From the NCBI RefSeq assembly GCF_900116565.1, contig NZ_FPCJ01000001.1, positions 1,918,540-1,982,539 of the forward strand: DNA of 64,000 nucleotides, written 5' to 3'. The position numbers and the translations under genes were made by a program. This DNA is from Thermoflavifilum thermophilum. GTDB lineage: Bacteria > Bacteroidota > Bacteroidia > Chitinophagales > Chitinophagaceae. This document shows, one piece after another, positions 1 to 64,000 of the stretch; the stretch's first letter is position 1, and every line of letters starts with the position of its first letter. The notes under the pieces are model-generated. The model was not told the DNA's origin. It did not search any database and saw nothing but the letters and a program-made list of their open reading frames with translations.

Positions 1-2249
<2,249 letters not shown>

Positions 2250-2296
2250 ATTTATTTTTAAAGCAGGTGAATATAACAGCCCAATATGTTACCTTC

Positions 2297-2412
<116 letters not shown>

Positions 2413-2418
2413 TTCTTC

Positions 2419-2454
2419 AGCCCCATCTTACCCAAGATGGGGCTTTTTATTTTA
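2419..2454 (+). terminator. Rho-independent terminator of the rRNA operon
   Basis: AGCCCCATCTT (2419-2429) pairs perfectly with AAGATGGGGCT (2434-2444) around a 4-nt loop, followed by a T-rich tail. It sits directly after the 5S gene. Confidence 0.9.
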
Positions 2455-2464
2455 ATCCCCTTTA

Positions 2465-2694
2465 TCAGGCAATATGCCTGTAGCAAAATCTGCACAGTTT
2501 TGCCAGATTGCCGCAATCTTTCCTGCCACACCCAATATGCGTTTCTGATTTTTGCTTTCCAGAAAAAACTGCCCGCAATCTTTTCCCAGGCACTGCTTCA
2601 GCCGCATTAACTTTTCAGATATCAAAAGATCTGCTGCTATGACAGCCTGAAAGATCAACGGGTCAGGATGATCCGCATCCACAAACCATTGCAT
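2465..2694 (-). pseudogene. Remnant of an ABATE/CGNR zinc-finger regulator gene
   Basis: The minus-strand frame starting at 2694 encodes a fragment with LLISEKLMRLKQC-GKDCGQFFLES, which matches the part of CGNR zinc-finger proteins just before and at the first zinc CxxxC. After about residue 52 the correct continuation (a KDCGNLAKL stretch, the CGNR-like motif) is in another frame, ending at a stop near 2465. The N-terminal ABATE domain is absent. This is a truncated and frameshifted gene copy next to the rRNA operon. The family assignment rests on motif memory only. Confidence 0.5.
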
Positions 2695-3314
2695 ACGCTA
2701 TACACCTAAAGAAAATATCATTTGCCGAAGTTGCTTGGATGCTGCATGTTCCATTTTGATAGTTCGAATAGTTTTCAACTATTCCGCAACTTTTGCTTGC
2801 TCATAATTATGTTTAAAATTTGGAAGCTTTTGTTTAAGTCAATTTATTAAAATGAACATTTAAAAAATTGAACATATTGTGTTGAATTGATCAATTATAA
2901 ATCAAATCAACAATAAGATTAAATGTATAAAACGCAGTAGAGATAAATACTTCCTCAATAAAAAGATGTTTCAAAAACAATAAAAAATTATATGCAAATG
3001 ATCTAATTCATTCTTTGTAAAGGATATCTACAAATATTGAAAATATCTACTTTTGCACATATATATTTCACTCTAGCTCTCGTGTATAAATGAAGTACAT
3101 CCTTGATTGAAGAAATTTTTATGAACATTTTCATTTATCATGATGATTAACTTTTTAGAATAGCATGCAATTTTATTTGTAGTGGATTGAGGGATTTTTT
3201 GATGAATTAATTAAGGATGAATATAAATTAAGAGCTCTTTAGAAATTGGAACTTTCATTTTTTATTTCTGCAATGCTTCGAGATTGATTTTCTTTGCTGA
3301 AAAATCATAAATCC
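2695..3314. other. AT-rich intergenic region upstream of purK
   Basis: About 620 bases without a convincing gene, very rich in A and T. The best promoter-like feature is TACTTTTG at 3048-3055, which fits the Bacteroidetes -7 element TAnnTTTG. I see no properly spaced -33 TTTG for it. No repeat or RNA structure was recognised. Confidence 0.5.
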
Positions 3315-4466
3315 ATGTCGTTTGTACCATCGCAGTATCGATTAGGCATTACGGCCGGAGGTCAACTGGGTAAAATGCTTGCACAGGCTGCCATTGCCTG
3401 GGATATTCCTGTGGTAGTGATGGACCCTGATCCGGCCTGTGCTGCCCGTCAGCTGGGAATGAAATTTCTGAAAGGCAATCCCCGTTTCAGGGAAGATTTA
3501 TTAAAGCTCAGAAAGGAAATCAACTTGCTGGCTCTCGAAATCGAACATGTATCCATTGAAGGGTTGCGTGATCTGCAAAGCGAGGGCATACGCATTATAC
3601 CCAATCCTGAATCGCTTGAACTCATCCAGGACAAAGGATTGCAGAAAAAACGGCTGGCAGAAAAAGGCATTCCTACCATGCCTTTTGTATTGCTGGATCA
3701 TGAACACGAGATCGTGGAAGCTGTGCAGCAGGGGCGCATTCAGCTGCCTTTTGTACAAAAAACGCGAAAGCTGGGTTATGATGGAAGAGGCGTGAAACGA
3801 GTCAACAGCATGGCTGATCTGTCAGACCTGCTTGCCGGCCCTTCTGTAATCGAACAGTTGTGTGATATTGAAAAAGAAATCAGCCTGATTGTGGCTGGGA
3901 ATCCGCAAGGTGAAACCTGTGTATATCCGCCGGTAGAGATGGTTTTCCATCCGGAAGCCAATCTCGTATCTTACTTGCTTTGCCCTGCCCGTCTGACAGC
4001 ATCTCAGGCCGAAGAAGCCAACCACATTGCCATAGAAACCTATCATGCTTTTAATCCCGGCGGGTTGTTGGCTGTGGAAATGTTTCTGGACAAACAGGGT
4101 AAATGCTGGGTCAATGAAGTGGCACCGCGGCCTCACAACAGCGGGCATCATACCATAGAAGCCTGTGCAACTTCCCAATATGAACAGCAGCTGAGATGTT
4201 TGCTGGGATTACCTTTGGGCAATACGGGGCTCATTAAGCCCGCGGCCATGGTCAATCTGTTAGGCGAACCGGGTTATTCCGGAATTCCCCGATATGAGGG
4301 TTTTGAGGAAGTGTTGAAACTACCCGAAGTATATGTGCATATTTATGGCAAGCAGCAAACCCGTCCGTTTCGGAAAATGGGACATGTGACCCTTTTGGGA
4401 AAAGATATTGAAGAACTCACGGAAAAAGTCGAACTTGTGAAACAAAAGCTGAAAGTAAAAGCATGA
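3315..4466 (+). CDS. purK: N5-carboxyaminoimidazole ribonucleotide synthase (PurK)
   Basis: This ATP-grasp enzyme uses ATP and bicarbonate to carboxylate 5-aminoimidazole ribonucleotide in de novo purine synthesis. The N-terminus has the family motif GITAGGQLGKML, followed by the ATP-grasp core (QKTRKLGYDGRGV, EQLCDIEKEISLIV) and the active-site stretch NEVAPRPHNSGHHTIEAC. About 383 residues is normal for PurK. A TTG at 3294 is also in frame, but the ATG at 3315 gives the usual N-terminus. Its stop overlaps the purE start by 4 bases (ATGA), so the two steps are probably translationally coupled. Confidence 0.96.
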   Translation: MSFVPSQYRLGITAGGQLGKMLAQAAIAWDIPVVVMDPDPACAARQLGMKFLKGNPRFREDLLKLRKEINLLALEIEHVSIEGLRDLQSEGIRIIPNPESLELIQDKGLQKKRLAEKGIPTMPFVLLDHEHEIVEAVQQGRIQLPFVQKTRKLGYDGRGVKRVNSMADLSDLLAGPSVIEQLCDIEKEISLIVAGNPQGETCVYPPVEMVFHPEANLVSYLLCPARLTASQAEEANHIAIETYHAFNPGGLLAVEMFLDKQGKCWVNEVAPRPHNSGHHTIEACATSQYEQQLRCLLGLPLGNTGLIKPAAMVNLLGEPGYSGIPRYEGFEEVLKLPEVYVHIYGKQQTRPFRKMGHVTLLGKDIEELTEKVELVKQKLKVKA

Positions 4467-4981
4467 ACAAGCCCCTGGTAAGTATTATTATGGGATCGGA
4501 CTCTGACTGGGCCATTATGCAGCAGGCAGCCGAGATGCTGCAGCATTTTGGAATTGCGTATGAAGCCGATATTGTCTCAGCCCACCGTACGCCCGAGAAA
4601 ATGTTTGCATTTGCCCGAACAGCGCATGAAAGAGGCATTCGCGTGATAATTGCCGGTGCGGGCGGTGCGGCTCATTTACCTGGTATGGTGGCCGCCATTT
4701 CTCCTTTGCCGGTGATTGGAGTGCCAGTAAAATCAGCTCTTTCGCTCGACGGGTGGGATTCCGTGCTATCCATTCTACAAATGCCGGCAGGCGTACCGGT
4801 TGCTACGGTAGCCCTGAACAATGCACGCAATGCAGGAATTCTGGCTGCACAAATTCTGGCCTGTCACGACGGGGAAATGCTTCGGAAAATTCAGGAATAC
4901 AAAATCCGCCTTCAGCAAGAGGTCGAACAAAAATCCATCCAGCTGCAAACAAGGCTCCATTCGCCATCTCAGCAGCTCTAA
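4463..4981 (+). CDS. purE: N5-carboxyaminoimidazole ribonucleotide mutase (PurE)
   Basis: PurE moves the carboxyl group made by PurK from N5 to C4, giving 4-carboxy-AIR in purine synthesis. The class I PurE signature is complete: MGSDSDWAIM near the start, SAHRTPEKM near residue 40, and GAGGAAHLPGMVA. About 172 residues is normal. It follows purK with a 4-base overlap, as in many bacteria. The last 20 residues are polar and helical and look non-catalytic. Confidence 0.97.
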   Translation: MNKPLVSIIMGSDSDWAIMQQAAEMLQHFGIAYEADIVSAHRTPEKMFAFARTAHERGIRVIIAGAGGAAHLPGMVAAISPLPVIGVPVKSALSLDGWDSVLSILQMPAGVPVATVALNNARNAGILAAQILACHDGEMLRKIQEYKIRLQQEVEQKSIQLQTRLHSPSQQL

Positions 4982-5189
4982 GAAAAGTTGTGGCTCATGC
5001 GGAAAGTGAAATTTTGTGATTTGGAAAATTGAAAATTTCCTAACTTGGGGCACTTAAAAAAGCATTTCTCCCAGGATAAAATCACATATTTTATTGGAAT
5101 TCAATTTAAATCAGCAATTGGGTGTATGGGGGTGGCAATGTTCGAATACAGGATTGCAGGCAAAAACAAGAGAAATTTTTATGAAAACA

Positions 5190-5220
5190 TTTGTTTATTA
5201 AACAGATGCTAATATCTTTG
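5190..5220 (+). promoter_or_regulatory. Bacteroidetes-type promoter for the exb-tonB operon
   Basis: TTTG (5190-5193), 19 bases, then TATCTTTG (5213-5220) match the Bacteroidetes sigma-ABfr pattern TTTG-N19-TAnnTTTG well. The exbB start codon is 53 bases downstream. Seen in sequence only. Confidence 0.65.
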
Positions 5221-5272
5221 TAACCTTTCTGTAAATTCAACATTTATTCAATAACAAAAAAACACGAACAAC

Positions 5273-6136
5273 ATGGCTGAAACAAAATCCACTGTGAGCG
5301 CTTCTCAGAAACCTGCTACTGCTGGACATGCGACGAAATCAAAAAGAGGCGGAAATCTTTTTGCAGCGCTGGCCGTTCCGATTTGTCTGATTGTGGCCAT
5401 CCTGTTTTACATTTTTGTGCTGGGTAATCCGGCCAACTTTGCGGGTGGTGTGCGGGGTGGTATTGGCTCCGAAGCCAAGGCCATCAATTATTTCGGGGTG
5501 ATGTATACCGGAGGTCCGATTGTGCCTGTGCTGGTTTCCCTGTTTTTGATGGTGATAACCTTTACCATTGAACGACTGCTTACCATTTCCAAAGCCAAAG
5601 GAAAAATTAAACCAACCGAATTTGTTCGGCGTGTACAATACCATCTTGCTAACAGAAACATTGATGCTGCCCTGGCTGAATGCGATAAGCAGAAAGGTTC
5701 TGTAGGCAATGTTATGCGTGCCGGGTTGCTGAAATACAAAGAAATGACCGAAAATACCGAATTGACTACAGAACAAAAGGTGTTGGCTATTCAGAATGAA
5801 ATCGAAGAAAGTACCACACTGGAATTGCCGATGCTGGAAAAGAATCTGGTATTTTTCGCAACTATCGCACCTGTAGCGGTGCTATTCGGGCTGTTGGGTA
5901 CAGTGTTGGGAATGATTCGTGCATTCCGGGCATTGAGTGCTTCCGGAGGAACCGACTCCACCCAATTGGCTTTGGGTATTTCAGAAGCTCTGGTCAATAC
6001 AGCTTTGGGAATATCTACTTCGGTTTTGGCCGTTATCATGTATAACTACTTCACGACCAATATTGATGGTATCACCTACGGCATCGATGAAACCGGTTAT
6101 ACCCTGACCAGGAGCTTTGCTGCCTACTACAAATAA
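5273..6136 (+). CDS. exbB: MotA/TolQ/ExbB proton channel family protein
   Basis: ExbB forms the inner-membrane proton channel that, with ExbD, energises TonB for outer-membrane transport. The protein has 287 residues: a polar N-terminal tail, a first transmembrane helix near residues 28-50, a second near 80-100, a cytoplasmic loop and two C-terminal helices. The family core includes NLVFFATIAPVAVLFGLLGTVLGM and GISEALVNTALGI. It is the first gene of a four-gene operon (ExbB, two ExbD, TonB). The very long N-terminal part before the conserved domain is common in Bacteroidetes homologues. Confidence 0.93.
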   Translation: MAETKSTVSASQKPATAGHATKSKRGGNLFAALAVPICLIVAILFYIFVLGNPANFAGGVRGGIGSEAKAINYFGVMYTGGPIVPVLVSLFLMVITFTIERLLTISKAKGKIKPTEFVRRVQYHLANRNIDAALAECDKQKGSVGNVMRAGLLKYKEMTENTELTTEQKVLAIQNEIEESTTLELPMLEKNLVFFATIAPVAVLFGLLGTVLGMIRAFRALSASGGTDSTQLALGISEALVNTALGISTSVLAVIMYNYFTTNIDGITYGIDETGYTLTRSFAAYYK

Positions 6137-6148
6137 GGCATTTGCACA

Positions 6149-6210
6149 GAGCAATTGGATTTTTTCCGGATTCATTTTTATGGAAATTATCTGATTGCTC
6201 ATCTTTTTAG
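6149..6210 (+). terminator. Possible attenuator hairpin between exbB and exbD
   Basis: GAGCAAT (6149-6155) pairs with ATTGCTC (6194-6200) and is followed by ATCTTTTT. The loop is long, so the structure is weak. It could reduce read-through after exbB, which is often needed in excess over exbD and tonB. Confidence 0.3.
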
Positions 6211-6231
6211 AGGACGATAAAATTTCGAACA

Positions 6232-6903
6232 ATGCCTAAAGTAAAGCTGCCCAGAAAGAGTACAGCAATTGATATGACACCGATGGTGGATGTGGCATTT
6301 CTGCTGCTCACCTTCTTCATGTTAACCACCAAATTCAAGCCTAATGATCCGGTGACGGTGGTTACACCCTCATCTATCTCCACTAAACTGTTGCCTGAAT
6401 CAAACATTGTTATGATTTTGATCGGTAAAGATGGCCGGGTGTTTTTTGATCTGGACAATAAGTTTAAAAAGCAGCAGTTGATGAGTGATTTCAACAGCCA
6501 GTACCATCTGGGCCTAACAAAAGATCAGATTAACTCCTATGCAATAGGCGGTCCTGTGGGTGTGCCATTTAAAATGTTACCGCAATTGTTAAACGTTCCT
6601 GCTGATCAGCGAAATGCATTTCCGCAACCGGGTATTCCGATTGATTCAGCTAATAATGAACTGGATCAATGGATCAAATACACGCTGAATGTAAATAATG
6701 GCAACCCCGATCTTCAATTCGTCATCAAAGCCGATGATAATACCAAGTATGAAGTGGTGAAGCAGGTATTAAAAACCTTGAAGGCGAATCATTTGAATAA
6801 ATTGCATCTGGTGACGAATCTAAAGCCGATTCCGCCCGGCACGGCTGCCTGGCGTGAACAACAGGCTGCAGGTGGTGCAAATGCATCCAAAAAGCAACCA
6901 TAA
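6232..6903 (+). CDS. exbD: ExbD/TolR family biopolymer transport protein (first copy)
   Basis: ExbD is the partner of ExbB in the TonB motor and carries the protonatable aspartate in its single transmembrane helix. The motif IDMTPMVDVAFLLLTFFML (about residues 14-32) contains that aspartate. The periplasmic part runs to 223 residues, with about 50 extra residues (GGPVGVPFKML region) compared with the second copy. It lies between exbB and a second exbD. Confidence 0.93.
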   Translation: MPKVKLPRKSTAIDMTPMVDVAFLLLTFFMLTTKFKPNDPVTVVTPSSISTKLLPESNIVMILIGKDGRVFFDLDNKFKKQQLMSDFNSQYHLGLTKDQINSYAIGGPVGVPFKMLPQLLNVPADQRNAFPQPGIPIDSANNELDQWIKYTLNVNNGNPDLQFVIKADDNTKYEVVKQVLKTLKANHLNKLHLVTNLKPIPPGTAAWREQQAAGGANASKKQP

Positions 6904-6945
6904 TTCAATTTTATTAGTTTGATGTGTATCTAAAATCATGTTGCT

Positions 6946-7527
6946 ATGGCTGATGTAGAAATGAAAGAGCCTGGTGGGGGGCGACATCAGGGGACGAAAA
7001 GTAAAAAGCTATCTACCCGTATTGATATGACACCTATGGTGGACGTAGCTTTCCTCCTGATTACCTTTTTCATGCTCACCACTACGCTCCAGAAGCCCAA
7101 AACCATGAATCTGTACCTCCCGGAAGATGTAAAAAATCCGGAAGAACAAAATAAAGTGAAGGAAAGTCAAGCGTTGACCATTATTTTGGGCAAAGATCAT
7201 CAGGTGTATTATTACTACGGCACGGGTCAGGAACCCAATGAAAGAATGTACAAAACCACTTTTGCCAACAAAGGTGGGATCCGGGATGTGATCATCAACA
7301 AATGGGATAATGTAATTAAGAACTCAGGAGGTCGTGATAGCCTGGTAGCTATCATAAAACCTATGAATGATGCAGATTATGAAGATGTGGTGAATATTCT
7401 GGACGAGATGAACATCAACGGTGTCCAAAAGTATGCTTTGGTTGACAGTATTTATGATTTTGAGAAAAATCTGATGAAAGAAGCAGATGATCACCCGGTG
7501 GCCGATCCTACTTTAAACGGTCAGTAA
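6946..7527 (+). CDS. exbD: ExbD/TolR family biopolymer transport protein (second copy)
   Basis: This is the second ExbD of the operon, 193 residues, with the motif RIDMTPMVDVAFLLITFFML near residues 25-44 and a periplasmic domain ending in a typical mixed alpha/beta fold. A charged cytoplasmic N-terminus precedes the helix. Tandem ExbD genes are common in Bacteroidetes. The two copies are only modestly similar outside the helix, so they may form a hetero-oligomer. Confidence 0.93.
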   Translation: MADVEMKEPGGGRHQGTKSKKLSTRIDMTPMVDVAFLLITFFMLTTTLQKPKTMNLYLPEDVKNPEEQNKVKESQALTIILGKDHQVYYYYGTGQEPNERMYKTTFANKGGIRDVIINKWDNVIKNSGGRDSLVAIIKPMNDADYEDVVNILDEMNINGVQKYALVDSIYDFEKNLMKEADDHPVADPTLNGQ

Positions 7528-7569
7528 AGGGAAGCGATTAGTCTGTGAATCATCATAAAAGATTTTATT

Positions 7570-8415
7570 ATGAATCCGAAAGAATTATTGACAGCTGATT
7601 TTCTGGACATCCTGTTTGAAGGGAGGAATAAGGCCTATGGCGCATATGATTTACGGGTTACGTATCCGAAACGGGTTCGTAATGCGCTGATAGGGATGAT
7701 TATTTTCATTCTTCTTTCCCTTCTATTGTATGGTTTCGAACTATACATGCAAAAACAGGAAAGTCTGCATCCCAAACCTAAAATTGCGGATGTGAAGCTC
7801 ACGGAAGTGAAGCTACCCAATAAGAACGAGCCACCCCCTCCTCCTCCGCCTCCTCCACCGCCACAGGAAATAAAGTTTAAGTCGGCTGTTAAATTCACGC
7901 CGCCTAAGGTGGTGAAAGATGAGGACGTGAAGCCGGAAGAATTACCGCCCGATATTTCTCAGATTCAGAACAAGGTGATCAGTACTCGTAACATCAAAGG
8001 TGATCCTAACGGGATAGATCCGAACCTTGTGCAGTCCAGTTCGGGTACCGGCGTAACGGCAGCACCGAAAGAAGACAATCGGGTGTTTCAGTTTGTGGAA
8101 CAAATGCCCCGCTTCCCTGGCTCTATCAACGATGATGATAGCCAGCAGAAGATCATGGAATATCTGAGAAATCATATCCAGTATCCTCCTGTGGCTCGTG
8201 ATAATGGCATTCAGGGAACGGTAACGGTGATGTTTGTGGTATGGTCTGATGGTACCATTCGTGATGTGCATACCGTTGGTCCCCACCTGGGCGGAGGCTT
8301 GGAAGAGGAAGCCATCCGGGTGATAAAATCCATGCCCCGATGGATTCCGGGTCGGCAAAACGGCCGGGCTGTGAATGTGCAGTTCACCATCCCCGTTCGG
8401 TTTGTATTGCAGTAA
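7570..8415 (+). CDS. tonB: Energy transducer TonB
   Basis: TonB spans the periplasm and passes proton-motive energy from ExbB/ExbD to outer-membrane receptors. Order of parts in 281 residues: cytoplasmic N-terminus with LLTADFLDILFEGRNKAYGAYDLR, transmembrane helix near 38-60, a proline run of 11 residues near 92-102, and a C-terminal TonB domain (PPVARDNGIQGTVTVMFVV, VIKSMPRWIPGR, NVQFTIPVRF). It is the last gene of the operon and is followed by a strong terminator. Confidence 0.95.
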   Translation: MNPKELLTADFLDILFEGRNKAYGAYDLRVTYPKRVRNALIGMIIFILLSLLLYGFELYMQKQESLHPKPKIADVKLTEVKLPNKNEPPPPPPPPPPPQEIKFKSAVKFTPPKVVKDEDVKPEELPPDISQIQNKVISTRNIKGDPNGIDPNLVQSSSGTGVTAAPKEDNRVFQFVEQMPRFPGSINDDDSQQKIMEYLRNHIQYPPVARDNGIQGTVTVMFVVWSDGTIRDVHTVGPHLGGGLEEEAIRVIKSMPRWIPGRQNGRAVNVQFTIPVRFVLQ

Positions 8416-8432
8416 GGCAACTCATCGTCATA

Positions 8433-8470
8433 AAAAATCCCGGCATGATGTACATGTCGGGATTTTTATT
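8433..8470 (+). terminator. Rho-independent terminator after tonB
   Basis: AAAATCCCGGCATG pairs with CATGTCGGGATTTT around a short loop, then TATTTTC follows. It closes the exb-tonB operon just before mnmE. Confidence 0.85.
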
Positions 8471-8502
8471 TTCAAACACCTGAAAATCCCTATCATTGCT
8501 GT

Positions 8503-9873
8503 ATGTATTACCAGCATGCAGAAGACACCATTGCTGCTCCCGCTACACCGCAAGGCATGGGTGCCATAGCAGTTATTCGCGTCAGCGGTCCGCAAGCGCT
8601 AAGCATTGTGAACCGGTTGTTTCCCGCCAAAGATCTCACACAGGTACCCTCGCATACCCTGCATGTCGGCAAACTCATCTGGAAAAGTCAATGGTTAGAT
8701 GAAGTGGTGGTGAGTGTGTTCAAAGCGCCCCGCTCCTATACAGGAGAAGATGTGATCGAAATATCCTCACACGGATCGCCCCTGATTGTGCAACGCATCC
8801 TGCAGGCCCTCACGGAAGCTGGTGCTCGTATGGCCCTGCCGGGTGAGTTTACACTCCGGGCATATCTGCACGGCAAAATGGATCTCACGCAGGCTGAAGC
8901 GGTGGCCGATCTGATTGCAGCTGAATCGGAGGCTGCTGTGCAAAATGCGCTCCGCCACATCCGGGGAGGTTTTTCGGCCGAGCTGCAACAGCTCAGAAAT
9001 CAACTTTTACAGTTTGCTGCACTCATTGAATTAGAACTCGACTTCTCTGAGGAAGATGTGGAATTTGCAGATAGACATGCATTGAAACAATTGCTGGATC
9101 ATATTGATGAACACGTGCAAAAACTCTTGCAATCGTATGCCTGGGGCAACGTGGTGAAACATGGCTTTCAGGTGGTCATTGCCGGTAAGCCCAATGTGGG
9201 GAAAAGTACCTTGCTGAATGCTTTGCTGAATGAGAACAGGGCCATTGTGAGCGATATCCCCGGCACTACACGCGATACGGTGGAAGAATTCATTCAATTA
9301 AATGGCTTGCTGTTTCGGCTGATTGACACGGCCGGCCTGCGTGTCAGTGAAGATGTAATAGAACAAATCGGCGTGGCGCGAACGCATGAAAAAATTTTGC
9401 AAGCCGATATGATCTTATATTTGTTTGATGTTACCCAAATCGAAGCATCAGAATGGGAGCAGGCATTCGCATGGTTGCAGGGGTTGAAGAAACCTTATTT
9501 GATTTTAATCAATAAAATTGATCTGCAATCTGAGCTTCCTGAATTTGTGCACAATACACCCCAAACCATGATGATATCTGCACAAAAGCAGGTGCATTTA
9601 AATGAACTGAAAGAAAAACTTGTGGAAATAGCCCAGCAAGGTCGAACGCATGGTGAAGGCAGTATTATTACCAATGCGCGGCATTATGCGGCACTGCAAA
9701 AAGTCAAACAAGGCATACAGGATGTGTATGCGGGACTGGAGAAAAATATATCCAATGATTTGCTTGCCAATGACATTCGCAAGTGTTTGCATGATTTAGG
9801 CGAAATTACCGGCGAAGTCACCACAGAAGATATGCTGGACTATATCTTTTCGCATTTCTGTATTGGGAAATGA
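8503..9873 (+). CDS. mnmE: tRNA uridine-5-carboxymethylaminomethyl(34) synthesis GTPase MnmE
   Basis: MnmE works with MnmG to modify the wobble uridine of certain tRNAs. The 456 residues show the folate-binding N-terminal domain (TIAAPATPQGMGAIAVIRVSG), a helical domain, and an inserted GTPase domain with GKPNVGKST (G1), DIPGTTRDTVEE (G2), DTAGLR (G3) and NKID (G4). The C-terminus ends in FCIGK, the conserved cysteine motif. It looks complete and is the last core gene before the accessory region. Confidence 0.97.
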   Translation: MYYQHAEDTIAAPATPQGMGAIAVIRVSGPQALSIVNRLFPAKDLTQVPSHTLHVGKLIWKSQWLDEVVVSVFKAPRSYTGEDVIEISSHGSPLIVQRILQALTEAGARMALPGEFTLRAYLHGKMDLTQAEAVADLIAAESEAAVQNALRHIRGGFSAELQQLRNQLLQFAALIELELDFSEEDVEFADRHALKQLLDHIDEHVQKLLQSYAWGNVVKHGFQVVIAGKPNVGKSTLLNALLNENRAIVSDIPGTTRDTVEEFIQLNGLLFRLIDTAGLRVSEDVIEQIGVARTHEKILQADMILYLFDVTQIEASEWEQAFAWLQGLKKPYLILINKIDLQSELPEFVHNTPQTMMISAQKQVHLNELKEKLVEIAQQGRTHGEGSIITNARHYAALQKVKQGIQDVYAGLEKNISNDLLANDIRKCLHDLGEITGEVTTEDMLDYIFSHFCIGK

Positions 9874-10050
9874 ATGGAATAAGTTTAAGCCTGTTTCATT
9901 TTAAAACGTTGATGATGAAATCTGATAAATTCTTCCTTCTTGAAGTAATGAAATATGATGAGACGAAGAATTTGAGAGTTCAGCCGCCGATACGTATTAT
10001 GCCGGCAGTTAGTAGTAAATGCATGTTAGGCAGGAACCGTATAATCATTA

Positions 10051-10057
10051 GTTAGGC
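10051..10057 (+). repeat. Cassette start core GTTAGGC (first cassette)
   Basis: GTTAGGC fits the integron core GTTRRRY. Its exact reverse complement GCCTAAC is found at 10660, at the end of the same cassette. A second GTTAGGC lies at 10025. The 9.87-10.05 kb stretch before it contains no gene I can support and may hold the worn edge of an older attC. Confidence 0.6.
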
Positions 10058-10082
10058 GTTTAGATTCGATTAGAATTAAGTA

Positions 10083-10649
10083 ATGATGATACAAACTATT
10101 TTTGCTTTAGTGCTGGCTGCAAGTTTTTTTATCGTTGAACCCTTTATGCGCAAGGGAACGACTTCCAAAAGTCTAGAGACCACTGCCTCAGATAAAGGCA
10201 GTTTGGCTCTTATTGTGGTTGTATTTTGGATTGTTATTATCCTTCCACTGCTTCTCAACTTCTTGCACAGGGGGCTAATTCCATTATCATTTGTTTCATG
10301 GCTCGGCATAATGATGATGTTGATGGGTCTAGGGCTGCGGATCTGGTCCATGCGAGTTCTCGGTGAATATTACACGCGAACACTTCGGGTCACAGAAAAA
10401 CAAGCAATTGTCACACAAGGCCCGTATCGAGTAATTCGCCACCCAGGTTATTTAGGAACCATTTTCGTATGGATAGGTTTTTCCTTAGCGGTTGGAAATT
10501 GGATTGCCACAATCCTTGTAACGATTCTGCTATTCGGTGTCTATGGGTATCGAATTCGTTCGGAAGAATTCATGCTAATTGATAAGTTCGGAAATGAATA
10601 TCAGGAGTATCGTAAGCGGACATGGAGATTAGTGCCATTTGTCTATTAA
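10083..10649 (+). CDS. Isoprenylcysteine carboxyl methyltransferase family protein (cassette gene)
   Basis: The protein has 188 residues, four to five membrane segments and the C-terminal ICMT/PEMT signature (GPYRVIRHPGYLG, RSEEFMLIDKFGNEYQEYRKRTWRLVPF). Bacterial members are membrane methyltransferases of unknown substrate. The gene alone fills an integron-type cassette, 33 bases after the GTTAGGC core and just before a folded attC-like element. Base use is more GC-rich than in neighbouring cassettes. A decayed relative lies at 23207-23766. Confidence 0.85.
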   Translation: MMIQTIFALVLAASFFIVEPFMRKGTTSKSLETTASDKGSLALIVVVFWIVIILPLLLNFLHRGLIPLSFVSWLGIMMMLMGLGLRIWSMRVLGEYYTRTLRVTEKQAIVTQGPYRVIRHPGYLGTIFVWIGFSLAVGNWIATILVTILLFGVYGYRIRSEEFMLIDKFGNEYQEYRKRTWRLVPFVY

Positions 10650-10659
10650 GACCCAAAGC

Positions 10660-10789
10660 GCCTAACAAAGCGTGCATCGGACAGGGATAGGGCTTTGCCC
10701 TGCGGGTATGGGGCGGGCTTGCTGACAATGGTTCTGGTTGTCGATGGAGTCTTGCCCGTTCGCCCTGCAGCTAGCGCAAACCGTTATGC
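10660..10789 (+). repeat. attC-like recombination site, first cassette
   Basis: The 130-nt element starts with GCCTAAC, the exact reverse complement of the cassette start at 10051, and ends with GTTATGC (10783-10789). Inside are GC-rich complementary arms (GGCTTTGCCCTGCGGG and CCCGTTCGCCCTGCAG regions; CTAGCGC at the right). This is the layout of a classical integron attC (R'' ... R'). The next cassette begins at the TTATGC. Confidence 0.75.
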
Positions 10790-10840
10790 GCATACCAACA
10801 TACGTCCTAAATTTCTCACAACAAAAAAGAGGAACAAACA

Positions 10841-11314
10841 ATGAATTACGAAGTAAACATAGAGGGTTTTGAAGGACAAGATATTGAGGTCAAAACGAGT
10901 TTTTGGTCAGGGCCCAAACTTCTTATCAACGGTCAACTTGCGCCCAAAGGAAGTAAACGCGGTGAAATGCTGTTACAGTCCAACGTTGGCAAGCAGTTCG
11001 TTGCCAGATGGAAACCGCAAATTATGGGGATAGATATTCCCCAACTTGTCGTGGGTGACAAAGTGATAAACCTTGTAGAACCGCTGAAGTGGTACCAATG
11101 GGTATGGGGTGGTCTGCCCATAGCTCTTGTTTTTGTTGGCGGGGCGCTTGGGGCAATAGCAGGCATAACTGGATTTGCCATCAATGCTAAAGTTTTCAGG
11201 ACAGAAATGGACAGCGTTTTGAAGTATGTTGTTTCTGCCGCAGTGTCTATTTCAGCTGTTGTTGCATATTTCATAGCGGCAATGCTCTTCACCATACTCA
11301 TTCATGGAACGTAG
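10841..11314 (+). CDS. Small membrane protein of unknown function (cassette gene)
   Basis: This 157-residue protein has a soluble N-terminal half with beta-strand pattern (ending with a PLKWYQWVW motif near residue 85) and two transmembrane helices at about 90-112 and 127-152. I do not recognise a family with certainty. It fills the second cassette, 57 bases after the TTATGC boundary. The start codon is the first ATG after an AAAAGAGGAACAAACA leader. Confidence 0.7.
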   Translation: MNYEVNIEGFEGQDIEVKTSFWSGPKLLINGQLAPKGSKRGEMLLQSNVGKQFVARWKPQIMGIDIPQLVVGDKVINLVEPLKWYQWVWGGLPIALVFVGGALGAIAGITGFAINAKVFRTEMDSVLKYVVSAAVSISAVVAYFIAAMLFTILIHGT

Positions 11315-11318
11315 ATGC

Positions 11319-11338
11319 ACCCAACACGCCCGTTAGCC
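11319..11338 (+). repeat. Degenerate cassette end
   Basis: ACCCAAC (11319-11325, RYYYAAC form) and GTTAGCC (11332-11338, near GTTRRRY) lie only 6 bases apart directly after the second cassette gene. This looks like an attC core pair with its middle deleted. It does not match the start of its own cassette. Confidence 0.25.
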
Positions 11339-11342
11339 GAAC

Positions 11343-11766
11343 CGCCTTCGCGGGCGCTCCGGCGGCAAAGTGTTGCTGCAAATGGGCGGTCGTGGAAATG
11401 CTGCCGACATCTTGGGTATCCTCGAGAGGATGATCCAGTCCCTTGATGGGCACTGAATTACAGGGATTTTATCCACCGTATTATTTTCATGGACCGGAGG
11501 AATATCAGGAGTGGCTCCGTGTGAGCGGTTTTCGTGTCGTGTGCGTTGAGCTCATTCCAAAAGATATGCAGCCTCAGGGATTGGAGGGCTTATTGGGTTT
11601 TCTTCGGACAACTGCGTTCCCCTATACAGACTGTCTGCCAGTTGAGCTGCGCGATGCTTTTCTTACGGAGGTTGTCTCTGCTTATATAGCGGCTCATCCG
11701 ATTGACACTTTTGGTTATACACACGTACAAATGATTCGCCTGGAGGTTGAGGCCTATGCCATCTAA
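11343..11766 (+). pseudogene. Truncated, frameshifted SAM-dependent methyltransferase
   Basis: From about 11367 one frame encodes KVLLQMGGRGNAADILGILE, a pattern typical of the middle of trans-aconitate-type methyltransferases. Near 11440 the match jumps to another frame and continues with PPYYFHGPEEYQEWL and further C-terminal sequence to 11766. The N-terminal SAM-binding half is missing. The DNA is GC-rich compared with the rest of the island, which suggests a non-Bacteroidetes donor. Its last codons overlap the start of the next broken gene. Confidence 0.65.
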
Positions 11767-12615
11767 CCTGTATCATCAGGGCGTTGCAGTTGAAATGGAC
11801 AGCGACGAATTTTGCCTCATTGGTCACCGTCTTGTTGACCAGATTGTCGAATTCCTCGATGGCCTCACCATGCGACCTGTAATCCCAACTGAATCGGCAC
11901 AGCCAGTTAAGGTCTGGAGGAAAAAACGGCGGAGCTTCTCTCCAATCATCCGCTGTTCAACGGTCATCCAAGGTTTTGGGGCTACATCACTTCCTCTGCC
12001 ACGCCCATTGGCGCGCTCGCAGATTTTTTGGCGAGCGCGATCAACCAAAATACGGGCGCATTTATTCTCTCACCATTGGCAACAGAGATCGAGGCACAGA
12101 CGATTCGCGGGCTTGCTGAACTGATCGGTTTTCCTCGCACGTGCGGCGGACTGTTGGTGAGTGGCGGTAACGTGGCAAACTTTGTCTGTTTTCTTGCTGC
12201 ACGACAGGCAAAGGCAAACTGGGATATCAAGCACGAAGGGCTTTCGGCTAATCGCCCACGCTTGACGGTGTATGTATCACAGGCAACCCACACCTGGATT
12301 AACAAGGCATCAGAATTGTTTGGCATGGGCGCGGACTCGGTGCGTTGGATCGAGACCGACGCGAACCAACAGATAAACATTGACGCGCTGGAAAGGCAAA
12401 TCCTTGCTGATCGCGACAAGGGGGTCCTACCTTTCATGATCGTTGGCACGGCAGGGACGGTAGGTGTGGGTGCGGTGGATCCGCTACCCGAGATCGCAGC
12501 GCTCTGCAAACAATATGGCCTGTGGTTCCACGTGAACGGCGCCTACGGCGCCCCAGCCGCATGTTTGCCAGAAGTTTCCGAAAAGTATTTAAAAGCAGCG
12601 AGATGCAAGCCTTAA
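11756..12615 (+). pseudogene. Truncated PLP-dependent aromatic amino acid decarboxylase
   Basis: The first 50 residues (ATG at 11756) match the N-terminus of group II decarboxylases. Near 11925 the frame changes, after which HPRFWGYITSSATPIGALAD and QNTGAFILSPLATEIE follow up to the AYGAPAA region. The sequence then ends before the PLP-binding lysine (usual DPHK motif). The PLP-contacting aspartate of HVDxAYG is asparagine (HVNGAYG). The enzyme cannot be active. The GC-rich codon use matches the preceding methyltransferase fragment, so both probably arrived together. Confidence 0.75.
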
Positions 12616-13135
12616 GGTTGAACTGTATAAACCGGTGTCCGGACGGGGTAATCAGAGATAAAGCATCACTTTTTCAAAAGAAATGTAAGCAAGCTGGCTA
12701 TAGACAAAGGAGAATACTCATACGAAAAGGGTATGAAAAACCAAAAATAATTCAATAACGGGGCAGAGGGGATTCTTTTTTTGTTTTATTTTTAAATTTA
12801 CAACCAGGAAAATCACTTTGTGACCCTGAGGGGGCTGTTTTTTCCCTTTATCCAGGGTGTGAAATTCAGCAGGAAGCTATTGGGTTAAAAGACTCTATGA
12901 AGTAAGAGAAAAATGGTTCGAGTCAAAATCGTAAATTTTTTTTAAAGTAAAGTAATTGGAAGTTTAAGAATTAAATTTTAAGTTACGGAAGTTTTTTAGT
13001 TAGGTTTTTCAAAAACAACCTTGGGTAACTTGGCAGGCATATATTTATCTCGATGTGTGTATATTGATAAGCGGGTCTACGATTTTTACAAATAAAAACG
13101 AGTTAGTTGCTATTTTTTGACAAGACACGACATCA
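12616..13135. other. Gene-poor stretch between decayed and later cassettes
   Basis: About 520 bases. The first 130 bases still read as an open frame fused to the decarboxylase remnant, with no family resemblance. The rest is AT-rich with long T and A tracts. I see no gene, no clear attC and no terminator. Confidence 0.4.
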
Positions 13136-13555
13136 ATGAAAAACAGATTATTCCCAACTTGGCAACAATTGTAAGAGCAGAAAAATCCATTAACTGTTGG
13201 AGGAAGGTCATTGGTAAAGTATTTTGATGACCACTTACCGAAAGACCCAAATTGGAAACCAGTATTAAAAAACCTTAAAGAATACAAAAGGTCAACTATT
13301 CCAAAGGCAGTTATTCGAGCTATTCAAGGCAAAGAGTATCAGAAATATGACGCGATACCTATTGATGACGGTCCAGATTATTATTACGAATGGTATTGGA
13401 TGCTTGATAAGTATTTTCTGACAGATCATGATGAAGTATTAATAGTTTGTGATAAAAGACAAAACATTTTTGATAGGGAACTTGACTGGTTAGAAAAGCG
13501 TGTAACTCTAACTGGTCTTGAAAAATTTCGTGAAACTATATTTACCTTACAGTAA
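13136..13555 (+). pseudogene. Hypothetical cassette gene with an in-frame stop codon
   Basis: An ATG at 13136, preceded by the cassette-leader motif GACACGACATCA, opens a frame that meets TAA at 13172-13174 after 12 codons. The same frame then continues for 126 codons to 13555 (KYFDDHLPKDPNWKPVLKNL, CDKRQNIFDRELDWLEKR). The continuity of frame suggests one gene with a nonsense mutation. Translation could restart at the TTG at 13211. No family was recognised; the protein would be small, acidic and soluble. Confidence 0.5.
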
Positions 13556-13584
13556 CATTCAGACTTCCGAAAAAGGTAGCTAGT

Positions 13585-14016
13585 ATGTCTAATGAATTTA
13601 GTGAAATTTTTGAACTTAATCAAGAACTGAAAGTGGGTAAGTTTAAAGATAATACAGTTTTATTCCATTCAGATCATATTGGATGGTTGAACATTGTTGA
13701 AGAAGACTGGGAATTCTATGTTTCTAATTCCTTTTTAGGGCTAAAAAAAGAAGGTTACAGTCCTTCTGATAAGGTAATTTTATTGCCAAGTCACAAGCTA
13801 GGAAAAGAGGTAGATCAAATGTCCCTTGACAAGAATATTGATGTGAATCACGTTTTTGAAGAAGATATAGAAACACAGTACCACCCACATAAAAAAGCAT
13901 TTTGGATGGGTGACACCCGATTGAAAATGTCAACTATTCATGGCTTTAAAGAGTGGGAACTCTTGAACATTGTATTATTCAATCCTGGACGAGCTCCTGA
14001 AAGCAATAAAAATTAG
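13585..14016 (+). CDS. Hypothetical protein (cassette gene)
   Basis: A 143-residue soluble, acidic protein of unknown family, starting at an ATG 29 bases after the previous frame. It contains several aromatic residues and a C-terminal FNPGRAP. It lies just upstream of an attC-like element at 14139, so it is probably cassette cargo. No membrane segment or signal peptide is visible. Confidence 0.6.
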   Translation: MSNEFSEIFELNQELKVGKFKDNTVLFHSDHIGWLNIVEEDWEFYVSNSFLGLKKEGYSPSDKVILLPSHKLGKEVDQMSLDKNIDVNHVFEEDIETQYHPHKKAFWMGDTRLKMSTIHGFKEWELLNIVLFNPGRAPESNKN

Positions 14017-14138
14017 ATGCTAATGTTTATACAGCATTTACAAGGACAAGAGAAAATGTAATAATTCTAAATTCAAATAAAAGATATAATTCTTTTTGTG
14101 ATTAATTTCCTAAAAAATGGAACGAACAATAAAAACGA

Positions 14139-14274
14139 CTACTAACAAGATGTTGCTAAAAGCGGGACTGGAGAGTTTCAATTGGACATTTTTGCAGAGT
14201 TTAACTTTCATGATTTGATTGAACTCTTGTGCTAAAAATGCCACACCTTCGGCTAGCTGCAAACCTTTAAATGC
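14139..14274 (+). repeat. attC-like element
   Basis: The element starts with ACTACTAAC, has the left arm TTGCTAAAAGCGGGACTG, a central region with TTTTTGCAGAG and CTCTTGTGCTAAAAA, and the right arm ATGCCACACCTTCGGCTAGCTGCAAACC. It ends with the degenerate core TTTAAATGC. Length and right-arm sequence (CTTCGG.TAGC.GCAAACC) match the element at 29623-29758. Confidence 0.55.
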
Positions 14275-14298
14275 TATAATTCGAAATTAATACATCCA

Positions 14299-14946
14299 AT
14301 GAATCTAATACCAGACAAAAAAAATATCCGAAACCAATTTAATGCTTGCATGGCAAACTGCTCGAGCTTTTGGAGCTATTTAGAAAGTTATAAAAGTGCT
14401 TTTGAAGTACTAATGGATAAAGTATATCAATCAGGGTTTCACGTTGATACTCTTGCTATTCCTATTTTGTTTATTGTAAGGCACTGTATGGAATTAGGTT
14501 TTAAGGCCAATATTCGCTACTTTATTAAATATTCTGAAAAAAACGACTTCAAAGAAGCACGGACTCACAATTTAGAAAAACTTTATGTTGCATTTAAGCA
14601 GCATATTTTGGATACAATAAAAAACCTTAAAGACAAATATAGAATTGAAGTTGAAAAGACTGACATTGAGGAATTAAACAAATATTTTGATGAAGTAAAT
14701 AAACTAATAAATACATTTTACTTACTTGACAAAAACTCTTATGGTTTTAGATACCCATTTGTCAAAAAAAATAACATCTTAATTGACGACAAGGAAACGA
14801 TAAATTTACTTGATGTAAAGGACTTGTTTGAAAAAAGCATGTTGCTATTAACACATACAGCGGACGTATTTGCAAAATACACCGATTTTGCAGACGAAAT
14901 TGAAACTATGTATGAGGAAGAAATGAGAGCAAACTATGGATATTGA
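14299..14946 (+). CDS. HEPN-like hypothetical protein (cassette gene)
   Basis: This protein is 215 residues long and mostly alpha-helical. The segment RHCMELGFKANIRYF (about 57-71) followed by THNLEKLY (about 90) resembles HEPN-type helical bundles found in defence cassettes, but the canonical Rx4-6H motif is not evident. The start is an ATG 33 bases after the attC-like element at 14274. The next attC-like element begins 10 bases after the stop, so the gene exactly fills a cassette. The HEPN label is tentative. Confidence 0.6.
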   Translation: MNLIPDKKNIRNQFNACMANCSSFWSYLESYKSAFEVLMDKVYQSGFHVDTLAIPILFIVRHCMELGFKANIRYFIKYSEKNDFKEARTHNLEKLYVAFKQHILDTIKNLKDKYRIEVEKTDIEELNKYFDEVNKLINTFYLLDKNSYGFRYPFVKKNNILIDDKETINLLDVKDLFEKSMLLLTHTADVFAKYTDFADEIETMYEEEMRANYGY

Positions 14947-14955
14947 AGAAATTAC

Positions 14956-15090
14956 AGTAACTAACATCGTATTGGCAGTAGAGGCACTGAAAACTTTAAA
15001 TTCATCATTTGTAATTCTATCAGAGATTTGTGTAATTTTTTTGAAGTTTTTCAGTTTCCTCACGATCCCCAATACTCTAACTCCTGGCGG
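14956..15090 (+). repeat. attC-like element
   Basis: Homologous to the element at 26264-26400: both have AACATCGTATTGGCA(A/G)TAG at the left, ACTTTAAATTCATCATTTGTAATTC or close variants in the middle, and CCCCAATACTC or CGCCAATACG at the right. The left ATCGTATTGG pairs with the right CCAATACT. It marks the end of the cassette with the 14299-14946 gene and the left limit of the restriction operon. Confidence 0.6.
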
Positions 15091-15312
15091 CAAGCATAAT
15101 AAGGCATGACACAATAGACATTGGCACTAAATAAATACAAATTTTGATAGGTGACCAAAAACATACAGAACATATAACAAGTGGACAACGAGTAAACCAA
15201 ACCTTCAGTAATTGCAATGTATTCATGATTACCATTAAAAGCTAAAGTGTCAAGAGTATAGCCATGGAGCTACTTTATGCCAACACACAGACGATTAACA
15301 TGCTTAAACATA

Positions 15313-15320
15313 TAACTTTG
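15313..15320 (+). promoter_or_regulatory. Putative -7 element of the hsd operon
   Basis: TAACTTTG fits TAnnTTTG and lies 17 bases before the hsdR start codon. No -33 TTTG at 19-21 bases was found. The 15091-15312 stretch otherwise shows nothing recognisable. Confidence 0.4.
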
Positions 15321-15337
15321 ACTGATACAAATTTTAT

Positions 15338-18295
15338 ATGACTAAAGAGCAGCAAATAGAAAACAGTTTAATAGCCAAACTAACTGACCTGAAATACACG
15401 TACAGGACAGACTTAAGAGACAGGGCTTCGCTTGTAAATAATTTCCGTGAAAAGTTCCAGGCATTGAACCGCGTAAACCTGACGGATGCAGAGTTTGAAA
15501 GGCTTTATAGGGAAATTGTCAGTCCTGATGTTTTTGCATCTTCAAAAAGATTGAGAGAAATAAACACTCTTATTCGTGAGGACGGAACGCCATTGCATTA
15601 CACGTTGGTAAACATCAAGGACTGGTGCAAAAACGAATTTGAAGTCATCAACCAATTACGCATTAATACCAGCAACAGCTATCACCGATACGATGTGATT
15701 TTGCTGATAAACGGAATCCCCGTTGTGCAGATTGAACTGAAAAGCTTGGAGGTTAGCCCACGAAAAGCCATGCAGCAGATTGTGGATTACAAAAGTGATC
15801 CGGGCAACGGTTACACCAATTCATTGCTTTGTTTCATGCAATTATTCATTGTGAGCAACCGCACAAATACCTATTATTTTGCCAATAACAACGCTGCCCA
15901 TTTCCGTTTTAATGCTGACGAACAATTTTTACCGATTTATCAGTTTGCCACTGAGGACAATAAAAAGATTACACACTTAGACGACTTTTCAGAAAAGTTT
16001 TTAAGCAAGTGCACTTTAGGCGAGACGATAAGCAAATACATGGTATTGGTGGCCAGCGAACAAAAACTGGTAATGATGCGGCCTTACCAGATTTATGCGG
16101 TGAAGGCCATTGTAGATTGCATTCATCAAAACAGAGGCAACGGTTATATCTGGCACACTACCGGCAGCGGAAAAACATTAACTTCGTTCAAAGCAGCAAC
16201 TTTACTGAAAGACAATCCTGACATTGAAAAATGCCTGTTTGTGGTTGACCGTAAAGATCTTGACAGACAAACCCGGGAGGAGTTCAACAAATTTCAGGAA
16301 GGTTGCGTGGAAGAAAACACCAATACCGAAACGCTGGTAAGGCGTATGCTATCCGATGATTACGCCAACAAAGTTATTGTTACAACCATTCAAAAGCTGG
16401 GATTGGCTTTGGATCCTTCCAATAAAGATTACAGAGAACGTTTACAACCGTTAAGGGACAAACGCATCGTTTTCATTTTTGACGAGTGCCACCGTTCCCA
16501 GTTTGGCGAAAATCATAAAGCCATCCGGGAGTTTTTTCCAAACGCTCAGCTATTCGGATTTACAGGAACACCCATTTTTGAAGACAATGCAACTTACAAG
16601 CAAATAGACGGAACAGTTGGCTCGTATGTTACCACGAAAGACATTTTTCAAAAGCAGCTGCACGCCTATACCATTACCCATGCCATTGACGACAGGAATG
16701 TGTTGCGTTTTCATATTGACTATTTCAAGCCCGAAAGAAATGTAACCATTGGCAGCACCGAACATAAAAAAGCAGTCATTCATTCTATACTTAAAAAACA
16801 CGATGCCGCCACGCAAAGCAGGCGCTTTAACGCTTTGCTGGCAACAGCTTCTATCAACGATGCCATAGAATACTACGAACTTTTCAAAGAGATACAGGCA
16901 AAAAAAGCCAAAGAGGACGAAAATTTTATTCCCCTGAACATTGCCTGTGTATTTTCTCCTCCTGCCGAAGGCAATAAAGATGTACAGCAGCTACAGGAAG
17001 ATCTGCTCCAGGAAAAAGCCGACAACAAAGTTGAGCCCGAAAAGAAGAAAAAGGCATTGCAAGCCATCATTCGCGATTATAACAAACAATATGGCACCAA
17101 CCACCGCATTACTGAGTTTGATTTGTATTACCAGGATGTGCAACAAAGAATCAAATTTCAGAAGTTCAGCAATGCCGACTATCCGCACAAGAATAAAATC
17201 GACATCACCATTGTGGTGGATATGCTGCTTACCGGCTTCGACAGCCAGTATCTGAATACCTTGTATGTGGACAAGAATTTGAAATACCACGGTTTAATTC
17301 AGGCCTTTAGCCGAACCAACCGTATTTTGAACGATACTAAACCTTACGGAAACATTTTGGATTTCCGTAAGCAACAAGCCGAAGTGGACAATGCTATTGC
17401 TCTGTTCAGCGGTGAAGATACAGGACGAGCCAAAGAAATCTGGCTGGTTGACCCTGCCCCGAAGGTGATTGAAAAATTTGAGGCCGCTGTTAAGGCAATG
17501 GAAAAATGGATGCATGACAAAAATATGGTGGCAGAGCCGCAAGAAGTGTACAACATCAAGGGCGATGCTGCCCGCGTGGAGTTTATCAATCGCTTTAAAG
17601 AAGTGCAACGTCTGAAAACACAGCTTGACCAATACACCGATTTGACAGAAGAGCAAAAAGCAAAGATTGAACAACTCATGCCCGAAGAGCAATTGCGTTC
17701 GTTCCGCAGTTCGTATCTGGAAATTGCCAGGCAGCTCAAAGAAATTCAGCAAAAAGAAGGCGAAAAAGCCCCCGAAAACATTCAGCAACTCGATTTTGAA
17801 TTTGTGCTGTTTGCCTCTGCCCTTGTAGATTATGATTACATCATGAATTTGATTGCCAAATACACACAGAGCACACCCAAAAAGCAGAAAATGACCCGTG
17901 AGCAACTCATTGGTGTGCTAAGCAGTAGCGCCAACCTGATGGAAGAACGCGATGATATGATTGACTACATCAACACATTACAGGTGGGAAAGGGCCTCAA
18001 TGAAAAGGAAATAAAAGAGGGTTATCAGAAATTTAAGGAAGAAAAAATGGCTAAACAATTAACGGAAATTGCCGCCAAAAATGGGCTGGAGGTTTCTGCA
18101 TTGCAGCAATTTATCAATGCCATTATTAGTCGTATGATTTTTGATGCTGACAAGCTGCGTGAACTCTTTGAACCTTTTGACTTAGGTTGGAAAGAACGCA
18201 CCAAGCGGGAACTGGCATTGATGGAAGATTTGATTCCGTTACTTAAGAAAAAAGCAGAAGGCAGGGAAATAAGCGGATTAAAAGTATATGAGTAA
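15338..18295 (+). CDS. hsdR: Type I restriction endonuclease, HsdR subunit
   Basis: HsdR is the ATP-driven translocase and nuclease of a type I restriction-modification enzyme. In 985 residues: a PD-(D/E)xK nuclease domain with D119 and E133-x-K135 (DVILLINGIPVVQIELK), Walker A HTTGSGKT (273-280), DECH box (382-385), GFTGTPIF near 412, and the helicase motif VVDMLLTGFDSQYLNTLY near 627, then an HsdM-binding helical C-terminus. It starts a five-gene operon; the next gene overlaps by 8 bases. All catalytic motifs are intact. Confidence 0.96.
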   Translation: MTKEQQIENSLIAKLTDLKYTYRTDLRDRASLVNNFREKFQALNRVNLTDAEFERLYREIVSPDVFASSKRLREINTLIREDGTPLHYTLVNIKDWCKNEFEVINQLRINTSNSYHRYDVILLINGIPVVQIELKSLEVSPRKAMQQIVDYKSDPGNGYTNSLLCFMQLFIVSNRTNTYYFANNNAAHFRFNADEQFLPIYQFATEDNKKITHLDDFSEKFLSKCTLGETISKYMVLVASEQKLVMMRPYQIYAVKAIVDCIHQNRGNGYIWHTTGSGKTLTSFKAATLLKDNPDIEKCLFVVDRKDLDRQTREEFNKFQEGCVEENTNTETLVRRMLSDDYANKVIVTTIQKLGLALDPSNKDYRERLQPLRDKRIVFIFDECHRSQFGENHKAIREFFPNAQLFGFTGTPIFEDNATYKQIDGTVGSYVTTKDIFQKQLHAYTITHAIDDRNVLRFHIDYFKPERNVTIGSTEHKKAVIHSILKKHDAATQSRRFNALLATASINDAIEYYELFKEIQAKKAKEDENFIPLNIACVFSPPAEGNKDVQQLQEDLLQEKADNKVEPEKKKKALQAIIRDYNKQYGTNHRITEFDLYYQDVQQRIKFQKFSNADYPHKNKIDITIVVDMLLTGFDSQYLNTLYVDKNLKYHGLIQAFSRTNRILNDTKPYGNILDFRKQQAEVDNAIALFSGEDTGRAKEIWLVDPAPKVIEKFEAAVKAMEKWMHDKNMVAEPQEVYNIKGDAARVEFINRFKEVQRLKTQLDQYTDLTEEQKAKIEQLMPEEQLRSFRSSYLEIARQLKEIQQKEGEKAPENIQQLDFEFVLFASALVDYDYIMNLIAKYTQSTPKKQKMTREQLIGVLSSSANLMEERDDMIDYINTLQVGKGLNEKEIKEGYQKFKEEKMAKQLTEIAAKNGLEVSALQQFINAIISRMIFDADKLRELFEPFDLGWKERTKRELALMEDLIPLLKKKAEGREISGLKVYE

Positions 18296-18758
18296 AGGAT
18301 GGATGTATATACTGGAATGTGCCGATGGAAGCTATTACACCGGCAGCACGAGTAATTTGGAACTACGGCTGTTACAACATCAGGCAGGTGAAGGGGCGAA
18401 CTATACCAAAAAAAGACTGCCCGTAAAGTTGGTGTATTTTGAAGAGTTTCAACGAATAGATGAAGCGTTTTATCGTGAAAAACAGGTGCAGGGCTGGAGC
18501 AGGAAGAAAAAACAAGCCCTGATAAACGGAATGCCACAGGAATTACACCAATTGGCTGCGTGTTTGAATGAAACAAGTCATAAATATTACAACGGTGGTT
18601 TCGGCTCCGCTCAACCACCGTATGATGGCTCCGCTCAACCACCCACAGAAAATACACGCTGCCTTCGGCTACGCTCAGGCAGCGAAGCACAGCGGTGTCT
18701 GAGCGAAGTCGAAGACACCGCCACCACCCCAAAAACCACCAATCCCCAAAAATTCTAA
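18288..18758 (+). CDS. GIY-YIG nuclease superfamily protein with repeat-derived tail
   Basis: The first 85-90 residues are a compact GIY-YIG domain of the YhbQ/UPF0213 type: GWMYILECADGSYYTGSTSN, LELRLLQHQAGEGANYT and FREKQVQGWSRKKK-like sequence. Such small nucleases occur near type I restriction operons in Bacteroidetes, role unknown. The last 55 residues are encoded by three palindromic repeats (18594-18719) read as protein, giving a low-complexity tail. It overlaps hsdR by 8 bases and precedes hsdS by 9 bases, so it belongs to the operon. Confidence 0.88.
   Translation: MSKGWMYILECADGSYYTGSTSNLELRLLQHQAGEGANYTKKRLPVKLVYFEEFQRIDEAFYREKQVQGWSRKKKQALINGMPQELHQLAACLNETSHKYYNGGFGSAQPPYDGSAQPPTENTRCLRLRSGSEAQRCLSEVEDTATTPKTTNPQKF
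18594..18719. repeat. Three REP-like palindromes with variable stem and constant loop
   Basis: GGTGGTT/AACCACC (18594-18619), GCTGCCT/AGGCAGC (18658-18683) and GGTGTCT/AGACACC (18694-18719) each enclose a loop of the TTCGGCT(C/A)CGCTC type, the third in reverse orientation (GAGCGAAGTCGAA). A half-copy lies at 18628-18643. A related copy is at 38443-38468. Bacteroidetes genomes carry many dispersed repeats with this core. Confidence 0.75.
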
Positions 18759-18767
18759 TTCTGACAA

Positions 18768-20045
18768 ATGAGTAACAAAAAGAAAAATAGCACTTCTACT
18801 AAGCCCGGTGCAAGATTAGTGCCTAAACTGAGATTTCCGGAGTTTAAGGATAGCGGGGAGTGGGAAATGAAGACAATTGATGAAATTTGTGAAGTTCTAA
18901 ACAACCTACGCAAACCATTATCAAGTAATCTTCGAGAAAAGGGCGTATATCCTTATTACGGAGCAAGTGGAGTCATTGACTATGTAAAGGATTTTATATT
19001 CAATGAAAGGTTACTTCTAATTGGTGAAGATGGTGCAAAATGGGAAGCTTATGAGAAAACTGCTTTTATAGCCGAAGGTAAGTATTGGGTCAATAATCAT
19101 GCTCATGTATTGAAACCAATAGGAATTGTTGACACACTGCTTGAAAACTATTTGATTAAATTGGATATAAGTCCATTTATCACTGGTGCTGCACCGCCAA
19201 AACTAACACTCGGGAAATTAAAATCTATTCCAGTTCCAATTCCACAAAATCACCAAGAGCAACAAAAAATCGCTGCATTTCTTTCTTCTTTGGATGAACT
19301 AATCACCGCCGAGAGCCAAAAGCTGGAAGTGCTGAAAGAACACAAAAAGGGCTTGCTGCAAAACCTGTTCCCTCAGGAAGGCGAAACCGTCCCTAAACTG
19401 AGGTTCCCGGAGTTTAAAGGAAATTGGCAAATTGTTAGATTAGGTTGCTTAACTGAAATAAAGGGAAGAATCGGTTATAGAGGTTATACGACAAACGACA
19501 TAGTTGAAAAAGACCAAGGCGCAATCACTCTTAGTCCAAGCAATATTGACGACAACAACCAACTTAAATTTGATAAAGTTACATACATCAGTTGGGAAAA
19601 ATATTATGAATCACCTGAGATTATGTTGCAGGAAGGTTATACCGTTTTAGTCAAAACAGGTTCATCGTTTGGTAAAGCTGCATTTATAAAAAACCTTCCT
19701 GAAAAGTCAACTATAAATCCTCAATTAGTTGTTTTGAAACCCAAAAAAATCCTTGATAAATTTTTGTTTTTATTAATTTGCAATTCAACAATCCAAAAAC
19801 AAATAAACGAAACTGTTGTGGGTGGTGCAATACCAACATTATCACAGGAGAGTATTTCAAATTTTGTAATACTTGTTCCACCGAATGTTGATAAATATAA
19901 AAAGGAACAACAAAAAATCGCTGCCTGCCTTTCTTCTTTAGATGATTTAATCACTGCCCAAACGCAAAAAATAGAACTGCTCAAACAACAAAAAAAAGGC
20001 CTGTTGCAGGGGCTGTTTCCTAATCTAAATGAGGTAACGGTATGA
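18768..20045 (+). CDS. hsdS: Type I restriction specificity subunit HsdS
   Basis: HsdS selects the bipartite DNA target. The 425 residues contain two target-recognition domains, each followed by a conserved helical spacer: EQQKIAAFLSSLDELITAES near residue 163-185 and EQQKIAACLSSLDDLITAQT near 380-400. Both halves begin with P.LRFPEFK. This duplicated layout is the normal full-length HsdS. It overlaps the following ATPase gene by 4 bases. Confidence 0.95.
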   Translation: MSNKKKNSTSTKPGARLVPKLRFPEFKDSGEWEMKTIDEICEVLNNLRKPLSSNLREKGVYPYYGASGVIDYVKDFIFNERLLLIGEDGAKWEAYEKTAFIAEGKYWVNNHAHVLKPIGIVDTLLENYLIKLDISPFITGAAPPKLTLGKLKSIPVPIPQNHQEQQKIAAFLSSLDELITAESQKLEVLKEHKKGLLQNLFPQEGETVPKLRFPEFKGNWQIVRLGCLTEIKGRIGYRGYTTNDIVEKDQGAITLSPSNIDDNNQLKFDKVTYISWEKYYESPEIMLQEGYTVLVKTGSSFGKAAFIKNLPEKSTINPQLVVLKPKKILDKFLFLLICNSTIQKQINETVVGGAIPTLSQESISNFVILVPPNVDKYKKEQQKIAACLSSLDDLITAQTQKIELLKQQKKGLLQGLFPNLNEVTV

Positions 20046-21187
20046 GTGAAGTTCTAAAATTTACGACCCTTACAGATATTGCCAAACACTTGCGTGAGGT
20101 CTTAAAAAACGATGCAAAGCCATCGCTTGAAAAAGATTTGGTGCTGCTGTTCGGGCATAATGGAGCAGGAAAAACACGCCTTTCAATGGAATTTAAAGAG
20201 ATGGGGAAGGCGTATGATGATGATGGTAATGTTACTTCAAGAGATACTTTATACTTTAATGCCTTTACGGAAGATTTATTTTCCTGGCATAACGACCTTG
20301 AAAATGATACTGACCGTTATTTTAAACTAAACACTGATTCAACATTTTTTAATGGCCTTCGTGAATTACAGTTGGAAACCAAAATTGAATCATTTTTTCA
20401 TAATTATGTTGACTTGAAATTCAACATTGACTATGAAAACGCATCAGTTATATTTTCAAGAAGCGATATAGTAGAAGGTGCAGAACAAACAATTGACAAC
20501 ATCAAAATTTCAAGAGGAGAAGAAACGCTTTTTATTTGGTGCTTCTTTTTAGCTATTTGTCAGTTAGCAATCGACCAAGATCCTGCATACAGCTGGGTTA
20601 AATACATCTACATTGATGACCCGATTTCGTCATTAGACGAAAATAATGCTATTTCAATAGCTTGCGATTTAGCTAATCTACTGACCACTGGAGGTATCGA
20701 AATAAAAACAGTTATTTCAACTCATCATTCATTGTTTTTTAATGTACTATTCAATGAATTTGGCAGAAAAGTTAAAAGCAAACGTTATTTCTTGCATTTT
20801 AAAGAGCCGGACATTTATACTTTACAGGACACAGGCGATACTCCGTTTTTCCACCATATTGCAATCATAAGTGAACTTAAAAAGGTAGTAGAATCAGATA
20901 AAATATTCACCTATCATTTCAATGCTCTGCGTAGTATTCTGGAAAAAACTGCCAGTTTTTTCGGTTATGATAAAATAGATAAATGTATACATGGCTTGGA
21001 AGATGAAGTTCTTTTTGAAAGAGCTTTACAATTGTTCAGTCATGGAAAATATTCCATTTTTGATCCGCAAGAAATGATTGGAGATAACAAAGATCTATTT
21101 AAAAGAATTTTTAATGGATTCATTGCTAAATATGAATTCCATTTTCCAGAAATATTTAATGAACCAACTAATGCAGCAACAATATGA
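20042..21187 (+). CDS. AAA/ABC-type ATPase, possible PrrC/RloC-like anticodon nuclease
   Basis: The 381 residues show Walker A GHNGAGKT (38-45), an ABC-like signature ISRGEE (156-161), Walker B YIYIDDPISSLD (188-199) and an H-loop STHHS (226-230). The C-terminal part has R297, E301 and H334; the spacing R-x3-E then about 32 residues to H resembles the R320-E324-H356 triad of the anticodon nuclease PrrC, which is also encoded inside a type I hsd operon. Known: PrrC is kept silent by the restriction enzyme and cleaves tRNA when phage inhibits it. Inference: this may be a similar guard toxin, but other AAA_13-type ATPases share an R/E/SH pattern. Confidence 0.7.
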   Translation: MSEVLKFTTLTDIAKHLREVLKNDAKPSLEKDLVLLFGHNGAGKTRLSMEFKEMGKAYDDDGNVTSRDTLYFNAFTEDLFSWHNDLENDTDRYFKLNTDSTFFNGLRELQLETKIESFFHNYVDLKFNIDYENASVIFSRSDIVEGAEQTIDNIKISRGEETLFIWCFFLAICQLAIDQDPAYSWVKYIYIDDPISSLDENNAISIACDLANLLTTGGIEIKTVISTHHSLFFNVLFNEFGRKVKSKRYFLHFKEPDIYTLQDTGDTPFFHHIAIISELKKVVESDKIFTYHFNALRSILEKTASFFGYDKIDKCIHGLEDEVLFERALQLFSHGKYSIFDPQEMIGDNKDLFKRIFNGFIAKYEFHFPEIFNEPTNAATI

Positions 21188-22794
21188 CCGAAAATAACCA
21201 TACACAATTAGGCAAATCCCTTTGGAAAATCGCAAACGAATTGCGTGGCGCCATGAACGCAGACGATTTTCGCGATTATATGCTCTCGTTTTTGTTCTTG
21301 CGTTATTTAAGTGATAATTACGAGGCAGCAGCAAAAAAAGAATTAGGGAAGGATTATCCCACATTAACAGGCAGCGGGGGCAAAACACCACTGTCAGTGT
21401 GGTACGAACAAAACCCTGAAGATGTACCAGAGTTTGAAAAACAAATGCACAGGAAGGTTCATTATGTAGTTAAACCGAAATATTTATGGAACTACATTTT
21501 ACACCTTGCCAAAACACAAAGCAAAGAATTGCTCAGCACTTTGCAGGAGGGTTTTAAACATATTGAAAACGAATCGTTCGGAAGTACCTTTCAAGGTCTG
21601 TTTTCCGAAATCAATCTCGATTCGGAAAAACTTGGCAAAAACTATGAGGAACGCAATAAAAAACTCTGCAACATCATTCAGAGAATTGCAGAAGGCATAA
21701 ACCATTTTTCTACCGATGCTGATATTCTGGGCGATGCTTACGAATACCTAATCGGACAATTTGCTGCTGGTTCAGGAAAAAAAGCAGGTGAGTTTTATAC
21801 GCCACAAAGAATTTCCGACATTCTCTCCGGAATCGTTACGCTCGACAGCCAGGACCCATCCAAAGGAGTAAAGAAGAAAATTGAACGAGTACTTGATTTT
21901 GCCTGCGGATCGGGTTCTTTATTGCTTAATGTTCGTAAGAAAATGATGGACGTGGGTGGAACCATTGGTAAGATTTTCGGGCAGGAAAAAAACATCACTA
22001 CCTACAACCTTGCCCGCATGAATATGCTTTTGCATGGTGTGAAAGACACGGAGTTTGAAATTCACCACGGTGACACCTTGCTAAATGATTGGAAAATCCT
22101 CAATGAAATGAACCCATCAGAGAAAATGGAATTTGATGCGGTTGTTGCCAATCCGCCATTTAGCTATCGCTGGGTACCCACAGAAGCAATGTCCGAAGAT
22201 TTTCGATTTAAGAGTTACGGACTTGCCCCTAAATCAGCAGCCGACTTTGCTTTTCTGTTGCACGGTTTTCATTTCCTGAGCAAAGAGGGCACCATGGCAA
22301 TCATTCTGCCGCACGGTGTTTTGTTCAGAGGCGGAGCAGAAGAAAAAATCCGGAAAAAACTGTTGGAAGACGGTAACATAGATACCGTTATCGGACTCCC
22401 TGCCAACCTGTTTTTCTCTACGGGTATTCCCGTTTGTATTTTGGTGTTAAAGAAATGCAAAAAGTTTGATGACGTGTTGTTTATCAATGCCGCTGAACAC
22501 TTTGAAAAAGGCAAACGGCAAAACACCTTACTACCCGAACACATTCAGAAAATCATTGACACCTACAAATTCAGAAAAGAAGAACCCCGTTATGCCCGCA
22601 GGGTGTCGATGGACGAAATTGAGAAAAACGAATACAACCTGAATATTTCCAGATATGTCAGCACAGCGGAGGAAGAAGAAATAATTGACCTGAAAGAAGT
22701 AAATAAAAAACTCGTTGAACTTGAGAAAGAGATAACCAAAGCCAGAGAGACACATAATACATTTTTAAAGGAACTGGGGCTTCCACCCATATAA
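21184..22794 (+). CDS. hsdM: Type I restriction methyltransferase subunit HsdM
   Basis: HsdM transfers methyl groups to adenine and forms the core of the restriction complex. In 536 residues: N-terminal helical HsdM_N domain, YTPQRISDIL near 205, SAM motif LDFACGSGSLLL (237-248), and the adenine catalytic motif NPPF (323-326). It is the last gene of the operon and overlaps the ATPase gene by 4 bases. The order R, GIY-YIG, S, ATPase, M is unusual but complete. Confidence 0.96.
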   Translation: MTENNHTQLGKSLWKIANELRGAMNADDFRDYMLSFLFLRYLSDNYEAAAKKELGKDYPTLTGSGGKTPLSVWYEQNPEDVPEFEKQMHRKVHYVVKPKYLWNYILHLAKTQSKELLSTLQEGFKHIENESFGSTFQGLFSEINLDSEKLGKNYEERNKKLCNIIQRIAEGINHFSTDADILGDAYEYLIGQFAAGSGKKAGEFYTPQRISDILSGIVTLDSQDPSKGVKKKIERVLDFACGSGSLLLNVRKKMMDVGGTIGKIFGQEKNITTYNLARMNMLLHGVKDTEFEIHHGDTLLNDWKILNEMNPSEKMEFDAVVANPPFSYRWVPTEAMSEDFRFKSYGLAPKSAADFAFLLHGFHFLSKEGTMAIILPHGVLFRGGAEEKIRKKLLEDGNIDTVIGLPANLFFSTGIPVCILVLKKCKKFDDVLFINAAEHFEKGKRQNTLLPEHIQKIIDTYKFRKEEPRYARRVSMDEIEKNEYNLNISRYVSTAEEEEIIDLKEVNKKLVELEKEITKARETHNTFLKELGLPPI

Positions 22795-23055
22795 CAAGTC
22801 CAAATGCTTCGCTATTTACTCACGGAAAGTTAAATTTCTCTGGGGTTTGTGAACGCTTTGAATTTGGAAGCATCCCGAAAGTTTTCGAGCCCAAATCCTA
22901 CAAGCCAAGCAGGACAAAAATGTTTTAAAAAAAATTTCTATTTTTCAAAAAATAATAATGCACGCACAACCCGACAGACAATGACACGGAAACTCAATAT
23001 TCACAATAGTTTGCAAGCTTAGACTCGCCTAACGGGCAGGTAGGCTAGAATATCA
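22795..23055. other. Intergenic stretch after hsdM
   Basis: No gene is visible. It holds an A/T-rich part near 22920 and a short CGCCTAACGGGCAGGTAGGC palindrome-like stretch near 23026. No clear terminator was found for the hsd operon. Confidence 0.35.
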
Positions 23056-23176
23056 GCCGGCAACATGCGTGCATGTGGCAATAGCGGGTGAAGTATTTAA
23101 ACAAAAGTTTGTGGTGCTATATAATCAGAAAAGTGTTTAAGTTATGCTGTTTCTCATACACGAGACTGTTGGATGC
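23056..23176 (+). repeat. Possible attC-like element
   Basis: It begins with GCCGGCAAC followed by ATGTGGCAATAGCGGG, similar to the left arm of the element at 26264 (CGTATTGGCAATAGTGGGG), and ends 120 bases later at GTTGGATGC (23168-23176). The right arm is poorly conserved. If real, it shows that the cassette array resumes after the restriction operon. Confidence 0.4.
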
Positions 23177-23206
23177 AACCAATAACAGTGACATAAATGT
23201 ATTGAC

Positions 23207-23766
23207 ATGTCAGAAAGGATGTGGACTTATATTTTATTAGCCTGCTTCTTCGCGATAGGTTTTATTATTCGTAAAGTCAACATTGTTAAAAGTATTGAAA
23301 AAAACAAAGATAATAACAAGAGTACTTTATTCATTGTGTTAACTATTCTTGTTGTTATTCTCTTATCTATCCCTCTAAATATTTTTAAAATCGGAACATT
23401 TAAAAATTCCTTTGCAGAACGATTTGTCTTGGGAGTAATGATTTTAGGACTATTGATACGTATTACTTCTATGCTGAAAATTGGAAAATATTATACACGA
23501 TATTTAATTACTTTTGACTAGCAGCAAATTGTAAAAAAGGTTTATACAACGTGATAAGACACCCAGGGTGTCTTGGGTCGATTTTAATTTGGTGCTCGAC
23601 AGGTTTGGGTATGACAAATAAGATAGTTTTTATTGTTGCGACGATTCTAACTTTACTTGCATATTATTACAGAATTGATAATGGGGAGAAAATGCTTCAA
23701 TTCACTTTTGGCGAACAATATTTAAATTATATGAAACATTCATGGAAGTTTATCTCTTTCCTGTAG
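23207..23766 (+). pseudogene. Decayed isoprenylcysteine carboxyl methyltransferase (cassette gene)
   Basis: The first frame (23207-23521) encodes membrane helices and ends KIGKYYTRYLITFD at a TAG (23519-23521). The natural continuation QQIVKKGLYNVIRHPGCLG and the C-terminal signature (GEQYLNYMKHSWKFISF) follow after a one-base shift in an A tract near 23533. Both defects break the gene. It is a distant paralogue of the intact cassette gene at 10083-10649, with AT-rich codon use. Confidence 0.75.
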
Positions 23767-24039
23767 TGACGAAATCCGTGTCAAGCTAGTGTTAGGTGTA
23801 ATGATATGATGGCGATACAGAATAATAATCGACAATTGTAGAACCATCAATTCATATCCGGCTGAAGAAATTCTTTTTAGCATTTGTTATTAACTTCAAC
23901 ATCAGATTTATCATTCTGTTTCAGTTTCCCACAGATAGTTATAAAATGCTAGCATATCAGCAAGCCGTGCCCGTTATCTGGAAACAAAAATAACTCTTCG
24001 ACTTCAAAAAATGAGGTTAGATTATTTCTCGATTATTTT
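23767..24039. other. Intergenic stretch with a possible cassette boundary
   Basis: A GTTAGGTG near 23791 resembles a cassette start core. No partner sequence at the expected place and no gene were found. Confidence 0.3.
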
Positions 24040-24361
24040 TTATGATGATTTTTTCCAATCGTTTAACGCCTTAATGACTGGTTGAAGTGTTTTAGCGTAG
24101 GGAGTAACTTGATATTTTATTACCACAGGTCTTCCATCATACACAGTTCGCTTTATAAGATGATTATATTCTAAATCTTTCAATTCTTTTGCATGAACTT
24201 TTGATGTAATCTTCGATATTCTTCTTACAATTTTCCTAAACCTACGGTTGTCTGAAGAAATGGAAATTGAAATTATCAATTTCCATTTTCCGTTAATTAC
24301 ATATAACGCATTCTTGACAAGGAGTATTTTGGATGTGCATTCTAAGTCACTTTTTTGCCAT
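24040..24361 (-). CDS. HxlR-type winged-helix transcriptional regulator
   Basis: The frame encodes the HxlR pattern NALYVINGKWKLIIS, then SKVHAKELKDLEYNHLIKRTV and the C-terminal KYQVTPYAKTLQPVIKALNDW. HxlR proteins bind DNA as dimers and often respond to electrophiles. The conserved domain extends upstream of the TTG at 24279 to about 24345, but the nearest ATG (24361-24359) is one base out of frame, across an A6 tract (24351-24356). This suggests a one-base insertion near the start or a sequencing error. No neighbouring target gene is obvious. Confidence 0.6.
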
Positions 24362-24454
24362 GTTGAAATGTTATATGCTTACCTTTGGGTAACTGCTAAA
24401 CGTTAACCCCCAATACCTTGATATGCTTGTCGTCCTCAGCATAACGAAAAAGGA

Positions 24455-24600
24455 TAGCCTGTCATTATGATAGAATGAAAAGAGCGAAGCAATCTCATAG
24501 TGTATATGTTGAAAAATATTCGTAAGAGATTGCTTCCCCCGCCGAATACTTTGGGGGGCGCAATGACCTGTATTTCATTCTTTCATTGAGCAGCAATCTC
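24455..24600. repeat. Imperfect inverted-repeat element with GAAGCAATCTC arms
   Basis: GAAGCAATCTC (24486-24496) pairs with GAGATTGCTTC (24526-24536); outer arms GTCATTATGA near 24461 and GCGCAATGAC near 24560 also match. A further GCAATCTC lies at 24592. Such GCAATGAC/GAAGCAATCTC repeats are common dispersed intergenic elements. The rest of the 24362-24688 gap shows nothing else. Confidence 0.5.
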
Positions 24601-24688
24601 AAAAAACATTAGTGTATTCTTATTAGGCCGCAACGATTTTTTTACTCCTCTTATTCCAGTAAAATTTTAAATTATCCAATACCTCAAT

Positions 24689-25586
24689 TCAGCAAATAGG
24701 CAAATCATCCAGTGGATTATGAAGTTTTTCGACAGCAGATTTACTGACCTGTGTATAAATCTGTGTGGTTTTTATATGGTTATGACCCAATAATACCTGA
24801 ATAATGCGAATATCCGTACCGCTTTTCAACAAATGAGTGGCATACGAATGCCGCAACGAATGCACGGTGGCGTCTTTTTGAACACCTGCTTTTTTCAAAG
24901 CATCTTTAAAAATATTCTGAACGCTTCGTGAAGAATACGTTCCTCCTTTTTGTCCTTCAAACAAATAATGTTTTGTTCTATAAGTCTTCCAATATTCTCT
25001 GAGCAGTTGCAATAAATTTTTTGATATAGATACGTATCGGTCTTTATTCCCCTTTGATTGCGATATTTTTATGAGCATTCGCTGCGAGTCAATATCCTTT
25101 ATAGTAGGATTTAAGCATTCGGATAACCTTAATCCCGCACTGTAAATCGTTGCCATTATGGCTTTGTGTTTTACATTATTACAGGATTGAATGATTTTCT
25201 GTACTTCTTCTTTGGATAAAACAACAGGCAATCTGTGTTCCCTGCGACCGGGATATAAATACTTCAGTTGATAATTTTTACGATACATTTCGTTGTACAA
25301 GAACTGAATGGCAGCCACCAAAGTTTTTTGATAAGATGCGGAGATATTTTTTTTGATTAATTTTAATATGCATAAAGCTTTCAATTTCGTGGATTGAGAT
25401 ATTTTCCGGGTGTTTGTCGGGAAAAGCATTTAAGAAAACAGATAGCGCATTTTTGTAAGAGCGAATAGAAGAAACAGCATACCGTTTAATTTCCATAAGT
25501 TTCGTAAAATCTTCTAAAATTTCTGTTTTCCGCCAAATTGCGTCATGTTGTATTATTTTAGGAGTTTTCCCGCCATAAATATACAA
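24689..25586 (-). pseudogene. Tyrosine recombinase, integron-type integrase, one-base frameshift
   Basis: The C-terminal frame (to 24689) has the full catalytic set: R in AGLRLSE, K in SKGNKDR, HSLRHSYATH, LLGH and Y in TQIYTQV, and ends with NPLDDLP, similar to the SPLD-L ending of integron integrases. The N-terminal frame (from 25586 TTG or 25496 ATG) encodes the SAM-like core-binding domain (RYAVSSIRSYKNALSVFLNA). The two frames join if one A is removed from an A8 tract near 25351-25358. No extra IntI-specific segment is seen between the K and HxxR boxes. It diverges from the cassette array and abuts attI. Confidence 0.75.
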
Positions 25587-25622
25587 AAAAGAAATATATT
25601 GCGTATATTTGCACGTTGTCGG
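25526..25622 (+). repeat. attI-like site and divergent promoter region
   Basis: The region covers the 5' end of the recombinase gene and the spacer up to GTTGTCGG (25615-25622), where the first cassette after the integrase begins. About 87 bases are repeated at 27132-27218, both ending at a cassette boundary. This places the insertion point between G25615 and T25616 or close to it. Confidence 0.6.
25604..25611 (+). promoter_or_regulatory. Putative cassette promoter -7 element
   Basis: TATATTTG fits TAnnTTTG and points into the cassette array, 4 bases before the attI point, in the place where integrons carry their Pc promoter. No convincing -33 element. In the copy at 27207-27214 the last base is A, which should weaken it. 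Confidence 0.4.
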
Positions 25623-25760
25623 TCATTGTAATGGACAGTCCAAACGGCATTAACCAATGACACAAAGACAATGAAAAATGGCGGACAGTCTAAGGAATTA
25701 ACAAAATGGCAAAATTCGAAATACCAACATTATAAGCAATAAATTTACAGACAATCAACA

Positions 25761-26255
25761 ATGAATATCCTTTCTAAAATTGGACTTTTACTTTTTACGA
25801 TTTCACTGATTGCTTTTGCAATTTCATTGGGTGGAATACTATATCAACATATAGTCGAATTTCCTAATTGGAAAAAAGATATTTCCAACTCACTACGCTC
25901 CTACAGGACATTCTTCAAATATTCAAACTTTGGTAACTTTTTTAAAATATTTATGCCAATATCATCTGCTTGCTTGCTCATTGCTATCTTTTTGCTTTGG
26001 AATAAACCAACAGAAGCCAATAAGTGGACACTTGGTGCTATGACAGGGCTTATCTTGACAGCAAGTTTTACAAACTATTACTTTGTACCAAAACATACCA
26101 AACTATTTTCAGACGAAATAGCTGAAACAAATGTTTCCGAATTGGCAGCATTGGTAACGAAGTGGGGAAAGGGGAACTTAATAAGAATTGCAATTATGAC
26201 TTTAACTCTAATCTGTTTTTTAAAAGGGTATCAAACAATTTTTACAAACCAATAA
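25761..26255 (+). CDS. Four-helix membrane protein, DUF1772-like (cassette gene)
   Basis: A 164-residue protein with four predicted membrane helices (about 5-28, 60-80, 88-108 and 138-158) and an YQHIVEFPNWKK motif after the first helix. The layout resembles DUF1772/anthrone-oxygenase-like proteins, but the match is weak. It is the first gene after attI, with a long 140-base leader. The cassette ends in the attC-like element at 26264. Confidence 0.65.
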   Translation: MNILSKIGLLLFTISLIAFAISLGGILYQHIVEFPNWKKDISNSLRSYRTFFKYSNFGNFFKIFMPISSACLLIAIFLLWNKPTEANKWTLGAMTGLILTASFTNYYFVPKHTKLFSDEIAETNVSELAALVTKWGKGNLIRIAIMTLTLICFLKGYQTIFTNQ

Positions 26256-26263
26256 ACAACGAA

Positions 26264-26400
26264 CCGCCAACATCGTATTGGCAATAGTGGGGCTGACAGT
26301 TTTAAACTCAACATTTGTAATTCTATCGGACATTTGTGCAAATGTTGGGCTGACGTTTTTCAAAAGCCCCACCATCGCCAATACGTAAACCGCTATGCCC
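26264..26400 (+). repeat. attC-like element
   Basis: Starts CCGCCAAC, reverse complement of the cassette start GTTGTCGG (25615) at 7 of 8 bases. Arms ATCGTATTGGCAATAGTGGGGCT and AGCCCCACCATCGCCAATACG pair almost completely. Ends at GCTATGCCC (26392-26400), start of the next cassette. Confidence 0.75.
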
Positions 26401-26474
26401 AAGCGTAGGACGATATGACCGAAATCATATAGCGACACTTATGAAATAATAGCTTTGACAAAAAATAAAAAATT

Positions 26475-26951
26475 ATGAAAAAAATAAACGCAATTGGACT
26501 GGACAGCACCAAGTCCAAACATTTAGCAGACAAGTTGAATGACCTTTTGGCAAACTATTCCATTTTTTACCAAAACACCAGAGGCTATCATTGGAATATC
26601 AAGGGAGAAAAGTTTTTTGAACTTCATTTAAAGTTTGAGGAGCTGTATAATGACCTGCTTTTAAAAATTGACGAGATTGCGGAAAGAATATTGACCTTGG
26701 GACACTCTCCCAATCATAAATATTCTGACTACAAGAAAGTTTCCAAAATTGCTGAAAGTAATCAGGTTTTGGACGGACTGAAAGCTGTAGCTGACATTCT
26801 TAACTCATTACAGACAGTTATTAGTTTACAAAGAGAATTACTTGCTCTATCCGCAGACGCTGGGGACGAAGGAACTAATGCACTAATGAGTGACTATATC
26901 CGAGCACAAGAAAAATTGGTTTGGATGTATTCAGCATTTCTTAACAAATAA
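26475..26951 (+). CDS. Dps family ferritin-like protein (cassette gene)
   Basis: Dps proteins form 12-subunit shells that oxidise and store iron and protect DNA from oxidative damage. The 158 residues have the ferroxidase-site pattern RGYHWNIKG (His near 39), FEELYNDLLLKIDEIAER (Asp and Glu near 58-70) and a four-helix bundle. The short N-terminus lacks a long basic tail. It fills one cassette between the elements at 26264 and 27004. Confidence 0.9.
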   Translation: MKKINAIGLDSTKSKHLADKLNDLLANYSIFYQNTRGYHWNIKGEKFFELHLKFEELYNDLLLKIDEIAERILTLGHSPNHKYSDYKKVSKIAESNQVLDGLKAVADILNSLQTVISLQRELLALSADAGDEGTNALMSDYIRAQEKLVWMYSAFLNK

Positions 26952-27003
26952 TTCTTTGTTATCAACCGACAAAGATGCGGACTGATAGAAGGACAAAACG
27001 CCT

Positions 27004-27131
27004 GGGCATAACACGGGTTTTGCGTCAGGCGGGGTGACGTGTAAACTTGAAGATTTGTGCTTCTAATGAACTTTATTAATAAATTGGAACTTTGTGCTCC
27101 GAAACCCGCCCGAACGCGAAGCCGGAAACCA
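27004..27131 (+). repeat. attC-like element
   Basis: Starts GGGCATAAC, matching the reverse complement of the cassette start GCTATGCCC (26392) at 8 of 9 bases. Left arm GGGTTTTGCGTCAGGCGGG and right arm CCCGCCCGAACGCGAAGCC pair. The middle (AATAAATTGGAACTTTGTGC) is nearly identical to the elements at 31839 and 34797. The usual R' core is replaced by the attI copy that follows. Confidence 0.75.
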
Positions 27132-27226
27132 TTTTCCGCCAAATTGCGTCATGTTGTATTTTAGGAGTTTGCCCGCCATATATATACAAAAAAGAAATAT
27201 ATTCCGTATATTTACGCATTATGCGG
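27132..27226 (+). repeat. Second attI-like copy with a fragment of the recombinase 5' end
   Basis: About 87 bases repeat 25526-25612, including codons for YGGxTPKxIQHDAIWRK on the minus strand. Differences are few: a 3-base in-frame deletion and several substitutions. It ends at ATTATGCGG (27218-27226), the start of the next cassette. No recombinase follows it; the remnant stops where the preceding attC begins. Confidence 0.7.
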
Positions 27227-27257
27227 CAACTTAAAAGACGACACCTAACAACGACAA

Positions 27258-27797
27258 ATGAAAAAAGTATATGGACTTTTAGTATTGGCAATTTGGACAT
27301 TTTTAGCGTGTAATAGCAGTGCTGACAAATCAGATTACCAGCAAAATCAGGAAAAGAAAATGGAACAAAGAATTAGCGTATTGACAATTGGAGCGGACGA
27401 CTTAAACGCAATGAAAAACTTCTATGGACAAGTTTTAGGTTGGACGACAGTAGCCGAGAACAAAGACATAGCATTTTATAAACTCAATGGGTTTTTATTG
27501 AGTATCTGCGACAGAAAAATGCTTGCTGACTTTATCGGGGTTGACCACAACGGACAAGGTTTTCGCTCCGTGACAATTGGCTACAATGTTGACAGCAAAG
27601 AAGAAGTATTAGAACTTTACAATCAACTGAAAGACAAAGTAAAAATTTTGAAAGAGCCGACAGAGCCACCATTTGGCGGACTTTTCTTTTACTTCGCTGA
27701 CATTGAAGGAAACATAATTGAAGTTGCTCAAAACCCATTTATTACGCTTGACAAAGACAAAAACGCAACTGACCACAAACCAATTGACCATTTGTAA
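27258..27797 (+). CDS. VOC-family (glyoxalase/bleomycin-resistance fold) lipoprotein (cassette gene)
   Basis: The N-terminus (MKKVYGLLVLAIWTFLAC) is a lipoprotein signal with Cys18 as the lipidation site. The remaining 160 residues form one VOC domain, with two beta-alpha-beta-beta-beta modules (MKNFYGQVLGWTTV, FYFADIEGNIIEVAQNPF). Metal-ligand positions are only partly conserved, so activity cannot be predicted. A periplasmic or membrane-anchored location is unusual for this fold. The leader TTAAAAGACGACACC matches other cassettes. Confidence 0.8.
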   Translation: MKKVYGLLVLAIWTFLACNSSADKSDYQQNQEKKMEQRISVLTIGADDLNAMKNFYGQVLGWTTVAENKDIAFYKLNGFLLSICDRKMLADFIGVDHNGQGFRSVTIGYNVDSKEEVLELYNQLKDKVKILKEPTEPPFGGLFFYFADIEGNIIEVAQNPFITLDKDKNATDHKPIDHL

Positions 27798-27833
27798 AAT
27801 GCACGAACTATGACCGAAGGACAAGAAAGCCGA

Positions 27834-27969
27834 CCGCATAACACGAGTTTTGCGTCAGGCGGGGCGACGTGCTTCGCAGACACTTTTGTGCAAGGTGGAA
27901 ATTCAGATCTCCGAATGAAGTTTAGTGCTAAAACTCCCCGCCATCGCAAATCTCCGAAACGTTGTGTGC
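27834..27969 (+). repeat. attC-like element
   Basis: Starts CCGCATAAC, the reverse complement of the cassette start TTATGCGG (27219) without mismatch. Left arm GAGTTTTGCGTCAGGCGGGG pairs with CCCCGCCATCGCAAATCTC. Ends at GTTGTGTGC (27961-27969). Confidence 0.8.
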
Positions 27970-28040
27970 AACCCTATTGAGACAGCTTAATCATTAGACT
28001 TAAGAGATTTGAACAAACAGAAAAGCAACTATAACGACAA

Positions 28041-29588
28041 ATGCAGACATCGGACTTTCTTACAATATTAGGTTTAGCTATTCCTGTTTGGGCAATAATT
28101 CCCAGTAAAGAAAGACGATTCATTTTACTTTTCTTTTCAAGGTTTGAACTCGGTATTTTGATAGCATCTCTTTTCCTAATTCATTACTTGATGTCATTTG
28201 ACTGGCTAATGGCTAACTGGTTTCCGTGCCTGTCTATTTTTACAATTGACAAAGGGCTACCAAGTCCAACCTGGGCTTACATTCTATCTCTAACTATTAT
28301 TTTCTATCCTATCATCAAAGTTAGTTTCGGTTACTTTTCTCCGAGCCGTTTAAAAAACACGATTTTACTTTATGAAACTTATTTGAAAGAAAATGAGATT
28401 GACCTTTTAGTGAACTACATAAGCAAGTACCACATTGATGACATCAAAAAATATCTTCAAGGGATTTCACACCTTCCACAAAAAGAAAGCATTGACATAA
28501 TATTGAGAAGAAGAACCGATAAAGACAAAGCATACGAAAAATTAGTAAAGCCTCAGAGAATTTTATTTGCTTCTTGGGTTTATAGGCATATAATTCAAAA
28601 CGAAAATTTTATTCGCAAGTCAGCAAACAAATACCTTGAACTTTTTGCAACTCCTTTTAGTGGAATGGAAACCAAAGAATCTTCAAACGAAGACCTTGTT
28701 AAACTTTTTATTGAATGCTTATTTGAAAACAAGAACCAATTGTTCATTCAAGAATTAAAAATCATGAATGGGACGAATTCATCGGTTTTAGAAATGAACG
28801 TGAATTATGACATCCCAATTTTGTTTTCACTATTTGCACATACGAAAGCGGCAGCAGACAATTATGTTTGGTATCCTGTTGGCGAGGGAGCAGTTAAGTC
28901 ACTGAAACATGACACAGAACAAAAGGAATTTTTAATAAGGAAGTATGACCACGATTTAGAATCTGAACTTTGGAGTCAAAAAATATACATCGCTATTGTT
29001 TACTTCAACTATATGGTAAGAGAAACTATTTACCGTAATAGCGAGTGTCACATGTGGTTATTTTATTTCAGACACTTTACTGATCTTCTAATTGAAATCA
29101 TTCCAACACCAAATGATTATGACGGAGATTCAGAATACCCATCGTTTGCTCACAAAATGATTTACGAACAATTCTCTATAATGACTGACTGGCTTGATTT
29201 GGCAAAAGAACAAGAGACAGACAATCGTGTCATTGATACTATCAGATGTTTGGGTTGGTGTGTACATTCTATCTGTCAGGCTGACAACTCAAAAATTTCT
29301 GTACGATTTAGAAGGAGACTACTTGACTTATTGCTTTCTACCTATTTTGAATTTTCTCATTATCCTGACAACATTGCTGCAACAACAGCACGGCAATGGT
29401 TAGAGAGAATGTTTTTAAATCCAAAAGGCGTTGACTTCGGAACGCCAATTATAACGACAGAGTACTTATTTGCTTTACAAGACGCTTGGGATGAATTTGA
29501 CAAAGTTCCATATCAATACTATGAGGACAATGGTTCTATTCAACATTTCGTAACGACAGTATTAACACCTCTTGGGCTAAACGAATAA
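28041..29588 (+). CDS. Large membrane-anchored protein of unknown function (cassette gene)
   Basis: A 515-residue protein with two to three N-terminal membrane helices (about 8-24, 33-60 and 78-100) and a long, mostly helical cytoplasmic part. I recognise no family, catalytic motif or Walker box. It is by far the largest gene in the array; its cassette is about 1.8 kb and is bounded by complementary cores (GTTGTGTGC, GCATACAAC). The gene is intact with AT-rich codon use. Membrane anchoring plus a helical effector-like domain would suit an abortive-infection protein, but that is speculation. Confidence 0.75.
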   Translation: MQTSDFLTILGLAIPVWAIIPSKERRFILLFFSRFELGILIASLFLIHYLMSFDWLMANWFPCLSIFTIDKGLPSPTWAYILSLTIIFYPIIKVSFGYFSPSRLKNTILLYETYLKENEIDLLVNYISKYHIDDIKKYLQGISHLPQKESIDIILRRRTDKDKAYEKLVKPQRILFASWVYRHIIQNENFIRKSANKYLELFATPFSGMETKESSNEDLVKLFIECLFENKNQLFIQELKIMNGTNSSVLEMNVNYDIPILFSLFAHTKAAADNYVWYPVGEGAVKSLKHDTEQKEFLIRKYDHDLESELWSQKIYIAIVYFNYMVRETIYRNSECHMWLFYFRHFTDLLIEIIPTPNDYDGDSEYPSFAHKMIYEQFSIMTDWLDLAKEQETDNRVIDTIRCLGWCVHSICQADNSKISVRFRRRLLDLLLSTYFEFSHYPDNIAATTARQWLERMFLNPKGVDFGTPIITTEYLFALQDAWDEFDKVPYQYYEDNGSIQHFVTTVLTPLGLNE

Positions 29589-29622
29589 TTTAATGACAAC
29601 CAATCAATTAAATAGAAGGGTA

Positions 29623-29758
29623 GCATACAACAGCACCTACCCAAAAGTGGCGGTTCAGTGGTTAAATCAAGCTTTGTGCTCCTATAAAACTTTTGTGCAG
29701 GTTGACAGTGAAGTGCTCCGAAATCGCCACCTTCGGGTAGCCGCAAACCGTTGGCTGC
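29623..29758 (+). repeat. attC-like element
   Basis: Starts GCATACAAC, reverse complement of the cassette start GTTGTGTGC at 8 of 9 bases. The left CTACCCAAAAGTGGCGG pairs with CGCCACCTTCGGGTAG. Ends at GTTGGCTGC (29750-29758). Confidence 0.8.
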
Positions 29759-29776
29759 AATTTTTAAACTAAAACT

Positions 29777-30418
29777 ATGGCACTACCAGAACAATACCTT
29801 GTAACTACAAAAAACCTCAGCGCTTTTTTCAATTCTTTAGTTAATGCACAACCTCCTGCAAAATTCACAAATAAATTTTTGGAGCAACTGGAATTCAAGA
29901 GCACAAACGACCGACTCTACATTGGAGTCTTGAAAGCTTTGAAATTTGTTGACGCAAACGGAGTACCGCAAGAAAGATATTTTAGATTTATAGACCAGAC
30001 ACAATCTAAGCAAGTATTAGCAGAAGCGATAAAAGATGCATACTCTGACCTATTTGCTGTGAATAAGAAAGCAAATGAAATGATTGCCGCAGAAGTGAAG
30101 AACAAATTAAGGACTCTATTTCAGGGAGCAAAAACTGACAATGTTCTTACATGGATGGCTAATACCTTTCATGCTTTGTGTAACTATGCTGATTTTTCTC
30201 AAACTTCACAATCAAGAGAAATCCTCACTATTAAAAATGACGAGCCACAGGTTGAAGAAATGAAAGATGGTCAAGCATCAGAAAAGATGACACATGAGTT
30301 GATTAGCAAAAAGATTACGACAGAAATGCACTATAATATTCAAATCCATTTTCCAGAAACCAGAGATATTACAGTTTACGATGCAATTTTCAAAAGTTTA
30401 AAAGAGCATCTATTATGA
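29777..30418 (+). CDS. DUF5343 family protein (cassette gene)
   Basis: The 213 residues match the DUF5343 pattern in memory: YLVTTKNLSAFFNSLVNAQPP, FKSTNDRLYIGVLKALKFVD, RYFRFIDQTQSKQVLAEAI and YSDLF. The N-terminal 130 residues resemble two winged-helix-like parts; the C-terminus has a beta-strand pattern (HYNIQIHFPE). No enzyme motif is seen. It overlaps the following HEPN gene by 4 bases, so the two are co-translated and probably act together. Confidence 0.75.
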   Translation: MALPEQYLVTTKNLSAFFNSLVNAQPPAKFTNKFLEQLEFKSTNDRLYIGVLKALKFVDANGVPQERYFRFIDQTQSKQVLAEAIKDAYSDLFAVNKKANEMIAAEVKNKLRTLFQGAKTDNVLTWMANTFHALCNYADFSQTSQSREILTIKNDEPQVEEMKDGQASEKMTHELISKKITTEMHYNIQIHFPETRDITVYDAIFKSLKEHLL

Positions 30419-30993
30419 ACAGTGACAAGCTATATTCTTTTGTTTTCAAAGGGTTATTAACAGAAGAAGCCCTTGACAAAACAGACCGTATAAAGAAATC
30501 AAAAGTAACTAACGAGCAATTCAAGAAAATACATGACTCATTAAGCATTGATGAGCTTGATGATGAGTTAGTGATTCAGGCTCAAAAAATGGCTATTGTT
30601 TACACCGCAATCTGTGCTTTTGAAAATACCGTTAGGAAATTTATCTCTAAAAAGTTATTGGAAGTAAAAGGAGAAACTTGGTGGACAGTCGGTGTCTCAG
30701 ACAAAATACGAACCAAAGCGGAAAGTAGACGTGATGAGGAAAACAAAATTAGATGGCACACTCCTCGTGGTGACACAATCATTAACTATACAGAGTTTGG
30801 AGATTTAATTTCCATCATACGACAAAACTGGACAGAATTTGAGCCTCATATAATTTCAATTGAGTGGGCGGAAAACATCATAAAGACTTTAGAACGGAGC
30901 AGGAACGTTATTATGCACAGCGGTGAGTTGGTAAATCAGGACATAGAAAGAATTGGCATGTATATTAGAGATTGGGTAAATCAGGTCGGATAA
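30415..30993 (+). CDS. Swt1-type HEPN domain protein, candidate RNase (cassette gene)
   Basis: The 192-residue protein has a C-terminal HEPN domain. Its segment SRNVIMHSGELVNQDIERIG contains Arg-x4-His (RNVIMH), the catalytic pattern of HEPN ribonucleases, and AICAFENTVRKFI is the first core helix. HEPN proteins act as toxins or defence RNases. The gene shares a cassette and a 4-base overlap with the DUF5343 gene, which might regulate it or recognise the trigger. The cassette end begins 3 bases after the stop. Confidence 0.78.
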   Translation: MNSDKLYSFVFKGLLTEEALDKTDRIKKSKVTNEQFKKIHDSLSIDELDDELVIQAQKMAIVYTAICAFENTVRKFISKKLLEVKGETWWTVGVSDKIRTKAESRRDEENKIRWHTPRGDTIINYTEFGDLISIIRQNWTEFEPHIISIEWAENIIKTLERSRNVIMHSGELVNQDIERIGMYIRDWVNQVG

Positions 30994-30995
30994 CT

Positions 30996-31200
30996 GCAGC
31001 CAACATTGGGTTTTGTGTAATAGTGGGGAGACGGAATGCAGCATCAACTTTTGGTTCACTAATCATCTTCGGCTTCGGCTGACCGAATGTAGATGAACTA
31101 CAGTAGTAAACATCAACAAAAACAACTATTTTCAACTTCATTTTGGGGCTTGACGGAACACGGAATACCGCTCCTGCACAAAGCCCTGTTCGTTAGCGGT
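30996..31200 (+). repeat. attC-like element (long form)
   Basis: Starts GCAGCCAAC, the perfect reverse complement of GTTGGCTGC at 29750. Left arm AACATTGGGTTTTGTGTAATAGTGGGG; the right side has GGGGCTTGACGG, AATACCGCTCCTGCACAAAGCCC. Ends at GTTAGCGGT (31192-31200). At about 205 nt it is longer than the other elements and contains a CTTCGGCTTCGGCTGACC stretch. Confidence 0.75.
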
Positions 31201-31220
31201 AATTTTAAAACGACACGACA

Positions 31221-31433
31221 ATGACAAAATCATCAAATAAAAAACCAGCGAAAATGTGCTTCGGACACATCGGTGGAAAACTTGGAAAAATGCTTATGGA
31301 AACATTTGTTGACAAGGGTTGGATAGAGAAAGATAACCCGACCGACAAGCATTTTTTCATTACTGACAAGGGACAAAAGGAATTTACAAAACTTGGATTA
31401 GACCTCTCACAAATAAAATCAGAAGAATTATGA
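31221..31433 (+). CDS. ArsR-type regulator C-terminal fragment (cassette gene)
   Basis: A 70-residue protein resembling the C-terminal part of some ArsR-family regulators: CFGHIGGKLGKMLMETFVDKGWI and HFFITDKGQKEFTKLGLDLSQI. The N-terminal winged-helix DNA-binding part is missing. The ATG has the cassette leader TTTTAAAACGACACGACA directly before it, so this short form may be what the cassette captured. It overlaps the next gene by 4 bases. Confidence 0.55.
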   Translation: MTKSSNKKPAKMCFGHIGGKLGKMLMETFVDKGWIEKDNPTDKHFFITDKGQKEFTKLGLDLSQIKSEEL

Positions 31434-31810
31434 CACCAATAAAAGACTACGATAATTTCTTTTTGCCTGCCGACAATTTAGACACCGCAAAAGACTTTTA
31501 TAAAAACACTCTCGGACTTGACATTAAATTTGATTTTTCCGAAAGAGGAATGGTTGCTTTCAAGGTTGACGACAATGAACCTGCGATTATTCTGCGTAAA
31601 GCAGACAACGCTAAACCTGCAATTTTATTCACAGTTGACAATGTGCGACAAGCATACGAGGAACTAAAACAAAAAGGTGTTGAGTTTTTAAGTGAGCCAT
31701 TTGAAATTATGACTGGACTTTCTGTTGAATTTACCGACCCATTTGGTAACAAATTCGGACTGACAGACTATTCAAAAATGCCTCATCTTCGTGGACAAAC
31801 TAAAACGTGA
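31430..31810 (+). CDS. VOC family protein (cassette gene)
   Basis: A 126-residue single-domain VOC protein with the repeats DNLDTAKDFYKNTLGLDIKF and DPFGNKFGLTDYSK. The C-terminal glutamate ligand position of glyoxalase I appears altered (FGLTDYS), so its function is unknown. It is translationally coupled to the preceding short regulator-like gene and fills the rest of that cassette. Confidence 0.82.
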   Translation: MTPIKDYDNFFLPADNLDTAKDFYKNTLGLDIKFDFSERGMVAFKVDDNEPAIILRKADNAKPAILFTVDNVRQAYEELKQKGVEFLSEPFEIMTGLSVEFTDPFGNKFGLTDYSKMPHLRGQTKT

Positions 31811-31838
31811 AAGACAATGACGAAAGACAGAACAACTA

Positions 31839-31973
31839 CCGCTAACAGCGGTTTTGCGTTATGGGGGCTGACGTGTAAACTTGGAGCTTTGTGCTTCTAT
31901 TAAACATAAGTAATAAATTGAAACTATGTGCTCCGAAACCCGCACGAACGCAAGGCGTGGGTGCGTTACCGGC
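31839..31973 (+). repeat. attC-like element
   Basis: Starts ACCGCTAAC (from 31838), the perfect reverse complement of GTTAGCGGT at 31192. Left arm GGTTTTGCGTTATGGGGGCTGACGTG; right arm CCGAAACCCGCACGAACGCAAGGC. Ends at GTTACCGGC (31965-31973). Nearly identical in its centre to 27004 and 34797. Confidence 0.82.
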
Positions 31974-32164
31974 AATCCTATGTAGACAGTGCTAAAATCA
32001 ACCGACAAGCCCCGACAAACCAAAACTGGACAATCATCCAAATAGACGGTTAACCTCGTTCTGCTTTTCCTAACCTAAATAATGGCTCACTGAAAAATAT
32101 TTTCAGAAATATTTGTTTGGTAACTTAAACTTACATATATTTATGTAACTTTTAAGTTACTCAT

Positions 32165-32640
32165 TATCCAAAAGGAAATTATACAAAAGTGGTTTTTCAG
32201 ACACAACAGCCAGGTGAAGTCTGGAAATGCCTTACCAAGCCCGAACTCATAGAATTGTGGCTGATGAAATCAGATTTTAAACCAGTTAAAGGTCAAAAGT
32301 TCACCTTCACTTTTGCACCGAAACCAGGTAGTAAATACGAAGGTATTGTTCAGTGTGAAGTATTAGAGGTAAAGCCATTTACCAAATTGTCTTATTCATG
32401 GAATGGCAGGACGCATGACAAAAGCAGAAACTTCAACTCAACTGTTGTATGGACAATTACTCCGAAAGATGGTGGAACAGAACTTCATTTACTGCACAAC
32501 GGGCTTGAAGTAATTGAAGATATTCTCAATCATACGGATGGTTGCCTTACTTCATAACTCATGGGATTCAATCGCCTGAAATGAACAAAGTAGCCGAAAT
32601 GAGAAAACAAATGATTGCTGATAACATCCAATCAAAATAA
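32165..32640 (+). pseudogene. AHSA1/SRPBCC-domain protein, frameshifted at both ends (cassette gene)
   Basis: The central frame (32189-32557) encodes VWKCLTKPELIELWL and the strands of an AHSA1-type START-like domain. The expected N-terminal strand (KEIIQK) is in another frame just upstream, and a plausible C-terminus (SPEMNKVAEMRKQMIADN) is in yet another frame up to 32640. Two single-base changes therefore break it. Upstream, GTAACTTAAAC and GTTACTTAAAAG-type inverted repeats near 32120-32160 look like an operator for a regulator that is no longer present. Confidence 0.6.
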
Positions 32641-32643
32641 TCC

Positions 32644-33078
32644 ATGACAAAGAAAAATCTTAGCTTATCAATAAGTGTTAATGCTTCGGCAAATGAAGCA
32701 ATAAAAAAAATAAGTCAGGTTAGCAAATGGTGGGCAAAAAAAGTTAAAGGTAAATCGGTTAAACTAAATGATAAATTTACGGTTGTTTTTGGCGAAACAT
32801 TTGTTGACTTTCAAATCACAGAGTTTGTTCCAAACAAAAAAGTAGTATGGTTAGTCACGGACTGTAATCTGCATTGGATAAATAACAAAAAGGAATGGAA
32901 CAATACTGAAGTGGTTTTTGAAATATCTTCAGTGAAAGGCAAAACAAAAATTGACTTCACTCACATTGGCTTAACCCCTGCCGCTGAATGTTACGAAGAT
33001 TGCAAAATTGGTTGGACAGAACACATTACAGATAGTTTGGTAAAATTCATTGAAAAAGGCAAGGGAAAACCACAGTAA
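32644..33078 (+). CDS. SRPBCC (AHSA1-like) domain protein (cassette gene)
   Basis: A 144-residue START/Bet v1-like fold protein: NASANEAIKKISQVSKWWAK at the N-terminus, alternating strands, and a long C-terminal helix (WTEHITDSLVKFIEKGKG). Members often bind hydrophobic ligands or act as co-chaperones. It shares a cassette with the broken relative just upstream, starting 4 bases after it. The start is the first ATG; no leader motif is seen. Confidence 0.8.
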   Translation: MTKKNLSLSISVNASANEAIKKISQVSKWWAKKVKGKSVKLNDKFTVVFGETFVDFQITEFVPNKKVVWLVTDCNLHWINNKKEWNNTEVVFEISSVKGKTKIDFTHIGLTPAAECYEDCKIGWTEHITDSLVKFIEKGKGKPQ

Positions 33079-33136
33079 TCTTGTAAACAGCCGACAGACA
33101 ATACCACTATTCGACCTTCATTTTGACAGAAGCGCA

Positions 33137-33270
33137 GCCGGTAACAAGGTATTGCCAAAAGCAAGGGTGACGGGCTTCAACGACACTTTTGTGCTTAACC
33201 GAGCTTTAGTATTTCAAATCAACAGTAGTGCTGAAATGCCCCCTTCGGCAATACCCAAATTGTTTGTGAC
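33137..33270 (+). repeat. attC-like element
   Basis: Starts GCCGGTAAC, the perfect reverse complement of GTTACCGGC at 31965. Left arm AAGGTATTGCCAAAAGCAAGGG pairs with CCCTTCGGCAATACC. Ends at GTTTGTGAC (33262-33270). Confidence 0.82.
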
Positions 33271-33315
33271 AAGCATAAAGGAAAGTACTTGAAAATTTAA
33301 TAACATTATGTTTTT

Positions 33316-33990
33316 ATGAAACGTCAAATTTTAATACGGACATTTTGTATTCTGAGCGCAATTGTAGGAATTTTAGGTGTTCTTATGATTGGCAATTCGT
33401 TTAGTATTAATACAGGACCTCCACTTAATGCCACCAATGAGCAATTAATTTTATTTGCCAAACAAAATTATCAAGAAGTCTTAAAAGGTGCATGGCTGCA
33501 AGCAGTTGGTACTTTCCTTATTATCGTTTTTGCAATTGCCATTGTACATTTAGCTGAGGCGAACAATACTTTTTCTGGCTGGATGACTTTATTAGGTTCC
33601 GCAACACTTGTTATGGTAAGCTTGACGGAAGTTGTTTGTTATATAATGGCATTGTTTACAGTTCCAGAGACAATGGGTGCTATTGGAAACAACATTGGAC
33701 ACGCCGTTCAGCATTTGTATTTTATAGTAGCTGCTCCTTCTTTGTTTTTACCTTTAGCGTTTGTTATTCTTTCTTCAAACATACTTCCACGAGTATTTGG
33801 ATACCTTGCAATTATTCTTGGAATAGCTTTTTTTGCTGTTGGAATTTCTTCTTTATATCGTCTTATTCTATCATCGTTAGATACATCACTTGCAGCTATT
33901 CAAGCGTTATGGTGGTTTGCTGCCGCTATTGTGCTGATAGCTCGTTCCAAGAAAATTGCAAACTCAAGAAAAGAAAACATTGTTCAATAA
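33316..33990 (+). CDS. Six-helix membrane protein, DUF4386-like (cassette gene)
   Basis: A 224-residue hydrophobic protein with six predicted membrane helices and a short charged C-terminal tail. The pattern is similar to DUF4386 membrane proteins, but I cannot assign it firmly. Function unknown. It fills one cassette between the elements at 33137 and 34003; the ATG follows an AT-rich 45-base leader. Confidence 0.65.
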   Translation: MKRQILIRTFCILSAIVGILGVLMIGNSFSINTGPPLNATNEQLILFAKQNYQEVLKGAWLQAVGTFLIIVFAIAIVHLAEANNTFSGWMTLLGSATLVMVSLTEVVCYIMALFTVPETMGAIGNNIGHAVQHLYFIVAAPSLFLPLAFVILSSNILPRVFGYLAIILGIAFFAVGISSLYRLILSSLDTSLAAIQALWWFAAAIVLIARSKKIANSRKENIVQ

Positions 33991-34002
33991 AATAAAATGC
34001 TT

Positions 34003-34204
34003 GGCACCAACAAATGTTTTGTCAAGGCCGGTGCATGACGTTGTTAACTTCAGCAGTTGTTTCGCTAATCAGCTTCAGTTATCGGGACGACGTAATTCTG
34101 ATCAGCGACAAATGTTATCTTCGGCAATCGAAAAAATATCAGCTTCAGTTTCGGCTGATATGGCGCTATTATACCGCCTTCCCCGATACCGAGCCGTTAG
34201 CAGC
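34003..34204 (+). repeat. attC-like element (long form)
   Basis: Starts GGCACCAAC, reverse complement of GTTTGTGAC (33262) at 7 of 9 bases. Two inner copies of ATCAGCTTCAGTT and CTGATCAGCG/CGGCTGAT inverted segments give a complex fold. Ends CCCCGATACCGAGCC then GTTAGCAGC (34196-34204). Open frames across it are not genes. Confidence 0.6.
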
Positions 34205-34300
34205 CATTTTAAAACGACACTTCAAAAAAAGAAATTCGATGAAAATAGACTTAAATAATACAGCGACAAAAGGACTGGAGTAAATCACCCCACAAGTTCT

Positions 34301-34783
34301 GGTGACTCAAGGACAGAATTTCAAAGAGATTTTCACAGAATTATCTTTTCATCGGCATTTCGCAGACTTCAAAACAAAACTCAAGTATTTCCGCTTCCAG
34401 GGAGTATTTTTGTTCATAACAGACTAACACATTCTTTAGAAGTTGCTTCTGTTGGACGTTCTTTGGGTAGCTTGATAGGACAGGTTATTGCTGAAAAATA
34501 TAAAGGTGATTTAACGGATAAAAGCATAGACTTTTAAAAGCACAATTTATATAATGTAATTGCTTCTGCTTGCCTTTGCCACGATATAGGTAATCCTGCT
34601 TTTGGACATTCAGGCGAAGATGCCATTGCAAGTTATTTCGTAAAAAATGAAAGAGAACTAAAAAGTAAATTTTCAAAGGAAGAATGGGCAGATTTAATAA
34701 ACTTTGAAGGTAATGCAAACGCGATTAGGGTATTGACTCAACAACAAATAGGAAAATCAGATGGCGGATTGAAATGGGTATGA
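34301..34783 (+). pseudogene. Truncated dGTP triphosphohydrolase (dGTPase) remnant (cassette gene)
   Basis: One frame reads GDSRTEFQRDFHRIIFSSAF, RLTHSLEVASVGRSL, stops at TAA (34535-34537), then continues with CHDIGNPAFGHSGEDAI, the HD motif of bacterial dGTPases. The last two thirds of the enzyme are missing after about 34780. dGTPases can restrict phages by lowering dNTP pools. The fragment sits between two attC-like elements and starts soon after the leader TTTTAAAACGACAC. Confidence 0.8.
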
Positions 34784-34796
34784 AAATATAGAAAAC

Positions 34797-34920
34797 GCCT
34801 GGTAGCATGGGTTTTTCCGTCAGGCGGGCTGACGTGCAAACTTGGAGCTTTGTTCCCCTAATGAGCTTTAGTAATAAATTGAAATTTTTTGCTCCTAAAC
34901 ACCTCTAAACGCATAGCCGA
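34797..34920 (+). repeat. Last recognisable attC-like element
   Basis: Left arm GGGTTTTTCCGTCAGGCGGGCTGACGTG, centre AACTTGGAGCTTTGTTCC...AATAAATTGAAA, right GCTCCTAAACACCTCTAAACGC. It closely matches the elements at 27004 and 31839. The R'' core (CCTGGTAGC) has drifted and no longer matches GTTAGCAGC. The array cannot be followed beyond here. Confidence 0.7.
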
Positions 34921-35040
34921 TCCCTTTGTACTTCACGCAAAGAAAAAAGTTCTACCTCCAATCGCATAAAAAATGTTTTCTATCACAAAATAGAACAAAC
35001 AACTTGGCGTTTGTTGATACAACTTGCTGTAGAATCCCAA

Positions 35041-35201
35041 GATTTTAAAGACTTTCTCTTCCCCGTTCCCCGCTTGGAGTGCAGTAACGCATCGTTGATT
35101 GCATCGAATCTGAGCGCAAGGTCGTTGATGGTTGCAGAGAGTTGATTAAAATTTATGAGGAAAAAATTAAAAGAGTGATTGATAAGGTGTGGGGGGAGTG
35201 A
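35041..35201 (+). pseudogene. C-terminal remnant of a type I restriction subunit
   Basis: The frame ending at TGA 35199-35201 reads RIVDCIESERKVVDGCRELI and ends KIKRVIDKVWGE, the usual C-terminus of specificity or fused methylase-specificity subunits of type I systems. Just upstream the frame has a TAA, and FLFPVPRLE is in another frame. Only this tail survives, lying between the cassette array and SPARTA. The remaining bases from 34921 to 35437 show nothing else convincing. Confidence 0.6.
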
Positions 35202-35437
35202 ATAAGATGCCGGAATATGGTTGTTTTAAATGGGTTTGTTAAATAGGAAGTTGTGGTGTAAATTTGGGGGGATGAAAAGGGATTTCATAAACCTATTTTA
35301 CAAGATTTCAAATTATGTCGGCAACTGAAATTACCTGCATTTTTTTGATTTCTGAATTATACCTATATTTACCAAAGAATGTTTAAATCAATTCAAAAAG
35401 CAGAAAGATTACAAACAGATCGATAAGATCATTAAAA

Positions 35438-36790
35438 ATGAGAAATAAAATTTTCATAAGCCACGCCACACCAGAGGATGATGATTTTACCAGGTGGTTA
35501 TCGCTAAAACTCATTGGTCTGGGTTATGAAGTTTGGTGTGATATCCTTTTCTTGGACAAGGGAGTTGACTTTTGGAGCACCATTGAAAAAGAGATACGGG
35601 AAAACACCTGTAAATTCCTAATTGTTTCTTCCACAGCAGGAAATAAGCGGGAAGGTGTCTTGAAAGAACTGGCGGTAGCAACGAAAGTTAAAAAGCACCT
35701 TCAAGATGATATGTTCATCATACCGCTTGCTATTGATGAAAATCTGTCTTATGATGACATCAATATCGAAATTGTCCGTTTAAACGCCATCGACTTTAAA
35801 AAATCCTGGGCAAAAGGATTGCAGGACTTGCTGGACGCATTCGAAAAGCAGAATGTTCCAAAAAAACCTCCTGACCATTCAAAAAGCAATTTGCTTTACC
35901 AACAAATTTTCCTTCATGACAAGCAAGCGATTGAGAAGGAAGAAACCTATGATTCTAACTGGTTCCCTATTATTTCATTTCCTAATGAACTAAGGTTTCA
36001 TAGATACGATTGGCGTTTGCCAAAACAATTTGATGTAAGAACCCTCGCATTTCCAGCTATTCGCTACAAAGAGTATCTGTGCACGTTTGCATGGGAGTAT
36101 GATTTCATACACCAATTACCAAAAACCGAAACATACAATGGCCAGGAATCAATTAGAATTTCTACAAGTGATATTCTATCAGGTAGGTATGACACTGATT
36201 TTATCAGAAACTACGAATGTCAAAGACTGATTGTCCAGCTTATCAACAAGGCATTTGAGCTTAGAATGAAAGATAAGAATGTAAGGGAATATCAAATGTC
36301 GAAAACCTTTGCTTATTGGATTGAAAAAGGCAAACTGGAAAAAGACAAATTTGAAAAGATTAAGTTAGTCGGCAAACAGAAAAATAAATACTGGCACTTT
36401 GGGATTTCGGCAGCCGGTAAGCTCTATCCCTCTCCCGTTTTAATGGTTTCGAGTCATATTATCTTTACCATGGATGGTATTAATCTTATCAAATCTAAAA
36501 GCATTCAGCATTCATCTCGAAGAAAACAGGGTAAGAATTGGTGGAATGACAAATGGCGGGAAAAATTACTTGCCTTTATCCGATTTCTTTCAGATGATCA
36601 AAACGCTATTTACCTAAATGTAGGAAGCGAAGAGAAAATCCTGATTTCAAATAAACCTCTGAAATTTTTTGGGAAAATGAGTTATGTAACGCCTTCTGAA
36701 GTAACTTTGGAAGAAGAATCAGTATTAGCAGATATAAACAACTTTGAAGAAGATACGGAAGATTTAGACGAATTAGAAGATATTGAATGA
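35438..36790 (+). CDS. SPARTA TIR-APAZ effector subunit
   Basis: The 450 residues comprise a TIR domain (about 1-140: KIFISHATPEDDDF at the start, FLDKGVDFWSTIEKEI, and E77 in GVLKELAVA as the likely catalytic glutamate) and an APAZ domain (about 160-450: ELRFHRYDWRLPKQFDVRTL, FPAIRYKEYLCTFAW). Known from the family: TIR-APAZ pairs with short Argonaute; when guide RNA finds target DNA, complexes join and the TIR domain hydrolyses NAD+, killing or stalling the cell. The stop overlaps the Argonaute start by 4 bases. All TIR motifs look intact. Confidence 0.95.
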   Translation: MRNKIFISHATPEDDDFTRWLSLKLIGLGYEVWCDILFLDKGVDFWSTIEKEIRENTCKFLIVSSTAGNKREGVLKELAVATKVKKHLQDDMFIIPLAIDENLSYDDINIEIVRLNAIDFKKSWAKGLQDLLDAFEKQNVPKKPPDHSKSNLLYQQIFLHDKQAIEKEETYDSNWFPIISFPNELRFHRYDWRLPKQFDVRTLAFPAIRYKEYLCTFAWEYDFIHQLPKTETYNGQESIRISTSDILSGRYDTDFIRNYECQRLIVQLINKAFELRMKDKNVREYQMSKTFAYWIEKGKLEKDKFEKIKLVGKQKNKYWHFGISAAGKLYPSPVLMVSSHIIFTMDGINLIKSKSIQHSSRRKQGKNWWNDKWREKLLAFIRFLSDDQNAIYLNVGSEEKILISNKPLKFFGKMSYVTPSEVTLEEESVLADINNFEEDTEDLDELEDIE

Positions 36791-38310
36791 AGGAATTGAT
36801 CTACATAGAAGAACCCTCTATCCTCTTTGCTCATGGTCAGAAATGTACTGATCCTAGAGATGGATTGGCATTATTCGGACCTCTGAATCAGATATATGGT
36901 ATTAAAAGTGGAGTCGTTGGAACACAAAAAGGTTTGCAGATTTTCAAATCCTATCTGGATAAAATTCAGAAACCAATATACAACCATAACAATATTACAA
37001 GACCCATGTTCCCGGGTTTTGAAGCAGTTTTTGGCTGCAAGTGGGAATCTCAAAACATTGTATTCAAAGAAATAACTGACGAAGAAATTAGAAGATATTT
37101 GTTTAATGCCAGCACACATAAACGGACGTATGATTTGGTAACGCTTTTTAATGACAAAATTATTACCGCCAATAAAAATGATGAAGAACGAGTTGATGTT
37201 TGGTTTGTCATTGTTCCTGAAGAAATTTACAAGTATTGCCGGCCCAATTCAGTTCTTCCAAATGAGTTGGTCCAGACGAAATCTCTAATCTCGAAATCGA
37301 AAGCAAAGTCGTTTCGATATACACCAACGCTATTCGAAGAGTTCAACAAGAAACTGAAAGAGGTAGAGAAAGAAGCAAAAACCTATAACTACGATGCACA
37401 GTTTCACGATCAGCTAAAAGCTCGATTACTGGAACATACGATTCCAACTCAAATACTGAGAGAAAGCACATTAGCATGGAGGGATTTTAAGAACACCTTT
37501 GGTGCTCCAATAAGGGATTTTAGTAAGATTGAAGGTCATCTGGCCTGGACAATTTCAACTGCTGCGTACTACAAAGCCGGTGGCAAACCATGGAAACTTG
37601 GTGACATCCGACCCGGAGTATGCTATTTAGGATTAGTTTACAAAAAAATAGAGAAAAGTAAAAATCCCCAAAATGCGTGTTGCGCAGCTCAAATGTTCTT
37701 GGATAACGGTGATGGCACTGTCTTTAAAGGTGAAGTTGGCCCTTGGTACAACCCTGAAAAGGGCGAATATCATTTGAAGCCCAAGGAGGCTAAAGCTCTT
37801 TTGACTCAAGCATTAGAATCGTACAAGGAACAAAACAAAAGCTACCCGAAAGAAGTATTCATACATGCCAGAACTCGCTTTAATGATGAGGAGTGGAATG
37901 CATTTAATGAAGTAACCCCAAAAAATACAAACCTTGTTGGGGTGACAATTACTAAATCAAAACCATTAAAATTATACAAGACAGAAGGAGCTTTTCCAAT
38001 AATGAGAGGGAATGCATATATAGTGGATGAAAAAAAAGCGTTTTTATGGACATTAGGTTTTGTTCCTAAACTGCAATCTACTCTTTCAATGGAAGTTCCG
38101 AATCCTATTTTCATTGAAATAAATAAAGGAGAAGCCGAAATTCAACAAGTATTGAAGGACATACTTGCATTAACAAAATTGAATTACAATGCTTGTATTT
38201 ATGCAGACGGAGAACCAGTGACACTTCGTTTTGCGAATAAAATCGGAGAAATACTTACGGCCAGTACAGAAATAAAAACACCACCACTTGCATTTAAATA
38301 CTACATATAA
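36787..38310 (+). CDS. SPARTA short prokaryotic Argonaute
   Basis: The 507 residues hold only MID and PIWI domains; no N or PAZ domain. The MID region has VDVWFVIVPEEIYKYCRP (136-153) and the 5'-phosphate pocket pattern HDQLK (H207, K211) with Q222 in PTQILRE. The PIWI core (GVCYLGLVYKK near 278, VFIHARTRF near 355) lacks the catalytic DEDX residues, so it binds but does not cut. By family knowledge it loads a small RNA guide and senses complementary single-stranded DNA, for instance from plasmids. Overlap with TIR-APAZ ensures equal synthesis of the heterodimer. Confidence 0.95.
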   Translation: MKELIYIEEPSILFAHGQKCTDPRDGLALFGPLNQIYGIKSGVVGTQKGLQIFKSYLDKIQKPIYNHNNITRPMFPGFEAVFGCKWESQNIVFKEITDEEIRRYLFNASTHKRTYDLVTLFNDKIITANKNDEERVDVWFVIVPEEIYKYCRPNSVLPNELVQTKSLISKSKAKSFRYTPTLFEEFNKKLKEVEKEAKTYNYDAQFHDQLKARLLEHTIPTQILRESTLAWRDFKNTFGAPIRDFSKIEGHLAWTISTAAYYKAGGKPWKLGDIRPGVCYLGLVYKKIEKSKNPQNACCAAQMFLDNGDGTVFKGEVGPWYNPEKGEYHLKPKEAKALLTQALESYKEQNKSYPKEVFIHARTRFNDEEWNAFNEVTPKNTNLVGVTITKSKPLKLYKTEGAFPIMRGNAYIVDEKKAFLWTLGFVPKLQSTLSMEVPNPIFIEINKGEAEIQQVLKDILALTKLNYNACIYADGEPVTLRFANKIGEILTASTEIKTPPLAFKYYI

Positions 38311-39092
38311 TCAACAAACAATTGTAAGAATACTTGCAGATAATAGACATTTATGCAAAACCTTAATTTATTATTGTGTGCTGTAAGGTATGGGGATGTG
38401 AGTCAACTGCTCCCTTTGGCTCCCCTCAGAAATTACATCCCCGCTGGCTGAGCGTAGCCGAAGCAAGCTTGGATCGTCATTTATATGCGGTTAAATAAAT
38501 GGAGCCGTATAAAATCGTGAATAGGCAGTGGGGTGTTAAGTACAAAGCATGAAACGAGTATGCATGAGCAATGGGGAGAGTTTAGATTAGGCATATCTAA
38601 AAATCCACATGTTCATACCCCAACCCGCAGTTGTTACCGGAATAGCTGATGTTTTTACATCAGACAAGTTGTAGAACAATCTGGTTATTTTACACATTGA
38701 TAAAGATTGTGGCCACTCCAACCTTTACAAGAATGCCCATGCAGTGAAATCCGTTAGCTAACAAAAGATACAAAGCAACCTCCAGTTGTCCATGATGCAT
38801 GATGGCATACGAGAGGTATTTGTCGGGATGTTTTTGTTGATGAATGGGATCATTGTGGATGGTGATCATGCATTACCGTATCATTTTTGTTGAAACAAAA
38901 GCTTTTTAAATCCTGTCTGATTGTGTAGCCATCATGGTTTCGAGAATATCTGTAGGGGCCTATCTTTCATGTTATCCACGATGAGGTAACCAGTAGAAGT
39001 TCCAGAAGAAGTTTATAGCCATGTGATTTGCCTGCAGAAAAATGCTTGCATGTATGTATGTGATTTTTTAATTTGTTGAAAATTTCATTTAT
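38311..39092. other. Long intergenic region after SPARTA
   Basis: About 780 bases with no gene I can support. It contains the stem-loop and REP-like repeat listed at 38392-38468 and several short open frames without family features. The composition shifts from AT-rich to mixed towards 39 kb, which suggests the right edge of the island. Confidence 0.45.
38392..38468. repeat. Stem-loop plus REP-like palindrome downstream of SPARTA
   Basis: GGGGATGT (38392-38399) pairs with ACATCCCC (38435-38442). The inner arms GAGTCAACTGCTCCC and GGCTCCCCTC are only partly complementary. Directly next to it, GCTGGCT-GAGCGTAGCCGAA-GCAAGC (38443-38468) carries the same loop core as the repeats in the GIY-YIG gene. 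There is no T tract, so a classical terminator is unlikely. Confidence 0.5.
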
Positions 39093-39455
39093 ATGTCGGC
39101 CTACATTTATCAGGGTATGAGGTTTGGCGTCCTCTTTACCTGGGATTGGCCTTATCTGAAACAAGGATATGGAGGAACCGTAGTATGCACGCTTGATGGC
39201 GATTATATCCGCGATGGTTATGGAGGTAAAATCATATTTACCTGGGATTGGCCTTATCTGAGAGATGGATTTGGCGGTCCCATTTTATGCAGCGAAGATG
39301 GGGGATATATACGCCGTGGCATGGGTGGAACTGTTATGGCCACCCTGGATGGAGCCTATATCCGGAGCGGATACGGCGGAAGCATCGCTTATACCATGGA
39401 GGGTATGGTGCCCAAGCCCATTATCATGATGATAATACAGGAATGGGGATGTTGA
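39093..39455 (+). CDS. Small internally repeated beta protein (beta-flower-like)
   Basis: The 120-residue protein consists of about five repeats of 18-20 residues with the pattern GYGG-hhh-T-(W/L)D-(G/W)-xY(I/L)R-xG, e.g. GGTVVCTLDGDYIRDGYGG and GGKIIFTWDWPYLRDGFGG, followed by a hydrophobic tail. The repeat resembles the 4-fold beta-flower family, from memory and not certain. It has no signal peptide. The first ATG gives a start directly at the repeat array. It stands alone between SPARTA and a CocE-type hydrolase gene. Confidence 0.75.
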   Translation: MSAYIYQGMRFGVLFTWDWPYLKQGYGGTVVCTLDGDYIRDGYGGKIIFTWDWPYLRDGFGGPILCSEDGGYIRRGMGGTVMATLDGAYIRSGYGGSIAYTMEGMVPKPIIMMIIQEWGC

Positions 39456-39532
39456 AAAAGCCATATCCAATGCAGGAGAGTAGCCATATTAAGGCGACAA
39501 ATAGCATGAAATCACACCCTCAACTTTTCATC

Positions 39533-41401
39533 ATGAAACAAACTGTCATTTCTCATTTTTTGTTGCATAAGTTTACTTCGCTCTGTCTGGCAACTATGAT
39601 AGCTCTGCTGGCCAGCTGCCAGTCAAGGTCACAGACCATCACTTATGTAAAAGAAGAAGTGATGATACCCATGCGTGATGGTGTGAAGCTTTTCACGCGG
39701 ATATATATTCCCCAAAACGTAAAAGAGCCTGTTCCGATTTTGCTGATGCGCTCGCCTTATAGCAGCTGGAATATGGGAACGGTGCCTCCCGACGAGGATC
39801 CTTATGTGCGCGACATGGCAAAAGAAGGGTACATTTTTGTATATCAAAACATCAGAGGCAAACAACGCAGTGAAGGAAAGTTTGTGATGCAACGTCCGGT
39901 AATCGCTAACCGCGTGGCCGATACTGTGGATGAAAGCACCGATACCTATGATACCATTGAGTGGTTATTGAAACATGTCAAAAACAACAACGGAAAGGTG
40001 GGTCAGCTGGGCATTTCCTATCCGGGCTGGCTGGCATTGGTGAGCAGTGGCTATCCGCATCCGGCGCTGAAAGCCGTATCCCCGCAGGCCGAGATGGGCG
40101 ATTTGTTTTTGGGTGATGATTTTCATCACAATGGTGCTTTCCGACTTTCGTATGGATTTGAGTACAGTTTTGAAGAAGAAGCAGCCAAAGGCGATACTTC
40201 GTTTCCCTTTCCGCAATATGATTTGTATGACTGGTATTTGCGGCTGGGGCCGTTGTCGAATGTAAATGAACAATATTTTCATCATCGCATACCCACCTGG
40301 GATGCATTTGTGCAACATCCCGATTACGACAGTTTCTGGCAGCATCAGTCACCGCTGAGTTACATCGACACGCCGCGCATTCCCACCCTGCATGTAGGCG
40401 GCTTTTGGGATCAGGAAGATATCAATGGTCCGCAACTGATGTATAGCCACATGGAAAAGTACGATGTGCATCATGACAACTTCATTTGCCTGGGGCCCTG
40501 GTATCACGGTCAATGGGTGAATGAGGATGTGGAGCAGATTGGAAACTATCACATGGGAAGCAATACAGCAGCTTATTTTCAGCAACAGATTCAAAAGGCG
40601 TGGTTTGATTACTGGCTGAAAGGCAAGGGCAATGGGCATTTTCCAGAAGCCATTGTTTTTCAAACTGGAAGCAATCAATGGAAAACATACGACACCTGGC
40701 CACCGCGCAATGCCATACACCGGCAATTGTTTATACAGGCAAATGGGCAGCTGTCATTTCATAAACCTCAAACCCAGGATAGCCTTGCTTTTGATGCCTA
40801 TATCAGCGATCCACGCCATCCGGTGCCTTATCGGAGTCGTCCGATTGAAAAAACCTACAGTCCGCACTCCCGCTGGCGCACCTGGCTTACGGAAGATCAG
40901 CGATTTGTGGATCATCGGCCCGATGTGGCGACATGGGAAACCCCACCGCTCGACAGCAACCTCACCGTAACCGGTGATATTGTAGCTCACCTCTTTGCCA
41001 GCACCACGGGTACAGATGCCGATTGGGTAGTGAAACTCATTGATGTGTATCCGGATCTGGATAGCCTGCATCCCACCATGAGTGGCTATGAGCTCATGGT
41101 AGCATCAGAAGTGTTCAGAGGCAGGTTTCGCAAAAGTTTCACGCAACCCGAACCCATTCAGCCGGGAAAAGTGGAAGCATACGTGGTTGATTTGCATCAA
41201 ATCAATCATGTATTTCGCAAAGGGCATCGCCTGATGGTACAAATACAAAGCACATGGTTCCCTGTTATTGATCGCAACCCGCAGCGGTATGTGCCGAATA
41301 TATTTGAAGCAAAAGAAAACGATTTTCAAACAGCTACCCAGCGCATTTATCGCAATGCACGCTATGCTACTTATGTAGATTTGCCTGTGATGAAAGAATG
41401 A
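39533..41401 (+). CDS. CocE/NonD family hydrolase, lipoprotein (X-Pro dipeptidyl-peptidase-like)
   Basis: This family cleaves esters, amides or X-Pro peptides. The ATG at 39533 gives a lipoprotein signal ending at LLASC. The alpha/beta-hydrolase part has the nucleophile motif GISYPG (Ser near residue 162), an inserted helical cap, and the C-terminal jelly-roll domain (VTGDIVAHLFASTTGTDADW, HRLMVQIQSTWFPV). At about 622 residues it is complete. Upstream in-frame codons overlap the previous gene and are not expected to be used. Probably faces the periplasm or cell surface. Confidence 0.9.
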   Translation: MKQTVISHFLLHKFTSLCLATMIALLASCQSRSQTITYVKEEVMIPMRDGVKLFTRIYIPQNVKEPVPILLMRSPYSSWNMGTVPPDEDPYVRDMAKEGYIFVYQNIRGKQRSEGKFVMQRPVIANRVADTVDESTDTYDTIEWLLKHVKNNNGKVGQLGISYPGWLALVSSGYPHPALKAVSPQAEMGDLFLGDDFHHNGAFRLSYGFEYSFEEEAAKGDTSFPFPQYDLYDWYLRLGPLSNVNEQYFHHRIPTWDAFVQHPDYDSFWQHQSPLSYIDTPRIPTLHVGGFWDQEDINGPQLMYSHMEKYDVHHDNFICLGPWYHGQWVNEDVEQIGNYHMGSNTAAYFQQQIQKAWFDYWLKGKGNGHFPEAIVFQTGSNQWKTYDTWPPRNAIHRQLFIQANGQLSFHKPQTQDSLAFDAYISDPRHPVPYRSRPIEKTYSPHSRWRTWLTEDQRFVDHRPDVATWETPPLDSNLTVTGDIVAHLFASTTGTDADWVVKLIDVYPDLDSLHPTMSGYELMVASEVFRGRFRKSFTQPEPIQPGKVEAYVVDLHQINHVFRKGHRLMVQIQSTWFPVIDRNPQRYVPNIFEAKENDFQTATQRIYRNARYATYVDLPVMKE

Positions 41402-41429
41402 TACTGATGTTTGGATGCGAATGACAGAT

Positions 41430-42191
41430 TTAATGAAAATCGCGGCGCATGATGTTTAATAAAGTTTGTGGTGAATTTGAATTGGGTACGATGATGCGGC
41501 GCACGGTAAACAGCGGATAGCGGGGATCTATTTTGCTGCTGAGCTGAAAAGCCATTTTGATATTTCTTTTCTTCAGTTCCGCAATTGCCTCTTCATTCCA
41601 CACACCATAAGGATAAGCAAAATAGGGAATAGGCTTGCCGATGAGTTGTTCCAGCATTTTCTTGGGTTCGTCTAATTGTTTCACCCAATCTTGTTCGGTG
41701 TATCGGGTTACCATGTGATGATCCCAGGTGTGCAGTCCGATTTGATGGCCTTCTACAGCCAATTGTTTGATTTGTTCTTTGTTCATGTAATGTGGCTTGC
41801 CCATGGTAACCGTCATGATAAAAAACACACCTTTAAAGCCATACTGGTCAAGAGTTGGTTTTGCAATGGTAAATTGTTCACCATCATTATCGTCAAATGT
41901 GATCATCACGGGCTTGGGTGGCAGGGGAGTACCTTTGGTGAGATAATCATACAGCTGGTCGGGCAAGATGGTATGATAGCCACTGTCGTGCAAGATTTTC
42001 ATGTCGGCCTTAAAGACAGATACCGTTACCGAATAAGGACTCAAATGATGCATGGTATCGGGCCGGATATGATGAAAGCAAAGCACCGGAACCTCTTTGG
42101 GAAGATGATTTTGTGTGGGAGTGATTGGTGTGTAAAAGCCAAAAAACGGCAGCAATATAAACCACAAGTAATGGAACAACATATCAAACAA
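41430..42191 (-). CDS. Polysaccharide deacetylase family protein
   Basis: Removes N- or O-acetyl groups from glycans such as peptidoglycan or chitin-like polymers. Motifs in 253 residues: VLCFHHI, MITFDDNDGEQ (metal-binding DD; the usual TFDDG has Asn instead of Gly), HTWDHHM (His-x3-His) and YFAYPYGVWN. The N-terminus is a signal peptide or anchor helix. It is convergent with the CocE gene and divergent from the phosphatase gene. Confidence 0.92.
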   Translation of the reverse strand: MFDMLFHYLWFILLPFFGFYTPITPTQNHLPKEVPVLCFHHIRPDTMHHLSPYSVTVSVFKADMKILHDSGYHTILPDQLYDYLTKGTPLPPKPVMITFDDNDGEQFTIAKPTLDQYGFKGVFFIMTVTMGKPHYMNKEQIKQLAVEGHQIGLHTWDHHMVTRYTEQDWVKQLDEPKKMLEQLIGKPIPYFAYPYGVWNEEAIAELKKRNIKMAFQLSSKIDPRYPLFTVRRIIVPNSNSPQTLLNIMRRDFH

Positions 42192-42333
42192 ATTTTTTGG
42201 GTGTACAAAGTTCAGGGAAATTCCCGCTTGATTAGTGAGCTGATAAAAAATTATTTCTGGTTACAGCTGAAAGGATATGAAAAAGGATGGTGCAAAAGAT
42301 GATTTTTCCGGCAATTTTTTTGAATTTCGCTGT

Positions 42334-43158
42334 ATGCGTATCCAAACGATTCATGTGATGCCAATTGCCGGGCTGGTCATGCTTGCATGGATCAGCTCCT
42401 GCAGCAGTTCGCGGCAGGTTGCACACACAGCCCACCGGCAAATGCCTGTGAATGCTGCATTGGTGTATGCCACGCTCTGGCATCAACGCGCGGCAGAGTA
42501 CAAAGCCCTTTGCGTGCAGGCCTACCAGGTTGCGCGGCATCAATTAGATGCTTATTTAGACACGGCTAATCGTTATGCCCGCTATGCCGTGATCACCGAT
42601 ATTGATGAAACCCTGCTGAGCAACGCCCGCTATGAAGCCACCATGGCTTTGCAGGGGAAATCATTTGATTCGCAATCTTGGAATGATTGGGTCATGAAAG
42701 CCGAGGCCGATACCATTCCGGGGGCATTGAATTTTTTCAGATATGCTGCCAGTCGGGGTGTGCAGGTTTTTTATATTTCCAATCGCAGGGTTGATCAATT
42801 AACAGCCACCATCCGCAATCTTCAACGATATGGATTTCCCGATGCCGACCAGGCGCATGTATTGCTTTCGCCCGATGGAGGCGAAGATAAGTCGAGCCGT
42901 CGGGCTGCGGTGGAAAAGGATTATCGGGTGATTTTGCTGTTAGGCGATAATTTAGGCGATTTCAGCCATGCATTTGATCACCAACCGATGGCTGTGCGCG
43001 ACAGCCTGGTGTATGCACATGCAGGTTTGTTTGGGAAGAAGTGGATCATCATTCCCAACGATATGTATGGCGAATGGCAACGAGCTTATCTGAATTATCA
43101 ACAACTTTCACCCGCACAGGCCGATAGTGTATATCAGGCACTGCTGCAAACGGAATAG
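42334..43158 (+). CDS. HAD-type acid phosphatase, e(P4) family lipoprotein
   Basis: Class C acid phosphatases (e(P4)) are outer-membrane lipoproteins that dephosphorylate nucleotides. The start at 42334 yields a signal ending at ISSC. The catalytic motif VITDIDETLLSN is present near residue 85 with YISNRR and DNLGDF as further HAD motifs. About 274 residues is typical. An earlier in-frame start at 42277 would spoil the signal peptide. Confidence 0.92.
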   Translation: MRIQTIHVMPIAGLVMLAWISSCSSSRQVAHTAHRQMPVNAALVYATLWHQRAAEYKALCVQAYQVARHQLDAYLDTANRYARYAVITDIDETLLSNARYEATMALQGKSFDSQSWNDWVMKAEADTIPGALNFFRYAASRGVQVFYISNRRVDQLTATIRNLQRYGFPDADQAHVLLSPDGGEDKSSRRAAVEKDYRVILLLGDNLGDFSHAFDHQPMAVRDSLVYAHAGLFGKKWIIIPNDMYGEWQRAYLNYQQLSPAQADSVYQALLQTE

Positions 43159-43159
43159 G

Positions 43160-45079
43160 CTATTTTTCGGTAACCTCAAATTCCACTCTGCGGTTTAGGG
43201 CACGGCCTTCCTCGGTTTCATTGCTGGCCACGGGCTGAGCTTCGCCATAACCCACGGCTTTTAAGCGGTTGGCCTGTATGCCATGTGCAATCAAATACTG
43301 CATGACAGCCTCCGCCCGATGCTGGGAAAGAGTTAAGTTAAAAGAAGCAGACCCCACGCTGTCTGTATATCCTTTGATGGCAATATGCAACGTAGGATTG
43401 TCTTTGAGAAATTGCACCAGTTTATCCAGCTCGGGCTTTGATTCAGGTTTCAAATCGTATTTGTTGAAATCAAAAAAGATGTTTTTCAAAACCATGCGCG
43501 CATGCAGCTGGATGGGTTGCAGAGGAATATTGATTTCGTAAGGACGATAGGCTTGTTGATTGACCAGGGAAAACTGATCGGAATAAAACAAATATCCCGG
43601 ATGGGAGACATGAAAAGCATAGATTTTCCCTACCGGAAGAGTAACCAGATAATGCCCGTTGATGTCAGACCGAATGCGGGTAATGAGGCTGTCGGTAGCC
43701 ACATCGATCAGGTCAATAAATGCACTTAAAGGTTGATGCGTCAGCGAATCATACACTTCTCCTTTCACGTAGAGCGTTTGAATGGGGCGGGCTTCCGGGT
43801 AGAGGATAAATGAATAAATATCCAGTTGACCAAACCCATTGAACCGATCCGAAGCAAAATAAGCCGTTTTGCCATCGGCGGCTACAAACAGGGTACCGTC
43901 GTGATCGATGGTGTTGATGGGATATCCTAAGTTCACCGGTTTGCTCCAGCTGCCGTCGGGCTGGCGGCGGGAGTAGAACAAGTCCATATCACCGATGCCA
44001 GGCCAGCCATTCGATGCAAAGTAGAGGGTTTGATTATCGGCATGGATAAAAGGACTGGTTTCATCGCCGGGCGTGTTGATGTTGGGCCCCAGGTTTTCGG
44101 GTTTGCTCCAGGTACCATCGGGCTGAAGATGACACACGTAGATATCGCTGCCACCATAGCCGCCTGGCCTGTTGCTCACGAAATACAGATCATGATTATC
44201 TGGTGAAAGGCAGGGCTGCGAGTCCCAAAACCGGCTGTTTACGTTCGGACCCAGATTGATGGGATCGCTCCAGCCATGAGCGGTTTTCACCGAATATACG
44301 ATATCACAACTTCCGAACCCGCCGGGCTGATTGCAGGCAGCATAAATTAAGATGCGCCCGTCCTGTGAAATATGGGCGGTACCTTCGTTTTCCGGGGTAT
44401 TGACCGGAGGACCCAGGTTTACGGCTTTGTGCCATTGGCTGTCGGCCGCATCCCAGGTGCTGATATAAAAATCTTCATTCTGGTTGTGCACATTTCGGGT
44501 GAAAACCAGGATACGACCATCTACAGTGAGCGAAGGAAAATATTCCGGATCCGGCGTATTGATGCTATCGCCCAGGTTGTGGGGGTCAAAAGGGTGATGT
44601 TGCAACTCTGTTTGCAAGCCTATCTCAAAGTGTTGCAGCCATCTGTTACCCGATTCTGTTTCACCACTGCCCAGATTGGGAATTTGCAAATACCGATGGA
44701 TATAGGTTATGGCTTCAGCAAAATTTCCCAGACCTGCCAGCGATTTGGCATAGGAAAAATAAAGCCGGGGGTCGTAGAGGCTGTCAATGCGCATCACCTG
44801 CCGAAAATCACCGGCAGCCTCTTCATATTGTTTTTGCTGTAAAGCAATCGAACCCAGCTGTGCCCAGGCATCCAGAAAGTTAGAGTCTTCTTTCACGGCC
44901 AGTTTCAGATAACCCACCGCCTGTATAAAATTTTGCATATCCAGAGCAGATTGTGCATTCAGATAATATGCCCGTGCTTTTTTGTTGATTTTTTGGGGAT
45001 TGTATTGTGCAAACACTTGCAAATGCAAACAGCATAAGAGAAGTCCAGAGAGCATGCAGGGTTTCAGGTATATGGTCAT
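43160..45079 (-). CDS. OmpA family protein with TPR and PD40 repeats
   Basis: A 639-residue envelope protein. Order: signal peptide (1-24), TPR-like helices (30-140), five PD40/WD40-like beta-propeller blades (about 175-425; e.g. DLYFVSNRPGGYGGSDIYVC), a carboxypeptidase-regulatory-like domain (about 430-505, VKGEVYDSLTHQPLS), and a C-terminal OmpA peptidoglycan-binding domain (IFFDFNKYDLKPES to NRRVEFEV). This layout is common in Bacteroidetes, including proteins related to gliding and type IX secretion. The exact role is unknown. Confidence 0.93.
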   Translation of the reverse strand: MTIYLKPCMLSGLLLCCLHLQVFAQYNPQKINKKARAYYLNAQSALDMQNFIQAVGYLKLAVKEDSNFLDAWAQLGSIALQQKQYEEAAGDFRQVMRIDSLYDPRLYFSYAKSLAGLGNFAEAITYIHRYLQIPNLGSGETESGNRWLQHFEIGLQTELQHHPFDPHNLGDSINTPDPEYFPSLTVDGRILVFTRNVHNQNEDFYISTWDAADSQWHKAVNLGPPVNTPENEGTAHISQDGRILIYAACNQPGGFGSCDIVYSVKTAHGWSDPINLGPNVNSRFWDSQPCLSPDNHDLYFVSNRPGGYGGSDIYVCHLQPDGTWSKPENLGPNINTPGDETSPFIHADNQTLYFASNGWPGIGDMDLFYSRRQPDGSWSKPVNLGYPINTIDHDGTLFVAADGKTAYFASDRFNGFGQLDIYSFILYPEARPIQTLYVKGEVYDSLTHQPLSAFIDLIDVATDSLITRIRSDINGHYLVTLPVGKIYAFHVSHPGYLFYSDQFSLVNQQAYRPYEINIPLQPIQLHARMVLKNIFFDFNKYDLKPESKPELDKLVQFLKDNPTLHIAIKGYTDSVGSASFNLTLSQHRAEAVMQYLIAHGIQANRLKAVGYGEAQPVASNETEEGRALNRRVEFEVTEK

Positions 45080-45206
45080 GAAAACATGATTTTAGGAAAG
45101 GTATATCACATAAACGGCAAATCATCCATTCGTATTTTGCTTAAGCCAATAAATGGTTTTGAGCAGGAAAAATTCTTTTTGTACTTTAGCCTGAAATGCC
45201 TGTTAT

Positions 45207-45803
45207 ATGAAACTCAAAACCGGATGGATTGTTCTGATCATCATTCTGCTGATTATACTTATCGGTGGTTGCAGTTTAAAAAACACATACAACAAAATCG
45301 TAGCCCTTGATCAGGATGTCAAAGCAAAATGGGGACAGGTGGAAAATCAATATCAGCGGCGGATGGATCTGATTCCCAATCTGGTGAACACCGTAAAAGG
45401 TGCAGCTAATTTTGAACAACAGACGCTTACACAGGTGATTCAGGCTCGGGCATCGGCATCGCAGATCAAGGTAGATGTCAATGATTTGAGTCCGGAAAAA
45501 ATCCGGCAGTTTGAGCAGGCGCAGGGACAGCTTACCCAGGCGCTTGGCCGGCTGATGGTCGTAGCCGAACGATATCCGCAACTCACTGCCACCCAGAATT
45601 TTCGGGATCTGCAAGCCCAGCTGGAGGGAACGGAAAATCGCATTGCCGTGGCCAGGATGGATTTTAACAATGCGGTACAGCAATACAATACCCTGATCAA
45701 AAGTTTTCCCATGAACTTGTTTGCCGCTTCTTTTGGGTTTAAAGAAAAGGGCTATTTCCAGGCACAGCAGGGAGCAGAAAAAGCTCCACAGGTGCAGTTT
45801 TAA
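45207..45803 (+). CDS. LemA family protein
   Basis: LemA proteins are membrane-anchored helical-bundle proteins. This one has 198 residues, a transmembrane helix at about 6-24, then the family core NKIVALDQDVKAKWGQVENQ, RRMDLIPNLVNTVKGAA and VARMDFNNAVQQYNTLIKSF. It is followed by three TPM-domain genes, a frequent arrangement in which LemA and TPM proteins probably form one envelope complex. Confidence 0.94.
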   Translation: MKLKTGWIVLIIILLIILIGGCSLKNTYNKIVALDQDVKAKWGQVENQYQRRMDLIPNLVNTVKGAANFEQQTLTQVIQARASASQIKVDVNDLSPEKIRQFEQAQGQLTQALGRLMVVAERYPQLTATQNFRDLQAQLEGTENRIAVARMDFNNAVQQYNTLIKSFPMNLFAASFGFKEKGYFQAQQGAEKAPQVQF

Positions 45804-45815
45804 ATACAATTTATC

Positions 45816-46265
45816 ATGCCGGGTTTGCTGAAACGGGATTTTTTCACCAGGGCACAAAAACAGCGTTTGGTAGAAGCTATTCAGCAGGCCGAACAAGGCA
45901 CTACGGGAGAAATCAGGGTGTATATTGAGCATCGTTGTCCCTCCCCGGATCCCATGCAACGGGCCAGAGGGATATTTGAAGCGCATGAAATGTTTCGCAC
46001 CGCGCATCGCAATGCAGTACTCATTTATGTGGCCACCAAAGACCGCAAATATGCTCTTTTCGGAGACGAAGGGATTCATCAGAAAGTTGGGGATTCCTTC
46101 TGGCAGCAGGCTGCCGAAGCCATGTTGCAACATTTCAAACAAAAAGATCTCGTCAAGGGTCTGGAGGCCAGTATTCACTGGATTGGCCAGGCTTTGAAAC
46201 AACATTTCCCTTCCCAGGGTGAAAACCCCAATGAATTATCCGATGAAATTCTGGAAGGGCAATAA
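45816..46265 (+). CDS. TPM domain protein (first of three), soluble
   Basis: A 149-residue protein with a TPM (TLP18.3/Psb32/MOLO-1) domain: QQAEQGTTGEIRVYIEHRCP and HRNAVLIYVATKDRKYALFGDEGIH. It lacks a signal peptide and the C-terminal glycine-rich tail, unlike the next gene. It starts 12 bases after lemA. Function unknown; TPM domains have been linked to phosphatase activity and repair of photosystem II. Confidence 0.88.
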   Translation: MPGLLKRDFFTRAQKQRLVEAIQQAEQGTTGEIRVYIEHRCPSPDPMQRARGIFEAHEMFRTAHRNAVLIYVATKDRKYALFGDEGIHQKVGDSFWQQAAEAMLQHFKQKDLVKGLEASIHWIGQALKQHFPSQGENPNELSDEILEGQ

Positions 46266-46275
46266 ACGATGGCCC

Positions 46276-47064
46276 ATGAACAAGGTATTATATTGGCTTG
46301 GAATGGTGTGTTTTTGTGTCTGCAGTGTAACTGTGTGGGCGCAAACGGGCAGTGTTCTCCAGCATATTCCTCCCCGGCCCAATCCACCCCGGCTGGTCAA
46401 CGACCTGGCAGGCCTGTTGAATCCGGAGCAGCAACAGATGCTGGAACAAGAGCTGGATGCTTACAATGATACCACTTCCACCCAGATTGCAGTAGTAATT
46501 GTGCCCACCGTAGGCCCTTATGACATGATGGAATATGCGCTGGCCATTTTGCGACAATGGGGAGTGGGTACTAAGCAACATAATAATGGTGTGGTGTTGC
46601 TCATCGCCGTTCAGGATCACAAAGCATTTATAGCTACAGGCTATGGCATGGAAGGTGTGTTGCCCGATGCTACCTGCAAGGAAATCATTGATCAGCAGCT
46701 GGTGCCCCGTTTCAAGGAGGGGCAGTATTTTGAAGGCATTCAAGCCAGCATAAAAGCCATCATGCAGGCGGCAGCCGGTGAATATCAGGCACAGCCTCGC
46801 CAGGACGACCAGGGGCAGCGGGCTGGCAATCTGATTGGTTTGATTGTAGGGGTGTTGATCATTTTGTTTATTCTGGCCTGGATACGTGGGGGGCGTGGAG
46901 GAGGTGGTATGATCAGCAGGGGCGGCTATTGGATGGGGCCCATCATTGGTGGAGGTCTTGGTGGATGGGGAGGAGGCTCTGGTGGCGGATTTGGCGGGGG
47001 AGGAGGCTTCGGTGGATTTGGTGGCGGAAGCGGCGGTGGCGGCGGAGCCGGTGGCAGCTGGTAA
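46276..47064 (+). CDS. TPM domain membrane protein with glycine-rich tail (second of three)
   Basis: The start at 46276 gives a signal peptide ending at VWAQ. Then come a TPM domain (VNDLAGLLNPEQQQMLEQEL, VVLLIAVQDHKAFIATGYGMEG), one transmembrane helix near 195-215 and a long Gly/Ser-rich tail that ends GGGGGAGGSW. This is the YgcG type. Earlier in-frame codons from 46219 lie inside the preceding gene. The glycine-rich tail is typical of the family. Confidence 0.92.
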   Translation: MNKVLYWLGMVCFCVCSVTVWAQTGSVLQHIPPRPNPPRLVNDLAGLLNPEQQQMLEQELDAYNDTTSTQIAVVIVPTVGPYDMMEYALAILRQWGVGTKQHNNGVVLLIAVQDHKAFIATGYGMEGVLPDATCKEIIDQQLVPRFKEGQYFEGIQASIKAIMQAAAGEYQAQPRQDDQGQRAGNLIGLIVGVLIILFILAWIRGGRGGGGMISRGGYWMGPIIGGGLGGWGGGSGGGFGGGGGFGGFGGGSGGGGGAGGSW

Positions 47065-47087
47065 TTGTCCAAGCAAAAAGTTCACAT

Positions 47088-47729
47088 ATGCGAATACCTT
47101 TACCCATCGTGCATTTGGGCATCAGCATCTGTTGTCTGATGTGGATATCTGGTTTTTCTCAGGTTTCACAGGTTTTTCAGCTGCCTGCCCGACCCATGCC
47201 CCGGCATCATGTCAATGATTTTGCCCGCCAGCTTACCCAGGCCCAGCAGGATAGCCTGGAACAGTTGTTGATTCAATGCAACCATCAGCACAATGCTGAT
47301 ATTGTGCTGGTAACCATGCCCGATGCCGGCATCCTTCCGCCCGAAACCTTTGCAGATTCACTTTATCATTTCTGGCATCTGGGCGAAGACAACGGGCAGC
47401 GAAGCATGTTGATGTTCGTTGATTTCGGTCTGCATCGGGTAATTCTGAAAGTAGGTGACGGATTGAAAGGCACCATCACAGCGCAAACCAATTTCATGTT
47501 GATGCATCATTATGTATTGCCAGCCTTTCAGCGGGGAGCCTACTACGAGGGATTGCGTGATTGCCTGGCTGCCATTAATACTATTCTCATTCCCCCCGGT
47601 GAAATAAACCGGACATTAGCTCAAACCCCATCAACCCGCAATCCATGGTGGATTCTCCTGATTGCTGCAGGAGCATTGTTGCTGATTCTGCTTTATTGGA
47701 AATCCACTTCCAATCGTCCAAAGACTTAA
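47088..47729 (+). CDS. TPM domain membrane protein (third of three)
   Basis: The start at 47088 gives a signal peptide (PIVHLGISICCLMWISGFSQ), a TPM domain (HHVNDFARQLTQAQQDSLEQ, DNGQRSMLMFVDFGLHRVIL) and a C-terminal transmembrane helix (WWILLIAAGALLLILLYW). 213 residues. It lacks the glycine-rich tail of its neighbour. The same frame is open upstream to 46929, but that part is only the antisense-like reading of the glycine codons of the previous gene. Confidence 0.88.
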   Translation: MRIPLPIVHLGISICCLMWISGFSQVSQVFQLPARPMPRHHVNDFARQLTQAQQDSLEQLLIQCNHQHNADIVLVTMPDAGILPPETFADSLYHFWHLGEDNGQRSMLMFVDFGLHRVILKVGDGLKGTITAQTNFMLMHHYVLPAFQRGAYYEGLRDCLAAINTILIPPGEINRTLAQTPSTRNPWWILLIAAGALLLILLYWKSTSNRPKT

Positions 47730-47793
47730 TTTTCACGTTTCGGTCACAACAGTTCCCGGCTAAATCCTTTACATTCGCATAACCATAAATAAT

Positions 47794-49140
47794 ATGCAAC
47801 CAGTTATGTGCAAAGGGCCATCTCTGCGGAGGATCATATATGGTTTGGTGATGTGGATGATAACCGGGTGTATGGTGGGGTATGCACAGGAAGAAAAACA
47901 TTTTGTGTACATACAAAGTGATCAGCATCAGCTTTTTTATGTGAAGCTGAACAATCAGATTATCAGTGCCAATCCGCCCGGTTATGTGGTATTGTCGCCG
48001 GTTCCCCCCGGTAAGCTGGATATTGTGATTGGTTTTCCAAGAAATGAATATCCCGAACAACGTTATCAGCTCAATTTACCGCCTCATCAAGATAAAGGTT
48101 ATTTGCTCAAGCGTATCAATGATCAGGAGTTTGCTTTATATGATTTGCATCAATATACCGAACTGAAACCTGTGGCTATAGCACAGGGACAGGGCTTTGA
48201 TTATCCACTTGCTTCAAGAGCTGACACACAAATCAATCCAAGCAAAAAATTACAGGCAAAATCACCTGGCCCCATAAAAGATACTACTCCCAATGCTGAT
48301 CAAATCCGGTTCAGACAACTGCTGATGGCTGCTGCTACTGCAGGACAGCCGGAAGAATCCATTTCTATAGCACATATACAAAAGCCTATTTCAAATGAGC
48401 ATAACCCTGCACCCGGATCTGAACCTGCTCCGGATACAGCCAGCCGACAGGCAGCTCAGGAGAAACCCAAAGCGATTTATCAACTCACCCACACACCACA
48501 AACCGATACCCTGCAGGCCGCTAAGCCCGTTTTCACACCTGATACATCTGTTTACGCTGCGATTCCTGCTGAAACCAATGCAGGTGATACCAGCATGGAA
48601 AGTATTTTGCAAAAGTTACGTCGGTTAGCCGATGAGATTCCATCGTCTAATAAGGATTCATTATCTTCTTCGACGCAGGTAACATCAGCTGAGCAAAACG
48701 TTGCGTCACCAGACAATCCCATGCAGGTTACATCCGCAACATCTTCAGCACCACAGGCTGGCAATCAACCTCCACTTCAGTTTATCCAATTCGATACCAC
48801 ATCCCGAAAACAAGCTCCCAGGCAGCATATAGCCATGATAAATTCTGATTGTGCACAGGTGCTCGACGAAAAACAATTTGAGGAATTAAGAAACAAAGTA
48901 GCTGCCCAGCGCAGTGATGCGGCTATGTTGAAAGTTGTACAGCGAAACCTGAAAAACAGATGCTTTACCACACATCAGGTTGAAATACTGGTGTATCTGT
49001 TTACCACTGAATCATACCGCTATCGGTTTGTTGAATGGGTATATCCACATGTGGCAGATTCTGAACAGTTCAAGCAACTCATTCGCATCTTTCCCGACGA
49101 TGCATACCAGGCACGTTTCCGTTCATTAATCAGGCAATAG
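47794..49140 (+). CDS. DUF4476 domain protein, secreted
   Basis: A 448-residue protein with a signal peptide (cleavage near VGYAQ), an N-terminal beta-rich domain (about 38-125), a long low-complexity Ser/Thr/Pro/Gln linker, and a C-terminal DUF4476 domain (FEELRNKVAAQRSDAAMLKV, NRCFTTHQVEILVYLF). It belongs to a family widespread in Bacteroidetes with unknown function, probably periplasmic. Confidence 0.85.
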   Translation: MQPVMCKGPSLRRIIYGLVMWMITGCMVGYAQEEKHFVYIQSDQHQLFYVKLNNQIISANPPGYVVLSPVPPGKLDIVIGFPRNEYPEQRYQLNLPPHQDKGYLLKRINDQEFALYDLHQYTELKPVAIAQGQGFDYPLASRADTQINPSKKLQAKSPGPIKDTTPNADQIRFRQLLMAAATAGQPEESISIAHIQKPISNEHNPAPGSEPAPDTASRQAAQEKPKAIYQLTHTPQTDTLQAAKPVFTPDTSVYAAIPAETNAGDTSMESILQKLRRLADEIPSSNKDSLSSSTQVTSAEQNVASPDNPMQVTSATSSAPQAGNQPPLQFIQFDTTSRKQAPRQHIAMINSDCAQVLDEKQFEELRNKVAAQRSDAAMLKVVQRNLKNRCFTTHQVEILVYLFTTESYRYRFVEWVYPHVADSEQFKQLIRIFPDDAYQARFRSLIRQ

Positions 49141-49182
49141 CTTACCATTCCGGTTTTATATCAGATACAAGGTTGCCTGTTT

Positions 49183-49190
49183 TATTTTTG
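49183..49190 (+). promoter_or_regulatory. Putative -7 element just before truA
   Basis: TATTTTTG fits TAnnTTTG and ends 4 bases before the truA start codon at 49195. If used, the transcript would have almost no leader. No good -33 element. Confidence 0.35.
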
Positions 49191-49194
49191 CAAT

Positions 49195-49941
49195 ATGAGT
49201 AGATATTTTATGGAAATAGCCTATAAAGGCACACGTTATGCGGGATTTCAGAAACAAAAAAATGTACTCACCGTGCAGCAGGTGATTGAAGATGCACTCT
49301 CTGTATTGCTTAAACAACCTGTGCATATCATGGGTTCCAGCAGAACGGATACGGGTGTGCATGCCAGAAAGAACGTAGTACATTTTGATGTTGAAGATTC
49401 ATTGCCGGATCATTTGCCTTATCAGTTAAATGCTGTTTTGCCTCATGATATTGCGGTACATACGATTTATAAGGTTCGGGAAAAAGCCCATGCGCGCTTC
49501 AGTGCATTGAGTCGCAGATATGAATATATGATTTATTTCCGCAAAGATCCTTTTCTCAAAGACTTTGGATATTATTTTCCTTATCCGTTGGATATGGATG
49601 CATTGCAGGCCTGCGCAAAAATGATTACTGCGTACAAAGATTTCAGATCATTTTCCAAAAAGAGAACGCAGGTTAAAACCTTTATCTGCCACATACAGGA
49701 AGCCCGCTGGGAAAAACAAGAGGATCGTTTGATTTTTCATATCCGGGCCAATCGTTTTCTCAGAGGTATGGTAAGAGGACTGGTGGCTACGCAGCTAAAA
49801 GTAGGAAGAGGTAAAATAACGATTGATGATTTCAGGCATATTATCGAAAGCCAGGATCATAGGCTTGCTTCATTTGCTGTACCGCCTGATGGATTGTATC
49901 TGTGTGAAGTGCAATACGGAGAAGATATTTTCCCTACTTAA
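49195..49941 (+). CDS. truA: tRNA pseudouridine(38-40) synthase TruA
   Basis: TruA makes pseudouridine at positions 38-40 of tRNA anticodon arms. Motifs in 248 residues: YKGTRYAGFQ, SSRTDTGVHA (catalytic Asp), RFSALSRRYEYMIY and FRANRFLRGMVR-like sequence (HIRANRFLRGMVRGL). Length is normal. The gene converges on tyrS, overlapping it by 8 bases. Confidence 0.96.
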   Translation: MSRYFMEIAYKGTRYAGFQKQKNVLTVQQVIEDALSVLLKQPVHIMGSSRTDTGVHARKNVVHFDVEDSLPDHLPYQLNAVLPHDIAVHTIYKVREKAHARFSALSRRYEYMIYFRKDPFLKDFGYYFPYPLDMDALQACAKMITAYKDFRSFSKKRTQVKTFICHIQEARWEKQEDRLIFHIRANRFLRGMVRGLVATQLKVGRGKITIDDFRHIIESQDHRLASFAVPPDGLYLCEVQYGEDIFPT

Positions 49942-51190
49942 ATTCAATCAGGTAATGATGTTTTTTCCCTTTTTGAATTAACAGATATTTACCATAAAGC
50001 AAATCTTCCCGATGAATGATTTTAGTAACATCTGAAACCTTTTGTTTGTTCAAATATAATCCGCCATTTTGGATCATTCGCCTTACCTCTCCCCGACTGG
50101 GAAATATGCTTGTTTTTTCAGCCAGTAAAGTTATGAGTTCCACATCCTGATCAGGAAACGGAATTGAAATTCTTTCCACGCCTTCCATGGTTTTCAGTTC
50201 CGATTCATCGGGTATGGAAAAATCCTTTTTGCCAAAAAGTTTTTGTGTTGTTTGAATCGCCTGCTCATAGCCTTCCTCTCCATGCAAAAAACGTGTGATT
50301 TCTTCTGCAAGTCTTTTTTGAAGTACACGCTCCTCAGGATGTGCACGATGTTTTTGAATGAGTTCATTGATTTCTTGTTGAGATAGGAAGGTGAAAATTT
50401 TGATCATTTTTTCTGCATCGGCATCAGCAAGATTTATCCAGAACTGATAAAACTGATAGGGAGATGTTTTTTGTGGATCCAGCCAGATATTTTCTCCGCT
50501 TTCACTCTTGCCGAATTTACTGCCATCGGAACGCGTGAGCAGCGGGCAAGTAAAAGCGTATGCTTCTTTGCCGGTGAGCTTGCGGATTAATTCAATACCC
50601 GTGGTGATATTTCCCCATTGATCAGCACCTCCCATCTGCAACTTACAATCGTAGTGCGTGAAGAGATAATAAAAATCATAAGCCTGCATAAGCTGATAAG
50701 AGAACTCAGTAAACGATAAACCGGCTTCCATGCGCTTTTTTACTGATTCTTTTGCCATCATGTAGTTGACGGTAATATGCTTGCCGATATCACGTGCAAA
50801 ATCAATGAATTTCATTTCCCGAAACCACTCATCATTGTTCACAATGGTGTAAGGTTTGCCTGATTGTTTCAGGATATGCTCTATCTGTTGACGGATAGAG
50901 GACAGGTTGTGTTGCAGGCTTGTTTCATCCAGCAAAGTTCTTTCGGCCGATTTTCCGGATGGATCACCAATTCTTCCGGTTGCGCCACCTACTACGGCAA
51001 CGGGATGATGCCCTGAGCGTTGCAGGTGAACCAGCAACAGAAGGGGAAGCAAACTTCCGATATGCAGCGAATCGGCAGTGGGATCAAAACCAATATATCC
51101 TTTCACTACTTCTTTTTGCAGCAATTCGGTAGTGCCAGTCGATATGTCCTGAATCAGTCCGCGCCAGGAAAGCTCTTCAATCAGATGCAT
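49934..51190 (-). CDS. tyrS: Tyrosyl-tRNA synthetase
   Basis: Charges tRNA-Tyr. The ATG at 51190 gives 418 residues beginning HLIEELSWRGLIQ. Class I motifs are HIGSLLPL (HIGH-like) and KFGKSE (KMSKS-like), with QMGGADQWGNI for tyrosine recognition; an S4-like RNA-binding domain closes the C-terminus (GEVRRMIQNGGLYLNKQKV). A TTG 54 bases upstream is in frame but less likely. Complete core gene. Confidence 0.97.
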   Translation of the reverse strand: MHLIEELSWRGLIQDISTGTTELLQKEVVKGYIGFDPTADSLHIGSLLPLLLLVHLQRSGHHPVAVVGGATGRIGDPSGKSAERTLLDETSLQHNLSSIRQQIEHILKQSGKPYTIVNNDEWFREMKFIDFARDIGKHITVNYMMAKESVKKRMEAGLSFTEFSYQLMQAYDFYYLFTHYDCKLQMGGADQWGNITTGIELIRKLTGKEAYAFTCPLLTRSDGSKFGKSESGENIWLDPQKTSPYQFYQFWINLADADAEKMIKIFTFLSQQEINELIQKHRAHPEERVLQKRLAEEITRFLHGEEGYEQAIQTTQKLFGKKDFSIPDESELKTMEGVERISIPFPDQDVELITLLAEKTSIFPSRGEVRRMIQNGGLYLNKQKVSDVTKIIHREDLLYGKYLLIQKGKKHHYLIEFK

Positions 51191-51380
51191 ATAAATTAAG
51201 CGTTTTGCTATGAATTCATTACAGTAGCCGAAAAATCGCTGCAAACTTATTTAATTTTAACGAAGGGAAATTCATATTTAACCTGCGCAAATGCTTCGTT
51301 CCTGAATTTAAACCCGTTGTTGTGCACCCAAAATTTTATTTTAGCTATGGTTTGAAGATTCATTCCACCAAACGGCGCGT

Positions 51381-52505
51381 ATGCAACGAAGTTTCTTGTG
51401 GATGGGCTGTTGTCTGGTGCTGGCGTATTATCAAGGCATCGGGCAGGCGCGAACTTATGTGAATGAGTTTCTCAATCTGGGGGCCGGTGCGCGCGGACTT
51501 GCCATGGGAACTGCACAGGTGGCTGTTACGGATAATGCGACATCGGGCTATTGGAATCCTGCAGGACTTACCCGGCTTGATGCGCCGCAACTTTCGCTGA
51601 TGCATGCGGCTTATTTTTCTGGCATTGGCAATTATGATTTTGCGTCGGCTGCATTGCCTCTTTCCTCTCAGCACGACGTGCTCGGCTTCACGTTGCTGCG
51701 CTTTGCAGTGGATGATATTCCCAATACCTTGTATCTGGTCAATCCCGATGGATCTGTAAATTATGATCAGGTAACTACTTTTTCGGCCGCCGATTATGCT
51801 TTGTTGTGCAGCTATGCCCGCAATATTCCGCTGGAACAATCCGGCGATGATGCGCGCACCTTGCAGGTGGGTGGAAATGTGAAAATCATTCATCGTGTGG
51901 TGGGAACGTTTGCCAGCTCATGGGGATTCGGGCTGGATGCGGGTTTGCAATACAGGCTTCCCCACTGGATCTTTGGTCTGATGCTGAAAGATATCACAAC
52001 TACTTTTAACGCATGGACTTTCCATTTTACCGATGCAGAAAAACAAATTTTATTTCTTACCGAAAATGATATTCCTGTTAAATCAACAGAAATCACCATG
52101 CCCCAGCTGATTCCGGCCGTCGCCTGGGATATGCAGATCCGTGAGAAATGGCATGTGCTCATAGAAACCGACATTGCAGTTACTACCGATGGGAAACGAA
52201 ATACACTTATCAGCGGCAAAAGAATAAGTCTGGATCCGCGTATGGGATTGGAGCTGAGTTACCGGCACATGGTTTTTGTCAGAGCCGGTATTTCCCATCT
52301 GCAACGCACGCAGGATGATGCCGATACCACAGGCCGGCATCAGATATGGATCAGCCAGCCGGCAGTTGGTGCGGGTTTTCAGGTAAAAGGGTTTCAGCTT
52401 TCCTATGCATTTACCAACCTGGCCAACCAATCACAACCTTTGTATTCGCATATTTTTTCACTTGATATAGATATTCCGCATAAGAAAAAATTGGCTGCAT
52501 ACTGA
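51381..52505 (+). CDS. porV2: Putative type IX sorting system protein PorV2
   Basis: PorV-type proteins are outer-membrane beta barrels that deliver cargo to the type IX secretion sortase. The 374-residue protein has a signal peptide (to IGQA), the family start FLNLGAGARGLAMGTAQVA and DNATSGYWNPAGL, then a barrel of amphipathic strands ending in a hydrophobic C-terminus. It lies 6 bases before the C25-type protein, the usual PorV2-PorU2 order. Confidence 0.9.
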   Translation: MQRSFLWMGCCLVLAYYQGIGQARTYVNEFLNLGAGARGLAMGTAQVAVTDNATSGYWNPAGLTRLDAPQLSLMHAAYFSGIGNYDFASAALPLSSQHDVLGFTLLRFAVDDIPNTLYLVNPDGSVNYDQVTTFSAADYALLCSYARNIPLEQSGDDARTLQVGGNVKIIHRVVGTFASSWGFGLDAGLQYRLPHWIFGLMLKDITTTFNAWTFHFTDAEKQILFLTENDIPVKSTEITMPQLIPAVAWDMQIREKWHVLIETDIAVTTDGKRNTLISGKRISLDPRMGLELSYRHMVFVRAGISHLQRTQDDADTTGRHQIWISQPAVGAGFQVKGFQLSYAFTNLANQSQPLYSHIFSLDIDIPHKKKLAAY

Positions 52506-52511
52506 TTTTGC

Positions 52512-55500
52512 ATGAGAGCAATCCGTTACAACTCCGGTTTTCTGCGTATCGTGATGCTGAAGATCAGCAGCTATCTCATGTTTATTTGCGGATGTATGGG
52601 AATTGTATTGCCGGTAAAAGCACAGCTTTACGGAAACGAATGGATTGATTACCGGAAAACATATTACAAGTTTAAAGTTGCACAGGAAGGCATTTATCGC
52701 ATTCCTTATGCGGTGCTTGCTCAGGTGGGATTGGATACAGTTCCGGCTCATGCTTTTCAGTTGTGGCATCAGGGCCGGCAGATTCCTTTGTTCATTGCAT
52801 CAAAAACGGATACACTGCAACCTGGCGATTATCTGGAATTTATCGGAACACCCAATGACGGAACAGCGGATAGCCTGCTTTACCGGCAGGCTTCTGATCA
52901 GTTATCCACGCATTATAGTTTGTTTACAGATTCATCGGCCTATTATTTAACTTTCGACAGAAATGCCGTAAACGCCCGATATGTTACATTAAGCAATACC
53001 ATTGGTTTATTTCCGCCGCCACCTTTGTCTTATTTCTGGTACACCACTGGCTATTATCCCCGTACACAGATCAATCCCGGTTATGCTCAGGTTGTATCTG
53101 GCGAATATATTTATGCCAGCAGTTTTGATGCTGGTGAAGGTTTTTCCAGTGGATATATTTACCCATCCACTACGTTTTCCATCAACCTGAATAATCTGAA
53201 TGTGTATGCAGGTGGTCCGCCTGCTCAGCTATATGTAAATCTGGCTGGGGCAGCTCCCAACAGCAGACGTGTGCAGATAAAGCTCCAGGGAATAGCATTG
53301 ACTGACACGGTGATAAATCATTTTCAGGTTGCACATCTTCAAATCAGCCATATTAATTCTTCCACACTGGGCAATAATGTGGCAATCAGTGTGGTAAATG
53401 AAAGTACTGTTGGTACCGACCGGATTGTAACTGGCGATATTACATTCAGTTATCCGCATAGTTTTTCGTTTCAGAATGCAAGCTATTTTCATTTTCAGCT
53501 TCCGGCGAGCAATCAGCCTCAGTATCTGGTCATCAGTCAGTTTAATCGTTCAGGTATGGCACCGGTGTTGTATGACGCAGCCAATGGTCAGCGATGGATA
53601 GCTGATACAGCTATGAGTGGAGTGATTCGTTATTTGCTTCCTCCTGCGAGCAATCCACGTGATCTGATACTGGTGAATGAAAGCCTGCCAGCCAATATTC
53701 AATACATCCATTCCCTGCAAAAAAGGGTATTTATCAATTATGCAGATCCTGCCATGCAGGGTAATTATTTGATTATCACCCATCCTTATATTCTTGACAA
53801 TGGCAATGCAGTACAACAATATGCTACTTATCGTTCCTCACCTGCCGGCGGAAATTATCGGGTGGAAATTATTTCTATTGATCAGTTGGAAGATCAGTTT
53901 GCCTATGGTATTTCCTATTCACCATTAAGTATTCGTTCTTTTCTGCAATATGCGTATGATCATTTTGCAATTCAGCCAGCTTATGTGTTATTGATTGGTA
54001 AAGGAATTACGTATGATGCATACAGGAATCTTCAGCAGCTGACATCAGTACAACATATCGCTCTGATCCCCACCTTTGGCTTTCCGGGATCAGATATGTT
54101 GCTGGCAGCCTGGGGTAATAGCATAGCTCCTCGCATTCCCATTGGCCGAATATCCGTAATCAATAATCAGGAGTTGATGAATTATTTGGATAAGGTGAAA
54201 ACATACGAATCGAATTTAACCATAACACCTTCCAATGCAAGTTATGCGCAATCAGCCTGGCATAAGAATGTGATGAATATCATGGGTGCTGATGATGCAT
54301 CGTTGTATCAGTTGTTGTCAGCTTATTTTCAAGGATATAATCAGATTATTCAGGATACAAATTTTGGTGCGAATGTCGTAACGGTATCCAAATTCAGTAC
54401 GGATCCGGTAGTGAAAAGCGGAAAAATTGTGGATACGATGTTTGCAAGAGGTTTATCGCTTGTCAACTTTTTTGGCCATTCTTCAGCCAATACGCTTGGT
54501 TACAACCTGGATGATCCGTCGTCTCTTCAAAACCAGGGGAAATATCCGGTGTTTATAGCCAGTGGATGCAGTGCAGGCAACATATTCGTGGTGGACACCC
54601 TGCGCCTGCAGAATCAGATGATGCTGAGCGAAGAATATTTGCTTGCACCCAATGCAGGTGCCATTGCTTTTATTGCCAATACCTATGTAGGAATTACGGA
54701 TATGTTGAATGATTATAACCGTCGTTTTTATCTGAATGTATCAAAAAACTTATATGGTGCATCATTGGGCCATATGATGCAACAGGTGGTGCAATCTGTT
54801 GAACAGACATTTCCTGGTAATTTTCTCTATGCCTGCAATGCTGAGCAAATGAATCTGGATGGCGATCCGGCCCTGCACATGTTTGGCCCTGCACTTCCGG
54901 ATTATGATATAGAACCCAATCAAATCAATTTTAGCCCTGATATTATTTCCCTCGCCGATCATTCATTTTCACTACATGTGCAATATGTGAATCTCGGACG
55001 GGCTGTTAAAGATTCTATTTGGGTTAGCATCAGAAGAATTTATCCATCGGGTGTGGATAGCGTGATGTATCGCAGAAAACGTCCGGCACCATATTATGCG
55101 GATTCCATTCAGCTTCAGATACCCATTCGGCCATTAACCGATGCGGGATTAAATCGTTTTATTGTGTCTATTGATGATGATCAACACATATCAGAAATTT
55201 CGGAAACAAATAATACAGCCGAGAAAGATGTGTATATCTTCAGCAATCAGGTACATGCCGTATATCCGTATGATTTTGCCATACTAGATACATCTGTATT
55301 TCATTTTTATGCATCTACCGATGATCCCATGGCGCCTGTGAGTACCTATTTGTTTGAGATTGATACCACAGCATTGTTTAACAGCCCTTTGCTGAAGCAA
55401 ATGCAGCTGATAAGTAAAGGTGGATTGCTGACATTTGATCCCGGTATATCATTGATGCCGGGTAAAGTATATTACTGGAGGGTGGCCACACAACCCAATC

Positions 55501-57575
55501 AGCAAAATGGCGGACAGCCTATCTGGAGTATGCATTCCTTTATTTACATGCCTGGTAGCGGAAAAGGATGGAATCAGTCGCATTATTTTCAATACCTGAA
55601 CAATGCCTATCAGGGAATCAACTTGAATAACAACCGCATGTTTGCATTTCTGGATACACCTAAAACACTTACGATTCAAACAGGATTGTATCCCTACTAT
55701 GTGCAGGATCAAATTGATGTTTTTCTGGATCAGGACAGGCTTGAACACTATGGATGTAAATATAGTTCCCTGCAGTTTATGGTGTATGATTCCCTTACTT
55801 TTCAACCCTGGGTGAATTACAATGTTGGATCTGGCGGGAGATTCGGGAGTTATGCCATCTGTGATTTTCCTACACGCAACTTTTTTGAATTTCCTTACGC
55901 ACAATCGGCTTACCGTATCAATGCGATGCATTTTATTGACAGCATTCCTGATGGTATGTGGGTATCAATTACCAATCTGGGGTGGATAGCCAACAACAGT
56001 TTTATTCAGGACTGGATGAAAGATACAACCATATTGGGATCCGGTCAGTCACTCTATCATAAACTACGTGTACTTGGTATGACAGATATTGATTCATTTT
56101 ACCGCAACATTCCTTTTATTTTCTTTTTCCGGAAGGGAGATCCTTCCTCTGTCATGCAATGGGTAGGAACTTCAGCCAGTGAACATCTGACGGCATCTAT
56201 TCCCGTGCATGTGCGTGCTACATCCGGCAGCATTGTTTCTCCACTTATCGGGCCTGCACTGAGCTGGAAGAGTTTGCATTGGAAAGTGCATGATATAGAT
56301 CCCACGAAGGCCGATCAAACTGATCTTCAGGTTTGGGGTATTGACACAGCGGATAATCGTGTATTGTTGATTCCGCATGCTCCTACGGATACCAGCATAT
56401 CTTTTGTTTCTGCTCATACTTATCCTTATCTTCAGCTGGAGTTGCATGATACAGACACTACCTATGCGACACCGGCACAATTGGATTATTGGCGGGTGTA
56501 CTACGATGAATGTCCGGAAGGCGCTATTGCACCCAATTTATTTTATCAATCGCAGGATAGCCTGATTGCAGGAGACCCGTTGCAAATGAAGTTAGCATTT
56601 AAGAATGTAAGCTTTACCACATTTGCTGATAGCATGAAAATCAAAATGACCATTACCGATCAGCAGAAAAATATACATAGCATTTCCCTGCCACGTATGC
56701 GCATGCTGCCACCACAGGACACATTGCTTATACAAACTCAGATTGACACGCGCAATTTTGCGGGAAATAATGTTTTATACCTGGACGTAAATCCCGATCA
56801 GGATCAGCCCGAACAATATCATTTCAACAATTTTCTTTATCATCCTTTTTATGTCAGAACCGGTAATTTCAATCCTTTGCTTGATGTTACCTTTGATGGT
56901 GTGCATATTTTGAACAATGACATTGTATCGGCTAAACCTCGCATTCTAATTAGCATGCAGGATGCCAATCCCTATCTGAAGCTCAACGATACTTCGTTGT
57001 TTCAGGTGCAGGTGCGTTTTCCGGATGGAAGTTTGCATGATTATCACTTCGATCAAGACACGTTGCGGTTTATTTCCGGTTCCGCAACATCATCTGTACA
57101 ATTGTTGTTTACACCATCGTTTACACAGGATGGAAGCTATGAATTGATTGTGCAAGCCCGAAACAGCCTCGATATTGCCAGCGGTACTGCTCCTTATCGC
57201 GTGTCCTTTCAGGTAATAAACAAACCGATGATTTCTCATTTATTAAACTATCCCAATCCATTTACTACTTCCACTGCTTTTGTATTTACCATTACCGGAT
57301 CGGAAGTGCCTTCTCAGCTGAAAATTGAGATTATGACCATTACCGGACATATTGTGCGCATTATCAACAAGGAAGAGCTCGGCCCTTTGCATGTAGGCCG
57401 CAACATAACCACCTTCAGATGGGATGGAACGGATCAGTATGGCAATAAACTGGGAAACGGCGTGTATCTGTACAGGGTTGTAGCATCTTTGCATGGCAAA
57501 ACAATGGATATTTTTCATACAGGAGCCGATGCTTACATTACGAGGGGATATGGAAAAATGTATTTAATGCGTTGA
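52512..57575 (+). CDS. porU2: Putative type IX secretion sortase PorU2, C25 family peptidase
   Basis: A 1687-residue secreted protein of the gingipain (C25) clan. A signal peptide is best from the ATG at 52554 (ends VKAQ). The C25 catalytic pair is H656 (NFFGHSSANT) and C686 (IASGCSAGN). Beta-sandwich domains follow, and a C-terminal sorting domain starts near YPNPFTTST with the FRWDGTDQYGNKLGNGVYLY motif. In this family the enzyme acts on or is delivered by the type IX system. It overlaps the convergent YfhO-like gene by 12 bases. Confidence 0.9.
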   Translation: MRAIRYNSGFLRIVMLKISSYLMFICGCMGIVLPVKAQLYGNEWIDYRKTYYKFKVAQEGIYRIPYAVLAQVGLDTVPAHAFQLWHQGRQIPLFIASKTDTLQPGDYLEFIGTPNDGTADSLLYRQASDQLSTHYSLFTDSSAYYLTFDRNAVNARYVTLSNTIGLFPPPPLSYFWYTTGYYPRTQINPGYAQVVSGEYIYASSFDAGEGFSSGYIYPSTTFSINLNNLNVYAGGPPAQLYVNLAGAAPNSRRVQIKLQGIALTDTVINHFQVAHLQISHINSSTLGNNVAISVVNESTVGTDRIVTGDITFSYPHSFSFQNASYFHFQLPASNQPQYLVISQFNRSGMAPVLYDAANGQRWIADTAMSGVIRYLLPPASNPRDLILVNESLPANIQYIHSLQKRVFINYADPAMQGNYLIITHPYILDNGNAVQQYATYRSSPAGGNYRVEIISIDQLEDQFAYGISYSPLSIRSFLQYAYDHFAIQPAYVLLIGKGITYDAYRNLQQLTSVQHIALIPTFGFPGSDMLLAAWGNSIAPRIPIGRISVINNQELMNYLDKVKTYESNLTITPSNASYAQSAWHKNVMNIMGADDASLYQLLSAYFQGYNQIIQDTNFGANVVTVSKFSTDPVVKSGKIVDTMFARGLSLVNFFGHSSANTLGYNLDDPSSLQNQGKYPVFIASGCSAGNIFVVDTLRLQNQMMLSEEYLLAPNAGAIAFIANTYVGITDMLNDYNRRFYLNVSKNLYGASLGHMMQQVVQSVEQTFPGNFLYACNAEQMNLDGDPALHMFGPALPDYDIEPNQINFSPDIISLADHSFSLHVQYVNLGRAVKDSIWVSIRRIYPSGVDSVMYRRKRPAPYYADSIQLQIPIRPLTDAGLNRFIVSIDDDQHISEISETNNTAEKDVYIFSNQVHAVYPYDFAILDTSVFHFYASTDDPMAPVSTYLFEIDTTALFNSPLLKQMQLISKGGLLTFDPGISLMPGKVYYWRVATQPNQQNGGQPIWSMHSFIYMPGSGKGWNQSHYFQYLNNAYQGINLNNNRMFAFLDTPKTLTIQTGLYPYYVQDQIDVFLDQDRLEHYGCKYSSLQFMVYDSLTFQPWVNYNVGSGGRFGSYAICDFPTRNFFEFPYAQSAYRINAMHFIDSIPDGMWVSITNLGWIANNSFIQDWMKDTTILGSGQSLYHKLRVLGMTDIDSFYRNIPFIFFFRKGDPSSVMQWVGTSASEHLTASIPVHVRATSGSIVSPLIGPALSWKSLHWKVHDIDPTKADQTDLQVWGIDTADNRVLLIPHAPTDTSISFVSAHTYPYLQLELHDTDTTYATPAQLDYWRVYYDECPEGAIAPNLFYQSQDSLIAGDPLQMKLAFKNVSFTTFADSMKIKMTITDQQKNIHSISLPRMRMLPPQDTLLIQTQIDTRNFAGNNVLYLDVNPDQDQPEQYHFNNFLYHPFYVRTGNFNPLLDVTFDGVHILNNDIVSAKPRILISMQDANPYLKLNDTSLFQVQVRFPDGSLHDYHFDQDTLRFISGSATSSVQLLFTPSFTQDGSYELIVQARNSLDIASGTAPYRVSFQVINKPMISHLLNYPNPFTTSTAFVFTITGSEVPSQLKIEIMTITGHIVRIINKEELGPLHVGRNITTFRWDGTDQYGNKLGNGVYLYRVVASLHGKTMDIFHTGADAYITRGYGKMYLMR

Positions 57576-59741
57576 AATTTTTCTGCTCAGCCAAGCAATT
57601 GTACTTATGATTATCCATGTGCACCACATCAGCCAAAAGCAAATTCGGATAATACCCGGATCATAGCGGAATTCAATTGCATGATTTCCTGCAGGCAGAT
57701 AAACAGCCATGAAACTGATATTGGCACGATAAACCGACATGTTTTTACCGTTGTCATAAACTTTCCAGTATGGATAATCATTTTGTTTACACAATAGCAT
57801 CACATTTGACGAATTGAAAACTGACAGGCGCATCAACCCGGGCAGGAAAGTATCTACCTTTAGATGTGCAGGTAAATGCGAAGAATCCGGTAAAGAAAAT
57901 TTACCAACAGATTGGGATAAAAAAATGGCTGAGCTGTCAAGCTCCCTGCAGGCTTTTGATAAATCGGCAGGCGGATAAATTTTTTGAGACAAAAAAACAT
58001 AAGGCGTACGATCGGCACAGGATGCATATCCTGATTGATAAAACAATCGCACACTGGTAAGCAGATTGGGATAAAAATTTGGATAATCGGGACTGCCAAT
58101 TCGTTTATCATAATAGCTTTTGCTTCCAATCATCCGGCTGATGGATGCAGGGAAAGTATCGTACTGCCGTACAGGTATCAAAGGAGGTATGGGATAATCA
58201 TCAGGAAAAACTTTTGTAATCTGCTCCACCTGTTTTACGCTGGATTTTCCGACTACCGTGTATGGCATCATCCATTGCACGTGTATAAAAATATCCAGAA
58301 TGATAAACATGCAAATTGTCCGTATCCATTTTTGGGGTGATTTTGTTTTACGCAAAACGATGAGCAATATTCCAGTAATGAAAACACCTGTTATGCTTTC
58401 TATGAAGAATTTATCTTTCAGATTGATATCTTCCATCCATTGTTTGAAAGCAACCCGATGAAATCCCTTCCATAAATCACGGATTCCGGATAGCAAATGG
58501 ATTACCGATGGGAAGCAAGCGATCGCTACAATCAGGTAAATAACAAATAAAACAACGGATACACGAAGAAATATTTTCTGGTAGGAAATATTTTGTTCAA
58601 TCAGATGTAAAAAATATCCACCGCTGATGCAAAAAGCAAGCACTGCGCCCAGCCGCCATGCACTTTGCAGCCGCACATAAGCCAGCAGGGGAAGATGCAT
58701 AGGTACATGTTGCAACCAGCCTGCAGAAAGAATCAGAAAACAAATTCCCTGCATAAACCAGAAACGTGCTGCAGGCAATTTGCGCATGGACAGGAAAAAA
58801 CCAATGGCACAAATAAACAAAATGCTACCGATATATGCATTTCGCAAAACCATATCGGTTTGATCCCAGCCTATATCTGGTGAGGTGGTGACCAGCGGAA
58901 ACAAAAATGAAACCCAACAGCTCACGGAAAATGGGTGGCCTATTTGACTCATGCTAAGAGCCTTGCTCCGATACATGTAGGGAATAGCGGTGTAAATAGA
59001 CAGGATCAAGCCCGCAAGCAGCAAGCCTGCACAAACGCCTGTAACCAGCAGCAGTTTGACGAACTGCAAACCTTTTGCTTCATTCAAAAAATCATCCTGC
59101 CATCTTTTGGAATAAAACATTGCGCTACCGATCAGTGAAATAACGGTGAAATAAATCAGCCAGATGATTTGGTCCGGATGCGCATTGCTCACAAAGCACC
59201 ATAACACAACAGCCAGCCATAAAGCATGTGAGATATGTCTGGTTTTAAAAAGCAGTATCGCCTGTGCAATCAAATAAGGCAGCCAGGCTACGGGTGAAAG
59301 CCAGTTCATCCATTGGGCACTTCCCAGCCAGTAACCGCTGCCCACGTAAGCTATGGCTACAGTACATGCCGTGAGACGGGAAAAACCAAACAACCTGCCA
59401 AGCCGGAACATGCCCCAGGCGGCTATCCAGACATAACCCATCCATTCCAGATGCAGGGTATAAAAGCTGTAATGAAATAGGGATATAAACAGCCACACCA
59501 AAGGATTCCAGAATCCGCTGGTAAAATCGGCGTGCAGGGGATAACCATAATTGAAATAAGGCGACCAGAAGGGGATGATGCCATGATGCACAGCTTGGCT
59601 CATTTGCAGGCGCACGGGAAAATAGGCAACAGCTGCATCGTTTTTCAGGAAAAACAATCCGGTTATCACAGGCACATACATGCATGCACCGATGATCAGC
59701 AGGAAAGCATACGGAAACCAGCCGGCAAAGCGTTTGTTCAT
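57564..59741 (-). CDS. YfhO family membrane protein
   Basis: The 725 residues have about twelve membrane helices; the first loop (FFLKNDAAVAYFPVRLQMSQ, GYPLHADFTSGFWNPLVWLF) is typical of YfhO/GT-C-like proteins, which transfer sugars from lipid carriers in Gram-positive relatives. The C-terminal 200 residues are extracytoplasmic, ending with a helix. The substrate is unknown. It is divergent from the methyltransferase gene, with a 26-base gap. Confidence 0.8.
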   Translation of the reverse strand: MNKRFAGWFPYAFLLIIGACMYVPVITGLFFLKNDAAVAYFPVRLQMSQAVHHGIIPFWSPYFNYGYPLHADFTSGFWNPLVWLFISLFHYSFYTLHLEWMGYVWIAAWGMFRLGRLFGFSRLTACTVAIAYVGSGYWLGSAQWMNWLSPVAWLPYLIAQAILLFKTRHISHALWLAVVLWCFVSNAHPDQIIWLIYFTVISLIGSAMFYSKRWQDDFLNEAKGLQFVKLLLVTGVCAGLLLAGLILSIYTAIPYMYRSKALSMSQIGHPFSVSCWVSFLFPLVTTSPDIGWDQTDMVLRNAYIGSILFICAIGFFLSMRKLPAARFWFMQGICFLILSAGWLQHVPMHLPLLAYVRLQSAWRLGAVLAFCISGGYFLHLIEQNISYQKIFLRVSVVLFVIYLIVAIACFPSVIHLLSGIRDLWKGFHRVAFKQWMEDINLKDKFFIESITGVFITGILLIVLRKTKSPQKWIRTICMFIILDIFIHVQWMMPYTVVGKSSVKQVEQITKVFPDDYPIPPLIPVRQYDTFPASISRMIGSKSYYDKRIGSPDYPNFYPNLLTSVRLFYQSGYASCADRTPYVFLSQKIYPPADLSKACRELDSSAIFLSQSVGKFSLPDSSHLPAHLKVDTFLPGLMRLSVFNSSNVMLLCKQNDYPYWKVYDNGKNMSVYRANISFMAVYLPAGNHAIEFRYDPGIIRICFWLMWCTWIIISTIAWLSRKISTH

Positions 59742-59767
59742 ATCAGAAAAATGTTATCATTGTATGC

Positions 59768-60478
59768 ATGAAGCATCCTTTGCCAGCCGATAAGCGGGAT
59801 TTCGATACTTTTGCCAGGCATTACAGGGATCTTCATGATGCCAATATCCGGTTGTCTGGTGCCAATTCAGCCTATTTTGCCCGACTAAAAATACAAATCC
59901 TTGCCCTTTATGAATCCGATGACGGACAACACGTGCTGGATCTGGGTTGTGGAGACGGACTCTGTACGGCATACATGCAGCAATCTTTTCCTTCCTGGCA
60001 ACTAACAGGTGTGGATGTGTCGGCAGAAAGCATTGCCGTAGCACAGGAACGCCGGCTGCCGGGTGTGGCCTTCATTCATTATGATGGACGGCACCTGCCT
60101 TTTGATCCGGCAGGTTTTGATGTGATTTTTATGGCCGGCGTATTGCATCATGTCGGGCATGACCAACGTCTGGCTGTTTTGCAGGAGGCACGCAGGGTTG
60201 CCCGCCCACAGGGGCGGATTTATATTTTTGAACACAATCCTTTCAACCTGCTTACCCGATATTTTGTAAGTACCTGTGCATTTGATCGTGGTGTAAAGCT
60301 GCTCATGGCTTCAGAAGCAAAACGGCTGTTGTGTGAAGCAGGCTGGAAGGCGGAAAGCTGCCGATACTATATTTTCTTTCCCCGGCACCGCATTTTTAGG
60401 CCCTTGTGCAAAGCAGAATCCAGGCTGTCCTGGTTGCCCCTGGGAGGTCAATACATGATCCGCGCCTGTGCATGCTGA
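59768..60478 (+). CDS. Class I SAM-dependent methyltransferase
   Basis: A 236-residue methyltransferase with motif I VLDLGCGDGLC (near 57), VDVSAESIAVA, FDVIFMAGVLHHV and a C-terminal extension with FPRHRIFRPL. The family methylates small molecules, lipids or sugars; the neighbours (a glycosyltransferase and YfhO-like protein) point to cell-envelope glycolipid work. The ATG at 59768 is the first one. Confidence 0.88.
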   Translation: MKHPLPADKRDFDTFARHYRDLHDANIRLSGANSAYFARLKIQILALYESDDGQHVLDLGCGDGLCTAYMQQSFPSWQLTGVDVSAESIAVAQERRLPGVAFIHYDGRHLPFDPAGFDVIFMAGVLHHVGHDQRLAVLQEARRVARPQGRIYIFEHNPFNLLTRYFVSTCAFDRGVKLLMASEAKRLLCEAGWKAESCRYYIFFPRHRIFRPLCKAESRLSWLPLGGQYMIRACAC

Positions 60479-60490
60479 AAGCTGAAATGT

Positions 60491-61411
60491 TTACCGGTTA
60501 ATGGTTTCCCGGATCAGGTAGAGCGGCCGTTTCTTCGTTTCTTCATACACTTTTCCCAGGTATTCACCCAGCAGGCCAATGGCTATGAGCTGCAGGCTGC
60601 CCAGAAACAGGATGCACAGCAATAGAGACGTCCATCCGGGAACCGTTTTACCGAACAGATAACTTACAATGGCTATGATGGCAAACAGGAAAGCCAGGCT
60701 TCCGATCAGAAAACCTGAGAAAAATACCACTCGCAATGGCCGGAAGCTAAATGAAATCAGCGCATCCCAGGCTAGTCGGAGTTGTTTGTGTAGAGGATAT
60801 TTCGTAGTACCACTATTTCTGGGCGGTTTTTCGTAGGGGATCACTGTACTTCTGAAACCCACCCAGTGCATCAATCCGCGGACGAACAGGGCATTCTCAT
60901 GAAACTGAAGCAAAGCCTCCCTGACTTTCCGGTTAAACATTTTAAAATCAGCAGCAGCAGGTGTAACAGGGGTTTCTGACAAAAAATTATAGCACTTGTA
61001 AAAGCATGTACTTAACCATGATTTCAGTCCTTTTTCTCTGGCAATTTGCTGCGCATGTACAATGTCGTAACCACTCTCCAGAAGTTCCATCATGGAGCCA
61101 ATCAGGTGGGGTGGATGTTGCAGATCGCCATCCATGGTCACCAGCCAGTCGGCATCAGCAGCCTGGATGCCGGCCATCAGGGCAGCCTGGTGGCCGAAGT
61201 GCCGGGAAAAGGAAATGGCTTGCACCCGGTTGTCTTTTGCGGCCAGTTTCCGGATGCGTTCAAATGTGTCGTCGGTGCTTCCATCGTCTATAAACAGCAA
61301 AGCCCAGGTACTGACAGGCAGGGTGCTCAAGTGTTGCCGGACGCTTTCATACAGCGGGCGGATGTTTCCCGCTTCATTATACACGGGCACTATGATGCAG
61401 ATGGAGTTCAT
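60491..61411 (-). CDS. Glycosyltransferase family 2, DPM/GtrB-like
   Basis: Transfers a sugar from a nucleotide donor to a lipid carrier at the inner membrane. Motifs: IVPVYNEAGNIRPL, FIDDGSTDDTF, MDGDLQHPPHL (metal-binding DxD) and AAADFKMFNRK. Two C-terminal membrane helices lie at about 230-250 and 260-285. 306 residues is usual for GtrB/ArnC types. The start overlaps the ribE stop by 4 bases, so both are read from one transcript. Confidence 0.92.
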   Translation of the reverse strand: MNSICIIVPVYNEAGNIRPLYESVRQHLSTLPVSTWALLFIDDGSTDDTFERIRKLAAKDNRVQAISFSRHFGHQAALMAGIQAADADWLVTMDGDLQHPPHLIGSMMELLESGYDIVHAQQIAREKGLKSWLSTCFYKCYNFLSETPVTPAAADFKMFNRKVREALLQFHENALFVRGLMHWVGFRSTVIPYEKPPRNSGTTKYPLHKQLRLAWDALISFSFRPLRVVFFSGFLIGSLAFLFAIIAIVSYLFGKTVPGWTSLLLCILFLGSLQLIAIGLLGEYLGKVYEETKKRPLYLIRETINR

Positions 61412-62013
61412 GGATGGGAGGCAGAAAAATATTGTTTGGCGAGAGCAACCACATATTTACCCAGCATGTCAAACTCCAGATTTACCTGATGGCCGGGTTC
61501 AACCAGGCGGATGTTGGTATGGGCATAGGTGTAAGGAATGATGGCCACGCGAAACTGCCCGGGCTTCACATCGAAACAGGTAAGGCTGATACCGTTGATG
61601 CACACGGAACCTTTTTCAATCACATAATCTGCAAAGCTGTGCGGATAGGAAAAGCAGTATTCCCAGCTTCCGTCTGTTTCCTTTTTTTCTGTACAAACAG
61701 CCACCGTATCCACATGTCCCTGGACAAAATGTCCACCGAGCCGATCCTGCAGGCTGAGAGCCCTTTCCAGATTGATGAGGTCGCCGGGTTTGCGTTGTCT
61801 GAGGTTGGTTTTTTTCAGGGTTTCCTGCACAGCTACCACTATGTGCTGGTTGGCCGTGCATTCGGTAATGGTTAGGCAAACGCCATCATGGGAAACACTT
61901 TCATCCGGATGCAACTCCCCGGAAATAGATGATTCAATCACGAAAACAGCATTCTGGCCATCCTGCTTTACATCTGCTACTGTACCTGTTGTTTGGATCA
62001 ATCCTGTGAACAT
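61408..62013 (-). CDS. ribE: Riboflavin synthase alpha chain
   Basis: Dismutates two 6,7-dimethyl-8-ribityllumazine molecules to riboflavin. The 201 residues contain two lumazine-binding repeats; motifs FTGLIQTTGTV at the N-terminus, VSHDGVCLTI, GHFVQGHVDTV and CINGISLTC. Length is standard. It is upstream of, and overlaps, the glycosyltransferase gene. Confidence 0.96.
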   Translation of the reverse strand: MFTGLIQTTGTVADVKQDGQNAVFVIESSISGELHPDESVSHDGVCLTITECTANQHIVVAVQETLKKTNLRQRKPGDLINLERALSLQDRLGGHFVQGHVDTVAVCTEKKETDGSWEYCFSYPHSFADYVIEKGSVCINGISLTCFDVKPGQFRVAIIPYTYAHTNIRLVEPGHQVNLEFDMLGKYVVALAKQYFSASHP

Positions 62014-62037
62014 AAGGAAAAATGTATTGTGTTGTGA

Positions 62038-62086
62038 TTGAATTTTCAGAGAAAACTATAACTTTGCAGCTCCAAAAAATAAAGGA
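62038..62086 (+). promoter_or_regulatory. Promoter and ribosome binding site of rpsU
   Basis: TTG (62038-62040), 18 bases, then TAACTTTG (62059-62066) fit the Bacteroidetes promoter pattern. AAAGGAG (62081-62087) is a strong Shine-Dalgarno 6 bases before the ATG, unusual in this phylum. Confidence 0.6.
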
Positions 62087-62092
62087 GACCTT

Positions 62093-62293
62093 ATGCTGAT
62101 TATCGATGCCAAAGAATGCGAAAATATTGATAAAGCCCTGAAAAAATACAAGAAAAAATTTGAAAAGGCCCGTATTCTTCAGCAACTTCGCGAGCGGCAG
62201 GCATACGTAAAACCGTCGGTAAAGCGTAGAAATGAAATCCAACGTGCCATCTACCGCGCTAAAATCGCTGCCGGCAAGATAGAAAAAAAGTAG
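62093..62293 (+). CDS. rpsU: 30S ribosomal protein S21
   Basis: The 66-residue basic protein has the S21 core CENIDKALKKYKKKFEKARI and REIQRAIYR-like helices (RNEIQRAIYRAKIAAGKIEK). S21 sits near the anti-Shine-Dalgarno end of 16S rRNA. A Shine-Dalgarno for rpsU in a phylum that mostly lacks them matches published notes on its autoregulation (recalled, not verified). Confidence 0.95.
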   Translation: MLIIDAKECENIDKALKKYKKKFEKARILQQLRERQAYVKPSVKRRNEIQRAIYRAKIAAGKIEKK

Positions 62294-62364
62294 CCATCAG
62301 CTTGTCATCTTTTTTCTTCCTTCTTTTCGTGATATTTCCTTCCGGGAATTTGTAATTTCGGGAA

Positions 62365-63273
62365 ATGCAACCCGAAACTTCTATTCAAGAACAGTTACAG
62401 CGCTTTTTGCAGCATCTGGCTTTTGAAAAGCGTTACTCTCGCCATACCCTGACGGCTTACAGGCATGATATTGAAGATTTTCTCAGCTTCCTCACCATAT
62501 ATGGAACATTTCATGAAGTCAGGGAGTTGAGTGCCATGCATGTTCGTTCCTGGGTAGCTGAGCTGGCCGAACGGTCGTCCAGTGCTGCTACCATCAGGCG
62601 AAAGCTTTCGGCAGTGAGGTGTTGGCTCAGGTATGCACATCAGCAGGGGTGGACGGACCACGATCCTTTTGGGCGGGTGGTGCTTCCCAGAAAGCAGAAA
62701 CGCCTGCCGGCATTTTTAAAGCGGGAAGAGGTTGACAGGCTTTTTCATACCGGTGCTTTTCCGGAAGGCATTGCAGGCATTACCCACAGGCTCATTTTAG
62801 CCTTATTTTATCAGACAGGCATGCGACTTTCGGAACTGGCGGGGTTGAAACAGAGCGATTGGGACAGGCAGCAGCACTGGATGCGGGTTTTGGGGAAAGG
62901 GAGCAAGTATCGGTTTATTCCGTTGGGACCGGGATTGGAACAACTGCTGCTCAACTATCAGCAACAACGCCAATCTGCATTTGGAGATCAATATGAAGAT
63001 TGGCTGGTGTTGACGGAAAAAGGTAAACCTCTTTATGTCAAATATCTTTATCGGATTGTCCATCGCTATCTTACTCAGGTGAGCACGCTCAGCAAGGCCA
63101 GCCCCCACGTCTTGCGGCACACCTTCGCCACGCATTTGCTCAATGCCGGGGCAGATTTGCAAGCTATCCGGGAACTGCTTGGGCATAGCAGCCTGGCCGC
63201 CACCCAGGTGTACGTGCACAACTCTATTGCACAATTAAAGGAAATCCACAAACAGGCTCATCCCCGTGGGTAA
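62365..63273 (+). CDS. xerC: Tyrosine recombinase XerC
   Basis: Resolves chromosome dimers at dif with XerD. The 302 residues have the core-binding domain (FEKRYSRHTLTAYRHDIEDF) and catalytic R (YQTGMRLSELAG), K (GKGSKYRFIP), HVLRHTFATH, LGHSSL and Y (TQVYVHNS). It is intact and clearly different from the broken cassette recombinase at 24.7 kb. It stands next to hpf and tRNA, a common Chitinophagaceae order. Confidence 0.93.
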   Translation: MQPETSIQEQLQRFLQHLAFEKRYSRHTLTAYRHDIEDFLSFLTIYGTFHEVRELSAMHVRSWVAELAERSSSAATIRRKLSAVRCWLRYAHQQGWTDHDPFGRVVLPRKQKRLPAFLKREEVDRLFHTGAFPEGIAGITHRLILALFYQTGMRLSELAGLKQSDWDRQQHWMRVLGKGSKYRFIPLGPGLEQLLLNYQQQRQSAFGDQYEDWLVLTEKGKPLYVKYLYRIVHRYLTQVSTLSKASPHVLRHTFATHLLNAGADLQAIRELLGHSSLAATQVYVHNSIAQLKEIHKQAHPRG

Positions 63274-63407
63274 AGCGGTCAACAACAATCTAAAATCAAG
63301 TTGATCAAAATCATATTGATCATTTAGGGAAATTGTTTTATCTTCCAGATTGATAACGGCACAGGTATCTGGTGCTCTATTTTCTCATCTTTTAAACCTT
63401 GTAAGCT

Positions 63408-63710
63408 ATGAACCTACACATTCAGGCCGTGCATTTCGAGCCCGACAGAAAATTGCTGGATCATGTACACAAAAAATTATCGAAGCTGGAAAATGTACAT
63501 GACCGCATTGTGGATGTAGAAGTCTTTTTGAAACTGGACAATGTGGTGCATCAGATCAAGGATAAGGTAGTGGAAATTAAGGTGTCCATTCCCCGGCATC
63601 AATTTTTCGTAAAACAAAGCTCCAAGTCATTTGAAGAATCTTTTGATCTTGCGTTGGATGCGGTTCTCACGCAGATAAAACGACAGAAAGAGAAGCTTTA
63701 TCAATCCTGA
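63408..63710 (+). CDS. hpf: Ribosome hibernation promoting factor, HPF/RaiA family
   Basis: A 100-residue short-type HPF: beta-alpha-beta-beta-beta-alpha fold with NLHIQAVHFEPDRKLLDHVH, VEVFLKLDN, and DLALDAVLTQIKRQKEKL. It binds the 30S subunit and promotes inactive 100S or 70S ribosomes in slow growth. The single-domain length rules out the long HPF type. A terminator follows at once. Confidence 0.93.
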   Translation: MNLHIQAVHFEPDRKLLDHVHKKLSKLENVHDRIVDVEVFLKLDNVVHQIKDKVVEIKVSIPRHQFFVKQSSKSFEESFDLALDAVLTQIKRQKEKLYQS

Positions 63711-63720
63711 AATATACTTT

Positions 63721-63746
63721 CCCGCCCTTGTGGCGGGATTTTTTTT
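63721..63746 (+). terminator. Rho-independent terminator after hpf
   Basis: CCCGCC (63721-63726) pairs with GGCGGG (63732-63737) around CTTGT and is followed by ATTTTTTTT. Confidence 0.85.
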
Positions 63747-63850
63747 ATTTTTTGCGGAATTCCGAAAGCTATAAAACTCCCGGATTCGTTTGCAGGGAAA
63801 GAAGAGGATAAAAGTTTGCTCAAGAAATTTCAGAATTAAAACTTTTCAAT

Positions 63851-63858
63851 TACTTTTG
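63851..63858 (+). promoter_or_regulatory. Putative -7 element upstream of the tRNA gene
   Basis: TACTTTTG fits TAnnTTTG and lies 116 bases before the tRNA. No matching -33 element. The rest of 63747-63973 has no gene; a GCCTGCCTATTGGCAGGCAG hairpin lies near 63926. Confidence 0.35.
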
Positions 63859-63973
63859 CATTCCCAAATTTGAAGGGAGTTGGGGTATTGTTCTTTTTAT
63901 TGCTGATTGTGGCCAAGCGTCACGCCTGCCTATTGGCAGGCAGCCGGTCTGTTGAGAGGCAAAAAATAAATTT

Positions 63974-64000
63974 GCCAGCATAGCTCAGTTGGCCAGAGCA
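63974..64000 (+). tRNA. 5' part of a tRNA gene, probably tRNA-Thr
   Basis: GCCAGCATAGCTCAGTTGG is the acceptor and D-arm start of a tRNA; the window ends after 27 bases. The anticodon is outside. tRNA-Thr is an inference from the usual order xerC, hpf, tRNA-Thr in relatives. Confidence 0.7.

What the first reader, a model, noticed from the sequence alone, without database searches (positions are those of the whole stretch)
27132..27226. Second attI copy carrying a fragment of the integrase 5' end inside the array
About 87 bases of integrase start plus attI (25526-25612) reappear between the Dps cassette and the VOC lipoprotein cassette, again ending exactly at a cassette start. A 3-base deletion keeps the integrase codons in frame. 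Either two arrays fused, or the leader/attI module itself moves as a promoter-bearing unit.
Basis: seen in the sequence. Interest (0 to 1): 0.65.

Follow-up and report, generated by a model that had tools for sequence, protein, structure and literature searches.

The report
Second attI inside an integron array
In a gene-collecting array of a Bacteroidota-type bacterium, the array's entry site and the first few codons of its enzyme gene appear a second time between two collected genes, most likely the scar of the enzyme joining two copies of the array; the array's enzyme also lacks the part thought to define such systems.

Summary
The copy is real. Window 27132-27218 (87 bp) repeats 25526-25615 (90 bp) at 93% identity. 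It runs from a conserved G|TTT inside the first codons of the integrase gene to the attI crossover. It sits exactly between the end of the Dps cassette's attC and the start of the VOC cassette. It has no attC of its own, so it is not a normal cassette, and it is the only nested attI seen in the related integrons I scanned. Its private changes suggest a decaying remnant. The best explanation is one integrase-type recombination between the Dps attC and the G|TTT secondary site in another copy of the same integron. The closest known objects are delta-attI-type cassettes of class 1 and 2 integrons. Following it up gave something larger: the array is a genuine attC array (covarying hairpins, cassette-boundary rule, conserved attI), but its integrase lacks the IntI-specific I2 domain. 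Such integrases lie beside attC arrays in many genomes of the same family, including a run of about 95 kb. No canonical IntI was found in the six genomes tested. All function is inferred.

The parts
24689..25546 (-). intI-like tyrosine recombinase gene of the array, disrupted by two small indels (near 25519-25523 and 25345-25352)
   Evidence: PF00589 and Phage_int_SAM_4; frames compared with the intact L016 homologue; lacks the IntI additional domain
25526..25615 (+). original leader unit: first ~7 intI codons, upstream region and attI; crossover G25615|T25616; secondary G|TT at 25525|25526
   Evidence: alignment of seven copies, spacing 89-93 bp in every full-length unit
25616..26392 (+). cassette 1 (Anthrone_oxy/DUF1772-like membrane protein) with attC 26263-26392
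   Evidence: start complementary to own R'' 7/9; attC CM 103 bits
26393..27131 (+). Dps cassette with attC 27003-27131; crossover reads A|TT instead of G|TT
   Evidence: Ferritin PF00210; start/R'' 8/9; attC CM 103 bits
27132..27218 (+). the finding: second, nested attI plus first integrase codons, 87 bp, crossover to crossover
27219..27961 (+). VOC-family lipoprotein cassette with attC 27834-27961
   Evidence: Glyoxalase PF00903; start/R'' 8/9; attC CM 117 bits
27962..29750 (+). cassette with a 515-aa protein of unknown family, attC 29624-29750
29751..31192 (+). cassette DUF5343 + HEPN_Swt1, long attC 31000-31192
31193..31965 (+). cassette: 70-aa ORF + second VOC protein, attC 31838-31965
31966..33262 (+). 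cassette with two further ORFs (32189-32557 and 32644-33078), attC 33137-33262
34798..34929 (+). further attC, so the array continues to at least here
   Evidence: attC CM 42 bits, E 2e-7

Best explanation
The 87-bp element is a nested attI: the scar of an integrase-mediated fusion of two copies of the same (or a sister) integron. The folded attC at the end of the Dps cassette recombined with a secondary core site, CTG|TTT, about 90 bp inside the leader and first codons of another copy of the integrase gene. This joined [intI-attI-cassette1-Dps] to [intI 5' end-attI-VOC...]. The rest of the second intI was lost in the same event, or in an excision of the same kind. Shown: the repeat, its exact crossover-to-crossover bounds, the intact attC and cassette starts on both sides, and the conservation of the G|TTT. 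Inferred: that the integrase did it, that a second integron copy supplied the element, and that the copy is now a non-essential, decaying site.
For: The left edge falls exactly after the G of a GTT; only 19 GTT occur in the 924 bp intI-attI region, about 2% by chance. That G|TTT is present in all six other intI loci, 89-93 bp from the attI crossover. The left joint is exactly the attC_Dps crossover and the right joint exactly the attI crossover/VOC start. All 7 real cassettes obey the start/R'' complementarity rule (7-9 of 9 nt) and the module does not (5 of 9). Module-specific derived changes (3-nt deletion, T>G, A>T, G>C) against one own-specific change fit a relaxed copy. Integrases are documented to join attC to G|TT secondary sites (PMC10127599; PMC2426708), and delta-attI-type cassettes are documented and functional (PMC12901181). 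An intact paralogous integrase is present at C2:2293772.
Against: The secondary site GTTTTCC does not match the RRRY part of GTTRRRY. The Dps and module crossovers now read A|TT, which could block recombination; I assume later mutation. The donor copy is not found, and only one genome of this species is held, so the event cannot be polarised by an empty relative. The module's last 6 nt resemble the attI of L010 more than the neighbouring one. The window integrase is frameshifted, so a trans-acting or ancestral enzyme is needed.
Confidence: 0.62

Rival explanations
1. Two tandem or duplicated integrons were brought together by homologous or illegitimate recombination, and an ordinary deletion, not integrase-mediated, removed most of the second intI.
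For: The genome has several intI/attI loci and remnants, so duplication and decay are common here.
Against: Both ends of the element fall on predicted crossover points; a random deletion end has about a 2% chance of a GTT (19/924) and a further small chance of meeting the exact attC end.
Confidence: 0.22
2. The leader/attI is a mobile, promoter-bearing unit that travels like a mini-cassette.
For: It is bounded by crossover points on both sides, and attI carries a conserved TATATTTG/A resembling a Bacteroidota -7 element (the promoter reading is general knowledge).
Against: Found once in an array and never elsewhere in the related arrays scanned; other copies remain attached to intI sequence. 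No attC; fails the boundary rule. Changes are those of a decaying copy.
Confidence: 0.06
3. Selected second attI: a mid-array insertion point and promoter that lets the VOC cassette and those after it be expressed or replaced independently.
For: The attI core motif CGTATATTTA is retained, and TTTA occurs in working-position attIs of relatives.
Against: Crossover base A instead of G on both flanking sites; private substitutions and a deletion in the module; no recurrence in relatives.
Confidence: 0.08
4. Assembly artefact.
For: Repeats can be misassembled (general knowledge; no tool result points to it).
Against: The two copies differ at several positions plus an indel, and the copy lies on a 2.85 Mb contig of a 2-contig genome.
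Confidence: 0.02

Closest known systems
Delta-attI-type (unusual) gene cassettes of class 1 and 2 integrons, e.g. bla_OXA-10-delta-attI1-11, delta-attI2-238, attI1-delta-aacA4-attI1 (PMC12901181)
   Same: A piece of attI, from 14 nt to a 244-nt leader piece or a whole attI1, sits at an internal junction of an array and ends exactly at the crossover; shown there to recombine.
   Different: There the attI piece replaces the attC of the preceding cassette. Here the Dps attC is complete and the attI piece plus ~7 integrase codons lies after it, ending at a G|TT inside intI. Here the integron is chromosomal and has an integrase without the I2 domain.
Integrase off-target / secondary-site (G|TT) recombination (PMC10127599; also discussed in PMC2426708)
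   Same: Breakpoint at a GTT outside att sites, joined to an att site.
   Different: Here the secondary site is in an integrase gene of the same integron type, and the product is a nested attI.
Integrons with canonical IntI (VchIntIA, PDB 2A3V; class 1 IntI1)
   Same: Integrase gene, adjacent attI, array of gene cassettes with attC hairpins, cassette start complementary to R''.
   Different: The integrase lacks about 42 residues corresponding to VchIntIA ~184-247 (the additional domain/I2 helix).
XerA / NF040815 'site-specific tyrosine recombinase/integron integrase'
   Same: Best NCBIfam hit of the window protein fragment, no I2 insertion.
   Different: Below the family cut-off (193 against 220 bits for the fragment), and it sits beside attC arrays.

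Membership tests
Canonical integron (IntI class) | Integrase with the IntI-specific additional domain (I2 helix) | tested here: not met
   Alignment to VchIntIA skips residues 184-247; TIGR02249 below cut-off, profile gap 184-240; 12 homologues have no insertion
Canonical integron (IntI class) | attC sites: R''/L''-L'/R' hairpins | tested here: met
   26 sites, 10 of 13 stem pairs with compensatory changes; CM hits to E 7e-28
Canonical integron (IntI class) | Cassette start complementary to its own R'' | tested here: met
   7 of 7 cassettes, 7-9 of 9 nt
Canonical integron (IntI class) | attI next to the integrase gene, with cassettes beginning at its crossover | tested here: met
   Window, L016, G186, G242, G183 and reverse-layout loci
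Canonical integron (IntI class) | Demonstrated attI x attC recombination | not testable with these tools
   needs a recombination assay
Delta-attI-type unusual cassette | attI fragment ending at the crossover inside an array | tested here: met
   27132-27218 ends at A27218|T27219
Delta-attI-type unusual cassette | attI fragment replaces the attC of the preceding cassette | tested here: not met
   The Dps attC is complete (CM positions 1-133)
Gene cassette | Own attC and start/R'' complementarity | tested here: not met
   Module: no attC, 5 of 9 at best

The most novel reading that the evidence does not exclude
The array belongs to a large, so far unrecognised class of integrons in a Bacteroidota family, run by an integrase that never acquired, or lost, the I2 domain held to be essential for folded attC sites. 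The class includes a run of about 95 kb of attC sites in G183 and two gene layouts (attI 5' or 3' of intI). The nested attI would be a record of this integrase's secondary-site activity.
Probability: 0.5. Interest if true: 0.82.

Novelty: new variant of a known kind. Interest (0 to 1): 0.55.

Why it matters
The nested attI is a natural trace of which site an integrase uses off-target, and it gives a precise, testable junction. The context matters more. The I2 helix is described as the innovation that let integrases handle folded single-stranded attC sites. Here, genomes without any detectable I2-bearing integrase carry large, structurally covarying attC arrays next to an I2-less relative. If that enzyme moves cassettes, the accepted view of how integrases came to use attC can be tested directly. 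Surveys that require the I2 profile, as described for IntegronFinder, would overlook a widespread cassette reservoir.

Tried and rejected
A home-made hairpin scan for attC did no better than shuffled sequence, so it was dropped for a sequence profile and then a calibrated covariance model. Weak family-wide DNA matches to the module (L013-L015) are unrelated coding or intergenic chance matches. VOC gene homologues in G121 and G231 showed no attC nearby, so they do not tell what preceded the VOC cassette. I first took the module's TATATTTA as promoter loss, but attIs in relatives carry TTTA too, so that argument was withdrawn. I first looked only 5' of the integrases for arrays and saw few; the 3' sides hold them. 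L009 and L010 remnants show no cassette starting at their attI by the R'' rule.

Full report
What was checked. The window lies at G000:C2:1918540-1982539 of a 2.86 Mb, two-contig genome. The repeat is real: window 25526-25610 and 27132-27213 align with three substitutions and one 3-nt gap, 93% identity, E about 7e-30 in the genome search. When bounded by the recombination points the units are 25526-25615 (90 bp) and 27132-27218 (87 bp).

The array. Starting at the attI crossover G25615|T25616, the window carries cassettes 25616-26392 (membrane protein), 26393-27131 (Dps), 27219-27961 (VOC lipoprotein), 27962-29750 (515 aa, unknown family), 29751-31192 (DUF5343 + HEPN_Swt1), 31193-31965 (VOC) and 31966-33262, then further attC to at least 34929. 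For all seven cassettes the first nine bases after the crossover are complementary to the R'' of the same cassette's attC (7-9 of 9). The module gives 5 of 9 at best and has no attC, so it is not an ordinary cassette. The attC sites are genuine hairpins: in 26 aligned sites from several genomes, 10 of 13 predicted stem pairs are kept through changes on both sides.

The module. It begins at a G|TTT that all six other copies of this integrase locus also have, 89-93 bp before the attI crossover. In intact homologues (L016; own paralogue L020/L050) this lies about 6-7 codons into the gene. The window start codon is therefore most likely at 25544-25546, so the module holds about 7 codons, the upstream leader and attI. 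Only 19 GTT occur in 924 bp of this region, so a random breakpoint would hit one about 2% of the time. The other side of the joint is the exact end of a complete Dps attC. At sites where the two copies differ, four events are private to the module (3-nt deletion, T>G, A>T, G>C), one is private to the original, and two near the crossover are shared with other loci of this genome. That fits a copy under relaxed constraint.

Mechanism. Integrases are known to join att sites to G|TT secondary sites (PMC10127599; discussed in PMC2426708). Recombination of attC_Dps on one integron copy with CTG|TTT in the intI of another copy directly produces intI-attI-cassette1-Dps-[intI 5' end-attI]-VOC. An equivalent route is tandem integrons followed by an excision of the same kind. 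The enzyme need not be the one in the window, which is frameshifted: an intact paralogue lies at C2:2293772. Inferred, not shown: the enzyme, the donor copy and the present lack of function. Both joints flanking the module read A|TT where G|TT is usual. This also occurs at the attI and first attC of the paralogous locus and at the L010 attI, so it is not specific to the module, and I have no firm explanation.

Is it a travelling unit? The module DNA was sought in the own genome and in 296 genomes of the family: four places in the own genome, one in G186, and weak chance matches; L016 from a hot-spring MAG has one. Every copy but the finding is attached to intI or a remnant of it. The attI core CGTATATTT[G/A] occurs once per integron where it is found at all, at the attI, and never a second time inside roughly 330 kb of related arrays and flanks, including the long array of G183. 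Motif variants would be missed. The nested copy is therefore unique in what I could scan.

The wider context. The integrase's best solved relative is VchIntIA (2A3V), but the alignment jumps from residue 183 to 248 of VchIntIA across 21 residues of the query: the IntI additional domain with the I2 helix is missing. Twelve homologues show the same. No protein in G000, G015, G186, G115, G183 or G242 passes the integron-integrase cut-off. Yet attC sites lie in the expected place and orientation next to these enzymes. For the window-like layout (attI 5' of intI) this holds for the window, L016, G186, the own paralogue, G242 and G183. For a reverse layout (attI 150-280 bp 3' of intI) 12 of 18 fetched downstream regions contain attC, all 61 hits on the integrase's strand. 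G183 has about 45 attC, all on one strand, across some 95 kb of contig C8, and three more beside its integrase on C7; that C8 and C7 join is inferred. The eLife paper PMC7790495 describes I2 as the acquisition that enabled single-strand attC recombination. PMC9668308 treats the domain as defining for IntI and notes that IntegronFinder requires its profile. IntegronFinder 2.0 reports one complete integron in Bacteroidetes proper, Salinibacter ruber M1. My searches of the held open-access library found no report of this class, which is not proof of absence.

Comparison. The closest described objects are the delta-attI-type cassettes of class 1 and 2 integrons, which include a 244-nt attI2 leader piece and a full attI1 duplicate. 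The present element differs: the preceding attC is intact, integrase codons are included, and the left end is a G|TT in the integrase gene. By the stated membership test the host system is integron-like in attI, attC and cassette structure, but fails the IntI domain criterion. I therefore say it works like an integron and do not file its enzyme as a canonical IntI.

Verdict. The nested attI by itself is a modest variant of a known kind of rearrangement. The I2-less integron setting is the part that would surprise a specialist, and it needs an activity test before it is claimed.

Noticed in passing
G183 contigs C8:676-95150 and C7:2-12426 (L110-L114, L086): About 45 attC sites on one strand over ~95 kb, plus three attC and an I2-less integrase on C7; looks like a superintegron split between contigs.
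   Followed up: partly
L116, L117, L118, L120, L122, L123, L125, L126, L129, L131, L132, L133: I2-less integrases with attC arrays 3' of the gene and on the same strand (reverse layout), often with a conserved attI motif 150-280 bp after the gene.
   Followed up: partly
G000:C2:2293772-2294611 (L020, L050): Intact paralogous I2-less integrase with its own attI and attC; both of its crossover sites read A|TT instead of G|TT.
   Followed up: partly
window 27131|27132, 27218|27219; L010:7111|7112; L050: G>A at the recombination crossover occurs repeatedly in this genome (Dps attC, nested attI, two other attIs, one other attC), while relatives nearly always have G.
   Followed up: partly
window 14138-14271 and 14957-15088: Two more attC-like sites about 10 kb to the left of the integrase, outside the main array (CM 97 and 42 bits).
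   Followed up: no
G000:C2:2840693 (L009) and C2:1523515 (L010, about 6-9 kb from a Cas9-like gene): Two decayed intI 5' remnants each followed by an attI-like end; a weak attC lies about 6.5 kb beyond the first (L115:3234-3365).
   Followed up: partly
L135 (Acinetobacter baylyi pJAT2044), 2967-5117: A related integrase lies just upstream of tet(X3), and a partial attC-like site of this class (E 4e-7) lies directly downstream of it; the start/R'' rule was not met, so a cassette origin is only a lead.
   Followed up: partly
L134 (Flagellimonas marinaquae plasmid), 6870-9642: erm(F), a related integrase annotated xerA and an attC-like site (88 bits) next to a dihydrofolate reductase family gene lie together.
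   Followed up: no
window 25345-25352 and 25519-25523: Both indels that break the window integrase lie in T-runs, so sequencing error cannot be excluded.
   Followed up: no
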